This document shows positions 1-64,000 of a stretch of 64,000 nucleotides of DNA, piece by piece. The notes under the pieces were generated by a model. That model ran no database searches and had not been told where the DNA came from. It saw only the letters and a list, made by a program, of their open reading frames with translations. The DNA comes from Proteiniphilum propionicum. GTDB lineage: Bacteria; Bacteroidota; Bacteroidia; Bacteroidales; Dysgonomonadaceae. Numbering within the stretch: position 1 is the first letter of the stretch; every line of letters starts with the position of its first letter. The translations under genes were made by a program, and so were the position numbers. The stretch covers positions 3,700,501 to 3,764,500 of the forward strand of contig NZ_CP073586.1 of NCBI RefSeq assembly GCF_022267555.1. The letters are read 5' to 3'.

Positions 1-203
1 TAGGTGTTTTTAGCTGTCTAATAATTAGTTTGAAGTCTAGCAAATTACCAATCTGTGATGAGTTTTTATTTTCTGGAATTAGTAGCTTTGCGTCGATTTT
101 TAGTATTCGTATATAATGTATTGATATATAAAAATATATAAGCGTTCTTTGATTTTTTGATTTGAATTGACACCCTCGTAATTTTGCATTAAAATGTAAA
201 ATT
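1..203. other. AT-rich leader before IS4-type transposase
   Basis: No gene is visible. A TAGCTTTG string at 83-90 fits the Bacteroidetes -7 consensus TAnnTTTG and could start a transcript about 100 nt upstream of the transposase. The outer end of the insertion sequence should lie here or just outside, but I could not pair terminal inverted repeats with the 3' side. Confidence 0.3.
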
Positions 204-1323
204 ATGAATAAAGGAAGATATCTTTTCTCTCAGGTACTGGATTTCATAGATAAGTATGAATTCAACAAGTGCGTTAAACGCTACTTTGGCAATTACCATG
301 TCAGAGGGTTTGACTGTTGGAATCAGTTCCTGTATCTGTTTTTTGGACAATTGACTTCGCTCGGTTCTCTTCAAAGCATTTGTCTTTGCTTGAAAGCCCA
401 CAAGAGAAAGCTGTATCATTTAGGCATAAAAATATCAGTCAATACATCTTCGTTGTCGAGAGCTAACGAGAAACGGGATTGGCGTATTTTCGCCGACTTT
501 GGTAATTATCTGATAAACATCGTGCGTCCGCTTTATACGGATTATCCCATTGCTAACGTAGATATAGACAACGAAATATTTGCTTTGGACTCTACCTCCA
601 TATCCTGCAGCATCAATCTTCTGACTTGGGCAGAAGGAAAATATTCGCGTGGAGCAGTAGATGCATACGCTGCTTGATTTACGAGGGAACATTCCGAGTT
701 TTATCCACATCTCAGATGGAAAGTATCATGACAGCAATGTACTTGACATTATGGACTTTCAAAACGGGAGCATCTATTTGATGGACAAGGCTTATGTGGA
801 TTTTGAAGCATTGATGCGCATCAATAATGCAGGAGCTTTCTTTGTTACTAGAGCCAAGTCATCCATAAAATACAATGTTGTAGAACAAAACCACAACATA
901 GATGAAACTACCGGATTGAGGGCAGACAAGAATATCGTTCTAACCGTACTGAAATCAAAAAAACTTTATCCCGAAAAACTGCGATTAGTTGAGTTTTATG
1001 ACAACAAGAACGACGAACTGCTTGTTTTTCTTACAAATAACTTTGAAGTATCATCTCTTGAAGTGGCTTATCTGTATCAAAACAGGTGGCAGATTGAAGT
1101 TTTTTTCAAATGGATAAAGCAAAATCTGATTATAAAGAAGTTTTGGGGGCATACTCCAAATGCCGTAAAGATACATTTATGGTCAGCCATCTGTACATGT
1201 ACAATAGTGGCCTACATCAAGCATTCTTTTGACAAAACACCAATGGCTGAGTTACTCACAGATTCTCAATCCAGTCAAAATGTCAAAGAGCTACCATATG
1301 AGTTATTTCTAAATAATTCTTAA
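204..1323 (+). pseudogene. IS4-family transposase, frameshifted
   Basis: This is a DDE transposase of the IS4 type common in Bacteroidales. The first part (204-677) carries the N-terminal domain and the first catalytic Asp in the ALDSTSI motif. The second part (readable from 661) carries the second Asp in YLMDKAYVDF and the Y-R-E-K signature in YQNRWQIEVFFKWIK. The frame breaks at about 655-662, where GTA is followed by G-ATG. Family members read V-K-M-H here, so two bases appear to be missing. The rest is intact, so the lesion is recent or a sequencing error. The element sits immediately upstream of a barrel-protein gene and may affect its promoter. Confidence 0.85.
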
Positions 1324-1387
1324 TTATTAACGCAACAGCAGTAGCAGAAAATTATAAATTTGTCCAAAAATATTGAAAAGAATGTAT

Positions 1388-3703
1388 ATGAATAAGACAT
1401 CTATTATCGCGTTCATATTAATATTTTATCACATAAATTTGAACGCACAACAAATTACAATAAAAGGAAAAGTAATTGATTTTGACTCCAAAAAACCAGT
1501 CGAATACGCAACTATTATATTACAAACTGATGATTCCTTATTTATTAAAGGAACCACATCGGGTTTAAATGGGGATTTTATTTTAAATAATTTAGGCGAA
1601 AACAATTATCGTATTGTTGTTCATTCTGTTGGTTATGACACATTGAGCATAGACTTATTCAATGTTTTTAAAGCAATAGATTTGGGTTCGTTGATGATAA
1701 ATCAGAAAACGACTTTGCTTTCTGAAGTTATTGTGCAGTCTTCATCAGTGATTGAAGGATCTTATCGAAAATTGTACTATCCAACTAAAGAACAAATAGT
1801 AAAAAGTATAAATGGATTACAATTGACTCAAAGACTTTTACTTCCTCAAATATTTGTCAATACTCAAACTGGACAGATTTTATATACTGGAGAAAAAAAA
1901 CTCAAGATATTAATCAATGGAATTGAAGCACTCTCTCAGGAAGTCATAGGTATACAACCTGAAAATATAATAAGAATTGATTATTATGAGAATCCAGGAA
2001 TGCGTTACGGAGAAGATATCGGCATTATTTTAGACTTCATAGTTAAGCAAAGAACAAACGGTGCATTTTTTTCTGCAAATATTCGTGAAACACTAACACA
2101 CAATTTCACATACGGTCAATTGTCTGGAGGAATAAATTACGGCAAATCACAAATTAAGTTCTATTATTTTTTAAGTCACAATGATATCGAGACCTCTTCA
2201 TTTAAACACCAAACATTTTTATTTCCATCTGGAAATACTATTTCCAGAAATGAATATGGAGAGAAGAATTGGTGGAAAGAAACAACAAAAATGCCAAATA
2301 TATCATACTCTTATTATGGTAAGAAAAATACTTTCAATATGAAAACTAACTTTAATAGTTTATTCCAACCACATGATGATCATGAGGGGAAAATTTTAAT
2401 CCCTGAGATTGACCGATTAACAAACTACAAGATACAGAATAAAGAACAAACTTTTCGCCCTTCCATTGATATTTATTTCACGCGACAAATATCAGACAAC
2501 CATTTAATAGCTTTAAATGTAGTTGGAACATATAGTAAAAATACAGTCGATTATATATACAATGAAACAGATGAGGATGAGATAATATCAAATATTACAA
2601 CATTAGTTGATGGAAAGCGTAGTTCCTTAATAGGCGAGATATTTTATGAAAGGAAATATGGTGAAAATTTACTCTCCGTGGGATTACGACATATACAAGG
2701 ATATACAAAAAATAATTATTCTGGCACTTCAATCTTTAAAACTCAACTACACGACGCTTTTAGTTATGGATTTTTGCAATACAAAGGTAAAATAAAAAAA
2801 TTAAATTATACAGGAAATATTGGGATACATCGATCATTCTTCAATCAGGAAGGAATAGCTAATATGTATAGTAGGTGGATGATATCACCTATGGTAAATA
2901 TTAACTATATATTAAGTAACGTGCTTTCATTACGTTACTCATATCAATTAAAAAACATAAATCCATCATTATCTTATTTAAGTGAAGTGGAACGATTAAG
3001 AAATAGCTATCAATTAGACAAAGGAAATCCATTATTAAAATCTTATTTGATGCATCACAATGAATTAAGAATCAGTTTTAACCCGTCACCTCTAAGGAGT
3101 TCTTTAGTATTAAGTTCATCTTATTATAATAGTCCTATTATGGAGGAAACATCCTTCGATAATTATAGAGATATTTTCATAACTACCTACAATAACCAGA
3201 AAAAATTTCATCAATTGAGATTTCAATACAATATAGGAGTGTCATTATTCAACAATCATATTAGTATAAACAGTTACGGTGGTTACAATAAGATAGTTTC
3301 TCAGGGACACAACTATGAGCACAGGCGAGATGAGTGGTTTTATTTGTTACAAACTATTGCAGATTATAAAAAGTTATCCCTCACAATAACAATGGTACAC
3401 TTGCCACAACCATTTTGGGGAGAATCTGTATCGAAAGGATCTTCATATAATGAATATATACTAAGTTACCGTCTTCCCAAGATGCAATTAGGCATTATAT
3501 CAACAAATCTATTTGGAGAAAAGAATAGAAAATATACCTATAACTTTAGTGCATTAACAAGATTTAAAAATATGCAAAACAATGTAAAAATGTTTCCAAG
3601 TTTTGGAATTTATGGTTCTATAAATTTAACTTGGGGAAAACAGAATAATGAGAAGAAACAAAAAATAAATAATTTAGACTCTGAGAACGGAATATTATTA
3701 TAA
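1388..3703 (+). CDS. CarboxypepD_reg / outer-membrane beta-barrel protein
   Basis: About 771 residues. A signal peptide (hydrophobic FILIFYHINLNA ending at A-Q-Q) is followed by a carboxypeptidase-regulatory-like beta-sandwich (GKVIDFDSKKPVEYATI), a plug-like region (about residues 110-220) and a long beta-strand-rich C-terminal barrel, the architecture of TonB-receptor-like 'outer membrane protein beta-barrel family' proteins. The same frame opens at TTG 1373 and ATG 1382; I prefer ATG 1388 because it gives a normal signal peptide. The gene is strongly AT-rich, like the radical SAM genes downstream and unlike the second barrel gene. The substrate is unknown. Transport or secretion of a modified peptide is one possibility suggested only by context. 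Confidence 0.85.
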   Translation: MNKTSIIAFILIFYHINLNAQQITIKGKVIDFDSKKPVEYATIILQTDDSLFIKGTTSGLNGDFILNNLGENNYRIVVHSVGYDTLSIDLFNVFKAIDLGSLMINQKTTLLSEVIVQSSSVIEGSYRKLYYPTKEQIVKSINGLQLTQRLLLPQIFVNTQTGQILYTGEKKLKILINGIEALSQEVIGIQPENIIRIDYYENPGMRYGEDIGIILDFIVKQRTNGAFFSANIRETLTHNFTYGQLSGGINYGKSQIKFYYFLSHNDIETSSFKHQTFLFPSGNTISRNEYGEKNWWKETTKMPNISYSYYGKKNTFNMKTNFNSLFQPHDDHEGKILIPEIDRLTNYKIQNKEQTFRPSIDIYFTRQISDNHLIALNVVGTYSKNTVDYIYNETDEDEIISNITTLVDGKRSSLIGEIFYERKYGENLLSVGLRHIQGYTKNNYSGTSIFKTQLHDAFSYGFLQYKGKIKKLNYTGNIGIHRSFFNQEGIANMYSRWMISPMVNINYILSNVLSLRYSYQLKNINPSLSYLSEVERLRNSYQLDKGNPLLKSYLMHHNELRISFNPSPLRSSLVLSSSYYNSPIMEETSFDNYRDIFITTYNNQKKFHQLRFQYNIGVSLFNNHISINSYGGYNKIVSQGHNYEHRRDEWFYLLQTIADYKKLSLTITMVHLPQPFWGESVSKGSSYNEYILSYRLPKMQLGIISTNLFGEKNRKYTYNFSALTRFKNMQNNVKMFPSFGIYGSINLTWGKQNNEKKQKINNLDSENGILL

Positions 3704-3739
3704 ACATCCTTCTTGCAAACTTAAAAACTTGATTTTAAA

Positions 3740-4100
3740 GTTCGGGAACCCGACGGCGACACCATAGAACCGTTACTCGAACAGATGGAAGAGAATAAGT
3801 TGAAACTACCCAGAGAACTTAATTTATGACCGTGTAAGCATTATCACCCCCGACAAGCCCAAGGTAAAAGACATCGCTTATCAAAAACGACATAAACATA
3901 ACAAATGCAGAGCCAGAGCTGCTATTGATCCTATTTTCGGACATCTTAAAAAGGACTTCCGTATGGAACAGTATTACTTGTGGGCTGAAAAAGGCATACA
4001 AATCAACGCTTACTTGGCTACAGCGGCTTGAAACTTGAAGAAAATGATGGAAAGGTTGAAGGATGAATTTTTATATTTTATTTTCCGATGGCTTTTCTGA
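3740..4100 (+). pseudogene. IS5-family transposase C-terminal remnant
   Basis: Translation in two frames gives the C-terminal catalytic part of an IS5-type transposase. 3740-3829 reads up to a stop after PRELNL. A shifted frame then continues through RARAAIDPIFGHLKKDFRM (the conserved IEPVIGHLKSDHRM block with its catalytic Glu replaced by Asp) and INAYLATAA, followed by another stop and NLKKMM. At least one frameshift and one in-frame stop are present and the N-terminal two thirds is absent. It is a dead relic between the two barrel-protein genes. Confidence 0.8.
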
Positions 4101-4681
4101 CAAGATAAAATATATTTTTCAGCTTCATTTGAATTGATAAGGAACAACTATTAGGGTTTTATTCTTACAATTAAATCATTCAGTATTGCATTAGACATTT
4201 TTTGGGAAATCATTTAATCCAACAACTTTAACTCCCAATACCTATAGAGCAGAGGTGGAAAAAAGCATTAAAGACAAGATGACACATTGTAATTATATGA
4301 TTGATAATTAACAATATTATAATCTATAAAAACTCTACAAAGCAAAGGCAGGCACAATATATTTATGTGTCTGTTTTTTTACCTATACTCTATCCTTTTT
4401 GTACAATAATCTTTTTATAAAATAAGTTACTTTGTGTTTGGTAAGTATAAAAATGTTTCCTTATTTTGTAAAAACAAATAAAATTTAAAAAGCACCTTAT
4501 TTACATGAGATGGAGATAATAGGAATTGCAGACATTTAGCTTTAAATACAAAATCAATAAGTATCACTAAACAAATAAGAAAAGGCACTGAAAAGACTAA
4601 TTTGCGTGATGACTCGTTAATTATGATGTCTGTTTTTATAGGTGTACTCATAAAAAAAATAAATATAAAAACCAGTTACAT
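4101..4681. other. AT-rich spacer with a coding-like scrap
   Basis: There is no intact gene. On the plus strand 4195-4311 reads TFFGKSFNPTTLTPNTYRAE and on to a stop, without a start codon; it looks like the tail of a lost gene because a good terminator hairpin follows at 4349-4380. I do not recognise the protein. The remainder before the barrel gene at 4682 is very AT-rich and probably holds that gene's promoter, which I could not pin down. Confidence 0.4.
4349..4380 (+). terminator. Rho-independent terminator
   Basis: CAGGCACA (4349-4356) pairs with TGTGTCTG (4366-4373) with one G-U pair and a 9-base loop, followed by seven Ts. It lies 37 bases after the coding-like scrap ending at 4311. 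Confidence 0.7.
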
Positions 4682-7042
4682 ATGAAGTATTTCACATTAT
4701 CCATTTTAGTGATGGCTGTCAACTTGAATTTATCCGCCCAAAGCATTCGTGGAAAGGTGGTTGATACACAAAACCAACCTGTTGAGTTTGCCAATGTTGC
4801 TCTTTACTCGTTGCCCGATACCGTGAATCTGACACACGGAGCAGTAACAGACAGCACCGGATTTTACCGGATTTTGGAAGATATTCCTGTCGGCGATTAT
4901 CGGCTTCGTGCATCGTTTTTAGGATATAAAGCAGCAACTGTCAATTTTCGCCTCTCGGCGCAAAACAGTCCCATTGAGCTGAACTTCACACTCCAACTCG
5001 ATGAAACGCTCTTAAACGAACTGGTGGTAGAGGGGCAACGTCCGGCGATGAAAGTGGAAGCCGGAAAACTTTCTTATCATATTCCTACGCTGCTGAGAAA
5101 CAAACCGGTTACCAATGCTTACGATGCGCTGAAAGAAATCCCCGGCGTAATGGAGCAAAATGAACAAATAACCCTGATGGGAGCAAGCGGAATGACTATT
5201 TTGCTGAATGGGCGGAAAACATCGATGACTTATGCGCAACTGATGACGTTACTGCGTTCAACACCGCTTTCGCAGGTGGAAGATGTGGAAATTATGTATA
5301 GCGCTCCACCGCAATACAACATTCGCGGAGCAGCCATCAATGTGATATTGAAACAGCAAACAGGAGAAGACGACCGCCCCCTTTGGCAGGGCGAAGTGGC
5401 GGGGGAATATCGCCAACGAACACACGCGGGCGGAAACGGACGCGCAAATATAACGTATAGAGCGAAACGCGCATCCTTCGACGCGCTCTATTCTTATGGC
5501 AATTACCATACATTCAACAAAGAAGAACTCACGGCTGAACATACGATGAATAATACCGTGTACGCTATTGACCAACTCAGCGAAGGAACGAATACATATC
5601 AGGTTCACAACACACGCTTGGCATTTGATTACGTTTTTGATAATAAAGACAAGATGGATGTCTCTTACACGGGAATGTTTGATACATCAAGCTCAAACCG
5701 AACAGCAACAACCCATATTTCGGGAACGCCAACCGACACCAAAACAACTTCCGAAGGACCTTCGTCGATGCACAACATAAGAGCCGATTATACCTTTCAT
5801 TTCAGACTAAATATCGGTGCGGATTATACGTTTTACAAAGATGACTCGGAGTATTTTATGCAAAATTCGGTGCTATCATCCTTGCCTGCTCAAGTTCTTA
5901 CCTATAAGTCCAAACAAGAAATCCGGCGGAATAATTTCTATGCCAACCAATCGCACTCACTCCAAAACAAGTGGGGTGTCAACTATGGTTTGAGCTATTC
6001 GGGCGCGCAAAGCAAAAACCGTTCCAACGCCCTAATGGACAATGCCGAATTTGAAGAAGCATCCTTCGACACGCAACAACAGGAAGATATTTGGAATTTC
6101 TTTGCCGGTTTTTCCAAATCGTTTTCCGAACGGCTGTCGCTTGAAGCATCATTGGCATTGGAGTATTATAAATCGACAGAAACATCAAAAGGCATTACCC
6201 AAAAACTGTGGGACGATACGGCTTGGTTTCCCACTCTTAACGCGAGTTACAGACCATCGCTCAACCACACGTTTCAGTTGGCGGTATCGTCCGACAAAAG
6301 TTATCCGTCGTATTGGAGCTTGAATCCGAGTATCTATTATTTCAGTTCTTACGGTGTAACGTACGGCAATCCGCACCTTCGCCCGCAACGTAATTACAGC
6401 GTGGGATTGACCTATATCTTCAAGCGCAAATATGTGTTTCGTCCTTATATGAATTATATGCCCGATTATTTTGTGCAATTGCCGTATCAATCGCCCCACA
6501 AATTGGAGCAAATATTTATGGAACAAAACTACACATTCAGGCAAAACATCGGGTTGTTGGGAGTTGTACCGTTCAATATTGGGAAACGGATTTCTTCACG
6601 CGTTGTGGCCAACGTGATGTATTGGCACGAGAAAGACGATGAGTTTTTCGATATTTCGTTCGATCGTAAAACGGTGATGGGTGTGTTGCAAATGAACCAC
6701 GACATTGCATTGTCGGCCAAACCCGATATAAAGATGAACGTTTCGGGATACGTTACCACACCATCGGGTATTCAGGGTATTTATGATTTGGGAGCATCGG
6801 GAAATCTGTCCGGTGCACTCACTTGGACTTTCGACAAAAACCGCGCGACACTCATTTTCAAAACTGACGACGTTCTCGGTACGCGCACGCCTGTAGCTTC
6901 CATCGATTATCAAGGACAGAAAAGCCAATTAAAGGCGTTTCGCGATACACGCACCTTTTCGCTTTCGTTGGTATATCGGTTCGGTGGATATGAAGAGAGC
7001 GATCGCAAAGAGGTGGATTCATCGCGGTTTGGAACAAATTGA
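4682..7042 (+). CDS. CarboxypepD_reg / outer-membrane beta-barrel protein
   Basis: 786 residues. A signal peptide ends near LNLSAQS, then comes a carboxypeptidase-regulatory-like domain (GKVVDTQNQPVEFANV, about residues 22-105), a TonB-plug-like region with NAYDALKEIPGVMEQNEQ and ILLNGRK (about 140-220), and a C-terminal barrel ending in LVYRFGG. It has the same architecture as the protein at 1388-3703 but clearly higher GC content, so the two have different recent histories despite being neighbours. It is separated by 46 bases from a 5'-truncated radical SAM gene whose missing start may have been lost when this gene arrived. The substrate is unknown. Confidence 0.85.
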   Translation: MKYFTLSILVMAVNLNLSAQSIRGKVVDTQNQPVEFANVALYSLPDTVNLTHGAVTDSTGFYRILEDIPVGDYRLRASFLGYKAATVNFRLSAQNSPIELNFTLQLDETLLNELVVEGQRPAMKVEAGKLSYHIPTLLRNKPVTNAYDALKEIPGVMEQNEQITLMGASGMTILLNGRKTSMTYAQLMTLLRSTPLSQVEDVEIMYSAPPQYNIRGAAINVILKQQTGEDDRPLWQGEVAGEYRQRTHAGGNGRANITYRAKRASFDALYSYGNYHTFNKEELTAEHTMNNTVYAIDQLSEGTNTYQVHNTRLAFDYVFDNKDKMDVSYTGMFDTSSSNRTATTHISGTPTDTKTTSEGPSSMHNIRADYTFHFRLNIGADYTFYKDDSEYFMQNSVLSSLPAQVLTYKSKQEIRRNNFYANQSHSLQNKWGVNYGLSYSGAQSKNRSNALMDNAEFEEASFDTQQQEDIWNFFAGFSKSFSERLSLEASLALEYYKSTETSKGITQKLWDDTAWFPTLNASYRPSLNHTFQLAVSSDKSYPSYWSLNPSIYYFSSYGVTYGNPHLRPQRNYSVGLTYIFKRKYVFRPYMNYMPDYFVQLPYQSPHKLEQIFMEQNYTFRQNIGLLGVVPFNIGKRISSRVVANVMYWHEKDDEFFDISFDRKTVMGVLQMNHDIALSAKPDIKMNVSGYVTTPSGIQGIYDLGASGNLSGALTWTFDKNRATLIFKTDDVLGTRTPVASIDYQGQKSQLKAFRDTRTFSLSLVYRFGGYEESDRKEVDSSRFGTN

Positions 7043-7088
7043 TTTTATGATGAATATTGATATAAAGTTTCCCTTGCCAGGAAATTGA

Positions 7089-8117
7089 AGTCTTGATATT
7101 ATTATTGAAGATATTAGGACAGTTTTATCGTTGGGAATAAAATATTTCCATATTATAAATCATAATTTTGCTTGTGAAAGAGATTTTGTAGAAAAATTTT
7201 GTTCTAAACTAATCGAAATAGGAACAGAATACGATTTTGCCTGGTCTTGTTTTATTATGCCTAATTTTATTATTAATAATCTTGATTTAATAGAATTAAT
7301 GACTGAAGCAAAATTGAAAAGAATTGAGATTGGTTGTGAAAGTGGAAATGAAAAATTATTGGCGAAAAACGGCATTTACCATTCTTTGATGGATGATGAA
7401 TCAATAATTAATTCTGCAATGGTAGCAAAAATACCTAATATAGTCTTACATTTCATGATAGGAATGCCTTCAGAAACAAAAAAATCCCTATTAGAAACAA
7501 AAGAATTCATAATGAGATTACTTTATTTGACAACTGCTTTATGTGACATTCATTTACATTGTTATTTCCCTGAAAAATTGCCAATAAATAATAAATATGA
7601 AGATATATGTCAAAAGAAAAGAGAATTCATACAAGGTTCGAAAGCTCTAAGTACTTTAGAACTTTCTATGTATAAAAAAGATATGCTGAAAGAAATTAAT
7701 GCAACAAAGAATGAACTTAGGAAAAATATCCCCGTAAAAACACTTTATGAGCAATTTGAATTAGAACATAATTATAATATTAAAACTCAAACACAAAAAG
7801 AATTTATAAGAAGAACACAAAGATACATGGTATTTACAATTAAGAATGAAAGTTTTAATACATATTACTCGTGGGAAATAGAAGAAAATCTAGATGATTA
7901 TACTCCAGTATTTTTTACCCAAAAGCAGTATCTCCCAGAAGAAAAATTAAAAAGTGATTTATCGAATTTAAATATAGTTCTAATCAATTATATTTTGAGT
8001 GGATTCTCTTTAGGCGAAATAGTGTCATTATTAAATCAAGAATCATCAGGTAAAGTTAACAAACAAACTATTATTTCAATTCTTAATGTCTGGGAAATGA
8101 ACTTAGAACTAAATTAG
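7089..8117 (+). pseudogene. Radical SAM protein, 5'-truncated
   Basis: The frame is open from just after a stop at 7086-7088 and reads SLDIIIEDIRTVLSLGIKYF, then EIGCESGNEKLL and HFMIGMPSET. These are the mid and C-terminal TIM-barrel motifs of B12-binding-type radical SAM proteins. The B12-binding domain and the CxxxCxxC cluster motif are both missing, so the protein cannot be a working radical SAM enzyme as it stands. TTG 7131 could serve as a start for a 328-residue fragment. The C-terminal 70 residues (LVLINYI-like helix, GFSLGEIVSLL) resemble a PqqD-like peptide-binding fold. Probably a paralogue of the gene at 8262-12691. Confidence 0.75.
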
Positions 8118-8261
8118 AACTAAATTACCGGAAATATTTAAAAATTTAAATATTTAAAGCAGCAATAATTAGTTATAATAAAAAACTTATTTGCATAAAA
8201 GGTTGTAATACTACTGAGGGGATCTAAGATAATTAAAAAAATTGAAACAAATTAATAAGCA

Positions 8262-8700
8262 ATGAAAAACTCAGAATCTAAATTGAACATTATTTTCATA
8301 GATGGACTTGAACCACAAACTAATGTAAATGCAATGGTTCTTGGATATTTATTTCCAATAGGTGCAATGCTAGAGGAATACAATATGAGTTTTAAAGTGT
8401 TAAATGTAAAAACTCTATTAAATTACTCTATTCTGGGTATCATAGATGAACTTAAAAAATGGAATTTTGATGCAATAGGCATGACTACTAATTCGGATAA
8501 TATTCGTTATGTATACAAGATTTGTAGTAGTATAAAAAATCAATTTCCTAAAACTACAATCATATTAGGAGGGCCTGAAGCTTCTTTTGCTGATGAAAAA
8601 ACATTATCAAAATGCGAATGTGATGTAGTTGTACGAGAAGAAGGAGAAGTTAAGCTCGTAGAAATTCTTAAATGTATTAGTCAAAATAGATCATTTGAAC
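8262..8700 (+). pseudogene. B12-binding radical SAM gene, 5' half (split by IS66)
   Basis: This encodes residues 1-146 of a B12-binding-domain radical SAM protein: a Rossmann-like cobalamin-binding module with FDAIGMTTNSDN, IILGGPEASF and DVVVREEGE. The usual DxHxxG lower-ligand motif is not evident, as in many B12-radical SAM enzymes. At 8701 an IS66 element interrupts the reading frame; in the interrupted copy the frame continues 11 codons into the IS (HSVCPVLF end). Joining 8700 to 11319 gives SFEHVRGISFKKNG without a break, so the ancestral gene was about 603 residues. ATG 8262 is the natural start. Confidence 0.85.
8693..8700. repeat. 8-bp target duplication, left copy
   Basis: ATTTGAAC lies directly before the IS66 left end and is repeated at 11311-11318 directly after the right end. 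Eight bp is the normal IS66 target duplication. Confidence 0.95.
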
Positions 8701-8767
8701 GTAAGCATTCGGTCTGCCCCGTCTTATTTTAACTTTTAATCTCCTCTATATTTGTCCTCAAAAAAAT

Positions 8768-9127
8768 ATGTGGACAATACAGCAGTTTGAGTTAGTTTAT
8801 GATCGCTTCCAATCCAGTGGTCTATCTGTTAAAGATTTTTGCGAAAATGAGTGTATTCTTCAGTCTAAGTTTTACTACTGGAAAAATAAATCAATAAAGA
8901 ACAACCGACATAAAGAACAACCGTCCAATTTTGTGCCGATTGTTTTTACCGGTTCAGCTTCACAAATGCAGACAAAAAGAAAGGCTCAACAGAAACTATT
9001 GCCAGAGAATGCTGACCAGGTTGCCGGTGATGTTTTTGAAATTGTTTATCCCAATGGAGTTAAATTACGTGTTCCCGTTGGTGCAGACATCAACCAGCTG
9101 CGATCATTAATCCTTCTAACCCAATAA
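8768..9127 (+). CDS. tnpA: IS66 accessory protein TnpA
   Basis: 119 residues. A helix-turn-helix opening (WTIQQFELVYDRFQSSGLSV, then KDFCENECILQSKFYYWKNK) is typical of the small DNA-binding TnpA of IS66 elements. The C-terminal DVFEIVYPNGVKLRVPVG is the conserved tail. It lies 3 bases ahead of tnpB and is presumably co-transcribed. Confidence 0.9.
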   Translation: MWTIQQFELVYDRFQSSGLSVKDFCENECILQSKFYYWKNKSIKNNRHKEQPSNFVPIVFTGSASQMQTKRKAQQKLLPENADQVAGDVFEIVYPNGVKLRVPVGADINQLRSLILLTQ

Positions 9128-9130
9128 AGC

Positions 9131-9481
9131 ATGTTTAACCTTAACGACTCAATGCGTTACTGGCTTTATCCACAACCTACCGATATGCGTAAAGGTTTTT
9201 ACACTTTAAGCGGATTGGTCACGGATCAGATGGGACAAAGCGTACGAAGCGGAGATGTTTTCATCTTCCTGAATCGTCATTGCACCAGTTTAAAGGCCCT
9301 GCACATGGAACATGGTGGGCTTGTAATTTATTATATGAAGCTTGAAAAAGGTAACTTTACATTACCCTCTTTCGATGAAAATGGAAGATCACACCCCTTT
9401 TCATGGCAGAAACTCATGCTGATGATACAGGGCATTGAGGTCGAAAAATGCAAGTATAAAAAACGTTGGAAAGGCGCATAA
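9131..9481 (+). CDS. tnpB: IS66 accessory protein TnpB
   Basis: 116 residues, the full family length. The diagnostic Orf2 motif is present: YWLYPQPTDMRKGFYTLSGL near the N-terminus, then GDVFIFLNRH and LKALHMEHGGLVIYYMKLEKG. It is required with TnpA for IS66 transposition; its exact biochemical role is not settled. ATG 9131 is 3 bases after the tnpA stop. Confidence 0.95.
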   Translation: MFNLNDSMRYWLYPQPTDMRKGFYTLSGLVTDQMGQSVRSGDVFIFLNRHCTSLKALHMEHGGLVIYYMKLEKGNFTLPSFDENGRSHPFSWQKLMLMIQGIEVEKCKYKKRWKGA

Positions 9482-9559
9482 ATAAACGATTTTAGCATCC
9501 TTTTTACTTGCATATATTGCACCGTTTTTGTATCTTTACTCTCGTTATCTAACAGATTA

Positions 9560-11209
9560 ATGATGCAAGAAAACAAAGAAAATCCCAACGAGCTTTTAGA
9601 ACTCCTCTTGGAGAAATGCGACCGTTTATATCAGGAGAACATGCTTCTGAAGGGTAAGCTTGAAGATCGCACAGATGTTGATGCATTAAAAACCTCGTAT
9701 GAACAAACCATATCCAAAAAAGACGAAAAGATACTTGATCTAGAGAAGCAGGTTGCTTATCTGAGACGTCGGATATGGGGCAAGTCAAGTGAACGCTTTA
9801 TAAAAGAAGATCCCCGTCAGCGCATGATCGACTTTGAAGGTATAGACCTTTTACCTGAAGAAAAAGAACTTGCAGAAGCAGCCAAAGTAGATATAGAAAC
9901 TTTCAAAGAAAGGCGAGTAAAAGAGCGTATAAAAAGAAAACCTGTACGCAAACCTTTACCTGAAGATCTTCCTCGAGTTGAAGAACATCTTTATCCCGAT
10001 GATGTAAAAGACAGCGCTGATACATTGACAGAGTTAGAACCCGAGATAACTGAAGTTATGGAGTATGAACCCGGAAGATGCTGGATAAGGAAGATTATAC
10101 GTCATAAATATGTTGTAAAAAGCAAAACTTTACAGGATTCCCAGAAGTCTTCTTCTATTATAACTGCACCACTTCCTGCAAAATACCAACCAATTGCACG
10201 CAGTTATGCAGGAGCATCACTCTTGGCGGAACTGATGATAAACAAGTACGTGAACCACCTGCCTTTTTACCGACAAATACAGATGATGAAGCAGCTGGGT
10301 GTAAATCTTCCACCACCAACGGTGAACGATTGGTTTAAGGATACGGCCGACTTGTTGAGACCATTATATTACCGGCTTAAAGAACTTGTCCTTGCTACCG
10401 ACTATATCCAGGTTGATGAGACCACTGTTCCTGTAATAAACAACGAGAAGCATAAATCCGTAAATGGATACATGTGGATGGTTCGCTCTGCAATGGACAA
10501 GCAAGTCTTCTTCCATTATGACAATGGCTCAAGAGCACAGAAGGTAGCATTATCCCTTTTAAAAGACTTCCGAGGTGCAATGCAAACAGACGGCTACAGT
10601 GTATACCAAATGTACGAATACAAAAAAGATGTACTGCCCCTTGGTTGCTGGGCTCATGCAAGACGAAAGTTTGAGGAATCACTGAAAAATGATAAAGTAA
10701 GAGCTGAGTATGCGCTTGAGCAAATCGGACTTCTATACGAAGTAGAAAGAGAGGCGGATGATAAGAACCTTTCTTACCAGGAGAGAGCTAGGCTGCGAGA
10801 GACACATGCTTACCCCATTATGGTTGTCTTTGAAAAATGGCTGGTGAATGAATACAGTAAGGTATTACCAAAAAGCCCGATAGGCAAGGCGATAAAATAC
10901 TGCTATGACATCTATCACCGTTTAAGTCGTTATCATCTGGATGGCAGGTATCACATAGATAATAATCTTGCCGAAAACAGTCTGAGAGGTCTAGCTCTAG
11001 GCAGGAAGAATTACCTGTTTTGTGGAAATCATGACGCTGCAGAAGATGCTGCAGTTATATACTCTTTACTTGGATGCTGCAAAGCTGCAGATGTAAACTT
11101 CCGTGACTGGATGGTATATGTGCTGAGTCATATCCACGATTATGATCAGGACTACTCGATGGATATTGCTGAACTACTTCCTTTAAACCATCTACGAAAA
11201 ATCTCCTAA
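9560..11209 (+). CDS. tnpC: IS66 transposase TnpC
   Basis: 549 residues, full length. An N-terminal coiled coil and leucine-rich region with YLRRRIWGKSSERF is followed by a short linker and the catalytic core. Likely DDE residues are Asp in YIQVDETTVPV, Asp in MQTDGYSVY and Glu in NNLAENSLRG. ATG 9560 and ATG 9563 are both possible starts. It is 78 bases downstream of tnpB, and the gap contains a T-rich stretch. Confidence 0.95.
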   Translation: MMQENKENPNELLELLLEKCDRLYQENMLLKGKLEDRTDVDALKTSYEQTISKKDEKILDLEKQVAYLRRRIWGKSSERFIKEDPRQRMIDFEGIDLLPEEKELAEAAKVDIETFKERRVKERIKRKPVRKPLPEDLPRVEEHLYPDDVKDSADTLTELEPEITEVMEYEPGRCWIRKIIRHKYVVKSKTLQDSQKSSSIITAPLPAKYQPIARSYAGASLLAELMINKYVNHLPFYRQIQMMKQLGVNLPPPTVNDWFKDTADLLRPLYYRLKELVLATDYIQVDETTVPVINNEKHKSVNGYMWMVRSAMDKQVFFHYDNGSRAQKVALSLLKDFRGAMQTDGYSVYQMYEYKKDVLPLGCWAHARRKFEESLKNDKVRAEYALEQIGLLYEVEREADDKNLSYQERARLRETHAYPIMVVFEKWLVNEYSKVLPKSPIGKAIKYCYDIYHRLSRYHLDGRYHIDNNLAENSLRGLALGRKNYLFCGNHDAAEDAAVIYSLLGCCKAADVNFRDWMVYVLSHIHDYDQDYSMDIAELLPLNHLRKIS

Positions 11210-11302
11210 AAACTCCAAACTGTCTCCGAATGTTTTACAAGTTTTTGAAAGGTTTTTTAGAAGAATCTAAGAAAACTTGCAAAAAAATACGGACGAGACC
11301 GA

Positions 11303-12691
11303 ATGCTTACATTTGAACATGTAAGAGGTATTTCTTTCAAAAAAAATGGCAAAATAATAAAGAATGTAGATGCAATGCCGCTTGATGTCAATTCGTTGCC
11401 AATCCCTCAATATGCGATATTATCAAACAAGAAGTATTGGATAATCCCATCTGGCGTAAAAGAAGATGACTATACTCACATTCTAGACAAGCTGAGGAAA
11501 TCATATAAGTTTTTCATGTCTGGAAGAGGATGTCCTCACAATTGTGCTTTTTGTGTAGAAGGAAGTCTAAAAAGAAAATATAGAGCAAAAAAAGTAGAAT
11601 TAGTAAAACAGGACTTAGAGTATTTCATTTCTCAAACAAATACCGATTATTTAATAATTTCAGACGATACATTTACGTCCTCTCCTAAAAGAGTTAAAGA
11701 TATGTGTTCAATGATAAAAGAAGTCAGACAAAAATATAGATTTGTTTGGTTTTGTGAGGGAAGAATTGATGCTCTATCAAAGAATCCAGAATTGTTGTCT
11801 GTAATGTATGAAGCAGGACTTAGAAAAATTCAATTGGGCGTAGAATCTGGTAATCAAAAGGTATTGGATATTTATAATAAAAACATTACATTAGAACAGA
11901 CAAAAAAAGTCATAAATGAAACTGCTAAATATGAACGTCTATTAGTACATGGTAATATACTATTAGGAAATCCCGAAGAAACTTTTAATGAGTTTAAGGA
12001 TAGCTTAAATTTTATTAAGGATCTAATAAAGTTATCTGACTTTAAGTTAAATATTTCGAATGCTTATGTAACTCCGTTTCATGGAACTCCACTTAGAAAT
12101 AATCCTGAAAAATATAATATAGAAATTTTAATTGATGATTTTGAGTTTGTACGCTTTGGAATGAATGATATTGTATGTAGACCAAAATCTCTGTCGCTAG
12201 ATGAATTAATAGCTCTAAAACCATATACTGATGGAGAGATATTAAAATGTATCAATGAAAATATTTTTAAATATCCAAGGAACAAAATAATAAAATACTT
12301 TACAGAACCTAATCGAGTTACATTTCATCAAAATGGTATATTAGATACATTAGGTAGACTTGCGTCTTTTCAAAAGTATTTACAAATCGTAACACGATCC
12401 ACAACAGTAGATTCAACTCAAATAGATGTTATTCAGAAATCTCATACTCTATCTCCTTTAAGGCTTTGGGAAATTGAATATAATAAAGATACGAACCAGT
12501 ATAATTTTATTGATTTAAGTGGAATAAATACAATTATTGATGGGAAAAATGCTTATTTATGGGAAAAAGCAACAGGTAAAAATACACTATATGAAATATT
12601 TGCAAAAGCTGATGATTTATCTTTAGAATATATTGCAGAATTTTACCAGACTTTAGAAGCTAAAATGGCTATTGTTTTTGTTGAATTTTAA
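11303..12691 (+). pseudogene. B12-binding radical SAM gene, 3' half (split by IS66)
   Basis: Ancestral coding resumes at 11319. The fragment contains the linker, the cluster motif CPHNCAFC (CxxxCxxC), DDTFTSSPKR, IQLGVESGNQKVL and LLGNPEET of a radical SAM TIM barrel. The C-terminal domain (IIDGKNAYLWEKATGKNTLY, then EIFAKADDLS) matches the pattern of PqqD-like RiPP recognition domains. An ATG at 11303, inside the IS66 terminal repeat, is in frame, so a 462-residue protein with an intact radical SAM core but no B12 domain could still be made. It ends 35 bases from the convergent mobC gene with no terminator seen. Confidence 0.8.
11311..11318. repeat. 8-bp target duplication, right copy
   Basis: ATTTGAAC, identical to 8693-8700. 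Confidence 0.95.
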
Positions 12692-12726
12692 TAATAAATA
12701 TATATGCAAAGACTGAGTAGTGTTTC

Positions 12727-14736
12727 TTATTTAAGCAAAGAAAATAAATGCTTCAAATTATCGTCATTCTCTATGCGGTGTTTCTCCGATTTTACAATAT
12801 TTTCCACATCCGCCTTTATTTGTCTGTAATTTTTTTCAATATCCTGTTGCATCGTATCGTTCCCGTTTTCATCGGTAAAAGAGACTATTTCGGGGATGTT
12901 GCAGTACGCTTTTGTTTCGGCGGCAACACGAGCATTATCCACCACGATTTCGCAATGAAAAATCTTCTGCTCGATACGTTCGTCGAAATTGTCCGAAACC
13001 GCACCCACGAACATTCCTTGTGTTAGATTACTGATTTTACTTGCCGGGATAAGGCTGTCCATCTGCGTAGAAATAGAAGTCGATTTATCCTGCCGGTTAA
13101 TGGTCATTGATTGCCGTTTCTGCAACACTTTTCCGAAACGTTCCGATAGAGTTTTTGCAGTTTCGCCAACAACCTGCCCCGAAAAGATATTGCCTACCGT
13201 ATTTTGAATAACCTTGCTTTCCTTATCGCCGTAATCGCGTGTCAGTTGCGAATAGTCCTGAAATCCCAAGCAAACAGCCACTTTATTGCTTCGTGCCGTA
13301 GCAATCAAATTATCCAATCCACGAAAATAAATGGTTGGCAACTCGTCGATTATTACCGAACTTTTCAACTGCCCTTTCTTGTTTATCAGCTTCACGATAC
13401 GGCTGTTGTATAATCCCAATGCTGCCGAATAGATGTTTTGCCGGTCGGGATTATTGCCCACGCAAAGAATTTTCGGCTCTTTCGGATTATTAATGTCCAA
13501 CGAAAAATCATCGCCCGTCATTACCCAATAGAGTGCGGGCGAAATCATTCTCGACAGCGGGATTTTTGCCGATGCAATTTGTCCCTGTAATTGGTCTTGT
13601 GCACCGCCTTCCCACGCATCCATAAAAGGCGAAAGGTAATTTTCCAATTCGGGATAGCTTGTGAGAATAGTAAAGGTATCAGCATATTTCTTATTCAGAA
13701 ACTCGATAGCGTGCGGAAAAGTACAGTATTTGCCGTTTTCATATATTTTCAGATACCAAATAATCGCAGCCAATAAAATTATCGGACTTTCCACGAAGAA
13801 ATCGCCCTGTTTCTGAATCCACGTTTTATTGAGGTTTAGCATTATTGTGTAAGCGCTTTCATAAGCATCCGAGATATCGGTCATAAATGCCGGATTAATT
13901 GGATTACAGCGATGGCTTTTGCGTGGATTATCAAAGTTTATTACATAAAATTTTGGCGGAACTTTGTACTTGTCGATATGCTTTAGCAAGTGGTTGTAGG
14001 CGATGGTGGAAAGGTCGTCGAACTTGAAGTCGTAAATGTACATGGAAAAACCTTTCTCTATTTGTTGTTTGATGTAGTTGTTAACCACGGCGTATGATTT
14101 TCCGGAACCAGGCGTACCTAAAACAATGCTCGCCCGAAACGGATTGACCACATTTATCCAGCCGTTGTTCCACTTTTTTTTATAGTAAAATCGTGTAGGC
14201 AAATTCACAGAATACTCGTTTTCCATCAGACGGGTTTCCTGCATAAAACTCTCGTTTTCGGTATTAAACACATCGTCCATCAGGTTGTTTTTCAAAAGGC
14301 GACTAATCCAAAGTCCTGCCATCAAGAGGCAAATATAACCTGCCGAAATTGTAAAAATATACCATACCGCAATGCCTGTTTTGGCAATCGGCAACGCCAA
14401 TATCCAAAAGTCCAGAAAATACAGTGCGATGCCGAAACCCAACACAATCCAAATCTTCGTCCACGTGATTTTTTCATCTTTCATCCCTTTTGTTCCCAAG
14501 CAGGATAATGCCAGAAACAGCACCGAAAAGAATTTCGTAATCAGCGGATGTTTGTACAGTCCTGCTGTTCGATGAAAATTCATCAAAATTCTGTCTAACA
14601 CGGCAATCGTTGCGTGCCATTCCCGAAACGCCTCATAACAGTACCAATAACAGTGGATAACCACAAATAAAATACTTACGGCCCGCATAAATTCCATTGT
14701 TTTGGCGAGTCCCCTTAAATCGTCTTCTTGTTGCAT
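12727..14736 (-). CDS. mobC: Type IV coupling protein MobC (VirD4/TraG family)
   Basis: 669 residues. An N-terminal membrane region with several hydrophobic segments (about 15-30, 60-85, 92-115, 120-145) precedes a RecA-like motor domain. Walker A GTPGSGKS is near residue 207 and Walker B VIIDELPTIY near 460. CTnDOT calls this protein MobC; it brings the relaxase-DNA complex to the tra channel. It follows mobB on the minus strand after a 49-base gap holding a GC-rich palindrome. It ends opposite the end of the split radical SAM gene. Confidence 0.92.
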   Translation of the reverse strand: MQQEDDLRGLAKTMEFMRAVSILFVVIHCYWYCYEAFREWHATIAVLDRILMNFHRTAGLYKHPLITKFFSVLFLALSCLGTKGMKDEKITWTKIWIVLGFGIALYFLDFWILALPIAKTGIAVWYIFTISAGYICLLMAGLWISRLLKNNLMDDVFNTENESFMQETRLMENEYSVNLPTRFYYKKKWNNGWINVVNPFRASIVLGTPGSGKSYAVVNNYIKQQIEKGFSMYIYDFKFDDLSTIAYNHLLKHIDKYKVPPKFYVINFDNPRKSHRCNPINPAFMTDISDAYESAYTIMLNLNKTWIQKQGDFFVESPIILLAAIIWYLKIYENGKYCTFPHAIEFLNKKYADTFTILTSYPELENYLSPFMDAWEGGAQDQLQGQIASAKIPLSRMISPALYWVMTGDDFSLDINNPKEPKILCVGNNPDRQNIYSAALGLYNSRIVKLINKKGQLKSSVIIDELPTIYFRGLDNLIATARSNKVAVCLGFQDYSQLTRDYGDKESKVIQNTVGNIFSGQVVGETAKTLSERFGKVLQKRQSMTINRQDKSTSISTQMDSLIPASKISNLTQGMFVGAVSDNFDERIEQKIFHCEIVVDNARVAAETKAYCNIPEIVSFTDENGNDTMQQDIEKNYRQIKADVENIVKSEKHRIENDDNLKHLFSLLK

Positions 14737-14743
14737 AATATGC

Positions 14744-14768
14744 CCCCCAGCCCCCTAAAGGGGGAGTT
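14744..14768. repeat. GC-rich CCCCCT-AGGGGG palindrome
   Basis: CCCCCTAAAGGGGG sits in the mobB-mobC gap. Related palindromes occur at 23000-23019 and 23084-23100 around traI/traJ. Otherwise this stretch is noncoding. Confidence 0.6.
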
Positions 14769-14785
14769 TTGGTTAGTAAAATTGA

Positions 14786-16042
14786 TTATAGTTTTGGTTT
14801 CTTAATTGTTCTTCTCTTTTTTCGCATTTTACGTTTGAAAAGTTCATCTTCGTAATCGTCGCCGTGCATTTCGAGTAAAGAAACACCCGGAAAAACATCG
14901 TTTGTTTCCGGTGCTTTTTCCAAATCGGCAAACGGATTATATTCTTTTTCTTTGGATTGGATTTGAGTATCCGATTTTTGGGAAACTTCCGGCTTAATGC
15001 CGTTTGCAAACCACTCGTGAAACACGTTTGCCGAAAACTCTTTTCCCAAACGAGAACCGTTGAGAACAGTTTTACTTTGATGGTCGATAAACGTTACGCC
15101 GTAAATACGTCCTTGCTCATTCTCGCGGAACACCACTGAAATCCCCTTTTTAAGCAGATTTTTCTCGAAGTTTTTTCGTTTTTTTGAGTCAGAAATAGTT
15201 TTCAAAATATTCACTCGAAGTCGGTTTTTGGTTGCTTTATCCATTTTCCAAGTCTGTTTCTCTTTGTCCATTCTCTTATACAAAGCATCGCAACCGACCG
15301 ATTTGCCAAAAAGCGACGATTTAAAGGGATTACCAACCTTTTCGCCCTTCTTGTTCAATACCGAATAAACCAATCCATTATAAGGTTTTCCTTTGTGTTC
15401 GCCTTTCACTTCTTCCGCTGTCAGATTAAATAATGATAACAGTGCCCGATACTCGCTAAAACTTTGAAAACGGTATGATTTTGCCAACTCACGAACCGCA
15501 TTGGCAACTTGCCGTTTTACATCACCTTTCGAGTAATCCACTTTTTGAAGCGGAAGTACATTTTGCCGTTCCTGTTTATCGGCAGGAGTTAAGTTAAATT
15601 CCTGTTCCAACTTCCGGCAGATATCCATCGACCGCCGTTTCTCATAGGCATCGGAAATGCAACTTCCGTCGGCTTTCACCCTCACCGAAACAATGTGAAT
15701 ATGTGTCCGGTCAATATCGGTATGTTTGAAAACGATGTACGGTTGTTCGCCAAAACCGAGTTCGTCCATATACTGTTGAGCCATCTTGATAAAATTTTCG
15801 TCAGTTACTTTATCGGTTGGGTTTGGGTTTAACGAAATGTGAATTACCGGCTTTTCAGTACGTCTGTTGGCTGACAGATAAGGCTTGAAGGAGTGCAAAA
15901 TGTCCGGCATTTGATATGTTCCGTCTGCCTGTTCTATGATATTTTGAGCGAAAAGCACCTTGCCGTTTTCATCATCCACCTTCAATTTATTGTACGAAAT
16001 TGCCCCGAAAAGCGATGTTCCGTGTCCGATTTTCGCCACCAT
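14786..16042 (-). CDS. mobB: Relaxase MobB (MOBP-like)
   Basis: 418 residues. The N-terminal relaxase domain has a likely catalytic Tyr in ISYNKLKV and the histidine motif FKHTDIDRTHIHIVSVRV (about residues 105-122), which binds metal at the nicking site. It cleaves oriT on one strand and stays on the transferred end. The ATG shares one base with the mobA stop (TAATG), so translation is probably coupled. The C-terminal third is basic and low-complexity, with KRKMRKKRRTIKKP at the end. Confidence 0.92.
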   Translation of the reverse strand: MVAKIGHGTSLFGAISYNKLKVDDENGKVLFAQNIIEQADGTYQMPDILHSFKPYLSANRRTEKPVIHISLNPNPTDKVTDENFIKMAQQYMDELGFGEQPYIVFKHTDIDRTHIHIVSVRVKADGSCISDAYEKRRSMDICRKLEQEFNLTPADKQERQNVLPLQKVDYSKGDVKRQVANAVRELAKSYRFQSFSEYRALLSLFNLTAEEVKGEHKGKPYNGLVYSVLNKKGEKVGNPFKSSLFGKSVGCDALYKRMDKEKQTWKMDKATKNRLRVNILKTISDSKKRKNFEKNLLKKGISVVFRENEQGRIYGVTFIDHQSKTVLNGSRLGKEFSANVFHEWFANGIKPEVSQKSDTQIQSKEKEYNPFADLEKAPETNDVFPGVSLLEMHGDDYEDELFKRKMRKKRRTIKKPKL

Positions 16043-16458
16043 TATACACCGTATTTCTGTTTAAACTCGTTTGCCAGTGCCACGATTTTCTGCGACAGTT
16101 CCACCAATTTTATCGTCTCTTTTTCCAATTTGTAGAGAAAAGCCAATGCCTTTTTCTCTGTAAAATTTGTTTTTAACGCCTTAACAATCTGGTTGTAATT
16201 GACACCTATTGCTCGGAATTGCGAATGAAAAGTGGTCAGTCGCATATAAAAATCCTGTCCAGCTTTATCTATTTTCACCGTTTTAATTTTACGATTAAAG
16301 AGTACTGCGAGAATATATTCCGCCTTGGTCTGTAATCCCGACTCATCAAAAAGAGTCAAAAAACGAGCATTTTCATCGTCCGTCAGACGTACCACATAGC
16401 GATTATTTCGCTTTGAGAGTTTGGGTTTTCTGCCACCCGAATATTTTTTAGTTGTCAT
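16042..16458 (-). CDS. mobA: Relaxosome accessory protein MobA
   Basis: 138 residues. A basic N-terminus (KYSGGRKPKLSKRNNRYVVR) and ribbon-helix-helix-like start are followed by a helical tail with VELSQKIVALANEFKQ, the layout of BfmA/MobA proteins of CTnDOT-type elements. It is likely to bind oriT and help the MobB relaxase. It is the first gene of the mobA-mobB-mobC operon and transcribes away from the repeat-rich region at 16.5-16.8 kb. Confidence 0.85.
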   Translation of the reverse strand: MTTKKYSGGRKPKLSKRNNRYVVRLTDDENARFLTLFDESGLQTKAEYILAVLFNRKIKTVKIDKAGQDFYMRLTTFHSQFRAIGVNYNQIVKALKTNFTEKKALAFLYKLEKETIKLVELSQKIVALANEFKQKYGV

Positions 16459-16526
16459 AATCAGTTCATTCTATAAAATCAGTCCGTTTCAAAAAAATCC
16501 CGACTTCGGAGAGGATTTTAAAGTTG

Positions 16527-16564
16527 GTTTTCAGGCACGGCGAAAGTTTCGAGTGCCTGAAAAC
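16527..16564. repeat. 12-bp perfect inverted repeat (candidate oriT hairpin)
   Basis: GTTTTCAGGCAC at 16527-16538 is the exact inverted complement of GTGCCTGAAAAC at 16553-16564, with a 14-base loop. Confidence 0.85.
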
Positions 16565-16593
16565 ACAACTTGCTCTATTCCGGCGAATAGAAA

Positions 16594-16614
16594 ATCCCGA
16601 CCGTGTCGGGATTA
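16594..16614. repeat. 9-bp perfect hairpin (candidate oriT hairpin)
   Basis: AATCCCGAC / GTCGGGATT with loop CGT. The left arm overlaps a direct repeat of a sequence at 16493-16503. The tract after it is AAAACC, so it is not a terminator on the plus strand. On the minus strand the hairpin is followed by TTTTC, so weak termination cannot be ruled out. Confidence 0.75.
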
Positions 16615-16730
16615 AAACCAGTCGATTGAAAAGAATGGGCAGATGATTTATCCGAAAAGGCACGTCAGCCTGCATCTGTTTCAATACAGTGCAAAATTAA
16701 GGGGAAAAATAGTCGTGAAAGCTCGTAGTA

Positions 16731-16770
16731 AAAACGCCAAATACTGCCAAACGACGCCACGAAACGCCAA
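16731..16770. repeat. Four GCCA motifs in 10-bp phase
   Basis: Four successive 10-mers each end in GCCAA or GCCAC (16736, 16746, 16756, 16766). Exact helical-turn spacing suggests a protein binding array on one DNA face, either relaxosome or regulator. Confidence 0.6.
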
Positions 16771-17165
16771 AACCGACAAGCGCGTGAAGATTCTGTTTTT
16801 ATTTGCAGAAAAAAAGAAAGTATGAAATTTCCGGCATTATAAATCAATGGAAGTTGAACTTTAAAAGTTGCCCTTTTAATTAATTCACAATTTCCAATAA
16901 GAATTATGAATGCAATATTGCTTGAATGCCATTTCATGCAAGCATTCAAAAAAAAGGGCATAAAAATGAGCAAACTAAAAATTTAAATCATTGATAATCA
17001 AGTTATAATAATTGGATTATTTAAAAAGAAAGACAGCATTATAGAACAATTTCTCTTTTAATAATTAGCGAAAAAGCAAATCAAAACATTAAATTTTTTC
17101 AAAAATGTGATTCAATACAACAAGAGAATTAAAACAGAATTATTCATTAAAAAAAGCATTGGAAA

Positions 17166-17933
17166 ATGAAAAAAGAAACATTATTTATTGCCTTCACAAC
17201 ACAGAAGGGAGGAGTAGGAAAAAGTGCGATGACTACGATTACAGCAAGCATCCTGCATTACCGGATGGGGTACAACGTGGCTGTATTTGACTGCGATTAT
17301 CCACAATGGAGTATTGTCAAAATGCGCGACAGGGACACCAAAACCGTGATTGAAAGCGAACGTTTCAAGCTGTTGGCTTACGAGCAATTTACCTCCATCA
17401 ACAAAAAGGCATACCCTGTTATTTCGTGCAAACCCGATGAGGTAATCCAAAAGGCAGAAGTATTTTTAAAAGAGACACCGATTGATTTCGATTTCGTGTT
17501 TTTCGATTTACCGGGGACTATTAACTCGGCAGGAGTAATCAATTCCATTTCGCGTATGCACTACATTTTTTCGCCCATCATTGCCGACCGCTTGGTGTTG
17601 GAAAGCACACTTGCTTTTATGAACGTGCTGAACGGCGTGTTGGTAAAAGGCGGGGATACCGGCATCAAAGGGATTCATCTGTTTTGGAATATGGTGGACG
17701 GCAGGGAGAAATCGGAACTTTATGCTCATTATGACCATATAATCAAAGAATTGGATTTATCACTGATGAAGACCTACCTTCCCGACAGCAAGCGGTTCCG
17801 GAAAGAGATGTCCGCCCAAATGGAAAATCGACAGATTTCACGCTCTACACTTTTTCCGATTGACAGGCGACTTTCCAAGTTCGCCCGGATCGAGGAGTTT
17901 ATCACGGAATTTTTACAAATCGTTCAACACTGA
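17166..17933 (+). CDS. traA: TraA, ParA/MinD-like ATPase
   Basis: 255 residues. The deviant Walker A KGGVGKSAM is at about residues 15-23, Asp-rich VAVFDCDYPQWS follows, and FDFVFFDLPGT is the switch/Walker B segment. It is the first gene of the transfer operon in CTnDOT-type elements; a partition-like role in conjugation is inferred from family only. It is followed after 5 bases by traB. Confidence 0.9.
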   Translation: MKKETLFIAFTTQKGGVGKSAMTTITASILHYRMGYNVAVFDCDYPQWSIVKMRDRDTKTVIESERFKLLAYEQFTSINKKAYPVISCKPDEVIQKAEVFLKETPIDFDFVFFDLPGTINSAGVINSISRMHYIFSPIIADRLVLESTLAFMNVLNGVLVKGGDTGIKGIHLFWNMVDGREKSELYAHYDHIIKELDLSLMKTYLPDSKRFRKEMSAQMENRQISRSTLFPIDRRLSKFARIEEFITEFLQIVQH

Positions 17934-17938
17934 TTTTT

Positions 17939-18406
17939 ATGGAAGAAAACAGAAAACCACCCATTAACGAAGAATATATCATGTCCATAGTTTCCGAAAC
18001 ACGTTCCGGACACGATAAGTTAGCTCCTGCCGTAAACGAGCAGATACGTCAAGTTTCAGAAAAGAAGATGGCAGATAATCAGACACAGGAACGTGATAAC
18101 GATTTACAAACAGAAAAACAGGAGATTCGGGAAAACAAGAAACGTAAAAATCGACAAAACCTGATAGATTATGAAAGTCGTTTTATAAAAAAAGCCGATT
18201 TAACCGTCCGTTCGGGCAAAGGTGTATATATCCGTGCCGATTACCACAACAGCATCAATCGCATAATCAGCGTGATAGGAAATAATGAAATATCCATTAC
18301 CGATTACTTGGATAACATTTTGACGCATCACTTTGAGATGTTTGAGCAGGAGATAACAGATGTATTCGACAAAAACTATAAGCCATTAATCAATAAAAAC
18401 AGATAA
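17939..18406 (+). CDS. traB: TraB-like DUF3408 protein
   Basis: 155 residues. A charged, low-complexity N-terminal half (about 1-75) is followed by a compact C-terminal domain with VRSGKGVYIRADYHNSINRI and ITDYLDNILTHHFEMF, a ribbon-helix-helix-like DUF3408 domain. This domain regularly follows the ParA-like TraA in these operons. DNA binding is inferred. It is 2 bases upstream of the next gene. Confidence 0.8.
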   Translation: MEENRKPPINEEYIMSIVSETRSGHDKLAPAVNEQIRQVSEKKMADNQTQERDNDLQTEKQEIRENKKRKNRQNLIDYESRFIKKADLTVRSGKGVYIRADYHNSINRIISVIGNNEISITDYLDNILTHHFEMFEQEITDVFDKNYKPLINKNR

Positions 18407-18408
18407 CC

Positions 18409-19101
18409 ATGAATCCTTTTTTTATATCCACCTTGTGGCAGTTCCTGCTTGTTATTGTCGGAACAGCCGCTTTTTCGCTTACCGTCCTGCTTATCGGTCT
18501 CTACATCCAGACAAGCAGAAAAGATAAGCGAGAAAGTTACGGACGCAGTATGAAACAGACATCTCAAAAACAGTTGAAAATACCCGATATTATGGGTACA
18601 GCCCGGCAGCCGGAACGCCAATCACAGCCAATTGAAGCCACCGAGTGCCAAACTGAAAATCGTGAAGATAAACCGGCTACTTTTGCCCGTGAAATTCCGA
18701 GCGAGGAACTCGACCAAGTTTTCGGGACGGAACAAACCGATGAAACCGACACACGGGAAGACCCCGACCCGGACGAAGACGAAGTAGATTGGCAAGAGGA
18801 AGAAACCGAATTGCAGGCGCACCGCACGACAGCCGATAATGAGAATGATTTTGCCACGGGAGTCTCTTTCGATGAGTTGCAACAGATAACTCGCCTGATA
18901 CAGAAAGATGCGTTGCAACCCGATGAGCAAAAATCCGTAGCCACGGCTGCCATCAAACTTGCCCATACCGATTTATGGGAAAAAATAATGAATGCGTTGC
19001 CCGACGCAAACCGAAAGATTGCCAAGATGCTTGATGCTTCGCCACAAAAAGTACAAACAGCCGAAGATTGGCGAAGTTTCGACATCCGGAATTTCATTTG
19101 A
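18409..19101 (+). CDS. TraC/TraD-position conjugal transfer protein
   Basis: 230 residues. One N-terminal transmembrane helix (about 5-27, LLVIVGTAAFSLTVLLIGLY) is followed by a long acidic linker (DPDPDEDEVDWQEEETE near 115-135) and a C-terminal helical domain with KLAHTDLWEKIMNALPDANR. Its place between the DUF3408 gene and traE matches TraD-type proteins of CTnDOT-like elements; I am not certain of the letter. Function is unknown. Confidence 0.75.
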   Translation: MNPFFISTLWQFLLVIVGTAAFSLTVLLIGLYIQTSRKDKRESYGRSMKQTSQKQLKIPDIMGTARQPERQSQPIEATECQTENREDKPATFAREIPSEELDQVFGTEQTDETDTREDPDPDEDEVDWQEEETELQAHRTTADNENDFATGVSFDELQQITRLIQKDALQPDEQKSVATAAIKLAHTDLWEKIMNALPDANRKIAKMLDASPQKVQTAEDWRSFDIRNFI

Positions 19102-19174
19102 TTACAGTAAACGAGTTTACAAATAAACAGGTAAACAACATTTACAAAACCACTAAATCCAATTTTATAAACCC

Positions 19175-19211
19175 GACTTCTGTTGTTCCTCATCCAAGAA
19201 CGACAGAAGTC
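19175..19211 (+). promoter_or_regulatory. Hairpin in the leader before traE
   Basis: A 14-bp stem with one G-U pair: GACTTCTGTTGTTC (19175-19188) with GAACGACAGAAGTC (19198-19211), loop of 9. There is no T-tract, so it is not a classical terminator. It lies 18 bases before the traE start and could be an RNA-stability or processing element dividing traA-D from traE-Q. Confidence 0.6.
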
Positions 19212-19228
19212 ATTAAACAAATGTTTGT

Positions 19229-19528
19229 ATGGCAAAGAAAAAAATCCTCTCAACGGCAATCGTTCTGATTGCTGCTTTTAATGCCTTTGCACAAGGAAAC
19301 GGTGCTGCCGGAATCACCAAAGCTACCGATATGGTAACCGGCTATTTCGATCCCGCCACCAAACTCATCTACGCCATCGGCGCCGTTGTGGGACTTATCG
19401 GCGGAGTAAAAGTTTACGGAAAGTTCAGTTCCGGCGATCCTGACACGTCCAAAACCGCGGCTTCGTGGTTTGGTGCGTGTGTGTTCCTGATTGTGGCAGC
19501 CACTATTCTACGTTCCTTCTTCTTGTAA
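19229..19528 (+). CDS. traE: TraE (DUF4134), pilin-like subunit
   Basis: 99 residues. A signal-like N-terminus (TAIVLIAAFNAFAQG) is followed by two hydrophobic segments (LIYAIGAVVGLIGGVKVYG; WFGACVFLIVAATILRSFFL). The size and topology match VirB2-like proteins; this assignment is by family. The stop is 2 bases before traF. Confidence 0.9.
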   Translation: MAKKKILSTAIVLIAAFNAFAQGNGAAGITKATDMVTGYFDPATKLIYAIGAVVGLIGGVKVYGKFSSGDPDTSKTAASWFGACVFLIVAATILRSFFL

Positions 19529-19530
19529 AA

Positions 19531-19854
19531 ATGGCGGAATACGAAATCAATAAAGGCGTGGGCCGCAGCGTCGAGTTTAAAGGCTTGAAAGCCCAATACC
19601 TTTTCATTTTCGCAGGCGGACTGTTGGCGATGTTTATCCTGGTGGCAGTGCTGTACATGGCAGGTGTAAACCAATTTTTATGTCTTGTACTCGGTATTGC
19701 CGGTGCAACGATTATCGTGTGGAAAACCTTTTCGATGAATAAAAAGTACGGGCAGCACGGCTTGATGAAAATTTCAGCCCGAAAGAACCACCCCCGCTAT
19801 CTAATCAACCGAAAACGTATGCGTTCACTCTTAAAAAGAAGAAAAGGAGCATGA
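19531..19854 (+). CDS. traF: TraF (DUF4133), VirB3-like
   Basis: 107 residues from ATG 19531 (MAEYEINKGVGRSVEFKGLK), which is a better start than anything upstream because it follows traE by 2 bases. Two adjacent membrane helices (YLFIFAGGLLAMFILVAVLY; FLCLVLGIAGATIIVW) and a basic C-terminal tail resemble VirB3. Its stop overlaps the traG start (ATGA). Confidence 0.9.
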   Translation: MAEYEINKGVGRSVEFKGLKAQYLFIFAGGLLAMFILVAVLYMAGVNQFLCLVLGIAGATIIVWKTFSMNKKYGQHGLMKISARKNHPRYLINRKRMRSLLKRRKGA

Positions 19855-22334
19855 GAAACATCAGTAAAATGACAACCTTGGAAAATAAGTTTCCGTTGCT
19901 TGCCGTTGAAAATGGCTGTATCGTGAGTAAGGATGCCGACATTACCGTGGCGTTCAGGGTAGAACTGCCCGAACTTTTTACCGTAACCGCGGGCGAATAC
20001 GAAACCATTCATTCGGCATGGAATAAGGCGGTGCGGGTGCTGCCCAACTTCACGGTGGTTCATAAGCAGGATTGGTTTTTAAAAGAGAACTATCAGTCTG
20101 ACATTCAAAAAGATGAATTGAGTTTTCTCAGCCGAAGCTTTGAACGGCACTTCAACGAACGTCCCTATCTCAACCACGAGTGCTATCTGTTTTTGACCAA
20201 AACCACCAGACAGCGAATGGCGATGCAGAGCAATTTTTCTACTCTTTGCAGAGGGAATATCCTGCCCAAAGAGATAAAGGACAAGGAGACCGTTCTTCGT
20301 TTTCTGGAAAGTGTGAGTCAGTTTGAACGTATAATAAACGACAGCGGTTTTATTTCGCTTGTCCGTCTTTCGGAAGATGAAATCTGCGAAAAAGGAGGTC
20401 TGTTGGAGCAGTACTTTTCATTGAAAGGAAAAGAGCACGCACCGCTTGAAGACATCTCGTTAGGTGCGGAAGAAGTGAAAATCGGCGACAATATCCTATG
20501 CCTGCACACGCTTTCAGAGAGCGATGATCTGCCGGCTGCAGTCAGTCCCGACAGCCGGTATGAAAAATTATCGACCGACCGCTCGGATTGCCGATTGTCT
20601 TTTGCCGCGCCTGTGGGCTTGCTGCTTGCCTGCAACCACATTTACAACCAGCTGCTTTTTATCGAAGACAGCGATGAGAACCTGCGTAAGTTCGAGAAAA
20701 GCGCAAGGAATATGCACTCGCTCGGACGTTATTCGCGAAGTAATCAAATCAACGAGCAGTGGATTCAGGAATATCTGAACATAGCCCATTCTCAAGGCTT
20801 GACTTCCATCAGGGCACACTTTAACGTAATAGCGTGGAGCGACAACCGCGATGAACTCAAACATATCAAAAACGATGTGGGCAGTCAGTTGGCTTTAATG
20901 GGCTGCACACCCAGACACAACACCGTAGATACGGCAACGCTCTATTGGGCGTGTATGCCCGGCAATGCCGCCGACTTTCCGTCGGAAGAAAGTTTTTACA
21001 CTTTCATTGAGCCGGCTCTGTGCTTTTTCAGTCAGGAAACCAACTACAAAAGTTCTACATCGCCGTTCGGCATTAAAATGGCGGATAGGCTGACCGGAAA
21101 ACCCCTGCATGTGGATATTTCCGATCTGCCGATGAAAAGAGGCATTATCACCAACCGAAATAAATTTGTGCTGGGGCCCAGCGGAAGCGGAAAATCGTTC
21201 TTTATGAACCATCTTGTCAGACAGTATTACGAACAGGGAACGCATGTGTTGTTGGTGGATACGGGAAACTCGTATCAAGGTTTGTGCAGCCTGATACATC
21301 AAAAGACCAAAGGCGAAGACGGAATTTACTTTACCTACACGGAAGAGAATCCTATTTCTTTCAACCCGTTTTTCACGGATGATTATGTGTTCGATGTTGA
21401 GAAAAAAGACAGTATCAAAACTCTGCTTTTAACGCTTTGGAAAAGTGAAGAAGAGAAAATATCGAAAACCGAAAGCGGAGAACTCGGCAGTGCGGTAACG
21501 GCCTACATCCATAAAATTCAGTCCGACCGGAGTATCACGCCCAACTTCAACACTTTTTACGAGTTTATGCGTGATGTGTATCGTCCCGAATTGGAAAACA
21601 GGGAAATCAAGGTAGAAAAGGATGATTTTAATATCGATAATTTTCTGACCACACTCAGACAATATTACAGCGGTGGACGCTTTGATTTTCTGCTTAATTC
21701 CGACAAAAACATCGACCTTTTAAACAAACGCTTTATCGTGTTCGAGATAGATGCCATCAAGGAAAATCGCGAGCTTTTCCCTGTTGTCACGATTATCATC
21801 ATGGAAGCCTTTATCAATAAAATGAGGCGATTGAAAGGAGTTCGTAAACAACTGATAGTGGAAGAGGCATGGAAAGCCGTTGCATCGGCAAATATGGCTG
21901 ATTATTTGAAATACATGTACAAAACGGTGCGCAAGTATTTCGGCGAAGCCATCGTGGTAACGCAGGAAGTGGACGACATCATTTCCAGCCCGATAGTCAA
22001 AGAGAGCATCATCAACAATTCAGACTGCAAGATATTATTGGACCAACGCAAGTATATGAACAAATTCGATCAGATACAGGCACTGCTCGGACTAACGGAA
22101 AAGGAGAAAGCGCAAATACTTTCCATTAACCAGAACAATGCTCCGAACCGTAAATACAAAGAGGTCTGGATAGGGCTGGGCGGAACGCAATCCGCAGTTT
22201 ACGCCACCGAAGTATCTCGTGAAGAGTACCTTTGCTACACCACCGAAGAAACCGAAAAATTGGAAGTGATGAACAAAGCGGAATCGTTGGACGGAGATAT
22301 GGAGAGGGCGATAAAACTCTTGGTAAACAAGTAA
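19851..22334 (+). CDS. traG: TraG, conjugation ATPase (VirB4-like)
   Basis: 827 residues. An N-terminal TraG_N-type domain precedes the VirB4 ATPase core with Walker A GPSGSGKSF near residue 443, VLLVDTGNSYQGL, and Walker B RKQLIVEEAWK near 665. It powers assembly or substrate passage of the type IV secretion channel at the inner membrane. The start overlaps the traF stop by 4 bases. Confidence 0.95.
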   Translation: MRNISKMTTLENKFPLLAVENGCIVSKDADITVAFRVELPELFTVTAGEYETIHSAWNKAVRVLPNFTVVHKQDWFLKENYQSDIQKDELSFLSRSFERHFNERPYLNHECYLFLTKTTRQRMAMQSNFSTLCRGNILPKEIKDKETVLRFLESVSQFERIINDSGFISLVRLSEDEICEKGGLLEQYFSLKGKEHAPLEDISLGAEEVKIGDNILCLHTLSESDDLPAAVSPDSRYEKLSTDRSDCRLSFAAPVGLLLACNHIYNQLLFIEDSDENLRKFEKSARNMHSLGRYSRSNQINEQWIQEYLNIAHSQGLTSIRAHFNVIAWSDNRDELKHIKNDVGSQLALMGCTPRHNTVDTATLYWACMPGNAADFPSEESFYTFIEPALCFFSQETNYKSSTSPFGIKMADRLTGKPLHVDISDLPMKRGIITNRNKFVLGPSGSGKSFFMNHLVRQYYEQGTHVLLVDTGNSYQGLCSLIHQKTKGEDGIYFTYTEENPISFNPFFTDDYVFDVEKKDSIKTLLLTLWKSEEEKISKTESGELGSAVTAYIHKIQSDRSITPNFNTFYEFMRDVYRPELENREIKVEKDDFNIDNFLTTLRQYYSGGRFDFLLNSDKNIDLLNKRFIVFEIDAIKENRELFPVVTIIIMEAFINKMRRLKGVRKQLIVEEAWKAVASANMADYLKYMYKTVRKYFGEAIVVTQEVDDIISSPIVKESIINNSDCKILLDQRKYMNKFDQIQALLGLTEKEKAQILSINQNNAPNRKYKEVWIGLGGTQSAVYATEVSREEYLCYTTEETEKLEVMNKAESLDGDMERAIKLLVNK

Positions 22335-22363
22335 GCAAGAATTTTAAACCAAATCCAAAAACA

Positions 22364-22993
22364 ATGAAACAGAAACTTTTAATTTTAGTAACGGCATTGA
22401 CTTTAAGCGGTTTCTGCGCCAATGCCCAATTTATCGTGAATGATCCGGTAAACGTTGCCACCTCCATTGCGAATACGGCAAAAGAAATTATCCAGACGTC
22501 CAAAACGGTTAAAAATACGCTCGACAACTTTAAGGAAGTAGAGAAAGTATATAAGCAGGGAAAAGAGTATTATGATGCTCTGCGTAAGGTGAACGATTTA
22601 GTGAAGGATGCCCGAAAAGTACAGCAAACCATCTTGATGGTGGGTGATATTTCGGATTTGTACGTGAACAGCTACAAATTGATGCTGCAGGATAAAAACT
22701 TCTCATTCGAAGAGCTTACCGCGATCGCGTTCGGCTACACAAGACTCTTGGAAGAAAGTGCGGCATTGTTGAAAGAGTTGAAACAGATTGTCAATCCCAC
22801 AACCCTTTCACTCAATGATAAGGAGCGGATGGATTGGATTGACCAAATCTATAAAGAAGTCAGTGAATACCGTTCATTGGTCAGCTATTACACCAACAAA
22901 AACATCTCGGTCTCTTACCTGCGTGCGAAAAAACAGAATGACGCACAACGGGTACTCGACCTGTACGGTTCGTTAAGTGACAAATACTGGTAA
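22364..22993 (+). CDS. traI: TraI (DUF4141) exported transfer protein
   Basis: 209 residues from ATG 22364. The start is chosen because it opens a clean signal peptide (KLLILVTALTLSGFCANAQF). The remainder is helical and charged, typical of DUF4141. It is likely a periplasmic component of the mating channel, VirB5-like by position only. traH, which precedes traI in CTnDOT, is not present in the 29-base gap. Confidence 0.85.
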   Translation: MKQKLLILVTALTLSGFCANAQFIVNDPVNVATSIANTAKEIIQTSKTVKNTLDNFKEVEKVYKQGKEYYDALRKVNDLVKDARKVQQTILMVGDISDLYVNSYKLMLQDKNFSFEELTAIAFGYTRLLEESAALLKELKQIVNPTTLSLNDKERMDWIDQIYKEVSEYRSLVSYYTNKNISVSYLRAKKQNDAQRVLDLYGSLSDKYW

Positions 22994-23108
22994 AACTGCC
23001 CCTGACCTCCTATAGGGGGAATAGGACGTTAAGTAAATAAATATTTTCTAAATGAAATAACGATGAATAATGACACTAAAACACCCCCTTCAGGGGGAAG
23101 GGGGGCTT
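22994..23108. repeat. Two GC-rich palindromes in traI-traJ gap
   Basis: This noncoding gap carries CCTCCTATAGGGGG (around 23005-23018) and CCCCCTTCAGGGGG (23084-23097), imperfect relatives of the palindrome at 14744. Such short C-run/G-run hairpins recur between genes of this element. Confidence 0.55.
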
Positions 23109-24104
23109 ATGGATTTTGAAAATTTACATCAGGTACTGCGAACGCTGTACACTGAAATGATGCCCTTGGTGGGCAATATGACAGGCATAGCCAAGGGTGT
23201 TGCCGGACTCGGCGCTCTGTTTTACGTGGCAAGCCGTGTGTGGCAGTCCCTTGCGCGTGCCGAAGAGATCGACGTTTACCCGCTTTTGAGACCTTTTGCC
23301 ATCGGGCTTTGTATTATGTTTTTCCCTACTATTGTTTTGGGGACGATAAACAGCGTGCTTTCGCCCGTGGTAAAAGGAACTAATCAGATGATGGCAGCAC
23401 AAACCCTGGATATGAACAAATTGCGTGAACAACGCGACCGATTGGAACGGGAAGCGATGCTGAGAAATCCCGAAACAGCCTTTTTGGTCAGCAACGAAGA
23501 GTTTGACAAAAAGATAGACGAAATGCAGGGACTCAACCCGAAACACCTTGTTACCATTACATCAATGTATCTGGAAAGGGGGATGTACAACCTGAAAAAG
23601 TCGATGCAGGATGCCTTCAAATCTTTTCTGGAGATATTGTTTCAAGCTGCCGCTCTGATAATCGATACCATTCGGACATTTTTCCTTATCGTTCTTTCCA
23701 TACTGGGACCCATTGCTTTCGGAATTGCCGTGTTTGACGGATTCCAATCTACTTTGACGGGATGGTTGAGCCGCTATGTTTCGGTTTATCTGTGGCTGCC
23801 CGTATCGGATCTGTTCAGTACCATGCTTGCCAAAATCCAGACGCTGATGATAGGCAAAGAGATTGCAGCTCTTGAAAATCCGGCGTACATCCCGGACGGT
23901 TCGAGTGTGGTTTATATCATTTTTATGCTGATAGGCATTGTCGGATATTTTGTAATTCCTACCGTTGCCGGATGGATTATCCAGGCAGGCGGAATGGGCA
24001 ACTACGGAAAAAACATTAATCAAACCGTGCAAAAAAGCGGTGCAGTGGCGGGAGCCGGCGCAGGAGCCGTAGGCGGAAATGTTTTGGGTAAATTGAGAAA
24101 ATAA
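23109..24104 (+). CDS. traJ: TraJ, polytopic membrane transfer protein
   Basis: 331 residues from ATG 23109 (MDFENLHQVLRTLYTEMMPL). There are several membrane helices (about 30-50, 70-95, 180-220, 255-290) and a glycine/alanine-rich tail (AVAGAGAGAVGGNVLGKL). Conserved TraJ of Bacteroidetes conjugative elements; proposed VirB6-like inner-membrane channel component. An earlier in-frame ATG would read through the GC-rich palindrome and is unlikely. Confidence 0.9.
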   Translation: MDFENLHQVLRTLYTEMMPLVGNMTGIAKGVAGLGALFYVASRVWQSLARAEEIDVYPLLRPFAIGLCIMFFPTIVLGTINSVLSPVVKGTNQMMAAQTLDMNKLREQRDRLEREAMLRNPETAFLVSNEEFDKKIDEMQGLNPKHLVTITSMYLERGMYNLKKSMQDAFKSFLEILFQAAALIIDTIRTFFLIVLSILGPIAFGIAVFDGFQSTLTGWLSRYVSVYLWLPVSDLFSTMLAKIQTLMIGKEIAALENPAYIPDGSSVVYIIFMLIGIVGYFVIPTVAGWIIQAGGMGNYGKNINQTVQKSGAVAGAGAGAVGGNVLGKLRK

Positions 24105-24128
24105 TAAACGAGTAAACAAAGTAAAAAT

Positions 24129-24752
24129 ATGGAATTCAAGTCATTAAAAAACATTGAAACATCTTTCAGGCAGATACGGCTTTACGCCGTTGTTTTTGGT
24201 GTGGTGTGTCTTTTGATAGTCGGTTTTTCTCTTTGGAAATCATACGCTTTTGCCGAGAAACAACGGGAAAAAGTCTATGTGTTGGACAACGGAAAATCAC
24301 TGATGCTTGCGCTTTCGCAAGATGCGGCAACAAACCGTCCGGTAGAAGCGCGCGAACACATTCGCCGTTTTCATGAACTGTTCTTCACGCTGTCGCCCGA
24401 CAAGTCAGCCATTGAAAGCAATATGAAACGAGCATTTTTTCTTGCCGACCAATCGGCTTTCAACTACTACAAAGACCTTACGGAAAAAGGATATTACAAC
24501 CGGATTATATCGGGAAATATCCAACAGCGTATCGAAATTGACAGCATTCAGTGCAATTTTGAGGTCTATCCTTATGAAGTGAGAACCGTTGCCCGTCAAT
24601 ACATCATCCGTTCGAGCAACCTGACCGAACGCAGTTTGGTTTCAGAATGCCGTCTGGTCAATTCCATCCGTTCCGACAACAATCCGCAAGGTTTTATCGT
24701 CGAAAATTTTATTATTCGTGAAAACAGAGATATCCGGACAGTCAAACGATAA
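24129..24752 (+). CDS. traK: TraK, VirB8-like
   Basis: 207 residues. One N-terminal transmembrane helix (LYAVVFGVVCLLIVGFSLW, about 19-37) is followed by a periplasmic domain, matching the bitopic VirB8 layout. It contains AREHIRRFHELFFTLSPDK and is conserved in CTnDOT-type operons. It lies 24 bases after traJ and 6 before traL. Confidence 0.9.
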   Translation: MEFKSLKNIETSFRQIRLYAVVFGVVCLLIVGFSLWKSYAFAEKQREKVYVLDNGKSLMLALSQDAATNRPVEAREHIRRFHELFFTLSPDKSAIESNMKRAFFLADQSAFNYYKDLTEKGYYNRIISGNIQQRIEIDSIQCNFEVYPYEVRTVARQYIIRSSNLTERSLVSECRLVNSIRSDNNPQGFIVENFIIRENRDIRTVKR

Positions 24753-24758
24753 AGGAAT

Positions 24759-25034
24759 ATGAATAATATCTTGATAAAAATACGCCAAAAACGAAATCGT
24801 TTTAACGATAAATTAAAACGGAAATTAGGTGACCTTTCGTCTACGGCAAAACTGAACGGCATTTTGCTTGTGATGCTCTTTTATGCGGTAATGACATTGA
24901 TAATGCTTGTCAGAGCATTCGATAAAAATGAAAGATCAATAATTATCAAGCATATCGAGCCTGCTCCGTTGATTGACACACCGATAAAGCTTGAGCCCGA
25001 AAAGGACACGTTATCAGCAGAAGAATTTAAGTAA
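24759..25034 (+). CDS. traL: TraL (DUF3989)
   Basis: 91 residues. A basic N-terminus (RQKRNRFNDKLKRKLG), one transmembrane helix (GILLVMLFYAVMTLIMLV) and a short outer segment are characteristic of DUF3989 TraL proteins between traK and traM. Function unknown. Confidence 0.85.
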   Translation: MNNILIKIRQKRNRFNDKLKRKLGDLSSTAKLNGILLVMLFYAVMTLIMLVRAFDKNERSIIIKHIEPAPLIDTPIKLEPEKDTLSAEEFK

Positions 25035-25063
25035 AACAACCACTAATCCACAAATTTCAAATT

Positions 25064-26449
25064 ATGACAATGAAAGAAAATAATGAAACTTCGACTACTG
25101 TTTCGGAAGAAAAAACTTCGAAACAGGACGAACAGAAAAGAGAGGAGCCACAGACACGCAAGCTACCCACGATCGAAGAAATTCAAAAGCGAAAGAAAGT
25201 ATTGGTGTATATGTTGCTGGTTTTGGTTTTTATCGGTGTGATGCACTGGATTTTTGCACCTTCAAAGGCCGAAAAGGAGAAATTGCAAACCGAACAGGGA
25301 ATAAACGTTGAAATACCGGAAATATCCGGCGGTGAACTGCCCGAAGATAAGGAAACCGCCTACAAGCTGGCAGAGAATGAACAAAAGGAGAACGAACGTC
25401 AATGGACAATGGGTACACTTTCCGACTTTTTCGGTGATACTCAAAAGTCGGATAATCGTCTCGAAGAGAGGGAGTCGTTTGCTGATCCGGATTACCGTTC
25501 CGGTAAAGGCAACGAAATTAGCCGGTCGGCATCGGCTTACGGTGATATCCGGAACACGCTCGGCAATTTCTACGAAGAGAACTCCCAAATGGAAATCTTG
25601 CAACAACAAATTGATGAATTGCAAGCACAACTGGACGAGAAAAACGGTTTGGTAGATGAAGACCGGGAGATACAAAGACAACTCGAACTGATGGAAAAAT
25701 CATACGAAATGGCAGCCAGATACCTGCCGCAAAATCAACAAGCGACAACACCCAATCCTTTTGAAACTGCCGTTGAACGGGAAATGGACGAGCCGTTGCC
25801 GAATGCTTACACCAAAACGGAAGCCAAAGAGTCTGTGTTTACCGTACTGCCCGAAGTGAAAAACGTGGTGTCGGCTCTTTATCAGGATGTCCCCGACAGC
25901 GTGTTTATGGCCGAACAGATGCAGGAGCGCAACCGCTCGTTTCTTCCCGGCACCGAAACCGTCGACGACATTCCGCTAAAAAACACGCTGAAAGTGGCAG
26001 TTTATGAAACACAAACGTTAAAAGACGGCGAAACCGTGCGCTTGCGCCTGTTGGAACCGGCCCGCGTGGCGAACATGCTTGTCCCGAAGAACACGCTGCT
26101 GACGGCTGTAGCCCGGATACAGGGCAACCGCTTGACGCTTTCCGTAACCAGCATCGAACACCGGGAACGGATTGTCCCCGTAAACCTTTCGGCATACGAC
26201 CTGGACGGACAGCCGGGTGTCTTTATCCCCAATTCCCTGGAAGTGAATGCCGCCAAGGAAATTGCTGCCGGAATGGGACAATCCGCCGGAACGAGTTTCA
26301 CGTTTGCATCATCGGCAGGACAACAACTGGCCGCCGATGCGGGGCGCGGACTGTTGCAGGGTGCATCGCAATACTTCGGGAACAGGATGCGTGAAGTGAA
26401 GGTGACGCTCAAAAGCGGTCACAAGCTCTTTTTGATGCAAAACAGATAA
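25064..26449 (+). CDS. traM: TraM, VirB10-like scaffold
   Basis: 461 residues. The sequence shows a charged cytosolic N-terminus (1-45), a transmembrane helix (VLVYMLLVLVFIGVMHWIF, about 46-65), a coiled-coil stretch (ILQQQIDELQAQLDEKNGLV near 170-190) and a C-terminal domain from about 320 on (RLRLLEPARVANMLVPKNTL). The bitopic layout with a C-terminal beta domain fits VirB10-type energy-transducing scaffold proteins; that role is inferred. ATG 25070 is an alternative start. Confidence 0.9.
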   Translation: MTMKENNETSTTVSEEKTSKQDEQKREEPQTRKLPTIEEIQKRKKVLVYMLLVLVFIGVMHWIFAPSKAEKEKLQTEQGINVEIPEISGGELPEDKETAYKLAENEQKENERQWTMGTLSDFFGDTQKSDNRLEERESFADPDYRSGKGNEISRSASAYGDIRNTLGNFYEENSQMEILQQQIDELQAQLDEKNGLVDEDREIQRQLELMEKSYEMAARYLPQNQQATTPNPFETAVEREMDEPLPNAYTKTEAKESVFTVLPEVKNVVSALYQDVPDSVFMAEQMQERNRSFLPGTETVDDIPLKNTLKVAVYETQTLKDGETVRLRLLEPARVANMLVPKNTLLTAVARIQGNRLTLSVTSIEHRERIVPVNLSAYDLDGQPGVFIPNSLEVNAAKEIAAGMGQSAGTSFTFASSAGQQLAADAGRGLLQGASQYFGNRMREVKVTLKSGHKLFLMQNR

Positions 26450-26480
26450 ACCGATTATAAACCACTAAAATCCAATTTGT

Positions 26481-27407
26481 ATGAAACTAAAATTAAAAAC
26501 AATCTTTTTCTTCGTTGCCCTGCTTTCTGGGGCGATTACCTCAAATGCCCAAATTAACACGGGCGATCTCTATCAGGGAATGAGCCGGACAATTCCCAAC
26601 GGCAGAGTAGTATTGCCTTACGGACTCTCTGTAGCTTACGAGAAAACGGTGCACCTGATTTTTCCTTCCCAAATACGTTACGTTGATTTGGGTAGCAGTA
26701 ACATTATTGCAGGCAAAGCGGAAGATGCCGACAACGTACTTCGGGTAAAGGCTGCCGTTCGCGATTTTGAAACGGAAACCAACCTGAGCGTAATCTGTAA
26801 CGACGGAAGTTTTTTCTCCTTTAACGTGAAATATGCCGAAGAACCGGAAAGGTTGAATATCGAAATGCAGGATTTTCTGTATTCGGGTGTGAATAATTTG
26901 CCGACCAACAAAGCCGATATTTACTTCAAGGAACTCGGTAACGAATCACCGGTGTTGGTGAAACTGATCATGAAAACGATTTGGCAAAACGACCGCCGGG
27001 AAATCAACCACATCGGCAGTAAGAAGTTTGGCTTACAGTTCCTGTTGAGAGGATTATACTCAAACAACGGGTTACTTTATTTTCACACGTTGATTAAAAA
27101 CCAAAATCAAATGCCTTATCAGGTAGATTTTGTCACGTTCAAGGTTGTGGATAAAAAAGTGGCGAAACGCACAGCCATACAGGAACAGGTATTGCAGCCG
27201 CTACGCTCGTTCAACGAAGTAACCCGTATCGGCGGATACCAAACCCAACGTTCCGTCTTTGTCCTGGAGCAATTTACGCTGCCCGATGACAAGCAATTGG
27301 AAGTAACACTCTTTGAGCAAAACGGCGGTCGCCACCAAACGTTTGTGGTCGAGAACGAGGACTTAATCCGTGCCAAAGATATCGATAACCTGAAATTGAA
27401 ATTCTGA
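26481..27407 (+). CDS. traN: TraN (DUF4138), VirB9-like
   Basis: 308 residues. A signal peptide (IFFFVALLSGAITSNAQI) precedes a beta-rich domain (VHLIFPSQIRYVDLGSSNII) typical of DUF4138. It is probably the periplasmic/outer-membrane partner of TraM. The stop TGA overlaps the traO ATG by one base (TGATGA region), so translation is probably coupled. Confidence 0.92.
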   Translation: MKLKLKTIFFFVALLSGAITSNAQINTGDLYQGMSRTIPNGRVVLPYGLSVAYEKTVHLIFPSQIRYVDLGSSNIIAGKAEDADNVLRVKAAVRDFETETNLSVICNDGSFFSFNVKYAEEPERLNIEMQDFLYSGVNNLPTNKADIYFKELGNESPVLVKLIMKTIWQNDRREINHIGSKKFGLQFLLRGLYSNNGLLYFHTLIKNQNQMPYQVDFVTFKVVDKKVAKRTAIQEQVLQPLRSFNEVTRIGGYQTQRSVFVLEQFTLPDDKQLEVTLFEQNGGRHQTFVVENEDLIRAKDIDNLKLKF

Positions 27408-27976
27408 TGAAACGGATACTGTTATTCATGGTGGTGACGGTGGCGATAGCTGCCGTATCACACGCTCAACGGCTGATACCCGGACAACGGGGATTACAGT
27501 TGTCCATAGGAGTTCCGATTACGGAAAGTAAGCTGTTTGAAAACGGCAATTTTACCGCCGAGATGGCGATGACCATTAATCACAAACGAGCCAATCATTG
27601 GCTGCTCGGATTGGAATACACGAAAAGGCATTTTGCTTATCGTGATATGCAAATCCCGTCCGAAACGGTTGTTTTTGAAGGCGGTTATCTCTTAAATCTC
27701 TTTTCCGATGCAGGAAAGAATGTATTGCTCAACACCGGAATTACTGCCGTTGCAGGTTATGAAACGGTTAATCGAAATGAAAAGCTTTTACCCGATGGTG
27801 CAACGCTATTGACACGAGACCGATTTGTTTACGGCGGTGCTTATCACTTGGCATTGGATCTGTTTGTAATCGACAATCTTGTGCTTTTCGTAAAAGGGAA
27901 ATGTAATGTGTTGTGGGGAAGTGATGTGGAGATGTTCAGACCTTCTTTACAAACAGGAATAAGACTAATTTTTTAA
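27407..27976 (+). CDS. traO: TraO, outer-membrane-like transfer protein
   Basis: 189 residues. A signal peptide (LLFMVVTVAIAAVSHAQRL) is followed by alternating beta strands ending in LQTGIRLIF, a final-strand aromatic typical of outer-membrane barrels. Conserved TraO family. traP (primase), expected next in CTnDOT, is absent; only 27 bases separate traO from traQ. Confidence 0.9.
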   Translation: MKRILLFMVVTVAIAAVSHAQRLIPGQRGLQLSIGVPITESKLFENGNFTAEMAMTINHKRANHWLLGLEYTKRHFAYRDMQIPSETVVFEGGYLLNLFSDAGKNVLLNTGITAVAGYETVNRNEKLLPDGATLLTRDRFVYGGAYHLALDLFVIDNLVLFVKGKCNVLWGSDVEMFRPSLQTGIRLIF

Positions 27977-28003
27977 CAATGAAGACTAACAATATAATAA
28001 ACT

Positions 28004-28465
28004 ATGAAACATAAAATAATCAACAACTTTTGGGTGGTGGGAGTGCTTGCCCTTGCAGGGTTTTGTCTATTTGCTTGTAATCACGAGTTGGATATTCAAC
28101 AAGCATACCCGTTCACGGTAGAGACAATGCCGGTGCAGAAGCACATCGCCAAGGGGCAGACGGCGGAGATACGCTGTACGCTCAAACGACAGGGACGGTT
28201 TGAAGAAGCATGCTATACCATCCGTTATTTCCAACCCGATGGCAAGGGGATATTGAAAATGGATAACGGTACGGTCTTCAAGCCCAATGACCGCTATCCG
28301 CTCACGAAAGAGGAGTTCAGGCTATACTACACATCTGCTTCCACCGATCGGCAGACGATAGACGTGTATGTGGAGGATAATTTCGAACAGACGGCAAAAC
28401 TCTCGTTTGAGTTCAACAGCCAAAAGGACGAGGAAAAGGAGAAGACGAATGAGAATAAGAAATAA
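28004..28465 (+). CDS. traQ: TraQ (DUF3872) lipoprotein
   Basis: 153 residues. A lipoprotein signal (VLALAGFCLFACN, Cys near residue 25) is followed by a beta-sandwich-like domain with HIAKGQTAEIRCTLKRQGRF and YPLTKEEFRLYYTS, diagnostic of DUF3872. The tail is acidic/lysine-rich (KDEEKEKTNENKK). It overlaps the lysozyme start by 17 bases. Confidence 0.9.
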   Translation: MKHKIINNFWVVGVLALAGFCLFACNHELDIQQAYPFTVETMPVQKHIAKGQTAEIRCTLKRQGRFEEACYTIRYFQPDGKGILKMDNGTVFKPNDRYPLTKEEFRLYYTSASTDRQTIDVYVEDNFEQTAKLSFEFNSQKDEEKEKTNENKK

Positions 28466-28886
28466 ACTTATCGTCTTGTGCCTTGTCTGCCTCTCCTGCT
28501 TGCGGCTTTCCGCTCAGGATGGTAGAAATGCTCTGCTCTTGCTTCCTCCGTTCGAGCGTGCCACCGTTTGCATCAAGCACTTCGAGGGTTTACACGGGTT
28601 CAAGGACGCACCCTATGTCGGATATGGTAATAAGTTGCAAAAGGGAGAACGTTTTACGGCGGCGATGCCGGAACGGCAGGCGGATTCGCTGCTTCGGGCA
28701 GACCCGATGAAGCGTCTGATGATGTTCAAGGATTACGGAAAGGATGCCCTGCTGCTTGCCGTCCTGTCCTACAATGTCGGAGCGGGCAGATTACTGGGAT
28801 ACAGTAAACATCCCAAAAGCCGATTGCTGCGGAAGATAGAGGCGGGAGACAGGAATTTCTACCGTGAATTTGTCTCTTTCTGCTGA
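28449..28886 (+). CDS. Phage-type lysozyme of the tra operon
   Basis: 145 residues from ATG 28449, chosen because it gives a signal peptide (LIVLCLVCLSCLRLSAQDG). The GH24-like core has the likely catalytic Glu in IKHFEGLHGFKDAPYVGYGN and the helix LAVLSYNVGAGRLL. It is probably a peptidoglycan hydrolase that opens the wall for the mating channel. It is the last gene of the transfer operon; the GC content drops sharply just afterwards. Confidence 0.88.
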   Translation: MRIRNKLIVLCLVCLSCLRLSAQDGRNALLLLPPFERATVCIKHFEGLHGFKDAPYVGYGNKLQKGERFTAAMPERQADSLLRADPMKRLMMFKDYGKDALLLAVLSYNVGAGRLLGYSKHPKSRLLRKIEAGDRNFYREFVSFC

Positions 28887-29044
28887 TACAAGGGACAAGT
28901 CCTGCGAGGGCTTGTCAAACGACGAAATGTGGAGTTTGCCCTATTTTATATACCCTGATTTTCAAATACACCTCTTGCGACATTTTTATGCTCCACAAGG
29001 GGCGTTTTCTTTCTGTTTTATTCGCCTTTCTCGTTATGAATGAG

Positions 29045-29052
29045 TAACTTTG
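29045..29052 (+). promoter_or_regulatory. Bacteroidetes-type -7 box for the cargo module
   Basis: TAACTTTG fits TAnnTTTG. A start site about 7 bases later would give a leader of roughly 25-30 nt before ATG 29086. This marks an independent promoter at the junction between the tra operon and the AT-rich cargo. Confidence 0.55.
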
Positions 29053-29085
29053 TCGTCTGAAAATAATAGAACATTAGTGCAATAT

Positions 29086-30501
29086 ATGAAACCATTGAAT
29101 TCTAATAAGGCAAATCTTTTACTCCTTTTTACAAGAGACCCGTTTGTTAAACTTGTAAACAAGGAGTTGGAATATTATTCTTCTAAAGATGACTCGCTGA
29201 TAGGTTTTGTTTCTTTAGATAAGGAGGATAAAACATTCCATGCCATGCTTCTCGACCGAGATTCAAGAAACAAGTATTGTCTCGTTTCTATGAATTTGGA
29301 TCTTAATTCAATAGAGGAAGGAAGAAAAGCTCTAAAAGACATGATGGGTACATATGTACGAAATGAAGACGCTCTGAAGAAAGAGCTTCCAGCAAATGAC
29401 TTTTTCTCTCCGATTGTAAAATCTGAGCAGCAACATCCATACTTTACCATGTTATTGGATAAGGATGGATTCTTTACTGCGGCAAAATCTGTCATTGAAG
29501 AGTTGTCTTTTCACTACGAGGATAGGGATGGCAATTTTGTAGATCAATTCCAATCAATAAATGGCTTTGATGCACGAATTTGGGAATTATATTTATGGTG
29601 CTATTTTAGGGAGGAGAACTTTCATTTCAACTATAATCATACAGCTCCAGACTTTTTGATAGAGAAGATGGGATATGAGATTGCAATAGAGGCAGTTCAT
29701 ATCAATCGCAAACAAGGATTAGACGAACCTGCAAATATTCCGACAGTTGAAGAAATTTTCAAGAAAATGGAGAATGAGATTCCATTAATGTATGGTTCTC
29801 CTCTATATTCAAAGTTAAATCACACATATAAAGAACAACCATATTGGGAGCTTCCACATGTAAAGGGCAAGCCATTGGTCTATGCCATTGCCGATTTTCA
29901 TGCAGATATGTCTATGACTTGGTCTTTTCCAGGAATTATAAGTATCTTATATGGTATTGATCAGAAAGCAATCCATAATAATGATGGTACAATATCATTG
30001 GAAAACGAAGCCGGTATAACATTTCAGAAAAAAGAAATTAGCATTAAACCACTTTTCCTTGATGACAAATTCAAACATGTGAGTGCTATATTGTTTTCTC
30101 CTTGTGGTACTTTGCCAAAATTCAACAGAATGGGAATACAAGCCGGCTATGGGAACAATAACAACAAGTTATATCAAATTAAGATGTGCTATAATTCAAG
30201 CCCAAATGCAATTTTACCAGATGTAATTGGTAAGGTCGTGAATGAGGAGTGCAGGGAGACATGGGCAGATGGCATTCAGATATTTCATAATCCATTTGCC
30301 GAGATACCATTAATTCCAGAATTTTTTCCACATGCTGGACATCATTTCTACAAAGATGGACTTCTTAGAAGTATAGTTCCCAACGAGCATACCATTTCAA
30401 CTATGACGTACAATATCAAAAATATTCCTATTGTTCCTCCTTCATTTAATATGCATTCTTCAGAAGAATACGATGAGATTATTAAAAAATGGAGAATGTG
30501 A
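29086..30501 (+). CDS. Uncharacterised protein, nuclease-like motif, defence-module partner
   Basis: 471 residues from ATG 29086; a TTG at 29050 is in frame but overlaps the -7 box. I do not recognise the family. The middle holds RIWELYLWCYFREENFHF (about 164-181) then APDFLIEKMGYEIAIEAVHI (about 187-206). Glu167, Pro188-Asp189 and Glu202 are laid out like the helix-E, PD and ExK elements of PD-(D/E)XK nucleases, though Val replaces the final Lys. No signal peptide or membrane helix is seen. It is markedly AT-rich compared with the tra genes. It lies 77 bases upstream of an OLD-family nuclease gene on the same strand and is probably part of the same module. Nuclease activity is my inference. 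Confidence 0.6.
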   Translation: MKPLNSNKANLLLLFTRDPFVKLVNKELEYYSSKDDSLIGFVSLDKEDKTFHAMLLDRDSRNKYCLVSMNLDLNSIEEGRKALKDMMGTYVRNEDALKKELPANDFFSPIVKSEQQHPYFTMLLDKDGFFTAAKSVIEELSFHYEDRDGNFVDQFQSINGFDARIWELYLWCYFREENFHFNYNHTAPDFLIEKMGYEIAIEAVHINRKQGLDEPANIPTVEEIFKKMENEIPLMYGSPLYSKLNHTYKEQPYWELPHVKGKPLVYAIADFHADMSMTWSFPGIISILYGIDQKAIHNNDGTISLENEAGITFQKKEISIKPLFLDDKFKHVSAILFSPCGTLPKFNRMGIQAGYGNNNNKLYQIKMCYNSSPNAILPDVIGKVVNEECRETWADGIQIFHNPFAEIPLIPEFFPHAGHHFYKDGLLRSIVPNEHTISTMTYNIKNIPIVPPSFNMHSSEEYDEIIKKWRM

Positions 30502-30578
30502 CAAACAAGTACGTATTTAATGAAATCGCATGATATTACTTTCCTATAAATCCAAATCCTATTGTAAACAACAAAGAA

Positions 30579-32147
30579 ATGATGACTATAGCAAAAATTA
30601 AGCTACACAACTTCAAGAGATTCAAAGATCTGTTTTTTGATGTTAATCCCGATATTAATATTTTTATTGGAGATAATGAATCCGGAAAGAGTACAATTCT
30701 ACAAGCGATAGATATTGTTGCTCGAGGAAGTAGAACACGCATTGAGAATATTGGTCTCGACAAACTTTTTAATATTGAGGCTATCCGTGAATATATGAAC
30801 GGGGATCGAGATTTGAACAAGATGCCAGAGATGTATGTGGAACTCTACTTTCCTGATCAACCAGATCCCTCATTAGAAGGGATGAACAATAGTAAAAGAA
30901 ACCTATGTTCAGGTATAAGATTGTGTTGTATCCCCAATGATGAATATAGTCAGCAGATTGCACAATTGCTGCAAAATCCTAATGCTTCTTTTCCTTTGGA
31001 ATTTTATAAAATTGTATTTGAAACTTTTGCAGGTGAATCATTCAATGCTTATACTAAAAGGCTAAGTTGTATTTTTGTTGACAACTCTACAATAGGTAGT
31101 CCTCGTGCCATGCGCGACTATGTAAGTGATATTTATCATGTACAGCTAACTGATGAGCAACGTATAAATGCAAGATATGCTTACAAGAATAATAAAGTTC
31201 AATTTCAAAATCAAATATTGGCTCAATATAATGCTTTGATACCACCTTATAGTTTTGCAATAAGAGAATCTGCTGACGATAATATTGAAACAGATATTAC
31301 ACTTTTAGAGAATGATATTCCATTAGAGAATAAGGGAACAGGCACTCAGTGCTTTATAAAAACAGAACTTTCTATAAACAGGGCCGTCAGCAGTATTGAT
31401 GCTGTATTGATTGAAGAACCAGAAAATCATTTGAGCTATACAAAGATGCTGGAACTTATTGAACTTATAAGAGGTTCTCAAAATCGACAGCTCTTTATCT
31501 CTACTCATTGCGACCTTATTGCTACAAGATTAAACCTAAAAAAATGCCTGCTTTTTAATAGTTTATCTACCAATGTTGTTAGTTTGGGGAATTTACCTGA
31601 TGATACCGCCGATTTTTTCATAAAGGCTCCAGATAATAATATGCTACAATTTGTATTATCCCCAAAATCCATTTTGGTAGAAGGAGATGCGGAGTTTATT
31701 TTAATGGAGGCTTTGTATAAAAGAACAATTGCTAAAGAGCTATCTTCAAGCGGGATAGGAGTTATCGCTGTTGGTGGAAAATGCTTCAAAAGATATTTGG
31801 ACATAGCAAAATTATTGAATAATAAAGTAGCGGTAATAACCGACAATGATCATGATTATGCTGTTAATGTAACAAATAATTACTCGGATTATATCCAAAA
31901 TCAGTTTGCAAATATCAAGATTTATTCGGATGCAAATAATGAAAGGAACACTTTCGAAGTGTGTATTTATCAGGATAATCAAGCTATATGTGATAGTGAA
32001 TTTCAAACTCCTGGACGTAGGTTAGCCACGGTAGATTTTATGCTAAAGAATAAGGCTGAAGCTGCATATTTGTTGCAGAAGAATAAAGCTGATACAATTG
32101 TTGTTCCTCAATATATACAAGATGCAATAACATGGATAGACGCTTAA
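30579..32147 (+). CDS. OLD-family ATP-dependent nuclease (AAA ATPase + TOPRIM), GajA-like
   Basis: 522 residues. An SMC/ABC-like ATPase has Walker A GDNESGKST (31-39), an ABC-like segment ENKGTGTQCF (about 250), Walker B AVLIEEPENHLS (275-286) and the H-loop STHCD (His310). The C-terminal TOPRIM domain has VEGDAE (Glu369), VIAVGGK (395-401) and VITDND (Asp422, Asp424), which bind catalytic metal in OLD nucleases. Starts at 30579 and 30582 are both possible. It overlaps the following helicase gene by 16 bases. An OLD nuclease plus UvrD helicase is the composition of Gabija; the sequence alone cannot tell whether it is Gabija proper or a relative. Confidence 0.88.
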   Translation: MMTIAKIKLHNFKRFKDLFFDVNPDINIFIGDNESGKSTILQAIDIVARGSRTRIENIGLDKLFNIEAIREYMNGDRDLNKMPEMYVELYFPDQPDPSLEGMNNSKRNLCSGIRLCCIPNDEYSQQIAQLLQNPNASFPLEFYKIVFETFAGESFNAYTKRLSCIFVDNSTIGSPRAMRDYVSDIYHVQLTDEQRINARYAYKNNKVQFQNQILAQYNALIPPYSFAIRESADDNIETDITLLENDIPLENKGTGTQCFIKTELSINRAVSSIDAVLIEEPENHLSYTKMLELIELIRGSQNRQLFISTHCDLIATRLNLKKCLLFNSLSTNVVSLGNLPDDTADFFIKAPDNNMLQFVLSPKSILVEGDAEFILMEALYKRTIAKELSSSGIGVIAVGGKCFKRYLDIAKLLNNKVAVITDNDHDYAVNVTNNYSDYIQNQFANIKIYSDANNERNTFEVCIYQDNQAICDSEFQTPGRRLATVDFMLKNKAEAAYLLQKNKADTIVVPQYIQDAITWIDA

Positions 32148-33160
32148 TACTTGCAGTCGCAGGATCTGGAAAAACGACTTTCTTGATAAATACATTAAAC
32201 TTGGAACAGCGTTTCTTGATAGTTACCTACACGGATAATAATTTAGCAAATATCCGCCAACGCATAATCAGCACTTTTGGTTATGTGCCTCATAATATAA
32301 CGCTTATGTCATATTTTCAATTCTTAATACGTGTCTGTTATCGCCCTTTTCTCAAGGATAAAGTTCGGGCAAAAGGTATCACGTGGGATATGCCAAACCA
32401 GAAAACATTAAAATTAAAGAGAAACAATCCTTTATTTTACCTCACGAAAGGGCGGTATTTATATCATAATAGGATTGCCAAGTTGTGTTTAGAATGTTGT
32501 GCAAAATTGATTAAAGAGCGTATAGAGAAATTTTATGACTACTTTATGGTTGATGAAATTCAAGATCTTGGTGGGCATGACTTCAATTTGATACAAGCCA
32601 TCACTCCTACTACCATTGATTCTCTATTTGTAGGAGATTTCTACCAACATACTTTCGACACCAGTAACGATGGGAATGTTAATAACGGACTATATAATGA
32701 CTACAATAAATACAAGAAAAAATGGTCTGCGATTGGAGTTACTATTGACGAGACTACGCTTTCCAACAGTTATAGATGTTCGCCTACAATTTGTCAACTT
32801 GTCACGCAACAATTACACATCCAAATTTCTTCTCATCGGCAAGATAATACAAAAATCATTTTAATAGATAATCAAGATGATGCAGATACCTTGTTTGTCG
32901 ACAACGAAAAAATCAAATTGTTTTACAGAGAGGCTAATAAATACTCGTGCTATGCAGAGAATTGGGGAAAATCTAAAGGCCTTGACAAGTTCCAAGATGT
33001 TTGTATTGTATTGAACCAAACTACCTTGAAAGGATACAATGACAATACATTGCATCAATTAAATCCGTCAACCCGGAATAAACTTTACGTTGCTTACACA
33101 AGAGCAAAAAGGGATATATACTGTATTCCACATGTGTTTTTAGATAAATACAAACAATGA
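32132..33160 (+). CDS. Small UvrD/Rep-like superfamily 1 helicase, GajB-like
   Basis: 342 residues. SF1 motifs in order: I (AVAGSGKTT, residues 8-16), II (YFMVDEIQDL, about 136-145), III (LFVGDFYQHTF), IV (LSNSYRCSP), V (KSKGLDKFQDVCIVL) and VI (LYVAYTRAKRD near the C-terminus). It is shorter than GajB (about 500 residues) and lacks most of the usual 1B/2B insertions, so processive unwinding is doubtful and a nucleic-acid sensing or stimulatory role is plausible. ATG 32132 lies inside the OLD gene's last codons, implying translational coupling. No terminator with a clean T-tract follows; a 5-bp tandem repeat and hairpins come after. Confidence 0.88.
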   Translation: MDRRLILAVAGSGKTTFLINTLNLEQRFLIVTYTDNNLANIRQRIISTFGYVPHNITLMSYFQFLIRVCYRPFLKDKVRAKGITWDMPNQKTLKLKRNNPLFYLTKGRYLYHNRIAKLCLECCAKLIKERIEKFYDYFMVDEIQDLGGHDFNLIQAITPTTIDSLFVGDFYQHTFDTSNDGNVNNGLYNDYNKYKKKWSAIGVTIDETTLSNSYRCSPTICQLVTQQLHIQISSHRQDNTKIILIDNQDDADTLFVDNEKIKLFYREANKYSCYAENWGKSKGLDKFQDVCIVLNQTTLKGYNDNTLHQLNPSTRNKLYVAYTRAKRDIYCIPHVFLDKYKQ

Positions 33161-33375
33161 CTTTACTTTCCCTCTAAAACAAACATATCTACCTGTATTT
33201 GAGAGAATGATATTATATTATATTATATTATCTTATTGGCTTTTTGTTACTTTTGAGCCGTATCAACTCACTGTCAAAAGTAACGAGGTGTTTTTCGCTG
33301 GGGTTTCTTTGCTCCTTTCTTTGTCCGCCCGAAGCTCACGAAAGAAAGGAGCGGTCGGCAAATCTGCCGACCGCT
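33161..33375. other. Convergent spacer with tandem repeat and overlapping hairpins
   Basis: Four ATATT copies lie at about 33210-33229. GCTCCTTTCTTT (33311-33322) pairs perfectly with AAAGAAAGGAGC (33341-33352), and GCGGTCGGCA (33351-33360) pairs perfectly with TGCCGACCGC (33365-33374). The two stems share bases 33351-33352, so full forms of both compete. The second probably ends the minus-strand operon starting upstream at 37.3 kb. The spacer separates the defence-like module from that operon. Confidence 0.6.
33351..33374 (-). terminator. Hairpin after the minus-strand accessory operon
   Basis: A perfect 10-bp GC-rich stem with 4-base loop begins one base beyond the TAA of the gene ending at 33376. 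On the minus strand it is followed by TCCTTTCTTTC, a weak T-rich tract. It may serve both directions. Confidence 0.55.
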
Positions 33376-33621
33376 TTACTCCGTCTGTTCTTCTTGAACG
33401 GTTATCCGTCCCGTCCTTATATCGGGGTGAGTGGAGAAAGCCCAATTCACCTCCTCATCGGGAAGGGTGCTGTGAATGTTTCCACCCATCACCATTCCGC
33501 AATCCTGAATGACCTTTTGTCGTGCTTCTTCTCTGCTCTCGGCAACCACCTCAAAAACACCCTCGAAAATGTATCGTGTCCGTACTCTGTAAACTCTCTT
33601 CTTCATATTCTCAAAATTCAA
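33376..33621 (-). CDS. Small conserved ICE protein, unknown function
   Basis: 81 residues (or 76 from the internal Met). The body KKRVYRVRTRYIFEGVFEVV plus AESREEARQKVIQDCGMVMG reads like a small alpha/beta domain. I recognise it only as the kind of accessory protein carried near the end of CTnDOT-type elements. It is likely to be the last gene of the minus-strand operon, with a strong hairpin directly after its stop. Confidence 0.6.
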   Translation of the reverse strand: MNFENMKKRVYRVRTRYIFEGVFEVVAESREEARQKVIQDCGMVMGGNIHSTLPDEEVNWAFSTHPDIRTGRITVQEEQTE

Positions 33622-33716
33622 CCTTTAATAATCTGTATTCCTTTGGTTCTCCATTGGATAACCTGCGGTGGGTAAGCCAAAAATGGTGTGCGCCATAGCC
33701 GTATGCAAAGGACTTG

Positions 33717-33866
33717 TCAAGTTCCGTTTTCTTCGGCTATCCGCTTGACGGCAGACCTCAGTTCCTTCTCATTGGCAGATAAGGTAATGGCATTGATGAC
33801 CCTTATAAGGATATAGGGTATCTCGTCCGCCCAATTGCATACGATGCTTTCTATTTCTGCTTTCAT
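33717..33866 (-). CDS. Small 49-residue hypothetical protein
   Basis: ATG at 33866, stop at 33717-33719. It encodes 49 residues including VCNWADEIPYILIRVINAIT and ANEKELRSAVKRIAEEN, an amphipathic helical pattern with sensible codon use. It sits between the pcfJ remnant and the gene ending at 33376 on the same strand, with 26 bases to pcfJ. Function unknown. Confidence 0.5.
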   Translation of the reverse strand: MKAEIESIVCNWADEIPYILIRVINAITLSANEKELRSAVKRIAEENGT

Positions 33867-33892
33867 ATCTGTGATGTTTTGGTGATTGTTGC

Positions 33893-35156
33893 TTATGCTG
33901 TCGCTCTCATTCTCTGCCTTATCAGTTTGCGGTTGGCATTGACAAGGCTAACGATTTGGTCGTGATATTCCGTATTCTTATTGCACACGCCACGGGATTG
34001 AATGACTTGAAAAGTGTCCAGCGACACTTCCACCGTTTCAATCCGCTGTCCGTTAATCTGTGCCGAAAAAACAAGCGTATCGGGTTTCAGAAAATATTCG
34101 TTGGTAAAAACGCAATGCTTTAGTGTTTTTCCTTCTTCGTAAAACTCTTTCACACTTTGCAATACCCGAATGTTCAATTTACCGTCCGAAAACTCCAGAC
34201 CGAAAAACTTGGCTTTTAATTCTTCATAAATTTGCTCGTTTTTTAACAAGCATTCCCGTTCTCGTTCACGTTTCTGACGTTCCTGCCACGCTTGTTTTTT
34301 GTGCATCCATCGGTCGTGTTCCACTTTTAAATCAGCCGGACAAACAAATTTGGCGTTGAGTATGTCTTTTCCGAAAAAACGCAACAAGTCCATATAATCG
34401 CACCAAAGCGAAGCATCCGATACGGTGTACTTATTGCGAATGCAAATGCGGATACTTGCCCAAAAATCATCCAAATCTTGCGAACATTTTATGGAAAAGT
34501 GGCGAAACAAATCAATCTGCCCCGATTTTAACAAAGTTTCCATCCGGCTGTCAGACAGAATGTTTCTGAAAAAGTTTCGGGGCGAAAGTCCGTGAAAATT
34601 GCCACGAAAACCGTTGCGTCTCACTTCGGGGATAAAACGTTTGTACGGATAGGTGGCAACGGGCGATAGGTGGCAACGGGCGAAATGAGATGTGTCTGCC
34701 GTTCTTGACGGATTTCGAGGTCGGACGACCAATTCCAAATATCGCAATAAAACACGCTCATACTTCGCGAACGTGCCATTATTTCGGACTTTCCGCTCGG
34801 AGCTATCCAATGTTGAACAACTTCCCGGCATTGCGAACGTGCCGAACTGCCCACTCGACAATATTTTTCCAAAAAGAAATAGCGTAAAACTTGAAAACCA
34901 CCGTTAACGGTAATCATCCCAAAATACTCTTTTTGTGCAAAACTCTGCTTGCGGGTGTCAATAACTTGCAAATTCTCACCGCAATTAGGGCACGTGCATC
35001 CGCAAATGCTTTCGGCTAAAACGTGTCCGCTTTTCCACGAATGTCCGGTTGGTCAAAACAGTTTTGAAATGCCCAATCTTGTTGCTTTTGTGTAATCGGG
35101 GCAAGTCGCTTACTTTGTTCGGCGACTTTTTTCTGTAATAAAGTTCTCGGTTTCAT
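33893..35156 (-). pseudogene. pcfJ: PcfJ-like gene, broken by a 17-bp tandem duplication and a second lesion
   Basis: Reading from ATG 35156, the start matches PcfJ (KPRTLLQKKVAEQSKRLAPI, then QKQQDWAFQNCFD). The frame is lost near 35040, where sequence around the first zinc-finger-like segment appears deleted; it resumes as CTCPNCGENLQVIDTRKQSF. A second break at 34650-34683 is a perfect tandem copy of TAGGTGGCAACGGGCGA (17 bp). Removing one copy restores SPVATYPYKRFIPEVRRNGF in frame. The rest, from 34.65 kb to the stop at 33893, is intact and contains KEFYEEGKTLKHCVF, typical of PcfJ. It overlaps pcfK by 4 bases. Confidence 0.85.
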
Positions 35157-35566
35157 TCGTCGAAAAGGCTTTTTTGAACGCACGGTTCGGGTTGTACATT
35201 CGGACGTTTCCTTATTCGTGTCATACGTTCGTAAGCATCATTTTCGGCTCGCTTAATGGCGTTCTGACGTGCCTGTTCCTTTTCTTCGGCAGTCAATTCA
35301 ATAGTATGATTTACAATAATATTGCAGTCAATGGGATTGCCGATTTCAATATTGTCTTCATCATAAAAATGTACAGCCATCGAAAAAATTTCATCATCGG
35401 CAAAACCGTTGCATCCACTCTGCTTTACGCAATTGAGAATATAAGTGATGCAGTCGTCAAGGTTTTTTTCCGATTTATTGAACGAAACGGCAAACAGTTT
35501 GTCCGTTTCGGCTCTGTTTCTCAGATAGGCTTCTATCGTATTTTTGAAATGTTCGGTTGTTTTCAT
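35153..35566 (-). CDS. pcfK: PcfK-like protein
   Basis: 137 residues. KTTEHFKNTIEAYLRNRAET and DLDDCITYILN-like helices followed by DDEIFSMAVHFYDEDNIEIG and a basic tail ending in SLFDE are characteristic of PcfK-like proteins of Bacteroidetes elements. It is always upstream of pcfJ and here overlaps its start (ATGA). The name comes from the pCF10 plasmid; the function here is unknown. Confidence 0.85.
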   Translation of the reverse strand: MKTTEHFKNTIEAYLRNRAETDKLFAVSFNKSEKNLDDCITYILNCVKQSGCNGFADDEIFSMAVHFYDEDNIEIGNPIDCNIIVNHTIELTAEEKEQARQNAIKRAENDAYERMTRIRKRPNVQPEPCVQKSLFDE

Positions 35567-35631
35567 CTTTTATATGTATTACTTCCTTTCAACCTTTCCG
35601 TCAAATGACGGAAAGGTGTTGGGAATATTGA

Positions 35632-36093
35632 TTAAACTAATTGAATGATTTTAACGGTCTGTTGATGATAATTCAGTATGTCTTTAATTGAAAATTCCGA
35701 AGTCCAAAACTCCTCTCTGGAATACTTTCCGTGTGCGGAGTAAATTGCCGTTCCGTTTCGGTAAAACGACAAACGATAAGTGTCCAACCGGTTTTCCGGC
35801 ACAAGAAACGTATCGTGTTCGTTCTCGTCCAATTCCACAAACGTCCAATCATTTTCGCCTAAAAGGACGTTTATATCTTCGTCCGTACGGTAAAAATCGA
35901 CGGATGTGTCGTAAAAGTTGAGCGATGCAAATCCGATTTCGTTTTCGATAGACTGAACGGTTTTCAGCCGTTGTTTCATTTGTTCTCTCCACTTTTTCGT
36001 ACAATGGATAAGGGCAAAATGGCACTCATCCCAATCGCTGTTGGTATCGGCTTTTACCAAAATATAATCTGTGATGTTCGTTGCTGTTTTCAT
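35632..36093 (-). CDS. Conserved ICE hypothetical protein
   Basis: 153 residues. Aromatic- and acid-rich, with ECHFALIHCTKKWREQMKQR and SLNFYDTSVDFYRTDED; no membrane segment or known motif. It follows the gene at 36090-36329 with a 4-base overlap and precedes pcfK by 65 bases, so it belongs to the same minus-strand operon. Homologues are, to my knowledge, restricted to mobile elements. No function can be assigned. Confidence 0.65.
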   Translation of the reverse strand: MKTATNITDYILVKADTNSDWDECHFALIHCTKKWREQMKQRLKTVQSIENEIGFASLNFYDTSVDFYRTDEDINVLLGENDWTFVELDENEHDTFLVPENRLDTYRLSFYRNGTAIYSAHGKYSREEFWTSEFSIKDILNYHQQTVKIIQLV

Positions 36094-36329
36094 TTTTTGT
36101 TTGTTTTTAAGGGTTGCTCTTTCACTAAAATGGTTCTCGGATTTTTCGGGTCATAATTTACTTGGTAGCCGTTACTTTGAATAATACCTTCCAAAAGGTT
36201 ACGTGCTGCACAACTGTCCCAATCGTCTGATTTAGTCATATCCAAATTGGTTAGCTTTTCAAATTGGCGTACCATTGTAGCTATAATTTTTAAAGCTCTG
36301 TATTCTGTTTTGTCTGCTAAATTGCTCAT
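36090..36329 (-). CDS. Small ICE hypothetical protein
   Basis: 79 residues with KIIATMVRQFEKLTNLDMTK and ARNLLEGIIQSNGYQVNYDP. Soluble, no recognisable domain. The stop overlaps the next gene's start (ATGA), supporting both as real genes. 19 bases upstream lies the small membrane-protein gene. Confidence 0.6.
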   Translation of the reverse strand: MSNLADKTEYRALKIIATMVRQFEKLTNLDMTKSDDWDSCAARNLLEGIIQSNGYQVNYDPKNPRTILVKEQPLKTNKK

Positions 36330-36348
36330 AATACTGTATTGTTTACTG

Positions 36349-36585
36349 TTAAATAATCATTGTCAAAATCAACCCGATTACCCCGATTACGGCAATAATA
36401 ACTCCCCACTTCAGCATTTTGAAAACGATGTAAATCGTGGCTCGGATTATGAATTTCATCACAGCAAATGTCGCGAAAATCATTGCAAACGCTACCGTTT
36501 CTTGGGCGGCGATAACCGAAACGGCGAACACCGTTCCGATTATCAATGCTGTGGCTGTTATCAGCCGTAAGGGGATTGTTTTCAT
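36349..36585 (-). CDS. Small membrane protein
   Basis: 78 residues, nearly all hydrophobic: two or three transmembrane helices (TATALIIGTVFAVSVIAA; AFAMIFATFAVMKFIIRA; WGVIIAVIGVIGLILTMII). It is in the accessory operon 4 bases after its upstream neighbour. Function unknown. Confidence 0.6.
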   Translation of the reverse strand: MKTIPLRLITATALIIGTVFAVSVIAAQETVAFAMIFATFAVMKFIIRATIYIVFKMLKWGVIIAVIGVIGLILTMII

Positions 36586-36589
36586 TGAG

Positions 36590-36925
36590 TTATTTGTCAG
36601 GTATTTCCACTATTTGGTCTATTTTCCCGAAAAGGACACTCCGCAAACTCGTTTTATCGGGGGCGTAATACTCCGCCCAATGGTCGTATTGCTTGACCAC
36701 ATACTTTTTCAGTACGTCTGAGAAGTCAAAACGCCAACCCATCAGCGGAACGGCTGTTCTGAAATAAGCGTTACTCCTAACGTTCTCTGTAAGCCAATTC
36801 TTTTCGGCTCTGTTCATCGGCTCTCCGTTGTTCAGTTTCACTCTCAACTTGAAAACTTTGCTCTCGTTGTAAGCATCTAAAGGTGGAATTTCGTGCGATA
36901 CGAATTTTACGGCTATCGGTTTCAT
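36590..36925 (-). CDS. ICE hypothetical protein
   Basis: 111 residues with KVFKLRVKLNNGEPMNRAEK and NWLTENVRSNAYFRTAVPLM, then GWRFDFSDVLKKYVVKQYDH. Basic/aromatic and soluble. The conserved block is reminiscent of small proteins common in Bacteroides conjugative transposons. Its start overlaps the upstream gene's stop by 4 bases. Confidence 0.6.
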   Translation of the reverse strand: MKPIAVKFVSHEIPPLDAYNESKVFKLRVKLNNGEPMNRAEKNWLTENVRSNAYFRTAVPLMGWRFDFSDVLKKYVVKQYDHWAEYYAPDKTSLRSVLFGKIDQIVEIPDK

Positions 36926-37299
36926 ACGGCTTGTTCTCGAGGATTAATAGCTAAAAAATGGGTTAATACGACTTCCAAAAAAGTATCGGGATGGATGTAG
37001 TTTTCAAAAGACATTTCTACGCTCCGCACCTCTTTCCCGAAACAATCCCAATCCACATAATCTGCCAACTTGAACAGTTTTACCGCTTTTCCTGTAATAT
37101 AAGCCGTCATAAATTCTGACCGATACCCCACCTGACACATTAGAAACTCACACTTACTCAAAGGCTCACAACCTTCTACCACTGCCATTAACTGCACTTT
37201 TGTGCCACCATGATTTATGCGGTAATGAGAGGAGGTGTTATTTTTGTTTCCCAAAATCAATTCGTTATTTGCATTTTCTCGTTTCATAATTTCTGACAT
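36922..37299 (-). CDS. ICE hypothetical protein, first gene of accessory operon
   Basis: 125 residues. RINHGGTKVQLMAVVEGCEP, SKCEFLMCQVGYRSEFMTAY and SFENYIHPDTFLEVVLTHFL are the readable blocks; no known motif. ATG 37299 may be followed by an alternative at MKREN. It begins the operon that runs to 33376, so the promoter should lie in 37300-37400, but I did not find a clear -7 box. Confidence 0.6.
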   Translation of the reverse strand: MSEIMKRENANNELILGNKNNTSSHYRINHGGTKVQLMAVVEGCEPLSKCEFLMCQVGYRSEFMTAYITGKAVKLFKLADYVDWDCFGKEVRSVEMSFENYIHPDTFLEVVLTHFLAINPREQAV

Positions 37300-37958
37300 T
37301 TTTTTTTATGCGTCTAAAGAGCCGGAGTATGTTGATTTTCGTTTCGAGGGCTATCAAAAAGGTAGTGCGGGGGCAAAGGCAAGGTTTTTTGGGAAAATAC
37401 TACCCGAAAGGTGTGGAGATTTTTTCAAAAACACGTGAGGGCTTGACCTTGCCGACGGTAACGCACGTTTTACCTTTGCCCGCAGATACAAAATCAACAG
37501 TAATACACGGCTCGATGCGATAAAAAGCAGACGGGAAGAAATTACAGCGGAGAAAATGCAAGGTTGAGATGAAAACAAGATATTTTGAAATAATATAGGC
37601 TGTATCGTAAAAAAGAAAATAGGCAAGTTCAAGGATGCTCCGGTATTCCGGGCGTTCTTGAACTTGCTTTTTTTCGTCTTTTCCCGGTAAATTTCGGCGA
37701 GGCTTGCCGGATGATTTTTTGAACCTGACTGAACGGAGCATCGGCGAAGTGATTGAACGGCTTCAAACAAATCGGACGATGTGCCGCAGACGAAAAGAAA
37801 AACCACGATTTATCGGATAGAAAGTATGCGGAAAAGAGAAATGCCTTATTTTACATGTTGATTTATTTTTCATTTCCGCATTCTTTCGTCATTTTCCAGA
37901 AGAAACTTCCCTACCACCTTTTCTCAAGGAAGGGGCGGAAGGGAAGAAAGGGGAATGG
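37300..37958. other. Spacer between accessory operon and integrase
   Basis: One possible plus-strand frame, 37308-37523 (71 residues, basic, MRLKSRSMLIFVSRAIKKVV), is followed by a strong plus-strand terminator, so a short transcript is likely even if this frame is not translated. 37676-37821 also reads FRRGLPDDFLNLTERSIGEV and on without a start codon, perhaps a remnant. The rest up to the integrase stop is unassigned. Confidence 0.4.
37623..37674 (+). terminator. Rho-independent terminator
   Basis: A perfect 11-bp stem GCAAGTTCAAG / CTTGAACTTGC (37623-37633 and 37657-37667), an inner CCGG-TATT-CCGG stem-loop, and seven Ts at 37668-37674. It implies a plus-strand transcript coming from about 37.3 kb. 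Confidence 0.75.
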
Positions 37959-39173
37959 TTATAAAAATTGAAATTCAGATAGTTTTGAAGATAAATTCAG
38001 CATGTCATTTTGTATTTTTTCTTTAGTAATCCTTGCATATATTTGTGTCGTTTTTATGTTCGTATGTCCCAACATTTTGCTTACTGTTTCAATCGGAACA
38101 CCTTTCTCTAATGTAATCGTAGTTGCAAAAGTATGCCGGGCTACGTGAAAGGTCAAATTTTTATTGATACCGCACAGATCTGCTATTTCTTTCAAGTAGC
38201 TGTTCATTTTCTGATTACTCAAAACAGGTAAAAGTTTATTGTTTTTTGTTTTACCCTTATATTTTTCAATAATTTGCAATGGAATATCAAGTAGTAATAC
38301 GTTGGATTGTACATTAGTTTTTTGCCTGTTAATCACAATCCACTTCTGACCATTGGTTTCAAGAATATTGTCATGACTTAAATTATAAACATCAATATAG
38401 GAGAGTCCCGTAAAGCACGAAAAAATAAAAATATCCCTAACAATTTCTAATCTTTGAATGCTGATTTTTTTATCTAACAGACGATTGATTTCTTCGCTCG
38501 TAAGGTAACCTCTGTCCACTTTTTTCATTGAAATGCTGTAATTTAAAAATGGGTCGTGGTGGATTAATCCTTTTTTCTGCGCATGAATAATTATTGTTTT
38601 GATATATTTCAAGTACTTTGCAGTAGTGTTGTGAGAGCATTGCAAATCTGCTTTTAAATATAATTCAAAATCATTGAGAATTGTAAAATTAATGTCATTC
38701 AATGAAATGTCATTACGACTGTATTTGTTCTTTAAAAAGTGTACAAAGTATTTTTTTGTACGTTCGTATTTTTCGAGTGTAGCAGGGGACTTTGTTTTGT
38801 TGACTAATAGTGAAAAATCGCTATTGAATTTTTCAAACAACTCTATAAAAGTCATCATGGACTGGTTTCCATGAAGGTATAAAGATTTGATTTTTTCGGT
38901 TGTAAGAAACTCATCATCTTGTAGTTTGAAAAACAGTTTATTCAAAGAGTTGGTTATACCATCAAGCCGGTTGTTGAGATTTAGAGCTTCAGCCGTTTTG
39001 CCTGTCATTCTATTAAACTTTGCATTCCACATTTCGGGCTTGCAAGATAGTCCTGATGAACCAACGTTACACATATTTCCATTAAGAGAAATTCTAATCA
39101 TAATGGGACATTTCCCGGATTTGTTCTTGTAGTTGCTTCGTAAGTAGTACGAAATTTTAAATACCGCTTTCAT
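37959..39173 (-). CDS. int: Tyrosine recombinase, ICE integrase
   Basis: 404 residues. The N-terminal arm-binding and SAM-like core-binding regions (about 1-210) precede the catalytic domain. FTGLSYIDVY has Ser in place of the first catalytic Arg, a known oddity of IntDOT-type enzymes. The other catalytic residues are in HVARHTFAT (His and Arg), LGHTNIKTTQIYARI (His and the nucleophilic Tyr). It should integrate and excise the element. It is read away from the tRNA-Asp gene and is flanked upstream by direct and inverted repeats that look like recombinase binding sites. Confidence 0.93.
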   Translation of the reverse strand: MKAVFKISYYLRSNYKNKSGKCPIMIRISLNGNMCNVGSSGLSCKPEMWNAKFNRMTGKTAEALNLNNRLDGITNSLNKLFFKLQDDEFLTTEKIKSLYLHGNQSMMTFIELFEKFNSDFSLLVNKTKSPATLEKYERTKKYFVHFLKNKYSRNDISLNDINFTILNDFELYLKADLQCSHNTTAKYLKYIKTIIIHAQKKGLIHHDPFLNYSISMKKVDRGYLTSEEINRLLDKKISIQRLEIVRDIFIFSCFTGLSYIDVYNLSHDNILETNGQKWIVINRQKTNVQSNVLLLDIPLQIIEKYKGKTKNNKLLPVLSNQKMNSYLKEIADLCGINKNLTFHVARHTFATTITLEKGVPIETVSKMLGHTNIKTTQIYARITKEKIQNDMLNLSSKLSEFQFL

Positions 39174-39435
39174 AATTTAATTTTTCTGTAGCATTTTGCC
39201 ACAAAGTTCGACATAATAATTTAATTATGAATTAGATATGAGTAGTCAAATGGTATTCAACCGGTATTCATTGCTACATTTTTTATTTCAGAAAAAGCAG
39301 TGTAGCAGAAAATGTAGCAATAAAGTGAACCAAACTTGGATACCAAGTCTTACCAAATGGTATTCAACTGGTTTGATAGATTGTACTTTTTCGTTTTACA
39401 ACACATTGATTATCAGTAGCATTCAGGAATAAACA
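39174..39435. repeat. Putative attachment-site region with direct and inverted repeats
   Basis: A 19-bp direct repeat CAAATGGTATTCAACCGGT (39247-39265) recurs with one mismatch at 39354-39372. Between them, TTGCTACATTTT (39271-39282) pairs perfectly with AAAATGTAGCAA (39309-39320). Position between integrase and tRNA-Asp fits arm-type binding sites at one end of the ICE. The core crossover site and the far-end copy were not found in the window. Confidence 0.55.
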
Positions 39436-39470
39436 TAAAAAAAGAGAATACTAAAATAGTACTCTCTTTA
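39436..39470 (-). terminator. Terminator of tRNA-Asp
   Basis: On the minus strand AAAGAGAGTACT pairs with AGTATTCTCTTT (one mismatch) and is followed by a T-run at 39436-39443. It lies 10 bases beyond the tRNA 3' end. Confidence 0.75.
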
Positions 39471-39479
39471 ATGTTTTAG

Positions 39480-39553
39480 CGGTATGGACGGGACTCGAAC
39501 CCGCGACCCCCTGCGTGACAGGCAGGTATTCTAACCAGCTGAACTACCACACC
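39480..39553 (-). tRNA. tRNA-Asp (GTC)
   Basis: On the minus strand the acceptor GGTGTGG (39547-39553) pairs with CCATACC (39481-39487). The anticodon stem CCTGC/GCAGG encloses loop CTGTCAC with anticodon GTC. The T-arm is GCGGGTTCGAGTCCCGT and the D-arm has AGCTGGTTAG. The CCA end is not encoded. The 3' end faces the integrase, as is common for ICE neighbours. Confidence 0.97.
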
Positions 39554-39775
39554 ATTTACATGAGTGCTGACTTATTGGACCTGGCACAATTTTCCCGACA
39601 TTTCGGGATTTACCGGCCAACCAAAAAACACTCGGTTTTCTTTCGCTATTTTGGGCTTGGCTACCACTGTAACTACCACTGTTTCCTATAGCGAGTGCAA
39701 AGGTAACGATATTTTCAGAATTACAAAACTTTTAATACTAAATTTTCAGTACTTACAACACAATTTACATCGCTA

Positions 39776-39814
39776 TAGAAAAAAGCCCTATTCCTCTGTT
39801 TCAGAATAGGGCTT
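39776..39814 (-). terminator. Terminator embedded in the S9 peptidase 3' end
   Basis: On the minus strand AAGCCCTATTC pairs perfectly with GAATAGGGCTT, followed by TTTT. The left arm encodes the last codons (K-P-Y-S) and the stop TAG is within the right arm. Confidence 0.8.
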
Positions 39815-41920
39815 CTTCAGCCATTTATTGAACCAGCGGAAAAACTCACGCTGAAACATTATTCCGTTCTGAGGCTGCGATATCCAGTGATTCTCGTTTG
39901 GAAAGATGAGCATGCGGGATGGTATATTCCGGAGCTGTGCGGCGTTAAATGCCATCATACCCTGCGATGCCAGGATACGGTAATCCAGTTCACCATGCGT
40001 TATCATAATGGGAGAGTTCCATTTATCAACAAAGCGGTGAGGTGAGTTTTCAAATGTGCGCTGAGCAACGGCGTTAGACCTGTTCCAGTAGGCACCGCCC
40101 ATATCCCAGTTGGCAAACCACATCTCCTCAGTCTCCAGATATTGTGCCTCCAGGTTGAATATACCTGCATGAGACAGAAATGCTTTGAAGCGACCGTCGT
40201 GATTACCTGCAAGCCAGTAAACCGAAAAGCCGCCGTAGCTTGCACCTGTACAGCCCAGCCTGTTCTCATCAACAAAAGGTTCCTTTGCAAGGGTATCAAT
40301 CGCGGTAAGATAATCTCTCATGTTCTGTCCCCCATAATCGCCGCTGATCTGCTCCAGCCACTCCTGTCCGAAACCGGGAAGGCCACGGCGGTTGGGAGCC
40401 ACTACAATATAGCCGTTTGCAGCCATCATCTGCAGATTCCAGCGGTAAGACCAGAACTGGCTCACCATGCTTTGCGGACCTCCCTGGCAGTACAACAGCG
40501 CGGGATAGTTCCCGGAAGGATCGAAGCCGGGAGGATAGACCACCCATGTGAGCATCTCTTTGCCGTCTGTGGTGGTGATCCAACGCTCTTCAACCTCTCC
40601 CATGCGCAGCTGATCTAATATATCCTTGTTTTCCAAGGATATATCAGTAGCCTGCCCCGAGGCAATATCCACACTGTATATTTCCGTAGGCTGCGACATA
40701 GACTGGCGCTTGGTGATCAGCTTCCCGTCACCCACTGCAACCGACTGGTAATCATACTTTCCTTTGGTGATAGGTGAGATCTCGAATGAGAAAATGTCGG
40801 CAACGTAGATTTGAGTGGTTCCTTTGACCGGAGCAACAATATATATGGTTTTACTGTCGCTGTTCCATTCGAACGCATCGGTATTATAATCGAAATTTTC
40901 CGTTACATATCTCTTTTCCCCGGTCGCCAGTTCCATTACATACAACCTGTTCTTGTCGGATTCATACCCGTCGCGTTCCATACTTTGCCAGGCAATATAT
41001 TTACCGTCGGGAGAGAAGCGTGGATTCACATCGTAACCCATCATTCCTTCAGTCATATTCTTTGTTTCTCCCGTCTCTACATTGTAGAAAAAGATGTCTG
41101 AATTTGTGGAAAGGCTGTACGCTTTCCCTGTTTTTTTACGTGAAGTATAGGCAATGGTTTTACTGTCGGGGCTCCAGTCCAGTTGTTCCATTCCGCCAAA
41201 AGGATCCATAGGAGCTTCGTAGGGTTCCCCCTCAAGGAGGTCTTTTATATTTGAAAATTTGTTTTCGGCAAGATCTGCAACAAAAGGGTGAGGCACACTT
41301 TCAACCCATTTGTCCCAATGTTTATACATAAGATCGTCTACCACTCTCCCTGATGCTTTTGGGAGGTCGGGATACTTGTCGGCAGCTGTCTCAGTAATTT
41401 TCACATCTTTTACAAAGAGCACCTTCTTTCCATCGGGTGAGAATGCAAAGCCATTTATTCCTCCGTCAACGTCAGATATCTGTTTCACTCCACCGCCATC
41501 GGGATTGATTATCCATATCTGTGACGAACCCGTTTCATCACTTAGAAAGGCTATCTTTTTGCCGTTGTCGATCCACTGTGGATTGCTCTCCTGATCGCTG
41601 GTGAAAGTGAGTTGTTTTTTTTCAGAGCCATCAGATTTCATAATTACTAGCTCCGAGTTGGTTTTATTTTGAGGTATACTAACGTAAGAAACCTGATAGA
41701 TGATATGCGACTTGTCGGGAGAAACTTCAACACTCCCTACCCTTACAAAACTGTAAAGGACTTCAGGGGTCATAATACCGTCCTTAATTTCAGGTACGGT
41801 CCTACCAATTATTTCCGTTATCTCTTTACTGTTTTTTTTACTTTTTTCCTGCGAAGCCTCATTGCATGACAACAGACTTCCTGTGATAACAATAGCCATA
41901 AGTATTAATTTGCCCTTCAT
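39788..41920 (-). CDS. S9-family peptidase (prolyl oligopeptidase-like), lipoprotein
   Basis: 710 residues. A lipoprotein signal (LMAIVITGSLLSCNE) leads into a WD40-like/beta-propeller region (about 45-430, with repeated SPDGK blocks) and a C-terminal alpha/beta hydrolase. Catalytic residues: Ser561 in GASYGGFS, Asp646 in HGELDYR and His678 in NENHW. It probably cleaves dipeptides or acyl-peptides in the periplasm or on the surface of an amino-acid-fermenting cell. It stands alone, with a terminator overlapping its stop. Confidence 0.92.
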   Translation of the reverse strand: MKGKLILMAIVITGSLLSCNEASQEKSKKNSKEITEIIGRTVPEIKDGIMTPEVLYSFVRVGSVEVSPDKSHIIYQVSYVSIPQNKTNSELVIMKSDGSEKKQLTFTSDQESNPQWIDNGKKIAFLSDETGSSQIWIINPDGGGVKQISDVDGGINGFAFSPDGKKVLFVKDVKITETAADKYPDLPKASGRVVDDLMYKHWDKWVESVPHPFVADLAENKFSNIKDLLEGEPYEAPMDPFGGMEQLDWSPDSKTIAYTSRKKTGKAYSLSTNSDIFFYNVETGETKNMTEGMMGYDVNPRFSPDGKYIAWQSMERDGYESDKNRLYVMELATGEKRYVTENFDYNTDAFEWNSDSKTIYIVAPVKGTTQIYVADIFSFEISPITKGKYDYQSVAVGDGKLITKRQSMSQPTEIYSVDIASGQATDISLENKDILDQLRMGEVEERWITTTDGKEMLTWVVYPPGFDPSGNYPALLYCQGGPQSMVSQFWSYRWNLQMMAANGYIVVAPNRRGLPGFGQEWLEQISGDYGGQNMRDYLTAIDTLAKEPFVDENRLGCTGASYGGFSVYWLAGNHDGRFKAFLSHAGIFNLEAQYLETEEMWFANWDMGGAYWNRSNAVAQRTFENSPHRFVDKWNSPIMITHGELDYRILASQGMMAFNAAQLRNIPSRMLIFPNENHWISQPQNGIMFQREFFRWFNKWLKKPYSETEE

Positions 41921-41950
41921 ACGATATGAAATTATATGTGTATGATTGAA

Positions 41951-42616
41951 TTATCTGTTTTCAGGTTCTACAATACGCCCATCTATCATATGGATGGTTC
42001 TGTCGGTGATAGAGGCGAGCTGTTCGTCGTGCGTGACGATTACAAAAGTCTGGTCGAGCTTGTCGCGCAGTTCGAAGAACAGATTATGCAGCTCCTCTTT
42101 ATTGTCCGAGTCAAGACTCCCCGAAGGCTCATCGGCAAAGACTACCAGGGGACTGTTTATCAGAGCCCTTGCCACAGCTACACGCTGTTTTTCTCCTCCC
42201 GAGAGCTCAGCCGGCTTATGCTCGGTACGTGCCGATAATCCCATCATATTTAGCAGCTCCTTTGCCCTTCCTTCGGCATCAGAATGCCTTGCATTACCAA
42301 TAAGGGCCGGTATCATTACATTTTCGAGTGCCGTAAATTCAGGAAGAAGCTGGTGGAACTGGAAAACAAATCCGATATTTCTGTTCCGGAAATCCGACAG
42401 TCTCTTTTCGCTCAAAGTGCTCAGTTCGCTATTATTGATATAGATTCTCCCGGAATCGGCTTTTTCCAGCGTACCCATAATCATCAGAAGAGTTGTTTTA
42501 CCTGCGCCACTAGGCCCCACAATAGATACGATTTCACCTTTTTGAACCTCTAAGTCTATACCCTTCAGTACCTGAAGCGGCCCAAAACTTTTAACTATTT
42601 TCTCTACTTTAATCAT
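41951..42616 (-). CDS. lolD: Lipoprotein-releasing ABC ATPase LolD
   Basis: 221 residues, usual length. Walker [10 protein letters not shown] (about 34-42), Q-loop [13 protein letters not shown], signature [15 protein letters not shown], Walker [13 protein letters not shown] and H-loop VTHDEQ. It is closest to the LolD/MacB ATPase group, which drives release of lipoproteins from the inner membrane. The permease (LolCE) is not adjacent, as is usual in Bacteroidales. 30 bases separate it from the S9 gene on the same strand. Confidence 0.88.
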
Positions 42617-42741
42617 CTGATATCTATTTCATGCACACTACCAAAATGCGAAGGTAAGAAAAATTTTCGCACCGCAACATTTTACGCATTATTAACCGGC
42701 TTAAGGTTGCAAGTTCAGTTTGGTGCTACTTATATTTGTAA

Positions 42742-42773
42742 TTGGACAAGTCCAGATAAATTGATTAGCTTTG
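42742..42773 (+). promoter_or_regulatory. Promoter of pdxH
   Basis: TTGG at 42742-42745 and TAGCTTTG at 42766-42773 are 20 bases apart, fitting the Bacteroidetes -33/-7 pattern. Transcription would begin near 42780, leaving a 5' leader of about 115 nt. Confidence 0.6.
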
Positions 42774-42786
42774 TGTCAGTAAAATT

Positions 42787-42861
42787 ATGGAGCCGGCAAA
42801 CAAAACCATCACTGTGTTAGGAGGGTTACTCCGCTTGCCCCTGTGGGTTTACGGAGAGTAA
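42787..42861 (+). CDS. Possible 24-residue leader ORF before pdxH
   Basis: ATG 42787 to TAA 42859-42861 encodes MEPANKTITVLGGLLRLPLW and four more residues. It sits entirely in the predicted pdxH leader. CTCCG (within the ORF) and CGGAG near its stop can pair, so it may be a regulatory leader rather than a functional peptide. Could be chance. Confidence 0.3.
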   Translation: MEPANKTITVLGGLLRLPLWVYGE

Positions 42862-42894
42862 AGGAGAAAGTAGTAATCAGAAAAATCGTGGTTT

Positions 42895-43533
42895 ATGCAA
42901 GATTTAAGTAAAATGCGACAGGAATATGATGCAGAAAGCCTGAACGAGGCCGATATGGCGTCAGACCCTATTAAGGAGTTTATGGAGTGGATGGATGAAG
43001 CAATTGCGGCAAAACTGTCTGAACCTAATGCAATGGTTATTGCCACTTCTACTTCCGATGGGAAACCCTCTGCTCGTGTAGTCCTATTGAAAGAAGTGAA
43101 TGATTGCGGTTTCGTTTTTTTCACCAACTACCTTAGTAGGAAAGGGATGGAATTGCTTAGCAACCCGTTTGCAGCAGTTGTGTTCGACTGGCATGATATG
43201 GGGCGGCAGGTGCGAATAGAGGGCCGTGTTGAGAAGCTGTCAGCTGAAGAATCAGATAACTATTTCAATACACGTCCCGAAAACGCAAAAACCGGTGCAT
43301 GGTCATCTCCCCAAAGCAAAATAATAAAAAGCCGTGATGAGCTTGATGAACTGCAAAAAGAAACTGAACGAATGTTTGCTGGTAATACAATTTACAGGCC
43401 TTCTCATTGGGGCGGTTTTCTGATCAGGCCCGAAGTGATTGAGTTCTGGAAAGGGAGGCAAAGCCGTATGCACGACCGTATTGCATATTACAAAACCGAA
43501 GATGGCTGGAGCATTAATCGGTTAGCACCGTGA
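42895..43533 (+). CDS. pdxH: Pyridoxamine 5'-phosphate oxidase
   Basis: 212 residues, full length. The FMN-binding block EPNAMVIATSTSDGKPSARV plus VVLLKEVNDCGFVFFTNY and the C-terminal WGGFLIRPEVIEFWKGRQSR with RMHDR and W-x-x-x-R-L-x-P ending are diagnostic. It oxidises PNP/PMP to pyridoxal 5'-phosphate with O2. ATG 42895 follows a purine-rich stretch. It is a single gene with its own promoter and a 600-base noncoding region behind it. Confidence 0.95.
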   Translation: MQDLSKMRQEYDAESLNEADMASDPIKEFMEWMDEAIAAKLSEPNAMVIATSTSDGKPSARVVLLKEVNDCGFVFFTNYLSRKGMELLSNPFAAVVFDWHDMGRQVRIEGRVEKLSAEESDNYFNTRPENAKTGAWSSPQSKIIKSRDELDELQKETERMFAGNTIYRPSHWGGFLIRPEVIEFWKGRQSRMHDRIAYYKTEDGWSINRLAP

Positions 43534-44154
43534 GAGTTCTTTTTCAAACACTACAACCGTCAGCAGCCATTTGTTAAGGCTTGTTTTCACTTTAAACTAT
43601 GAGTCCCCTCAGATAAGTCTTTTTTGCTGAAAATCCGATAAATAACACCATTGATTTCCAGCGAGTTGCGACCTCCTGAAATCGGTTTTTGGGGTTTTCG
43701 GAGCAGACTCAACTATTCATTGTTGAGCTGATTTAAAATGTCCCGTAATAGAACCGCCATACATTTGTCTGCTCCTAAAAACAGAATATCAAAATAATGC
43801 GAGTTCAATTAATGCTCCGTTAAATCTTCATTTATATCACTGACAGTCAATAGGTTAAACCGAATCCTCGAAAACGCTATACTCCATTGATATTCAGTGA
43901 ATTATAAAATTTACTTAAAAAATACCGAAGTATTGATAATGAAAAATTTTTTAAACAACTCTCTCCCCAAATATCTCAATTTTCACGTTTTTGAAAATGA
44001 GATTTTAGAATTGGACTCATACATTAAATATCAACATCTATTTTGACCCGATTGCAATAATAGAGACTTTTCAGAGGGTACTAATACGTATAACATGATA
44101 ATAAACATCAAATAACTTCACTGAAAAATGACTTTTTAAAGGATGCTTATCGCT
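43534..44154. repeat. Noncoding region with dispersed repeat segments
   Basis: No gene is seen. Two segments recur, inverted, in 56.05-56.74 kb: (a) 44026-44086 on the minus strand (CCCTCTGAAAAGTCTC, then TCAAAATAGATGTTGATATT) and (b) 43681-43712 (on the minus strand GAGTCTGCTCCGAAAACCCC). They keep the same order in both places. A weaker inverted relative of (a) occurs at 43596-43620. This suggests a noncoding dispersed element. Confidence 0.5.
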
Positions 44155-44853
44155 TCATTTATTTATGTTAATGATTTTATTTTTTGGCACTGTTGCAACA
44201 AATTCTTTCAGATAAAAAGGTTCAAAATAGGCCACATCTGCAAAATCTCTTTCCTTGAATGCTTTTTCTGCTAACAACATCATACCTGAAGCTAACGGAT
44301 GGATATCTCTGATAAATGATGCGTTGCGATGTGTGATAACAGATTCGCATTTTAATGCGCCGTTCCCAAAAAAAACAATCTTTTTCTCTCTAAGAAGATC
44401 GGAGTAACTATTGCTATCAACGATATCGGCAGAGGTTTTGCGAATCACATTCAACGTTTTGTCGAAAAAGGTGGTATAGGCCTCCATTCTTCGTGCATCA
44501 ATCATCGGGCATAGCAAAGCATCATACCCTACCCTGTCTGTGACCATAGAGGCCATGATGAGTGAGGTAGGTATGGCAATGAGCGGGATGCCCAGTCCGT
44601 AACTCAACCCTTTTGCTTCCGACACACCTATACGAAGGCCTGTGTAGGAGCCGGGACCGCTGCTTACAGCAATTGCATCAAGCAAGAGATTGTTTTTCCT
44701 CGAATACTCCATGATCTCCTGAACAAAAAGGCCCAGTAATGATGCATGAGACTGCCCTTTATAGCTTACTTTACTTAGTAGCATTTTCCCGTCACTGGAA
44801 AGTGAACAGGAGCAAACGGGGGTAGATGTTTCAATAGAAAGTATGGTGCACAT
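44155..44853 (-). CDS. tsaB: tRNA threonylcarbamoyladenosine biosynthesis protein TsaB
   Basis: 232 residues. ILSIETSTPVCSCSLSSDGK at the N-terminus and AIAVSSGPGSYTGLRIGVSE (about 60-80) are the TsaB hallmarks. It is a catalytically silent ASKHA-fold partner of TsaD in making t6A37 on ANN-decoding tRNAs. A -7-like box (TATCTTTG on the minus strand, 44970-44977) would give a leader of about 110 nt. No neighbours on the same strand within 200 bases. Confidence 0.93.
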   Translation of the reverse strand: MCTILSIETSTPVCSCSLSSDGKMLLSKVSYKGQSHASLLGLFVQEIMEYSRKNNLLLDAIAVSSGPGSYTGLRIGVSEAKGLSYGLGIPLIAIPTSLIMASMVTDRVGYDALLCPMIDARRMEAYTTFFDKTLNVIRKTSADIVDSNSYSDLLREKKIVFFGNGALKCESVITHRNASFIRDIHPLASGMMLLAEKAFKERDFADVAYFEPFYLKEFVATVPKNKIININK

Positions 44854-44969
44854 GAAATATTGATTCTGAAAAAATGAAAGTGTAAAGATGAGTATGTTCC
44901 GAAAAAACCGAACATCAAAAATTATTATTTTAATAAATTGAATACCATTATGTACTTAGCTTAGCCTAC

Positions 44970-44977
44970 AAAGATAG
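44970..44977 (-). promoter_or_regulatory. -7 box upstream of tsaB
   Basis: TATCTTTG on the minus strand fits TAnnTTTG. It is about 117 bases upstream of the tsaB ATG. Confidence 0.4.
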
Positions 44978-45028
44978 AGCCTTTTCGGAAATGACTCAAA
45001 GATAAAATTTTTACAACTATAAGCATAA

Positions 45029-45057
45029 AAAAACTGCATCGCATGAATGCAGTTTTT
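45029..45057 (-). terminator. Terminator of the RRM gene
   Basis: AAAAACTGCAT pairs perfectly with ATGCAGTTTTT around a 7-base loop. On the minus strand it is followed by further Ts; it may act in both directions. It lies 24 bases after the RRM stop. Confidence 0.85.
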
Positions 45058-45080
45058 AACTTAAATAAACCTATAAAGGA

Positions 45081-45389
45081 TTAATACCTGTTTCTTTCGC
45101 GGTTTCCGTAACCGCCTCCGCGGTTACTTCTTGGGCGATCGCCTTCGGTACGGGGACGTGCTACAGATACAGACAGTGTACGTCCATCGTATTCAGCATC
45201 ATTAAGTTCTTCAATGGCACGCTGTCCTTCTGCATCGTCGGACATCTCCACAAAACCGTAGCCTTTTGAGCGACGGGTTTCCCGGTCAGTGATAATTTTT
45301 GCTGAGGAAACTTCACCATACTCCTCAAAAAGTTCTTTTAAATCGGCATCAGTAATCTGATAACTTAAGCCGGCTACAAAAATGTTCAT
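45081..45389 (-). CDS. RRM-domain RNA-binding protein
   Basis: 102 residues. One RNA recognition motif: RNP2 IFVAGLSY (residues 3-10) and RNP1 KGYGFVEM (about 42-49), followed by an Arg/Gly-rich tail (RGGGYGNRERNRY). This is the small single-RRM type often induced by cold in Bacteroidetes and cyanobacteria; a chaperone-like RNA role is inferred. A TATCTTTG box on the minus strand at 45520-45527 would give a leader of about 125 nt. Confidence 0.92.
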   Translation of the reverse strand: MNIFVAGLSYQITDADLKELFEEYGEVSSAKIITDRETRRSKGYGFVEMSDDAEGQRAIEELNDAEYDGRTLSVSVARPRTEGDRPRSNRGGGYGNRERNRY

Positions 45390-45519
45390 GTAAAATAATT
45401 AAAATAAAAAAATAAATAACTTGTGCAGAAGTCCTTTCATTGAGAGGAGTTAGGAAATAACTTGACAATGGTGTGAAGTAACTAAATAACGGCCTGCTAA
45501 AAAAAATACTTTTGCATGA

Positions 45520-45527
45520 CAAAGATA
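45520..45527 (-). promoter_or_regulatory. -7 box for the RRM gene
   Basis: Minus-strand TATCTTTG, 131 bases before the RRM ATG. Confidence 0.45.
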
Positions 45528-45594
45528 GATATAAATTAATTGCAGCAAAATAAAATGAGGTAAAAATCACAAAAAAAAATTGTTTGAGAGTGTT

Positions 45595-47688
45595 TTACAT
45601 CTCAATTCCATTTCTAATAAGCAGCGCTTCAACTGATGGTTCTTGCCCTCTAAACCGCTTGTAGAGTGACATTGGGTCTTCAGTGTTTCCTTTTTCAAGA
45701 ATATTGCCCCTGAATGAGGCTGCAGTCTCCTTATTGAAGATCCCATTCTTTTTGAATACCGAAAAAGCATCGGCGTCCATCACTTCTGCCCATTTATAAC
45801 TATAGTAGCCTGCTGCATATCCCCCTGAAAAAATATGACCGAAGGATGTGGACATGCATGCAGCGGGCACAACCGGCAACAATTGCACATGAGCCATGGC
45901 CTCCTTTTCAAATGCACGGACATCTCCCTCAAAGGGTTTTTCAAGAGAGTGCCATGCCATATCAAGATAACCGAACGATAGCTGGCGTAATGTAGCATAA
46001 CCAGTGTTGTAGTTTGAGGCATCTACTATTTTTTGCAATAAATCATCCGGCATTTTCTCTCCTGTCAGATAATGAGAAGCAAATTTATCGAGATACTCTT
46101 TTTGTACTAGCCAGTTCTCCATGATATGGGAAGGCAGCTCCACAAAATCGCGATAAACACTCGTCCCTGATAAAGTCTCATATGTGCTTCGTGCCAGCAT
46201 TCCGTGCAAGGCATGGCCAAACTCATGCAAAAACGTATTCACTTCATCGAAGGTAAGCAATGCAGGCTTGGTTTCCGTTGGCCTGGTAAAATTCATTACT
46301 ATGGATACATGAGGCCTGCTGTCTCTTCCGTCCCTTATATACTGTCCCTTGTATGAGGTCATCCATGCACCGGATTGTTTTCCTTCGCGCGGATGGAAAT
46401 CGGTGTAGAGGACAGAAAGAAAGTTCCCATCCTCATCAAGCACATCAAAAGCCTCAACCTCTGGATGATAGACTGAAATAGCCGGGTTTTTCACAAACTG
46501 CAACCCGTAAAGGTCCGTTGCAAGCCCAAAAACACCTTTTTTCACATTTTCGAGCTCAAAATAGGGGCGCGTCATCTCGTCGTTAAGCTTAAAACGTTTA
46601 TCTTTAAGCTTGTCTGCATAGAAGCTCCAGTCCCATGGTTGCAGGTCAATAGCCTTCTTCTCCATCTGTACGGCAAAATCCTGTATATCCTTCACCTCTT
46701 TACTAGCTATAGTTCCGAAAGCATCAGCCAGCTTATTAAGCAAGGCATATACAGCCTCCCCATTTTTAGCCATCCGGTTCCTAAGGATATACTCCGAGTA
46801 GTTTTTATATCCCAGCAAATTGGCAATCTGTAAACGGAGATTCACTATTTTCCTTACATTCTCACGGTTATCAAACTCACCTCCTCCAACACCTTTGGTA
46901 TTGTAAGCCAAATACAACTTCTCCCGCAAATCTCGACGAGTGGAATATTTCATAAAACCTATGTAACTGGGCGCCGAGAGGTCGATCAGCCACCCCGCCT
47001 TCCCTTTCATTTTTGCCTTGGCAAAAGCAGCATCAACCAGACTTTCGGGGAGGCCTTCAATATCTGATTTATCAGTAAGCAGCATCTCATAAGCATTGGT
47101 CTCTCGCAGGTTGTTTTGTCCAAATTCAAGCGAAACCTTACTTAACTCCATCGACAGTTCGCGATACTTTTTTTTGTCTTCCGGGGTAAGTGTTGCGCCG
47201 CTGTTTTCAAAACTTTCGTAATATTTCTCTACCAGACGAATCTGTTCTGGTGTAAGGAGGGTTGAATGACGTGTATCATATACAGACTTTACACGACTGA
47301 AAAGAGCTTCATTCAGGTTGATATTATTGGAATGTTCCGACAGCTTCGGACTTAACCGCTGAGAGATTTCCATCATCTCTTCACTGCTCTCAGCACTCAG
47401 CAGATTAAAGAATACGTTGCTCACACGGTTCAGCATCTCGCCCGAATATTCCATCGCTTCAATAGTGTTTTGAAAAGACGGGCCCTCTTTATTAGCTATT
47501 ATTTCATCAATCTCAGACTGATGATCTTTCATTGCCTTATCGAAAGCAGGTTCAAAATGTTCGGTTCTGATCTTGTCGAACGGAGCTGTTCCATGCGGTG
47601 TGGCAAAAGGGGAAAAAAAAGGGTTCTCTTGTGCCGGTGCTGTCATCATAATCATTACACAGATAGTTATTAATAAGGTTTTCTTCAT
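45595..47688 (-). CDS. M3-family metallopeptidase (peptidyl-dipeptidase Dcp-like)
   Basis: 697 residues. A signal peptide (LLITICVMIMMTAPAQEN) leads to a long helical M3 fold. The zinc motif FLHEFGHALHG has His488, Glu489 and His492, with Glu517 (in DFVELPS) as probable third ligand. The C-terminal region with FSGGYAAGYYSYKWAEVMDA is typical of Dcp and oligopeptidase A. Export suggests it trims peptides in the periplasm. It is preceded by a -7-like TATCTTTG on the minus strand at 47726-47733. Confidence 0.93.
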   Translation of the reverse strand: MKKTLLITICVMIMMTAPAQENPFFSPFATPHGTAPFDKIRTEHFEPAFDKAMKDHQSEIDEIIANKEGPSFQNTIEAMEYSGEMLNRVSNVFFNLLSAESSEEMMEISQRLSPKLSEHSNNINLNEALFSRVKSVYDTRHSTLLTPEQIRLVEKYYESFENSGATLTPEDKKKYRELSMELSKVSLEFGQNNLRETNAYEMLLTDKSDIEGLPESLVDAAFAKAKMKGKAGWLIDLSAPSYIGFMKYSTRRDLREKLYLAYNTKGVGGGEFDNRENVRKIVNLRLQIANLLGYKNYSEYILRNRMAKNGEAVYALLNKLADAFGTIASKEVKDIQDFAVQMEKKAIDLQPWDWSFYADKLKDKRFKLNDEMTRPYFELENVKKGVFGLATDLYGLQFVKNPAISVYHPEVEAFDVLDEDGNFLSVLYTDFHPREGKQSGAWMTSYKGQYIRDGRDSRPHVSIVMNFTRPTETKPALLTFDEVNTFLHEFGHALHGMLARSTYETLSGTSVYRDFVELPSHIMENWLVQKEYLDKFASHYLTGEKMPDDLLQKIVDASNYNTGYATLRQLSFGYLDMAWHSLEKPFEGDVRAFEKEAMAHVQLLPVVPAACMSTSFGHIFSGGYAAGYYSYKWAEVMDADAFSVFKKNGIFNKETAASFRGNILEKGNTEDPMSLYKRFRGQEPSVEALLIRNGIEM

Positions 47689-48081
47689 AAGAATTTGTTA
47701 CATTTGCAATAAATAGTAATAATAGCAAAGATACATTTTTTTTGTTTTCCGCACACAGAAAGCCACTGTTGACAAAACATTTTTTACTAAATTGCGTTTT
47801 TAATACATGCAAGATAACAAGTGCGTTCTTACATTTGTTCGGATTCTTATATTTTGACAAAAAAAGGGCTTTAAACAGTACTTGAAAAGGTGTGAGAAAG
47901 TAGTATAAACAAATTGCATGGAAAATTCTGAAAGAAACAGTGATGGAAAGATGAATTGACATGCAGACAGGGAGGGAGGGGGATAACGAAGATAGACACA
48001 AGGAGAAGAAGGAATTGAATATTTAAGTTCGAGGAAAAGGAAGAAACTAAAAATGACATTAAATATTAAAGCAGATAAAAC
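47689..48081. other. Divergent spacer between M3 peptidase and phoH
   Basis: No gene. A minus-strand TATCTTTG at 47726-47733 is the likely peptidase -7 box. The phoH side has a purine-rich stretch (GGGAGGGAGGGGGA, 47969-47982). No clear phoH promoter was found. Confidence 0.45.
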
Positions 48082-49482
48082 ATGGCAACAACTGAAAGTA
48101 AAACCAAGGAAAAAGCAAAGACAACCCGCACAAAGAGTAAAACCAAAACCACAGCTCCCGGAGCAAAAAAAAACTTTATCCTCGACACGAATGTGATTTT
48201 GCACGATTTCAAATGTCTCGACAATTTTGAGGAGAACGACATCTACATTCCGTTTGTGGTCCTAGAAGAGTTGGATAAATTCAAAAAAGGAAACGAACAG
48301 ATCAATTTCAATGCACGTGCATTTGTGCGCGAATTGGATCTTATAACCGATGACGATTTGTTCACTAACGGTGCCGATCTAGGTGTTGGTAGAGGTAAGT
48401 TGTACATAGTGAATGTATCAGGTGAGAACAAAAAGATAACTGATGCATTCCCCGAACGTACTCCCGACAACCGTATTCTTTCCGTGGTAGACGATATTGC
48501 CTGCAAGCTCCCGGAAATGAAGACCATCCTTGTCTCCAAAGATATCAATCTGAGAATGAAGGCACGTTCTCTTGGAATTATGGCGGAAGATTATATTAAC
48601 GACAAGGTTACAAATGTCGATATTTTCGCAAAGGGGGAAACGGTTATCGAGGGTATTAGCCCCGATCTGATCGATAGACTGTATTCTCAACCTACCGGAG
48701 TGGATATGGATGAGTTCGATTTTGAGATCCAACTCGATCCCAACCAGTGCTTTGTCCTTAAAAGTGATAGAAATAGCGTCCTGTCAAGATACAATCCGTT
48801 CACACAGAAAATAAACAAGATAGAAAAAGAGCCCAATTTCGGTATCCAGCCACGCAATGCAGAACAGGCTTTTGCTTTAGAGATTTTGAACGACCAGGAG
48901 ATAAAACTGGTAGGCCTTACCGGGAAAGCAGGTACTGGCAAAACGCTTCTTGCACTGGCTTCAGCCCTAAAACAAAACAAGATTTATAATCACATACTGC
49001 TGGCACGCCCTATTGTTTCACTGTCTAACAAGGATCTTGGATATTTACCTGGCGACGAAAAACAGAAGATTGCCCCCTATATGCAACCTCTGTTCGATAA
49101 TCTTAACGTTATAAAATCACAACTGGGACAAAACAGTTCAGAACTCAGACTGATTGACGAACTGCAGAAATCAGGACAGCTAGAGATTGAAGCCCTGGCA
49201 TTTATCCGCGGACGGAGCCTCACTGGAACATTCTGTATTATTGATGAGGCGCAGAATCTTACTCCGCATGAAGTGAAGACTATTATAACACGAGCAGGTG
49301 AAGGAACCAAAATGGTGTTTACAGGAGACCTTCAACAGATCGACTCACCTTATCTGGATATGCAGTCCAACGGATTGGCATATATGATTGATAAGATGCG
49401 CGGACAAAATCTGTTCGGACATGTAAACTTGGTAAAAGGTGAACGGAGTGAGCTATCGGAAATGGCCAGCAATCTTTTGTAG
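48082..49482 (+). CDS. phoH: PIN-domain PhoH family protein (PhoH2-like)
   Basis: 466 residues. A lysine/threonine-rich N-terminal tail (1-30) precedes a PIN nuclease domain (FILDTNVILHDFKCLDNFEE; acidic sites at about 36 and later Asp residues), then a PhoH ATPase domain with Walker A GLTGKAGTGKT and Walker B FCIIDEAQNLTP. PIN-PhoH fusions act as RNA helicase/ribonucleases. It stands alone on the plus strand, 118 bases ahead of hisS. Confidence 0.93.
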   Translation: MATTESKTKEKAKTTRTKSKTKTTAPGAKKNFILDTNVILHDFKCLDNFEENDIYIPFVVLEELDKFKKGNEQINFNARAFVRELDLITDDDLFTNGADLGVGRGKLYIVNVSGENKKITDAFPERTPDNRILSVVDDIACKLPEMKTILVSKDINLRMKARSLGIMAEDYINDKVTNVDIFAKGETVIEGISPDLIDRLYSQPTGVDMDEFDFEIQLDPNQCFVLKSDRNSVLSRYNPFTQKINKIEKEPNFGIQPRNAEQAFALEILNDQEIKLVGLTGKAGTGKTLLALASALKQNKIYNHILLARPIVSLSNKDLGYLPGDEKQKIAPYMQPLFDNLNVIKSQLGQNSSELRLIDELQKSGQLEIEALAFIRGRSLTGTFCIIDEAQNLTPHEVKTIITRAGEGTKMVFTGDLQQIDSPYLDMQSNGLAYMIDKMRGQNLFGHVNLVKGERSELSEMASNLL

Positions 49483-49570
49483 AGTTCAAAACTGAAAATG
49501 AAAAGTGAAAAAATATCTTCCGTTTTTTACTATTAGTTTTTTGTTTTTAGTTTTTCATTTTTAGATTTCC

Positions 49571-49578
49571 TATCTTTG
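49571..49578 (+). promoter_or_regulatory. -7 box of hisS
   Basis: TATCTTTG fits TAnnTTTG exactly, preceded by a T-rich region. It gives a leader of about 15-20 nt before ATG 49601. Confidence 0.65.
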
Positions 49579-49600
49579 CATCCCAAAACATGTAAGAAAG

Positions 49601-50959
49601 ATGCAAAAGCCCTCAATACCCAAAGGTACACGTGATTTTTCGCCAGAAGAGATGGCGAAACGGAACTATATTTTCAATATTATCAGTGAAGTTTATCGCC
49701 TCTACGGCTTTCGCCAGATTGAGACGCCCGCGATGGAGAACCTCGACACGCTGATGGGAAAATACGGAGAGGAGGGCGATAAGCTGCTGTTCAAAATTCT
49801 CAACTCAGGTGATTTCCTGTCGGCTATGAGCACCGATGATATTACCGAAGGTAATCCGGCGAGGACGGCTAACAAGATCTCTGAAAAAGGGCTTCGCTAC
49901 GACCTCACCGTTCCTTTCGCGCGGTATGTGGTAATGCACCGTAACGAGATCTCATTCCCTTTTAAAAGGTATCAGATACAGCCTGTATGGCGGGCCGACC
50001 GTCCCCAGAAAGGTCGTTACCGAGAGTTTTTCCAGTGCGATGCCGATATTGTTGGTTCCGACTCTCTCCTTAACGAGGTGGAACTGGTGCAAATTATTGA
50101 TGAGGTCTTTTCACGTCTGAAAGTTCGTGTATGTGTAAAGATCAACAACCGCAAGATCCTTTCCGGTATTGCTGAAATAATTGGCGAAGCTGATAAAATC
50201 ACAGATATCACTGTGGCTATAGATAAGCTCGATAAAATAGGATTGGACAAGGTTAATGAAGAGCTGGCCTCAAAAGGTATAGCACCCGGGTCAATAGAAA
50301 AGCTGCAGCCTATTATAATGTTAAGCGGCGACACCAGTGTAAAGCTTAACACGCTGAGGCTTGAACTCGCATCGTCTGAGATCGGCATGAAAGGGATTGA
50401 AGAAATGGAGTTTATCTTCAATAAGATCAGACTCCTGGAATTAAAAAATGAAGTGGAGCTAGACCTTACTCTTGCACGCGGGCTCAACTATTACACGGGC
50501 AGCATCATCGAAGTAAAAGCTTTAGATGTGGAAATAGGCAGTATAACGGGTGGAGGGCGTTACGACAACCTCACCGGTATTTTTGGCCTTCCAGGCGTGT
50601 CGGGTGTAGGCATCTCATTCGGTGCCGACCGTATTTTCGACGTGCTCACTCAGCTTAACCTCTTTCCCGATAATTCAACGCATATCACTGATGTCCTGTT
50701 CGTTAATTTCGGAGAAAAGGAGCATGATTTTATACTGCCCTTTATAATGGACTTGCGACGTGCCGGTATAAGTTGTGAGCTCTATCCCGAAGCAACAAAA
50801 ATAAAAAAACAGATGTCCTATGCCCATAACAACCGAATCCCGTTTGTTGCAATCGTGGGTGAAAACGAAATGAAAGAAGGTAAAATCACGCTAAAAAATA
50901 TGGAATCGGGAAAGCAGGAACTAGTAACTCCCGAAGAATTTATTAAACTGATAAAATAA
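49601..50959 (+). CDS. hisS: Histidine--tRNA ligase
   Basis: 452 residues. The class II synthetase core has motif 2 ([20 protein letters not shown]), the histidine-binding blocks [15 protein letters not shown] and [13 protein letters not shown], and motif 3 [15 protein letters not shown]-terminal anticodon-binding domain follows ([20 protein letters not shown]). Full length. It charges tRNA-His. 85 bases separate it from the ABC-F gene. Confidence 0.96.
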
Positions 50960-51044
50960 ATGTTTATTGTTCAATGCTTAAGGTATAGTACCCGGCTCCA
51001 AAAACAGAGGGTACTGTATGATATGCTTGCGAACTTATATTTAA

Positions 51045-52973
51045 ATGCTTTCGATAGAAAACCTTACCGTTGAATTTGGCGGCTTCACTTTGCTAGATCA
51101 GATATCGTTCGTACTCAATAAGAACGAACGCGTGGCTCTTGTGGGTAAAAACGGTGCAGGCAAATCTACGCTGCTGAAAATTATTGCCGGCATCCAAAAC
51201 CCTTCACACGGTATCATTTCATATCCAAAAGAGGCCACTATCGGCTACCTGCCACAGCAGATGACTCTCAACGACACACGAACTGTAAGAGATGAAACTT
51301 CATTGGCGTTCGCTCACCTTAAAAAGATGGAGAAGGAATTGAAGCACCTGCATGCCGAACTTGCCGAACGTACCGATTATGAATCGGAAACATATCATAC
51401 AATAATCGAGCGCGCAACGGACCTGCAGGAGCTGCTGCAAATGTCGGGCATACATAATTTCGAGGCAGAGGTGGAGAAGACATTGATGGGACTGGGATTC
51501 AAGCGAGATGATTTAGACCGCCTTACCCGGGAATTCAGCGGTGGCTGGCGTATGCGCATCGAACTGGCAAAGATTCTTCTGCAGGCACCTGATGTTTTAT
51601 TGCTTGACGAGCCTACCAATCACCTCGACATAGAATCTATCCAGTGGTTGGAGAACTTTCTTGCCACACATGCCAATGCCGTCATACTTGTCTCTCACGA
51701 CCGCGCTTTTCTGGATACAGTAACTAACCGTACCATTGAAATTGTGTTGGGCGAAATTCACGACTACAAGGTTAGCTATAGCAAGTATGTTGATTTGAGG
51801 CGTGAACGGCGTGAGCAGCAGCTGCGAGCATACGAAAACCAGCAGAAACAGATTAAAGACACAGAAGAGTTCATTGAACGATTTAGATACAAGGCAACCA
51901 AATCGAATCAGGTTCAATCGCGTATTAAGCAGTTAGAGAAGATTGAACGTATAGAAATAGATGAAGTGGATAACTCTCGCCTCAACCTGAAATTTCCCCC
52001 TGCACCACGGTCGGGATCCTATCCCATCATTATGGAAGATGTATCTAAGAGCTATGGCAATCATATTGTATTCAAGGATGTTACCATAACCATTGAGCGT
52101 GGCGAGAAGGTGGCGTTCGTGGGGAAGAACGGCGAAGGGAAATCAACACTGGTAAAGTGTATAATGAACGAAATCGATCACGGGGGAAGGCTTGTACTGG
52201 GACATAATGTGAAGATTGGATATTTTGCCCAGAACCAGGCACAGCTACTCGATGAAAACCTGACGGTCTTCGAAACTATCGACTATGTTGCCGTAGGAGA
52301 TATCCGTACCAGGATACGCGATATTCTGGGTGCTTTTATGTTTGGAGGTGAGACTTCGGAAAAAAAAGTACAGGTATTGTCGGGTGGTGAACGCAGCCGC
52401 CTGGCAATGATTCGCCTGTTGCTGGAGCCCGTGAATCTGCTTATTCTGGATGAGCCTACCAACCACCTGGATATGGCATCGAAAGATGTGTTGAAAAAAT
52501 CCATCGGGGAGTTCGACGGAACGGCGATAATTGTTTCGCACGACCGAGATTTTCTGGATGGGCTGGTCACAAAAGTGTATGAGTTTGGCAATGGTAGGGT
52601 ATTGGAACACCTTGGCGGAATCTACGATTTCCTGTCGAAAAAAAGACTTGAGAGCCTGAAACAGCTGGAAGTAAACCATGCCAACACTCCTAAACCGGAG
52701 GAGAAGCAGGCACAGCCATCGGAGAGCAAGCTATCCTATCAGGAACAGAAGGAGCAGAACCGCAAGCAGCGAAAACTGGAGAGGCAGATTGAAGAAGCAG
52801 AAAGCAGGATAGAGCTTCTTGAGAAAAAAATTTATACGATGGAAACAGAGTTGGCAACACCGGAAGGTGCATCGAACGTAGAAATGCTACAGGCTTATCT
52901 CGACACTAAAACCAACCTTGACCGTATAATGAATAATTGGGAGCGCCTGACACTGGAACTTGAAAGTTTTTAG
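51045..52973 (+). CDS. ABC-F family ATPase
   Basis: 642 residues with two ABC cassettes. Cassette 1: Walker A VGKNGAGKST, signature FSGGWRMRIELAKIL, Walker B DVLLLDEPTNHLD. Cassette 2: GKNGEGKST, LSGGERSRLAMIRLL and LLILDEPTNHLD. An inter-domain linker with many Arg/Gln (about 240-300) and a C-terminal coiled coil (RKQRKLERQIEEAESRIELL) are present, with no membrane domain, so it is a ribosome-associated translation factor of the Uup/EttA type, not a transporter. Which subgroup cannot be fixed by eye. Confidence 0.92.
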   Translation: MLSIENLTVEFGGFTLLDQISFVLNKNERVALVGKNGAGKSTLLKIIAGIQNPSHGIISYPKEATIGYLPQQMTLNDTRTVRDETSLAFAHLKKMEKELKHLHAELAERTDYESETYHTIIERATDLQELLQMSGIHNFEAEVEKTLMGLGFKRDDLDRLTREFSGGWRMRIELAKILLQAPDVLLLDEPTNHLDIESIQWLENFLATHANAVILVSHDRAFLDTVTNRTIEIVLGEIHDYKVSYSKYVDLRRERREQQLRAYENQQKQIKDTEEFIERFRYKATKSNQVQSRIKQLEKIERIEIDEVDNSRLNLKFPPAPRSGSYPIIMEDVSKSYGNHIVFKDVTITIERGEKVAFVGKNGEGKSTLVKCIMNEIDHGGRLVLGHNVKIGYFAQNQAQLLDENLTVFETIDYVAVGDIRTRIRDILGAFMFGGETSEKKVQVLSGGERSRLAMIRLLLEPVNLLILDEPTNHLDMASKDVLKKSIGEFDGTAIIVSHDRDFLDGLVTKVYEFGNGRVLEHLGGIYDFLSKKRLESLKQLEVNHANTPKPEEKQAQPSESKLSYQEQKEQNRKQRKLERQIEEAESRIELLEKKIYTMETELATPEGASNVEMLQAYLDTKTNLDRIMNNWERLTLELESF

Positions 52974-53035
52974 TTCCAGAAAATCATAAAATGTAAAATT
53001 GCAACAACTATCAAATGTTTTGACCGTTTCAAGAT

Positions 53036-53587
53036 ATGGGAAAACAGATAAGTAAATTCATTTTTAACAAAATACTCGGATGGCAAATATCCGGTAAATA
53101 TCCGGTTATCTCCAGATGTGTGATTGCAGTGGCACCCCACACGAGCAACTGGGATTTTGTTGTTGCCAAACTTGGTTACTCTTCCATTGGGCGAACAGCT
53201 AATTTTCTGATGAAGAGGGAATGGTTTGTATTTCCTTTCAATCTGCTGTTTAAAAATATCGGTGGAATACCGGTTGACAGAGGCAAAAGTTCTTCACTTA
53301 CAAATACTTTGGCTGAGGAATTTGAAAAAAGGGAACATATGCAGCTTGCCATCACCCCCGAAGGAACCCGCAAACCGGTAAAAGAGTGGAAAAAGGGGTT
53401 CTATTTTATAGCTCTTAAGGCTGGTGTTCCCATCGTGCTTATAGGGTTGGATTATGGAAAGAAAGAGGCTTTGTTCCTCGGACTTTTTCATCCAACAGGT
53501 GATTATGAGAGTGATATCGTGAAAATTAAATCATATTTTAAAAATATTCAACCCAAGAAACCTGAAAACTTCATTATTCCTATATAA
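53036..53587 (+). CDS. Lysophospholipid acyltransferase (PlsC-like)
   Basis: 183 residues. The acyltransferase motif H-x4-D appears in VAPHTSNWDFVVAKLG, motif II as GGIPVDRGKS, and motif III as TPEGTRKPVKEWKKGFYFIA. The short form suits 1-acyl-glycerol-3-phosphate acyltransferase-type enzymes acting at the inner membrane; substrate not determined. It ends near 53.6 kb, convergent with dinB. Confidence 0.9.
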   Translation: MGKQISKFIFNKILGWQISGKYPVISRCVIAVAPHTSNWDFVVAKLGYSSIGRTANFLMKREWFVFPFNLLFKNIGGIPVDRGKSSSLTNTLAEEFEKREHMQLAITPEGTRKPVKEWKKGFYFIALKAGVPIVLIGLDYGKKEALFLGLFHPTGDYESDIVKIKSYFKNIQPKKPENFIIPI

Positions 53588-53644
53588 TAACCCGGGAAAT
53601 TGTGCCTGCTTTAATATTGCCGATACCCAAGTTAAACAATACAC

Positions 53645-54730
53645 TCAATCTTTGAAGTCGAAAGATAACTGGATACCATCCAACTGTAGAAATTCCTGAC
53701 CGGCATGAGCGTTTTTCAAGGTAAGCCCCATAAGACGTATTTTCCTCTCCTGAATATCTTCGACCTGTAGTAGCAGCTCTTTTCCCAACTCAAAAATCTC
53801 TTCATAAGTTTTAATAAAATAGTTCACGGTTTTGCTTCTTGTTATCACGGTAAAATCGGCATATTTAATTTTCAGCGTAAGTGTTTTAGCGAGAAATTTT
53901 CGTTTCTTGGCTCTCCTGCATACTTCAAGAGCAATCTGATCAAGTGCTCCCAGAATATCTACAATCTCATCCAGGTCTTCCAAAAATGTCTCTTCAGCAC
54001 CAAGCGATTTACGAACCCTCTCCGACTCCACCTCCCTATCGTCAATCCCTCTGGCAAAAAGGAAATAGGTAATTCCTGCCTTTCCGAACTCACGCACCAG
54101 ATCAATCTCTGCCCACTGTTTCAAATCGAATCCGGTTCTTATACCCAGCTCTTCCATCCTTTTAGCCGTAACCTTTCCTACGCCAAAGAACTTGTTAACA
54201 GGTAATTTTTCAACAAAAGTCTCAGCTTCTTCCGGTCCAATTATGAACAACCCGTCCGGCTTTTTGAAGTCAGAAGCTATCTTTGCTAAAAATTTATTAT
54301 ATGACACGCCCGCTGATGCAGTAAGACGTGTCCGGTTAAATATTTTCTGCTTAATCTCTTTGGCAATGAGCGTAGCGGAACCGATACCTTTATGGTTAAC
54401 CGTCACATCAAGGAAGGCCTCATCGAGAGATAACGGCTCAACCTTATCAGTATATTCAAGAAAGATCTGCATTATCTGGTTTGATACCGACCTGTAAACA
54501 TCGAACCGAGGCATCACAAAGATAATATGCGGGCATTTCCGTAACGCTGTTAAAGAGGGCATTGCAGAATGAACTCCATACCGGCGTGCTTCGTAGCTTG
54601 CTGCAGCAACAACGCCCCTCCTTTCACCATAACCCACAGCAACGGGCCTACCACGATACTCAGGATTGTCGCGCTGTTCAATGGAAGCATAGAATGCATC
54701 CATATCAATATGGATAATCTTACGGTTCAT
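53645..54730 (-). CDS. dinB: DNA polymerase IV
   Basis: 361 residues, full length. The Y-family catalytic residues are in HIDMDAFYASIEQRD (first Asp) and EPLSLDEAFLDV (Asp-Glu pair near 103-104). The helix-hairpin-helix VGKVTAKRMEELGI and a little-finger domain follow, ending near LSFDFKD, a possible clamp-binding tail. Error-prone lesion bypass. A TATATTTG string on the minus strand at 54736-54743 is only 5 bases before ATG 54730, suggesting a near-leaderless mRNA or a later start. Confidence 0.94.
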   Translation of the reverse strand: MNRKIIHIDMDAFYASIEQRDNPEYRGRPVAVGYGERRGVVAAASYEARRYGVHSAMPSLTALRKCPHIIFVMPRFDVYRSVSNQIMQIFLEYTDKVEPLSLDEAFLDVTVNHKGIGSATLIAKEIKQKIFNRTRLTASAGVSYNKFLAKIASDFKKPDGLFIIGPEEAETFVEKLPVNKFFGVGKVTAKRMEELGIRTGFDLKQWAEIDLVREFGKAGITYFLFARGIDDREVESERVRKSLGAEETFLEDLDEIVDILGALDQIALEVCRRAKKRKFLAKTLTLKIKYADFTVITRSKTVNYFIKTYEEIFELGKELLLQVEDIQERKIRLMGLTLKNAHAGQEFLQLDGIQLSFDFKD

Positions 54731-54735
54731 GGTAA

Positions 54736-54743
54736 CAAATATA
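54736..54743 (-). promoter_or_regulatory. -7-like box abutting dinB start
   Basis: Minus-strand TATATTTG fits TAnnTTTG, but is so close to the ATG that the mRNA would have almost no leader. It may be fortuitous. Confidence 0.35.
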
Positions 54744-54954
54744 GTGGTAATTTATTAGTAAATAGTTGTTAGCTTTCTGTTTTTTAATATTTACCATTTC
54801 TTTTTATTGATAGAGCAAAGTTACTCCGGTGCAAACTGCGAATTTCCATCGGTTTTCGGCGAGCCTGTCTAAAACTATTCAGCGGTAGCACTACCCAACG
54901 TTCAGATCTGCACGGTGGATAAAGAGAGCAGGGCAGTTCCTCAGCATTATTTAC

Positions 54955-55185
54955 AATATCACCTATCGCCAGATGCGCGGGAAACTGGCTTAAGCTCTTC
55001 TCTACCTAAGCAGTGATGATTTTGCGGAACTGAATGTTTTTTTCTATCTCGGCAGGCAGGATATTGCCAATTTCGTCTCCATTGCAACAGGGTGTGCTAT
55101 CAAGATCATCAAGGAGTTCGAAAAAGAGAGGATTATTACCCTGAACGGAAAAGATATCTAAATCGCGGATAGAAAAAAACTATAT
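54955..55185 (+). pseudogene. Crp/Fnr-family regulator, C-terminal remnant
   Basis: One frame reads NITYRQMRGKLA-stop-ALLYLSSDDFAELNVFFYL, then GRQDIANFVSIATGCAIKII and KEFEKERIITLNGKDI-stop-IADRKKL. This is the winged-helix part of a Crp/Fnr regulator (SRQDIANFASIATE-type recognition helix) with two in-frame stops and no sensor domain. The preceding 54780-54954 shows nothing readable. A decayed paralogue, not functional. Confidence 0.75.
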
Positions 55186-55228
55186 ACTTTTACTTCTTCA
55201 AAAGCTTTGCTATCATGGGATACAAAGA

Positions 55229-55414
55229 TCAGGTCAGCAGGAACTTGAAAGCCTCATAGACCAGAAATGCCGGCCATACAATTGCTTTCAGAAATCCCAA
55301 CACACCCATCCAGAATGTTGTAGCGGTAGAGATAAAATAAATTGCCGCGCCAATCAGTCCCATTCCATAAACAGCATCACACGCCGAGCCTCTTTTCTGC
55401 ATTTTTTCACCCAT
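55229..55414 (-). CDS. Small membrane protein
   Basis: 61 residues from ATG 55414 (MGEKMQKRGSACDAVYGMGL), preferred to the longer frame opening at 55504 whose extra residues look noncoding. Two hydrophobic segments (GLIGAAIYFISTATTFWMGV; LGFLKAIVWPAFLVYEAFKF). I recall similar short proteins in many genomes without known role. It lies downstream of the cold-shock gene on the same strand. Confidence 0.65.
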   Translation of the reverse strand: MGEKMQKRGSACDAVYGMGLIGAAIYFISTATTFWMGVLGFLKAIVWPAFLVYEAFKFLLT

Positions 55415-55554
55415 ACTCTTCTGTTTAAAATAATGATAATCAATTCTGGCTATACGAATTAAACACATTAAATACTTTTCACAAAAGTAATAAAAACCCA
55501 ACAAAAGAATATGAAAGATGGAGAATTTTTCAGGTCAACTTATTTTATTTATTT

Positions 55555-56022
55555 TTAATTGCCAGGTTCAAGACTCTGACTCTTATCTGCAAAACTGATT
55601 CTCACGGCATTCATGCCTTTCTGACCACGTTCCAGTTCGAATGATACCACATCTCTTTCTGAAATGGAGGAAGGTGCGTTACTGATATGAAAAAAATATT
55701 TATCCATACTTCCTGCATTCTTAATAAAGCCATATCCTTTATCATGGTTAAAATATTCAACACGACCCTTTAATATAGGATCTTCAATATCTTCTTTCTT
55801 CGGAGTAGATATTTCAATGTCTTCCATCTTTACTTTTGGCTTCATTACAGGATTGGGTGGTGTATCTGTAATAACACCGTTCTCATCAACATAAGCTATC
55901 ATATCCTCAAATGAGCTGGGTGGAGTGTTTTTCCTTTCTTCTCTTTTCTGTTGTTTTTCTTTTCTCTTTTGTCTTTTATTTTTCTCTATTTCTCTTTTAC
56001 TAAATGAATTTGATTTAGCCAT
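55555..56022 (-). CDS. Cold-shock-domain protein with basic N-terminal extension
   Basis: 155 residues. The N-terminal third is strongly charged and helical (KNKRQKRKEKQQKREERKN). The C-terminal cold-shock domain (about 85-150) has RNP1-like KGYGFIKNAG and RNP2-like KYFFHISNA, followed by FELERGQKGMNAVRI. It probably binds single-stranded RNA/DNA. A -7-like box sits about 355 bases upstream (56377-56384), so a long leader is possible. Confidence 0.9.
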   Translation of the reverse strand: MAKSNSFSKREIEKNKRQKRKEKQQKREERKNTPPSSFEDMIAYVDENGVITDTPPNPVMKPKVKMEDIEISTPKKEDIEDPILKGRVEYFNHDKGYGFIKNAGSMDKYFFHISNAPSSISERDVVSFELERGQKGMNAVRISFADKSQSLEPGN

Positions 56023-56737
56023 ATTTATATTTAAAATATTTTATTTTTTATTAAGAATATCCTCTGAAAAGACTCTTTCATAGCAATGGAGCCAAAACAG
56101 ATATTGATATTCAAAGCATTTTTAGTATTTTTTGATTTTCTGGGTTTTAAAAGTAGACTCATATATGCGAAAGCAAAATATTTAATGTCTGCAGTTTTTA
56201 TATGAAATATGCTATCTCACAATCAGTGAGTCAGCGTTAAGTTCATAACCGGTTAATACTGTGGAACAAGAAAGTTGAATTTGTTGTCAATATAAACGAT
56301 GGGAAAAACCGAAAATCGATGTCAGAGCAAAACATTGCAAAGAATAAATACAATAAAAACTTGTTCGCTCACCCTACAAAGGTACAAAAATAAATTGGCA
56401 TATCCTATTTAACACAGTGTAGAGTCAACCTGTAGAGTCAACCAGCAATATGATAGTTAATTTTAGGGAGACTCCGGTCTTCTTTGTTATTAAATTATGT
56501 TGCCGGTTGACACTCTTTGGGGGTTTCGCACCCACAACCGCTTGGCACCCCCTGCGGTGCTTTTCATAGTTTTGTTTAAAAAACCTATATAAAACTTACC
56601 GGGAAAGTTGCACTTCTAAATTGAACTTAGCAACTCCCAAATAAACTGATGGTTCACTTTGCAAATGAGTATGTCGTCTAAAAAATGTTTTTCTTTAAAT
56701 ATCCTTTGAGTCTGCTCCGAAAACCCCAAAACCCAAT
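56023..56737. repeat. Noncoding region, second copy of the dispersed repeat
   Basis: Segment (a) at 56057-56115 (ATCCTCTGAAAAGACTC, then CAGATATTGATATT) and segment (b) at 56708-56738 (GAGTCTGCTCCGAAAACCCC) repeat the inverted pair at 43.6-44.1 kb. There is a short tandem TGTAGAGTCAACC pair at about 56418-56443, and a minus-strand TACCTTTG (-7-like) at 56377-56384. No gene otherwise. Confidence 0.5.
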
Positions 56738-57105
56738 TTCAGAATGAGGGTTATATTTGCACTTGCGACTATCCCTTCGAGCATTTTGATCTTGGCGGTT
56801 CGGGATCTACCGTTGAAGAGGCAAAAAAAGATTGTTTTGCTTTTTATGATGCAATGAAAGAAGCATCTCCGGAGGAATTATTTCCATAACTATTGGTAGA
56901 TTGGGTATACGACTTCCCAAGCTTTTTCAACAACTTTGATTTTTTAAATCAAAGTAAAGCTGCAAAATACATGGGTATGAGCCCATCTAACTTTAGGCAT
57001 TATGCTGCAGGTTCAAAAAGAATGTCTCAAAAGCAATTCATTAAAGTAAGAGAAGGATTTAAAAAAATGGCAAATGAATTGAAAGAATCTACCTTAACTA
57101 TGTAA
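56738..57105 (+). pseudogene. HicB-like antitoxin/regulator, degraded
   Basis: One frame reads EGYICTCDYPFEHFDLGGSG and STVEEAKKDCFAFYDAMKEA, then a stop at 56887, and continues WVYDFPSFFNNFDFLNQSKA and a Cro-like HTH (AAKYMGMSPSNFRHYAAGSK). Layout equals Bacteroidetes HicB-type proteins: a partial RNase-H-like HicB fold plus HTH. The N-terminal strand is lost next to the dispersed repeat, and the stop splits the rest. The HTH part (56893-57105) could still be translated. No hicA toxin is adjacent. Confidence 0.65.
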
Positions 57106-57137
57106 CATTGCCTTTACATTTAATTAATCAACATTAG

Positions 57138-57164
57138 ACCCTCGGATAACCGGGGTTTTTTTTT
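57138..57164 (+). terminator. Terminator after the HicB-like pseudogene
   Basis: ACCCTCGG pairs with CCGGGGT (one bulged T) around loop ATAA, followed by nine Ts. It lies about 35 bases after the stop at 57105 and just before the IS21 left end. Confidence 0.7.
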
Positions 57165-57198
57165 GTCCTTTCTGAAACGTTGTTACCGGAAATTAGAA

Positions 57199-57310
57199 AT
57201 GCAGTAAAAATGGAAATCTCAGTACAGTGAAAACGGTAACAAGACTACAGCAAAAACGGTAACAATAGTGCAGTAAAAATGGTAACAATAGTGCAGTGTT
57301 TTTGAGAATA
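57199..57310 (+). repeat. IS21 left-end 23-bp tandem repeats
   Basis: Four full units and a partial fifth (starting at about 57199, 57222, 57245, 57268 and 57291) share the pattern T-[GA]-CAG-[TC]-[GA]-AAAA-[TC]-GG-(TAACAA). They are probably IstA binding sites. Confidence 0.8.
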
Positions 57311-57349
57311 ATTTTCACCTTTGAGTCATAATTTTAAAGCAAAGGCATT

Positions 57350-58918
57350 ATGACAGAAAAGGAATACAAAACACTAAATCGTTACATTATGTATGACACT
57401 ATTCACCGGCTCCGTCATGAGGAACATAAATCGATTCAATGGATAGCCGATTATCTGGGGATCAATTTTAGAACAGTAAAGAAGTACCTTGAGATGGATC
57501 CCAAGGAGTTCGAGCAATACTCAAATAGCTTGAACGAACGTGACTGCATTTTGGGGCCATACAGGGGCTTCATCGTTGAACGGCTTGGACTGTTTCAGGA
57601 TACATCGGCAGCACAGATGCATGATTGGCTAAAAGAGCATTATCCTACTTTTCCTCGTGTAACATCCAAAACGGTTTACAATTTTGTGATGAAGATCCGC
57701 CAGGAACATAACCTTCCCAAGTTAAAAGTAAGTAAGCGCGAGTATGGCCCTCTACCCGATACGCCGCCGGGTAAATATGCCCAGGTTGACTTCGGTGAAC
57801 ATAAGCTGCGAAAAGGTGATGGTTCAAGGGTCAAAGTTTACTTTTTTGCTATGATTCTGGAATATAGCCGCTACAAGTTCATTTGGTTTCAGGATAAACC
57901 CTTCACCAGCGAGAATGCTGTTTACGCTCATGAGCTTGCTTTTCGTTTCTTCCACGGAATACCCAAGTTTGTTATTTATGACCAGGATTCTGTTTTTCTT
58001 TATGATGAGAACATTGGGGATTATCTCATGACAGAGGTGTTCAACAGTTATATTAAGAGCCGCCCGTTCAAGCCCGTTTTCTGCCGGAAAGCAGACCCCG
58101 AAAGCAAGGGGAAAATAGAGAACGTGGTCAAATATGTCAAACAGAACTTTCTATTAAACAGGTCATACAGCAATCTGGATAATCTTAACAGGGAAGCTGA
58201 ATACTGGCTGAGCAGGACAGGCAATGCCATGGTTCACAATATTACCTGCAAGGTACCCTATCAGGCATGGTGTTCTGAATGTAAGGATTTACAACCTTGC
58301 ATACCCGTAACTTCCTCCCCGTTGGAGTCAGGGCATAAAGTTCAAAGAACAAATACCCTACGTTATAAAGGGAACACCTATTCGCTTCCTTTCGGTACAT
58401 ACCGTGGTGAAGAGACCAGGGTTCTGGTCGAAGAAGAAAATGACACCCTGGTGATCAAGACCATGGATGGAGAGCTTCTGGCAAAGCACTCTATACCAGC
58501 CGGGCGCGGTAATAAAGTCATCAACTATAATCATCAGCGTGATAAATCAACGAGCATTCAAAAACTCTGTGATCAGGTAAAGGTTCAGTTCACGAACCAA
58601 TCAGGGGCTGAAATCTTCCTGTCAAAATTAAAAGAACGCTATCCTCGCTATATGAGGGACCGGATATCGGTCATGTTGAACTGCATGACAAAGTATGCGC
58701 AGGAAGACACCGACAAAGCACTGGATATGTGCCTTGTGAAATCCCTTTTCAGCGCGAATGACTTTAAGTCAATACCTTCATCGGGTGCGGTAATCAAGGA
58801 GAATAATAATGAGGTGGAGATCAAATCTCTTGGCACACCTGAAACGCAATTGATGGTAAATATCAAGCCAAACAAGTCCACTATAGATGTCTATCAAAAC
58901 CTCTTTAAAAGCAAGTGA
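57350..58918 (+). CDS. istA: IS21 transposase IstA
   Basis: 522 residues. An N-terminal HTH (SIQWIADYLGINFRTVKKYL) precedes an rve integrase core with Asp in YAQVDFGEH, Asp in FVIYDQDSV and Glu in DPESKGKIENVVKYVKQNF. The C-terminal beta-barrel follows (VQRTNTLRYKGNTYSLPFGT). Intact. Its stop is one base before the istB start. Confidence 0.95.
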   Translation: MTEKEYKTLNRYIMYDTIHRLRHEEHKSIQWIADYLGINFRTVKKYLEMDPKEFEQYSNSLNERDCILGPYRGFIVERLGLFQDTSAAQMHDWLKEHYPTFPRVTSKTVYNFVMKIRQEHNLPKLKVSKREYGPLPDTPPGKYAQVDFGEHKLRKGDGSRVKVYFFAMILEYSRYKFIWFQDKPFTSENAVYAHELAFRFFHGIPKFVIYDQDSVFLYDENIGDYLMTEVFNSYIKSRPFKPVFCRKADPESKGKIENVVKYVKQNFLLNRSYSNLDNLNREAEYWLSRTGNAMVHNITCKVPYQAWCSECKDLQPCIPVTSSPLESGHKVQRTNTLRYKGNTYSLPFGTYRGEETRVLVEEENDTLVIKTMDGELLAKHSIPAGRGNKVINYNHQRDKSTSIQKLCDQVKVQFTNQSGAEIFLSKLKERYPRYMRDRISVMLNCMTKYAQEDTDKALDMCLVKSLFSANDFKSIPSSGAVIKENNNEVEIKSLGTPETQLMVNIKPNKSTIDVYQNLFKSK

Positions 58919-58919
58919 T

Positions 58920-59672
58920 ATGACGCCGGATAAGTTAACAACCATACGAGGGTATGCAAAACGACTCAGGCTCTCGGGACTAACGATCAATGCTCAGGAT
59001 ATCCTGCTCAAAGCACAGAAAGAATCTCCCAGTTATGATGATTTTTTGACGCTGGTGCTGGAGTCAGAAGTGAAGGCGCGTGAAGAGAAACAGAGACTTT
59101 TACGCTTAAAAGCTGCCAAACTTCCCTTGGCACATAATCTCGACATGTATGACCACTCCATCTCAAATGGTTTGAGCGCAACTCAACTAAACCAGCTTAG
59201 GGAACTGCATTGGGTGGAAGAAAGCTTCAACCTTTTGCTCGCAGGTCCTTGTGGTGTTGGCAAAACATTTATTGCCGCCGGTCTTTGTGCCGATGCCATT
59301 GATAAGGGGTATAAAGCCTATTTCAGAAATATGGATGAACTTCTCACCACCCTTAAGTTGAAAAATATAGTTGCCAGTGCAAAAAGAGAATATAAGAACC
59401 TGATTGCAGCGGACGTGATTGTCATAGACGATCTGATGAATATATCTGTAACTCGTGAAGGAGGCAATCTTCTCTTTTCCTTTATAAACAGCATATATGA
59501 ATCCACTTCGTTTATAATCACCACCAACAAATCTCCTGCAGAGTGGGCTCGTTCGCTTGACGACGAAGTGCTGGCCACGGCTCTTCTAGATAGATTGCTC
59601 TATAAAAGTCAACTCCTGCAACTCGATGGCAAAAGTTACAGAATGATTAACAGGAAAACTATTTTTTACTGA
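58920..59672 (+). CDS. istB: IS21 helper ATPase IstB
   Basis: 250 residues from ATG 58920, preferred over the 58887 frame opening because it abuts the istA stop. AAA+ ATPase: Walker A AGPCGVGKTFIAAGL, Walker B VIVIDDLMNI, sensor ITTNKSP and arginine finger region ATALLDRLLYKS. It assists IstA in target selection. Intact, so the element may be active. Confidence 0.95.
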   Translation: MTPDKLTTIRGYAKRLRLSGLTINAQDILLKAQKESPSYDDFLTLVLESEVKAREEKQRLLRLKAAKLPLAHNLDMYDHSISNGLSATQLNQLRELHWVEESFNLLLAGPCGVGKTFIAAGLCADAIDKGYKAYFRNMDELLTTLKLKNIVASAKREYKNLIAADVIVIDDLMNISVTREGGNLLFSFINSIYESTSFIITTNKSPAEWARSLDDEVLATALLDRLLYKSQLLQLDGKSYRMINRKTIFY

Positions 59673-59752
59673 AAACTAAAAAATGAATGAATAAATGGAA
59701 ATAAAGAATGAAAAAATGAATGAATAAATTACCTTTGCAAAAGATGCACAGT

Positions 59753-59880
59753 TGTTACCGAAATTACTGCATCATTGTTACCGAAAGTGCTGCATTGCTG
59801 TTACCGAAAGTGCTGCATTGCTGTTACCGAAAACACTGCACTTCCATTTACCGAAATTACTGCATTCTCAGTTACCGTTA
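59753..59880 (-). repeat. IS21 right-end 23-bp tandem repeats
   Basis: Five units (starting at about 59753, 59776, 59799, 59822 and 59846) plus a terminal partial; units 2 and 3 are identical. They are inverted relative to the left array. Confidence 0.85.
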
Positions 59881-59883
59881 CCA

Positions 59884-60509
59884 CCTTCACTCCTGGAAAT
59901 ATACATTCCCAGCAGATCCTTATGCCCGTTGCGGTCAACTCCGAGCACATTGTAAATGGCGCGGGTAACCGGTCGGTTTTTATCATCCATAACCTTGTAG
60001 TGGATGGCATCCATCCATACTATGGGATAGACTGAATCAAGGGGACGGGTACGCCAGGATTGAAGTTCAGGCAGCACCCTGTCGGTAATGGCGCTGATGG
60101 TATCGGCTGAAACCCGATTACCCAGGTTCTCCTCCTTCCAGTCGCTGATCTCCCGCGTACTGTTTCCTAACGCGTATAAGCCAATGATACGGTCAGCCAC
60201 ACCTTCGGCCAATATACGCTCCCGCTTTTTGATAAACTCCGGTTCAAACCGGGAATCCCTGTCTCGTGGCGTGTGAACTGTAACCTCACCCGGGGAAGTC
60301 TGAACCTGCTTGCGGTTATAGCCATTACGCCGATTACCCGATAAGCGCTCCTCTTCATCCATGTGAACATCCATCTCACCCTCCAATGCTGCATTCAGAA
60401 GGTTCTCCAGTAATGGCGCAAATGCACCGTCTTTTCCTAAAAGAGGCTTGCCTGCTTTTAGCTGCTCCAGCGCCTTGGCTTGAAGGGACTTGTAATCAAA
60501 ATCTTCCAT
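59884..60509 (-). pseudogene. IS256-family transposase, C-terminal half lost
   Basis: From ATG 60509 (MEDFDYKSLQAKALEQLKAG) about 209 IS256-type residues remain of roughly 400. The N-terminal DNA-binding part, RNGYNRKQVQTSPGEVTVHT and the first catalytic Asp in IVWMDAIHYKV are kept. After LLGMYISRSEG the frame runs into the IS21 end and stops. The missing half is not on the other side of IS21, so a deletion or rearrangement followed insertion. The IS256 outer end probably lies near 60585, 15 bases from the LanC-like stop. Confidence 0.88.
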
Positions 60510-60599
60510 AATGTAAACTGTTGTGTAAAAGTAATAAAAAAATGATTTATTCTTTGACACAGTTTACTTTACAGTCTCTTAACAAATCGTACTCATTAA

Positions 60600-61571
60600 T
60601 CAATTATCCTGTTCCATACACCATTGCATCATTGCCCAGGCCAGACCACCGACATTACTTCCCAGCCCGGCATAATATGGATTCAGTTGCTCCAATAACC
60701 CATTAATTCGTTCCTGGTCTTCTGCAATAGACAATATCGATTTATTCACTACTTCCGGTATTGGTATTTTTCTATCCAGAATCAATTGGGTCAGGTAAAA
60801 ATTATTAACTTCCGTCAATGTCGTCAATTGTGGGATATCGCAAATAGATACGCATCCTTCAAACATCGGAACTTCATCAAGCAACGTGGCCAATATATGT
60901 TTTTCAGAAATACTTTTCTCTTCTTTATAAGAAACTTTCACGATTTCAGGTATTTCTTCATACAACAGACCTATTTCATGTCGAAACAGACCACATTCCC
61001 AAACTGTTTGGCAGACGTGAAAAAACCGAATCAAATATATACAGGGAAACACGGGTAATACTAAACTTGTATATTTTGAAATCAATATTTTATAAAACTG
61101 ATTCACACAGTTTTCGATATGTTGGCACCATTTATTTTCCGTAGAGGAAATGTCCGAAATGAACCTGCCCAATATATATAACCCTTTCTCCGCTTCAATG
61201 CCAAAAGCTTGCAAAACAGATGCACTGTAACCTTTATCTAAAAGAACGGTATCTATTTCATCGAATATGTCTTCATCAGCCTGTAGAAATCCCTGTTTGA
61301 TCAGATAATTCATTCCCCATACAATACCATACACTCCATTGTCAAAACCTTTTTCATTGATCTGTCCTATTTTCTGGAAAACCAGTTCAATCAATCTGTC
61401 AGCATACTCCTCCATTTCTGGATCATTCCTATATCGTCCATATCGATATAAAAGAATGGCAACTCCCATTTTTCCTGTCATTAGCCCGTTTTGAGGAATT
61501 AAATAGCTTGTTTTTGCAATTTGACGTACAAAAACGTCAAGCGTATCGGATATCATTTTATATGGATTCAT
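60600..61571 (-). CDS. LanC-like (alpha/alpha barrel) protein
   Basis: 323 residues from ATG 61571, which overlaps the GT2 stop (ATGA); an upstream Met at 61595 is possible. NGLMTGKMGVAILLYRYGRY and EYADRLIELVFQKIGQINEK match the opening repeats of LanC-family cyclases, and GVYGIVWGMNYLIKQGF and YAGLGSNVGGLAWAMMQWCM follow. The zinc ligands of true LanC enzymes (a Cys in GWCYG and a Cys-His pair) are not seen, so lanthionine cyclisation is unlikely. A binding or glycosylation-linked role is possible. In Bacteroidetes such proteins sit in natural-product or glycosylation loci. Confidence 0.7.
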   Translation of the reverse strand: MNPYKMISDTLDVFVRQIAKTSYLIPQNGLMTGKMGVAILLYRYGRYRNDPEMEEYADRLIELVFQKIGQINEKGFDNGVYGIVWGMNYLIKQGFLQADEDIFDEIDTVLLDKGYSASVLQAFGIEAEKGLYILGRFISDISSTENKWCQHIENCVNQFYKILISKYTSLVLPVFPCIYLIRFFHVCQTVWECGLFRHEIGLLYEEIPEIVKVSYKEEKSISEKHILATLLDEVPMFEGCVSICDIPQLTTLTEVNNFYLTQLILDRKIPIPEVVNKSILSIAEDQERINGLLEQLNPYYAGLGSNVGGLAWAMMQWCMEQDN

Positions 61572-62467
61572 AGTTGCTTTGTTTGAAAAACACATCGATA
61601 GCGGTGTGCCTGTAAAAAATTCTCCAGTTTTTGTTGTGAATAATATCGCCTTCCCTGGTTAGCTTCCAATAATCTGTCTATCCACCGGTCGACCATTTCT
61701 TTTTCAAAACGATGATCGATAACACCTCTGATAAAAGAGCGATGTAATTCTTTTTCGTCTTCGGTCGGGTCAATCCCGAAAAATGAAAGCTGTTTGATAC
61801 GGATTTGTTCAATAAAGAAAAACTGTTCCTTGCTTTTACTGGTAGTGATTTGGCGTGCATGTCTCCGGATTTCATACAGCACTTCGTTGGTATTTGTACC
61901 CGGAGATAGGGACAGTGCCCGAGCCAGCCAGTCATAATCGGAAGCATAGGTATATTTTTCATTGTAGTATAAGTCGTGTTTCTTGACAAGGGAGGTCCTT
62001 ATCATGGTTGTACCGTGGCACAAATAACAGATACGCAAGAAGAGGACCTTGATAGTTTCGTAATCGGTTTCCCTGTAATGAGGATTATTACCATTGAGTA
62101 TTCGGGATGCGCTTCCGACCACTCCGACTTCCCTGTTTTCTTCCAGAAAACGGGATTGTACATCCAAACGTTCGGGCATATTTATATCATCGGCACCCAC
62201 CACGCAAATATACTCACCTTTTGCCACTCTCATGCCGGTATTCATTGCCGGATAACACCCCTTGTTTTCAAGAAAATCAATGACTTTGATACGTTTATCG
62301 AGATAGGAATGAGCTATCTCGCTGCTGTTATCTGTTGAACCGTCATTGACGATGATCAGTTCGAAATCGGGCATGGTTTGAGCGAGCACACTATCAATAC
62401 TTTCCTTAATTAAATGTCCATAATTATATACAGGCATAATTACCGAGACGAGAGGATTATACTTCAT
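61568..62467 (-). CDS. Glycosyltransferase family 2
   Basis: 299 residues from ATG 62467 (MKYNPLVSVIMPVYNYGHLI). The nucleotide-sugar fold has IIVNDGSTDNS and the metal-binding VGADDINMPERLDV, then TYASDYDWLARAL. It probably transfers a sugar to a peptide or polysaccharide on the cytosolic side. The start overlaps the upstream glycosyltransferase stop by 11 bases and its stop overlaps the LanC-like start by 4, so the three genes are one operon. Confidence 0.92.
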   Translation of the reverse strand: MKYNPLVSVIMPVYNYGHLIKESIDSVLAQTMPDFELIIVNDGSTDNSSEIAHSYLDKRIKVIDFLENKGCYPAMNTGMRVAKGEYICVVGADDINMPERLDVQSRFLEENREVGVVGSASRILNGNNPHYRETDYETIKVLFLRICYLCHGTTMIRTSLVKKHDLYYNEKYTYASDYDWLARALSLSPGTNTNEVLYEIRRHARQITTSKSKEQFFFIEQIRIKQLSFFGIDPTEDEKELHRSFIRGVIDHRFEKEMVDRWIDRLLEANQGRRYYSQQKLENFLQAHRYRCVFQTKQL

Positions 62468-64000
62468 TACTTTCCAAGCTTTTAAAGAGTTTACAATCAC
62501 TCAAAATATTATCGATAAAATCCGGATAGTTCCTTTCAGCGTTGAAATTCTCTTTCCAGAATTCATATACGCCATTCCGGAAAAGAGAATTTCTTGATTT
62601 GGTTAAAAGCATTTCCAAAATGGCATTTTTGACGTCTTCAATCTCAAAATCGGCCTGTAGCAATATTCCAACTTTATTTGTAACTATTTCACAACTTCCT
62701 CCAACATTGGTAGCCACAACCGGAATACCAAAACTGATTGCCTCCATTATCGAGACAGGCAAACCTTCCGTGGAAGATAGATTGATAAAACAGTCAATCT
62801 TTTCAGTAAGATAGAAATTATATATATCCTTATTGTCTACATGGCCATAGAACACGGCCTCAATATTGCCGGAAAGAAGTTGGCCTGCCAATTTCTTTAT
62901 TTCTTCAAATAAAGGTCCATCTCCAAAGTGAACCCATTTTACAGGAATATCCTTTATCAAGGCCAACGATTCTACAATTTTATCAACCCTCTTTATGTCA
63001 ACTATCCTGGAACAACTCACGACTAAGTATTGAGGTGTTTGTCTCCCTTCTGTTGAAGCAATATCATTATTTATGCCCAAATAGGAAAGTTTGTATTTTG
63101 CCTTGTATTCGGGATACTTTTCCGTTATATAATTCAAACCATTTTTTGAGACCAGATATAGCTTTGTAGCATATTGTAATTGCAACTTTCGAAAGGGAAT
63201 ATAACTCTCTTCTCTTCTTTCATTGTATAAATCATAGCCATGAGCGCGCGATATGAAATATTGTATCTTGTTTTTCGATTTTAAAATAGACAATAATGTA
63301 GCGTGATGGTCAAACCAGTAGGTGTAATGAACGGCGTTTGTTATCCTGTTCCTGTCAAGATAGTCATATAAAACTCCAGCATAATACGACAATTTAGAAA
63401 GTAAATGCAACATATTTTTTTTATTTTTGCTGCGTATAATATCATTCAAGCAATAGATAAACCATTTACCGGTATTTCCAAATTCTTTAGATTTCGGAGG
63501 CGTTCCGAAATGGATCTTCATCACCTCGACATTTTCGGGTACATAGCGTTTTTTTCCGGTTATTTGCAATGGAATAATAAAAATTTGATCGAATGATTCT
63601 GAAAGGTACTTTATTTCTGTTTCAAGGAACTGTTCTCCTGATCCGTAGGGATAATTAAAAGTATACAGACAAAGTGTGTTCATCGTTGTATTTTCATACA
63701 AACTCTTTTCATCTTTTTTCCGGCATAGACGCGCCAGATGAAATCCGTTTTGTATTTCATCCAGGGAGTAATCCTTCAACACATCGAATATATCGATGAT
63801 TTCCGGATTATTGATCCACTGATATTTTAGGTCTGATTTCAAAAACCAGCCAACCCATATCTGATTTTCCGACTTCTCCAAATCATTGTCCATTTCTTGC
63901 AACAGACCTGGAAGATAAAATACGACCATGTCTGCCTGCTGAAAACATTGCCGATCGGTGGTAATGAGCCAATCTGGTGGAACATCAACGATTTTTAAGG
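62457..64000 (-). CDS. Glycosyltransferase: GT10-like segment fused to GT4 (runs off window)
   Basis: The frame is open to the right edge, so the true start is outside. The first part (64000 to about 63690) has QQADMVVFYLPGL and ENQIWVGWFLKSDLKYQWIN, the W-V-W-F region of fucosyltransferase-like GT10 proteins, but only about 40 more residues follow. The frame then continues without a stop into MNTLCLYTFNYPYGSGEQFL (Met at 63683), a complete-looking 408-residue GT4 with ISRAHGYDLYNER, VSCSRIVDIKRVDKI and the E-x7-E motif in SSTEGLPVSIMEAISFGIPV. Either an internal deletion fused two genes or GT4 is translated separately from 63683. Confidence 0.75.
   Translation of the reverse strand, partial: LKIVDVPPDWLITTDRQCFQQADMVVFYLPGLLQEMDNDLEKSENQIWVGWFLKSDLKYQWINNPEIIDIFDVLKDYSLDEIQNGFHLARLCRKKDEKSLYENTTMNTLCLYTFNYPYGSGEQFLETEIKYLSESFDQIFIIPLQITGKKRYVPENVEVMKIHFGTPPKSKEFGNTGKWFIYCLNDIIRSKNKKNMLHLLSKLSYYAGVLYDYLDRNRITNAVHYTYWFDHHATLLSILKSKNKIQYFISRAHGYDLYNERREESYIPFRKLQLQYATKLYLVSKNGLNYITEKYPEYKAKYKLSYLGINNDIASTEGRQTPQYLVVSCSRIVDIKRVDKIVESLALIKDIPVKWVHFGDGPLFEEIKKLAGQLLSGNIEAVFYGHVDNKDIYNFYLTEKIDCFINLSSTEGLPVSIMEAISFGIPVVATNVGGSCEIVTNKVGILLQADFEIEDVKNAILEMLLTKSRNSLFRNGVYEFWKENFNAERNYPDFIDNILSDCKLFKSLESNEV

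Follow-up and report, generated by a model that had tools for sequence, protein, structure and literature searches.

The locus described here, part of a 64-kb stretch of DNA that was analysed as a whole (the window), is very likely a short block of defence genes carried by an ICE and made up of two separate known systems: a homologue of PD-T7-1 and a compact Gabija pair. Judging from their sequences, the two systems probably work; we infer their activities, substrates and independence of action. The features of the region are as follows.

14786..16042, minus strand: ICE relaxase (Pfam Relaxase, 7e-28)
28004..28465, plus strand: TraQ, near the end of the tra operon (Pfam TraQ_transposon, E 1.9e-63)
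28368..28886, plus strand: last gene of the tra operon, 172 aa, without a Pfam match, presumably lysozyme-like
28968..29010, plus strand: terminator-like hairpin with a run of T at the close of the tra operon (fold -11.6 kcal/mol, z -2.48)
29045..29052, plus strand: candidate -7 box TAACTTTG, 33 bases ahead of the ATG
29086..30501, plus strand: PD-T7-1 family gene, 471 aa (PADLOC PDLC04073, E 2.3e-140)
30579..32147, plus strand: gajA, 522 aa, OLD-type ATPase and TOPRIM nuclease (PADLOC PDLC00102, 1.5e-109)
32132..33160, plus strand: gajB, short form, 342 aa, SF1A helicase-like ATPase (PADLOC PDLC00148, 5.7e-54)
37959..39173, minus strand: ICE tyrosine integrase (Pfam Phage_integrase, 4.7e-20)
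39479..39553, minus strand: tRNA-Asp

The host element is a CTnDOT-like ICE, and its tra genes point to the Bacteroidales as the bacterial order. An earlier note on this DNA had placed the three genes directly behind the tra operon, which agrees with the presence of TraG, TraJ, TraM and TraQ upstream, while the tyrosine integrase and tRNA-Asp lie downstream. The same holds for the layout that it described: the three open reading frames (471, 522 and 342 codons) all lie on the plus strand, with 77 bases between the first gene and gajA and an overlap of 16 bases (32132-32147) between the OLD-type gene and the helicase gene. The trio is also AT-rich, as had been stated, with a GC fraction of 0.325-0.352 in the four 1-kb windows of 29001-33000 compared with 0.41-0.49 in the 1-kb windows of 19001-29000. 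We start the first frame at its ATG; the program-made list of open reading frames places the start at a TTG at 29050, within the candidate promoter. The tRNA-Asp gene is a possible integration target of the ICE. No repeat of its region of at least 14 bases was found elsewhere inside the 64-kb window, and five sites in the whole genome match it in part, over 24-48 bases. Among them is one that adjoins an integrase-like ORF of the genome's second ICE-like locus. When the space behind the tra operon was checked as a possible hotspot for cargo, the last tra gene was matched in 3 of 198 genomes, its own included.

All three genes are also present in Marseille-P2826 (LT608321.1; L024), at the same position behind the tra operon and with 91, 94 and 94% amino-acid identity to those of the window, whereas the surrounding tra proteins are 37-80% identical (54% for the last gene of the operon). 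The trio travels as one block, exchanged between diverged ICE backbones, and all three genes are under purifying selection, with dN/dS values of 0.194, 0.11 and 0.131 against this sister cassette. The three genes are arranged as a transcription unit separate from the tra operon, and the counterpart of the tra-closing hairpin in the sister cassette has a fold of -22.8 kcal/mol (z -4.65). The -7 box that had been proposed for the trio fared less uniformly: TAACTTTG lies within 23 consecutive bases that the sister cassette shares without a change, but the motif TANNTTTG is common by chance (87 in the window against a mean of 69.55 in shuffles), and no -33/-7 promoter pair of the Bacteroides consensus was found at the site. 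Since no terminator-like site was found in the 77-base gap, the PD-T7-1 gene and gajA are probably co-transcribed.

The first gene had been called uncharacterised; a full-length match to the PADLOC profile of the named family PD-T7-1 (residues 1-445 of 471 against positions 1-448 of 452) rules out its being an unknown protein. This match is what the window protein shares with the PD-T7-1 of Vassallo et al. 2022 (PMC9519451), and members from E. coli are described as protecting against phages when cloned or overexpressed (PMC9519451, PMC12409345). The window gene differs from the PD-T7-1 of the E. coli screens in that an ICE carries it and in that it immediately precedes Gabija. It is also distant in sequence, its best relative in the plasmid collection, from Klebsiella, being 38% identical, and the assignment is by family profile rather than by alignment to the founding E. 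coli protein. In its table, PMC10952713 enters PD-T7-1 under PD-(D/E)XK nuclease, and it lists PD-T7-1 and Gabija apart. Four residues (E167, D189, E202 and K243) are invariant in 29 sequences, and the AlphaFold 2 model (pLDDT 91) gives the element order helix-strand-strand-helix-strand. Because neither a Foldseek search of this model against the PDB (no match below E 1e-3) nor a profile search of the PDB (0 matches up to E 1) gave a match, it is the motifs and the predicted element order that speak for a nuclease fold, on which basis the protein is a probable PD-(D/E)XK nuclease. The conserved acid and lysine set and the predicted core would fit such an enzyme, which may attack phage nucleic acid independently of the Gabija pair.

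The assignment of the last two genes as a compact Gabija pair is supported by several comparisons. OLD plus UvrD had been read as the Gabija pairing, a reading borne out by the PADLOC matches to both proteins and by a structural match to the Gabija complex, and the OLD-type protein matches the GajA profile at 1.5e-109 as against 6.6e-18 for the Old profile. Its Pfam matches (AAA_15, 4.9e-18; OLD-like_TOPRIM, 8e-17) are those of an ABC ATPase linked to a TOPRIM domain, with the motifs GDNESGKST, EEPENH, E368 and D422xD424, of which E368, D422 and D424 are invariant in 10 aligned GajA sequences. These three acids correspond, by motif rather than by direct alignment, to E379, D432 and D434, given as the TOPRIM active site of BcGajA in PMC10781630. 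The GajA profile also matched PDB entries (65 matches), in keeping with a Gabija assignment; BcGajA is absent among the best 60 of the 65. The pair resembles the Gabija of B. cereus VD045 in its order, with the OLD-type ATPase-TOPRIM protein ahead of the UvrD-like one, and in the presence of the TOPRIM acids and SF1 motifs. An adjacent UvrD/PcrA/Rep-like GajB is described as a trait of class 2 OLD proteins (PMC10568477), and here a UvrD-like GajB adjoins GajA with a 16-base overlap, which is exact in 15 of the 22 pairs examined.

GajB is of a short form. The SF1 motifs are intact, and its AlphaFold 2 model (pLDDT 84) matched PcrA (1pjr, 1.4e-9), the Gabija complex (8tk1, 1.8e-9) and UvrD in Foldseek. 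The N-terminal half is nearly collinear with BcGajB (profile 5-252 to chain 14-265), but the protein has 342 residues instead of 494, and the missing part falls in the C-terminal half, where the Cacc/2B subdomain of BcGajB sits (residues 314-416; PMC10681800). No insert of the size of 2B lies between SYRC (213-216) and SKGLDKF (281-287), and the protein departs from the four-subdomain plan (1A, 1B, 2A, 2B) of B. cereus. The helicase is thus much shorter than GajB, as had been remarked, when BcGajB is the standard, but PADLOC already includes short GajB models (365 and 369 positions); because PADLOC counts short GajB as Gabija, we treat this departure as a subtype trait and not as grounds for exclusion. 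Gabija is further characterised by a 4:4 GajA:GajB complex and by phage protection. In the pair of the window, DNA cleavage would fall to GajA as the core, while the short GajB would use its ATPase to sense the state of the DNA and gate GajA; most likely, by transfer from published work on B. cereus and P. aeruginosa, the pair would cleave incoming phage or plasmid DNA that is not occupied by the host end-repair helicase-nuclease.

Compact Gabija without PD-T7-1 was found on two plasmids, an E. coli one of F type and one from Kurthia, as well as in further genomes from the order of the window. Among viral GajA-like loci, with the short and long types pooled, 25 of 26 are without PD-T7-1. The E. 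coli IncF plasmid pAVS0787-A (NZ_CP124329.1) encodes a GajA of 521 aa and a GajB of 340 aa with the same 16-base overlap, 38% and 45% identical to the window pair; vapBC, ccdAB and repE adjoin it, and there is no PD-T7-1 match in the stretch examined. IncI1 plasmids, too, include one with an ATPase-TOPRIM protein described as serving defence, IbfA (PMC12111858). It is conceivable, although we hold it to be well short of likely, that the cassette serves mainly in contests among mobile elements, where it would shut out rival plasmids, ICEs or phages, rather than in general host defence, a view compatible with two separate systems. The cassette sits on an ICE, 1464 of the 2281 plasmid records with a GajA match (E <=1e-5) are typed conjugative, and Gabija is described as restricting both phages and plasmids (PMC12407980). 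Such a role would leave room for anti-phage action, and E. coli PD-T7-1 was selected against phage.

The trio had also been proposed as a Gabija-like three-gene module, and a single three-component system, in which the PD-T7-1 protein would be an accessory nuclease or trigger working with the compact GajAB complex, would agree with the shared strand, the 77-base gap and the movement of the trio as a block. We consider it improbable on the linkage seen elsewhere. Among the best 80 of 230 PD-T7-1 relatives found in genomes, 77 are without a Gabija pair and three adjoin one, one of these being the sister cassette, within flanks of up to 8 kb, some of which end at contig edges (about 200 bases downstream at L029); Gabija was detected by our own profiles (E <=1e-5), which divergent Gabija could escape. 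Six loci were flagged and three kept (L024, L077 and L055); the others were rejected, their best matches being Old, standing alone beside PD-T7-1 (L075), a PDC-M01A/PtuA-type candidate (L030) and a NERD-UvrD candidate (L095). None of 48 viral PD-T7-1 loci has an adjacent pair, and 47 are without one; of two flagged, L183 was rejected (best match PDC-M31A), and L145 has a Gabija pair, divergently oriented, at a distance of about 3.3 kb. Adjacency recurs in two unrelated lineages (L077 and L055), with vicinity in a third (L145), but the partners at L077 and L055 belong to other Gabija lineages. The nearest other relatives (L025-L027, 77-79% identical) carry an AbiH-type gene upstream instead of Gabija; two phage records hold a PD-T7-1 gene without Gabija beside it, and a second PD-T7-1 gene in the window genome has no GajA in the surrounding 19 kb examined. 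In two samples, of 295 and 395 genomes, the window genome is the one listed with both systems, GajA being scored on the first 3-4 candidates per genome at cut-offs of 1e-20 and 1e-40, then 1e-60; G279, a genome given as belonging to the window's order, is apparently one contig with L043, which is titled Chlorobiota. PD-T7-1 neighbours are mixed (93 neighbours scanned from 80 loci; best 25 of 90 matching families). Under the 500-base limit of that survey, 30 of the 80 loci have no same-strand upstream neighbour and 37 no downstream one; at L077 a 107-codon ORF next to PD-T7-1 was replaced by gajA. Linkage to OLD/UvrD pairs, which the earlier note had wished to see checked, therefore exists but is rare (3/80), so that a conserved three-gene module is rejected, and the pattern looks like defence-island clustering. 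PD-T7-1 probably works as a single gene, a view that the genomic context favours.

A more specific form of cooperation, which we rate slightly lower still, is that the PD-T7-1 protein, as a PD-(D/E)XK nuclease, would create DNA ends or lay them open, which a GajB without 2B, no longer unwinding, would sense as an ATPase, releasing the GajA nuclease, as a mobile two-nuclease unit selected for joint ICE transfer. That the trio is ageing, non-functional cargo is very improbable, given three open frames, the motifs present and the low dN/dS values against the sister cassette.

Read as two separate systems, the locus unites on one Bacteroides-type ICE the PD-T7-1 family, known from E. coli screens, and compact Gabija, which F-type plasmids also carry. 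It is a defence cassette that was exchanged in one piece between conjugative backbones that have diverged. With a compact GajB, apparently without 2B, one could learn from a natural variant whether helicase activity is required in Gabija: if such a GajB still protects, the view of GajB as an ATPase sensor would gain.

The cassette comprises three genes on the same strand:

29086-30501, + strand: gene 1, PD-T7-1 family, 471 aa
30579-32147, + strand: gene 2, gajA, 522 aa
32132-33160, + strand: gene 3, short gajB, 342 aa

An ORF check returned these positions, the 77-base gap between genes 1 and 2 and the 16-base overlap between genes 2 and 3 exactly as the earlier note had claimed, and its description of an AT-rich cassette behind a tra operon also held: GC content is 0.325-0.352, against 0.41-0.49 in windows across 19001-29000, and TraG, TraJ (CtnDOT_TraJ), TraM and TraQ are encoded upstream. 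A relaxase gene lies upstream on the opposite strand, while a PcfJ-like gene, a tyrosine integrase gene and tRNA-Asp are found on the 3' side. The mobile element carrying the cassette, within a host genome of one 3.9 Mb contig, is a CTnDOT-like ICE, and its tra genes suggest a host of the Bacteroidales. The tra operon ends in a terminator-like hairpin, the counterpart of which at the sister locus L024 (Marseille-P2826, LT608321.1) occupies the same place and is stronger, with a partly different sequence; a search of the gap between genes 1 and 2 found no such hairpin. On the 5' side of the relaxase region, the genes at 7131-12691 specify radical SAM and B12-binding proteins, separated by an IS66 transposase.

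The reading of the OLD and UvrD genes as a Gabija pair was supported by PADLOC matches, motifs and the fold matches of a GajB model. For gene 2 the GajA model PDLC00102 (E 1.5e-109) was by far a better match than Old (6.6e-18). Gene 3 matched two models of short GajB, PDLC00148 (369 positions; E 5.7e-54) and PDLC00140 (365 positions; E 2.1e-47); short GajB is a form already known from PADLOC. The predicted GajA contains a Walker A motif (31-39) together with EEPENH (279-284), E368 and D422xD424, of which all but the Walker A motif are invariant across ten aligned relatives; GajB contains GSGKTT (11-16), DEIQD (141-145), SYRC, SKGLDKF and VAYTRAK, and its AlphaFold2 model (pLDDT 84) has PcrA, a Gabija complex chain and UvrD among its best PDB folds (Foldseek). 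Against an easy identification of GajA, a profile search of the PDB placed the Thermus OLD protein 6p74 at the top and did not return B. cereus GajA among the best 60 of 65 matches. On balance, genes 2 and 3 are assigned by their sequences to Gabija, as GajA and a short GajB.

Relative to the 494-aa B. cereus GajB (BcGajB), roughly 150 residues are missing. Since GajB positions 5-252 align to BcGajB 14-265 over almost equal length in a profile search, the loss falls mostly in the C-terminal half. In BcGajB the Cacc/2B subdomain spans residues 314-416, and the protein is described as showing no unwinding, alone or with GajA (PMC10681800). A GajB without 2B would fit a role as an ATPase or sensor.

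Gene 1, which the earlier note had called uncharacterised, belongs to a named family: it matched the PD-T7-1 model PDLC04073 over its whole length (E 2.3e-140), matched PD-T7-5 more weakly (E 1.2e-57) and had no match in Pfam or NCBIfam. PD-T7-1 was isolated by a T7 selection in E. coli, yet its protection was weaker for T7 itself than for T-even phages (PMC9519451), and an E. coli PD-T7-1 also protected K-12 against a T7-like phage (PMC12409345). The family is tabulated as PD-(D/E)XK (PMC10952713). Four residues, E167, D189, E202 and K243, do not vary across 29 aligned relatives. In the model (pLDDT 91) E167 lies on helix 161-176, D189 just before strand 190-194, E202 on strand 197-206 and K243 on helix 231-244; strand 264-270 comes next. 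This succession of elements agrees with a PD-(D/E)XK core, but Foldseek returned no PDB match below E 1e-3 for this model, and we regard the fold as probable.

Comparison with L024 bears on the history of the cassette. The tra proteins are 37-80% identical between the two loci, whereas the products of genes 1, 2 and 3 are 91, 94 and 94% identical. Measured in windows of 100 columns, nucleotide identity stays at 0.33-0.73 before 28961, and is 0.79 over 28962-29060 and 0.76-1.00 over 29061-33160 (0.76 only near the gap between genes 1 and 2). It is 0.65 just 3' of gajB, 0.85-0.90 over 33261-33659, 0.73-0.82 up to 33958, and 0.65 and lower beyond. dN/dS is 0.194 for gene 1, 0.11 for gajA and 0.131 for gajB. 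By these comparisons, the block was swapped between ICE backbones that have diverged, its position staying the same, and all three genes are maintained by selection. The stretch 33261-33659, also unusually conserved, contains a small ORF (33376-33621, - strand, 81 aa) with no Pfam match.

The Gabija pair stands as a separate unit. Its two genes overlap by exactly 16 bases (window 32132-32147) in 15 of 22 pairs examined, with sources ranging from the window's order through an IncF plasmid to viral contigs, and by 1-20 bases in the other seven, the start codons of L013 and L077 being unsure; retention of the 16-base overlap across different bacterial groups suggests translational coupling. In a 27-row GajA tree the window and L024 cluster with support 100/100, an eight-row group including L077 and the viral locus L122 is separate (100/100), and the deeper branches within the short group have no clear order.

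That genes 1-3 form one three-part machine is unlikely, for all their joint exchange, and a survey of neighbours did not support the earlier note's three-gene module as a conserved unit; linkage in other genomes occurs but is rare. Among the best 80 of 230 PD-T7-1 relatives on genome contigs (flanks of up to 8 kb), a Gabija pair adjoins three: L024, L077 (Syntrophorhabdus; GajA 30% identical) and L055 (Pseudomonas marincola; long-type Gabija, upstream). Old stands alone beside a fourth, L075. None of 48 viral PD-T7-1 loci has an adjacent pair; in one, L145, a pair lies on the opposite strand at a distance of about 3.3 kb. The next closest relatives after L024 (L025-L027, 77-79% identity), each from a different metagenome-assembled genome and at least one of them of rumen origin, have no Gabija within the stretch examined and have an AbiH-type gene directly upstream (L025:86-631, L026:7069-7998, L027:6858-7784; the Pfam match, 4.7e-57, is from L026, and the three genes cluster together). 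Conversely, PD-T7-1 matched in none of the stretches examined around five other GajA loci of the window's order (one with 182 bases upstream), and near one of 26 viral GajA-like loci of short and long types (L122, on the same contig as L145). In samples of 295 genomes from the order and 395 from the phylum, both including the window's own, PD-T7-1 was listed in one and two other genomes, respectively, and GajA of this profile in five and three; no other genome was listed with both. The window's genome has a second PD-T7-1 gene, about 40% identical and roughly 2 Mb away, with no GajA match in the surrounding 19 kb:

G000:C1:1646992-1648326 (L010:8960-10342): second PD-T7-1 gene

Its setting is ICE-like, with integrase-like, PcfJ-like and transposase-like ORFs, labelled by eye, nearby. 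A PADLOC tally of 93 same-strand neighbours of PD-T7-1 relatives (E 1e-15; best 25 of 90 families) was spread, with PDC-S51 five times, AbiEi three, Old/GajA-type three and AbiH two. By the survey as a whole, PD-T7-1 looks like a stand-alone defence gene of defence islands. DUF3800 proteins, possibly a recurring partner, adjoin PD-T7-1 relatives on either side in up to seven of the best 80 loci (L030, L033, L048, L053, L055, L071 and L075; Pfam-confirmed in five, with L053 and L071 from BLAST clustering), compared with three for Gabija.

PD-T7-1 and Gabija are both already described systems, and in the parts of the literature covered by our search we found no paper treating them as one. P. aeruginosa Gabija is reported to stop phage genomes from circularising when RecBCD is kept off them; plasmids too are sensitive to it (PMC12407980). 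Most likely, GajAB would act on incoming DNA, with GajA cutting DNA and GajB hydrolysing nucleotides in answer to DNA state, and PD-T7-1 would provide a second, separate nuclease-like defence.
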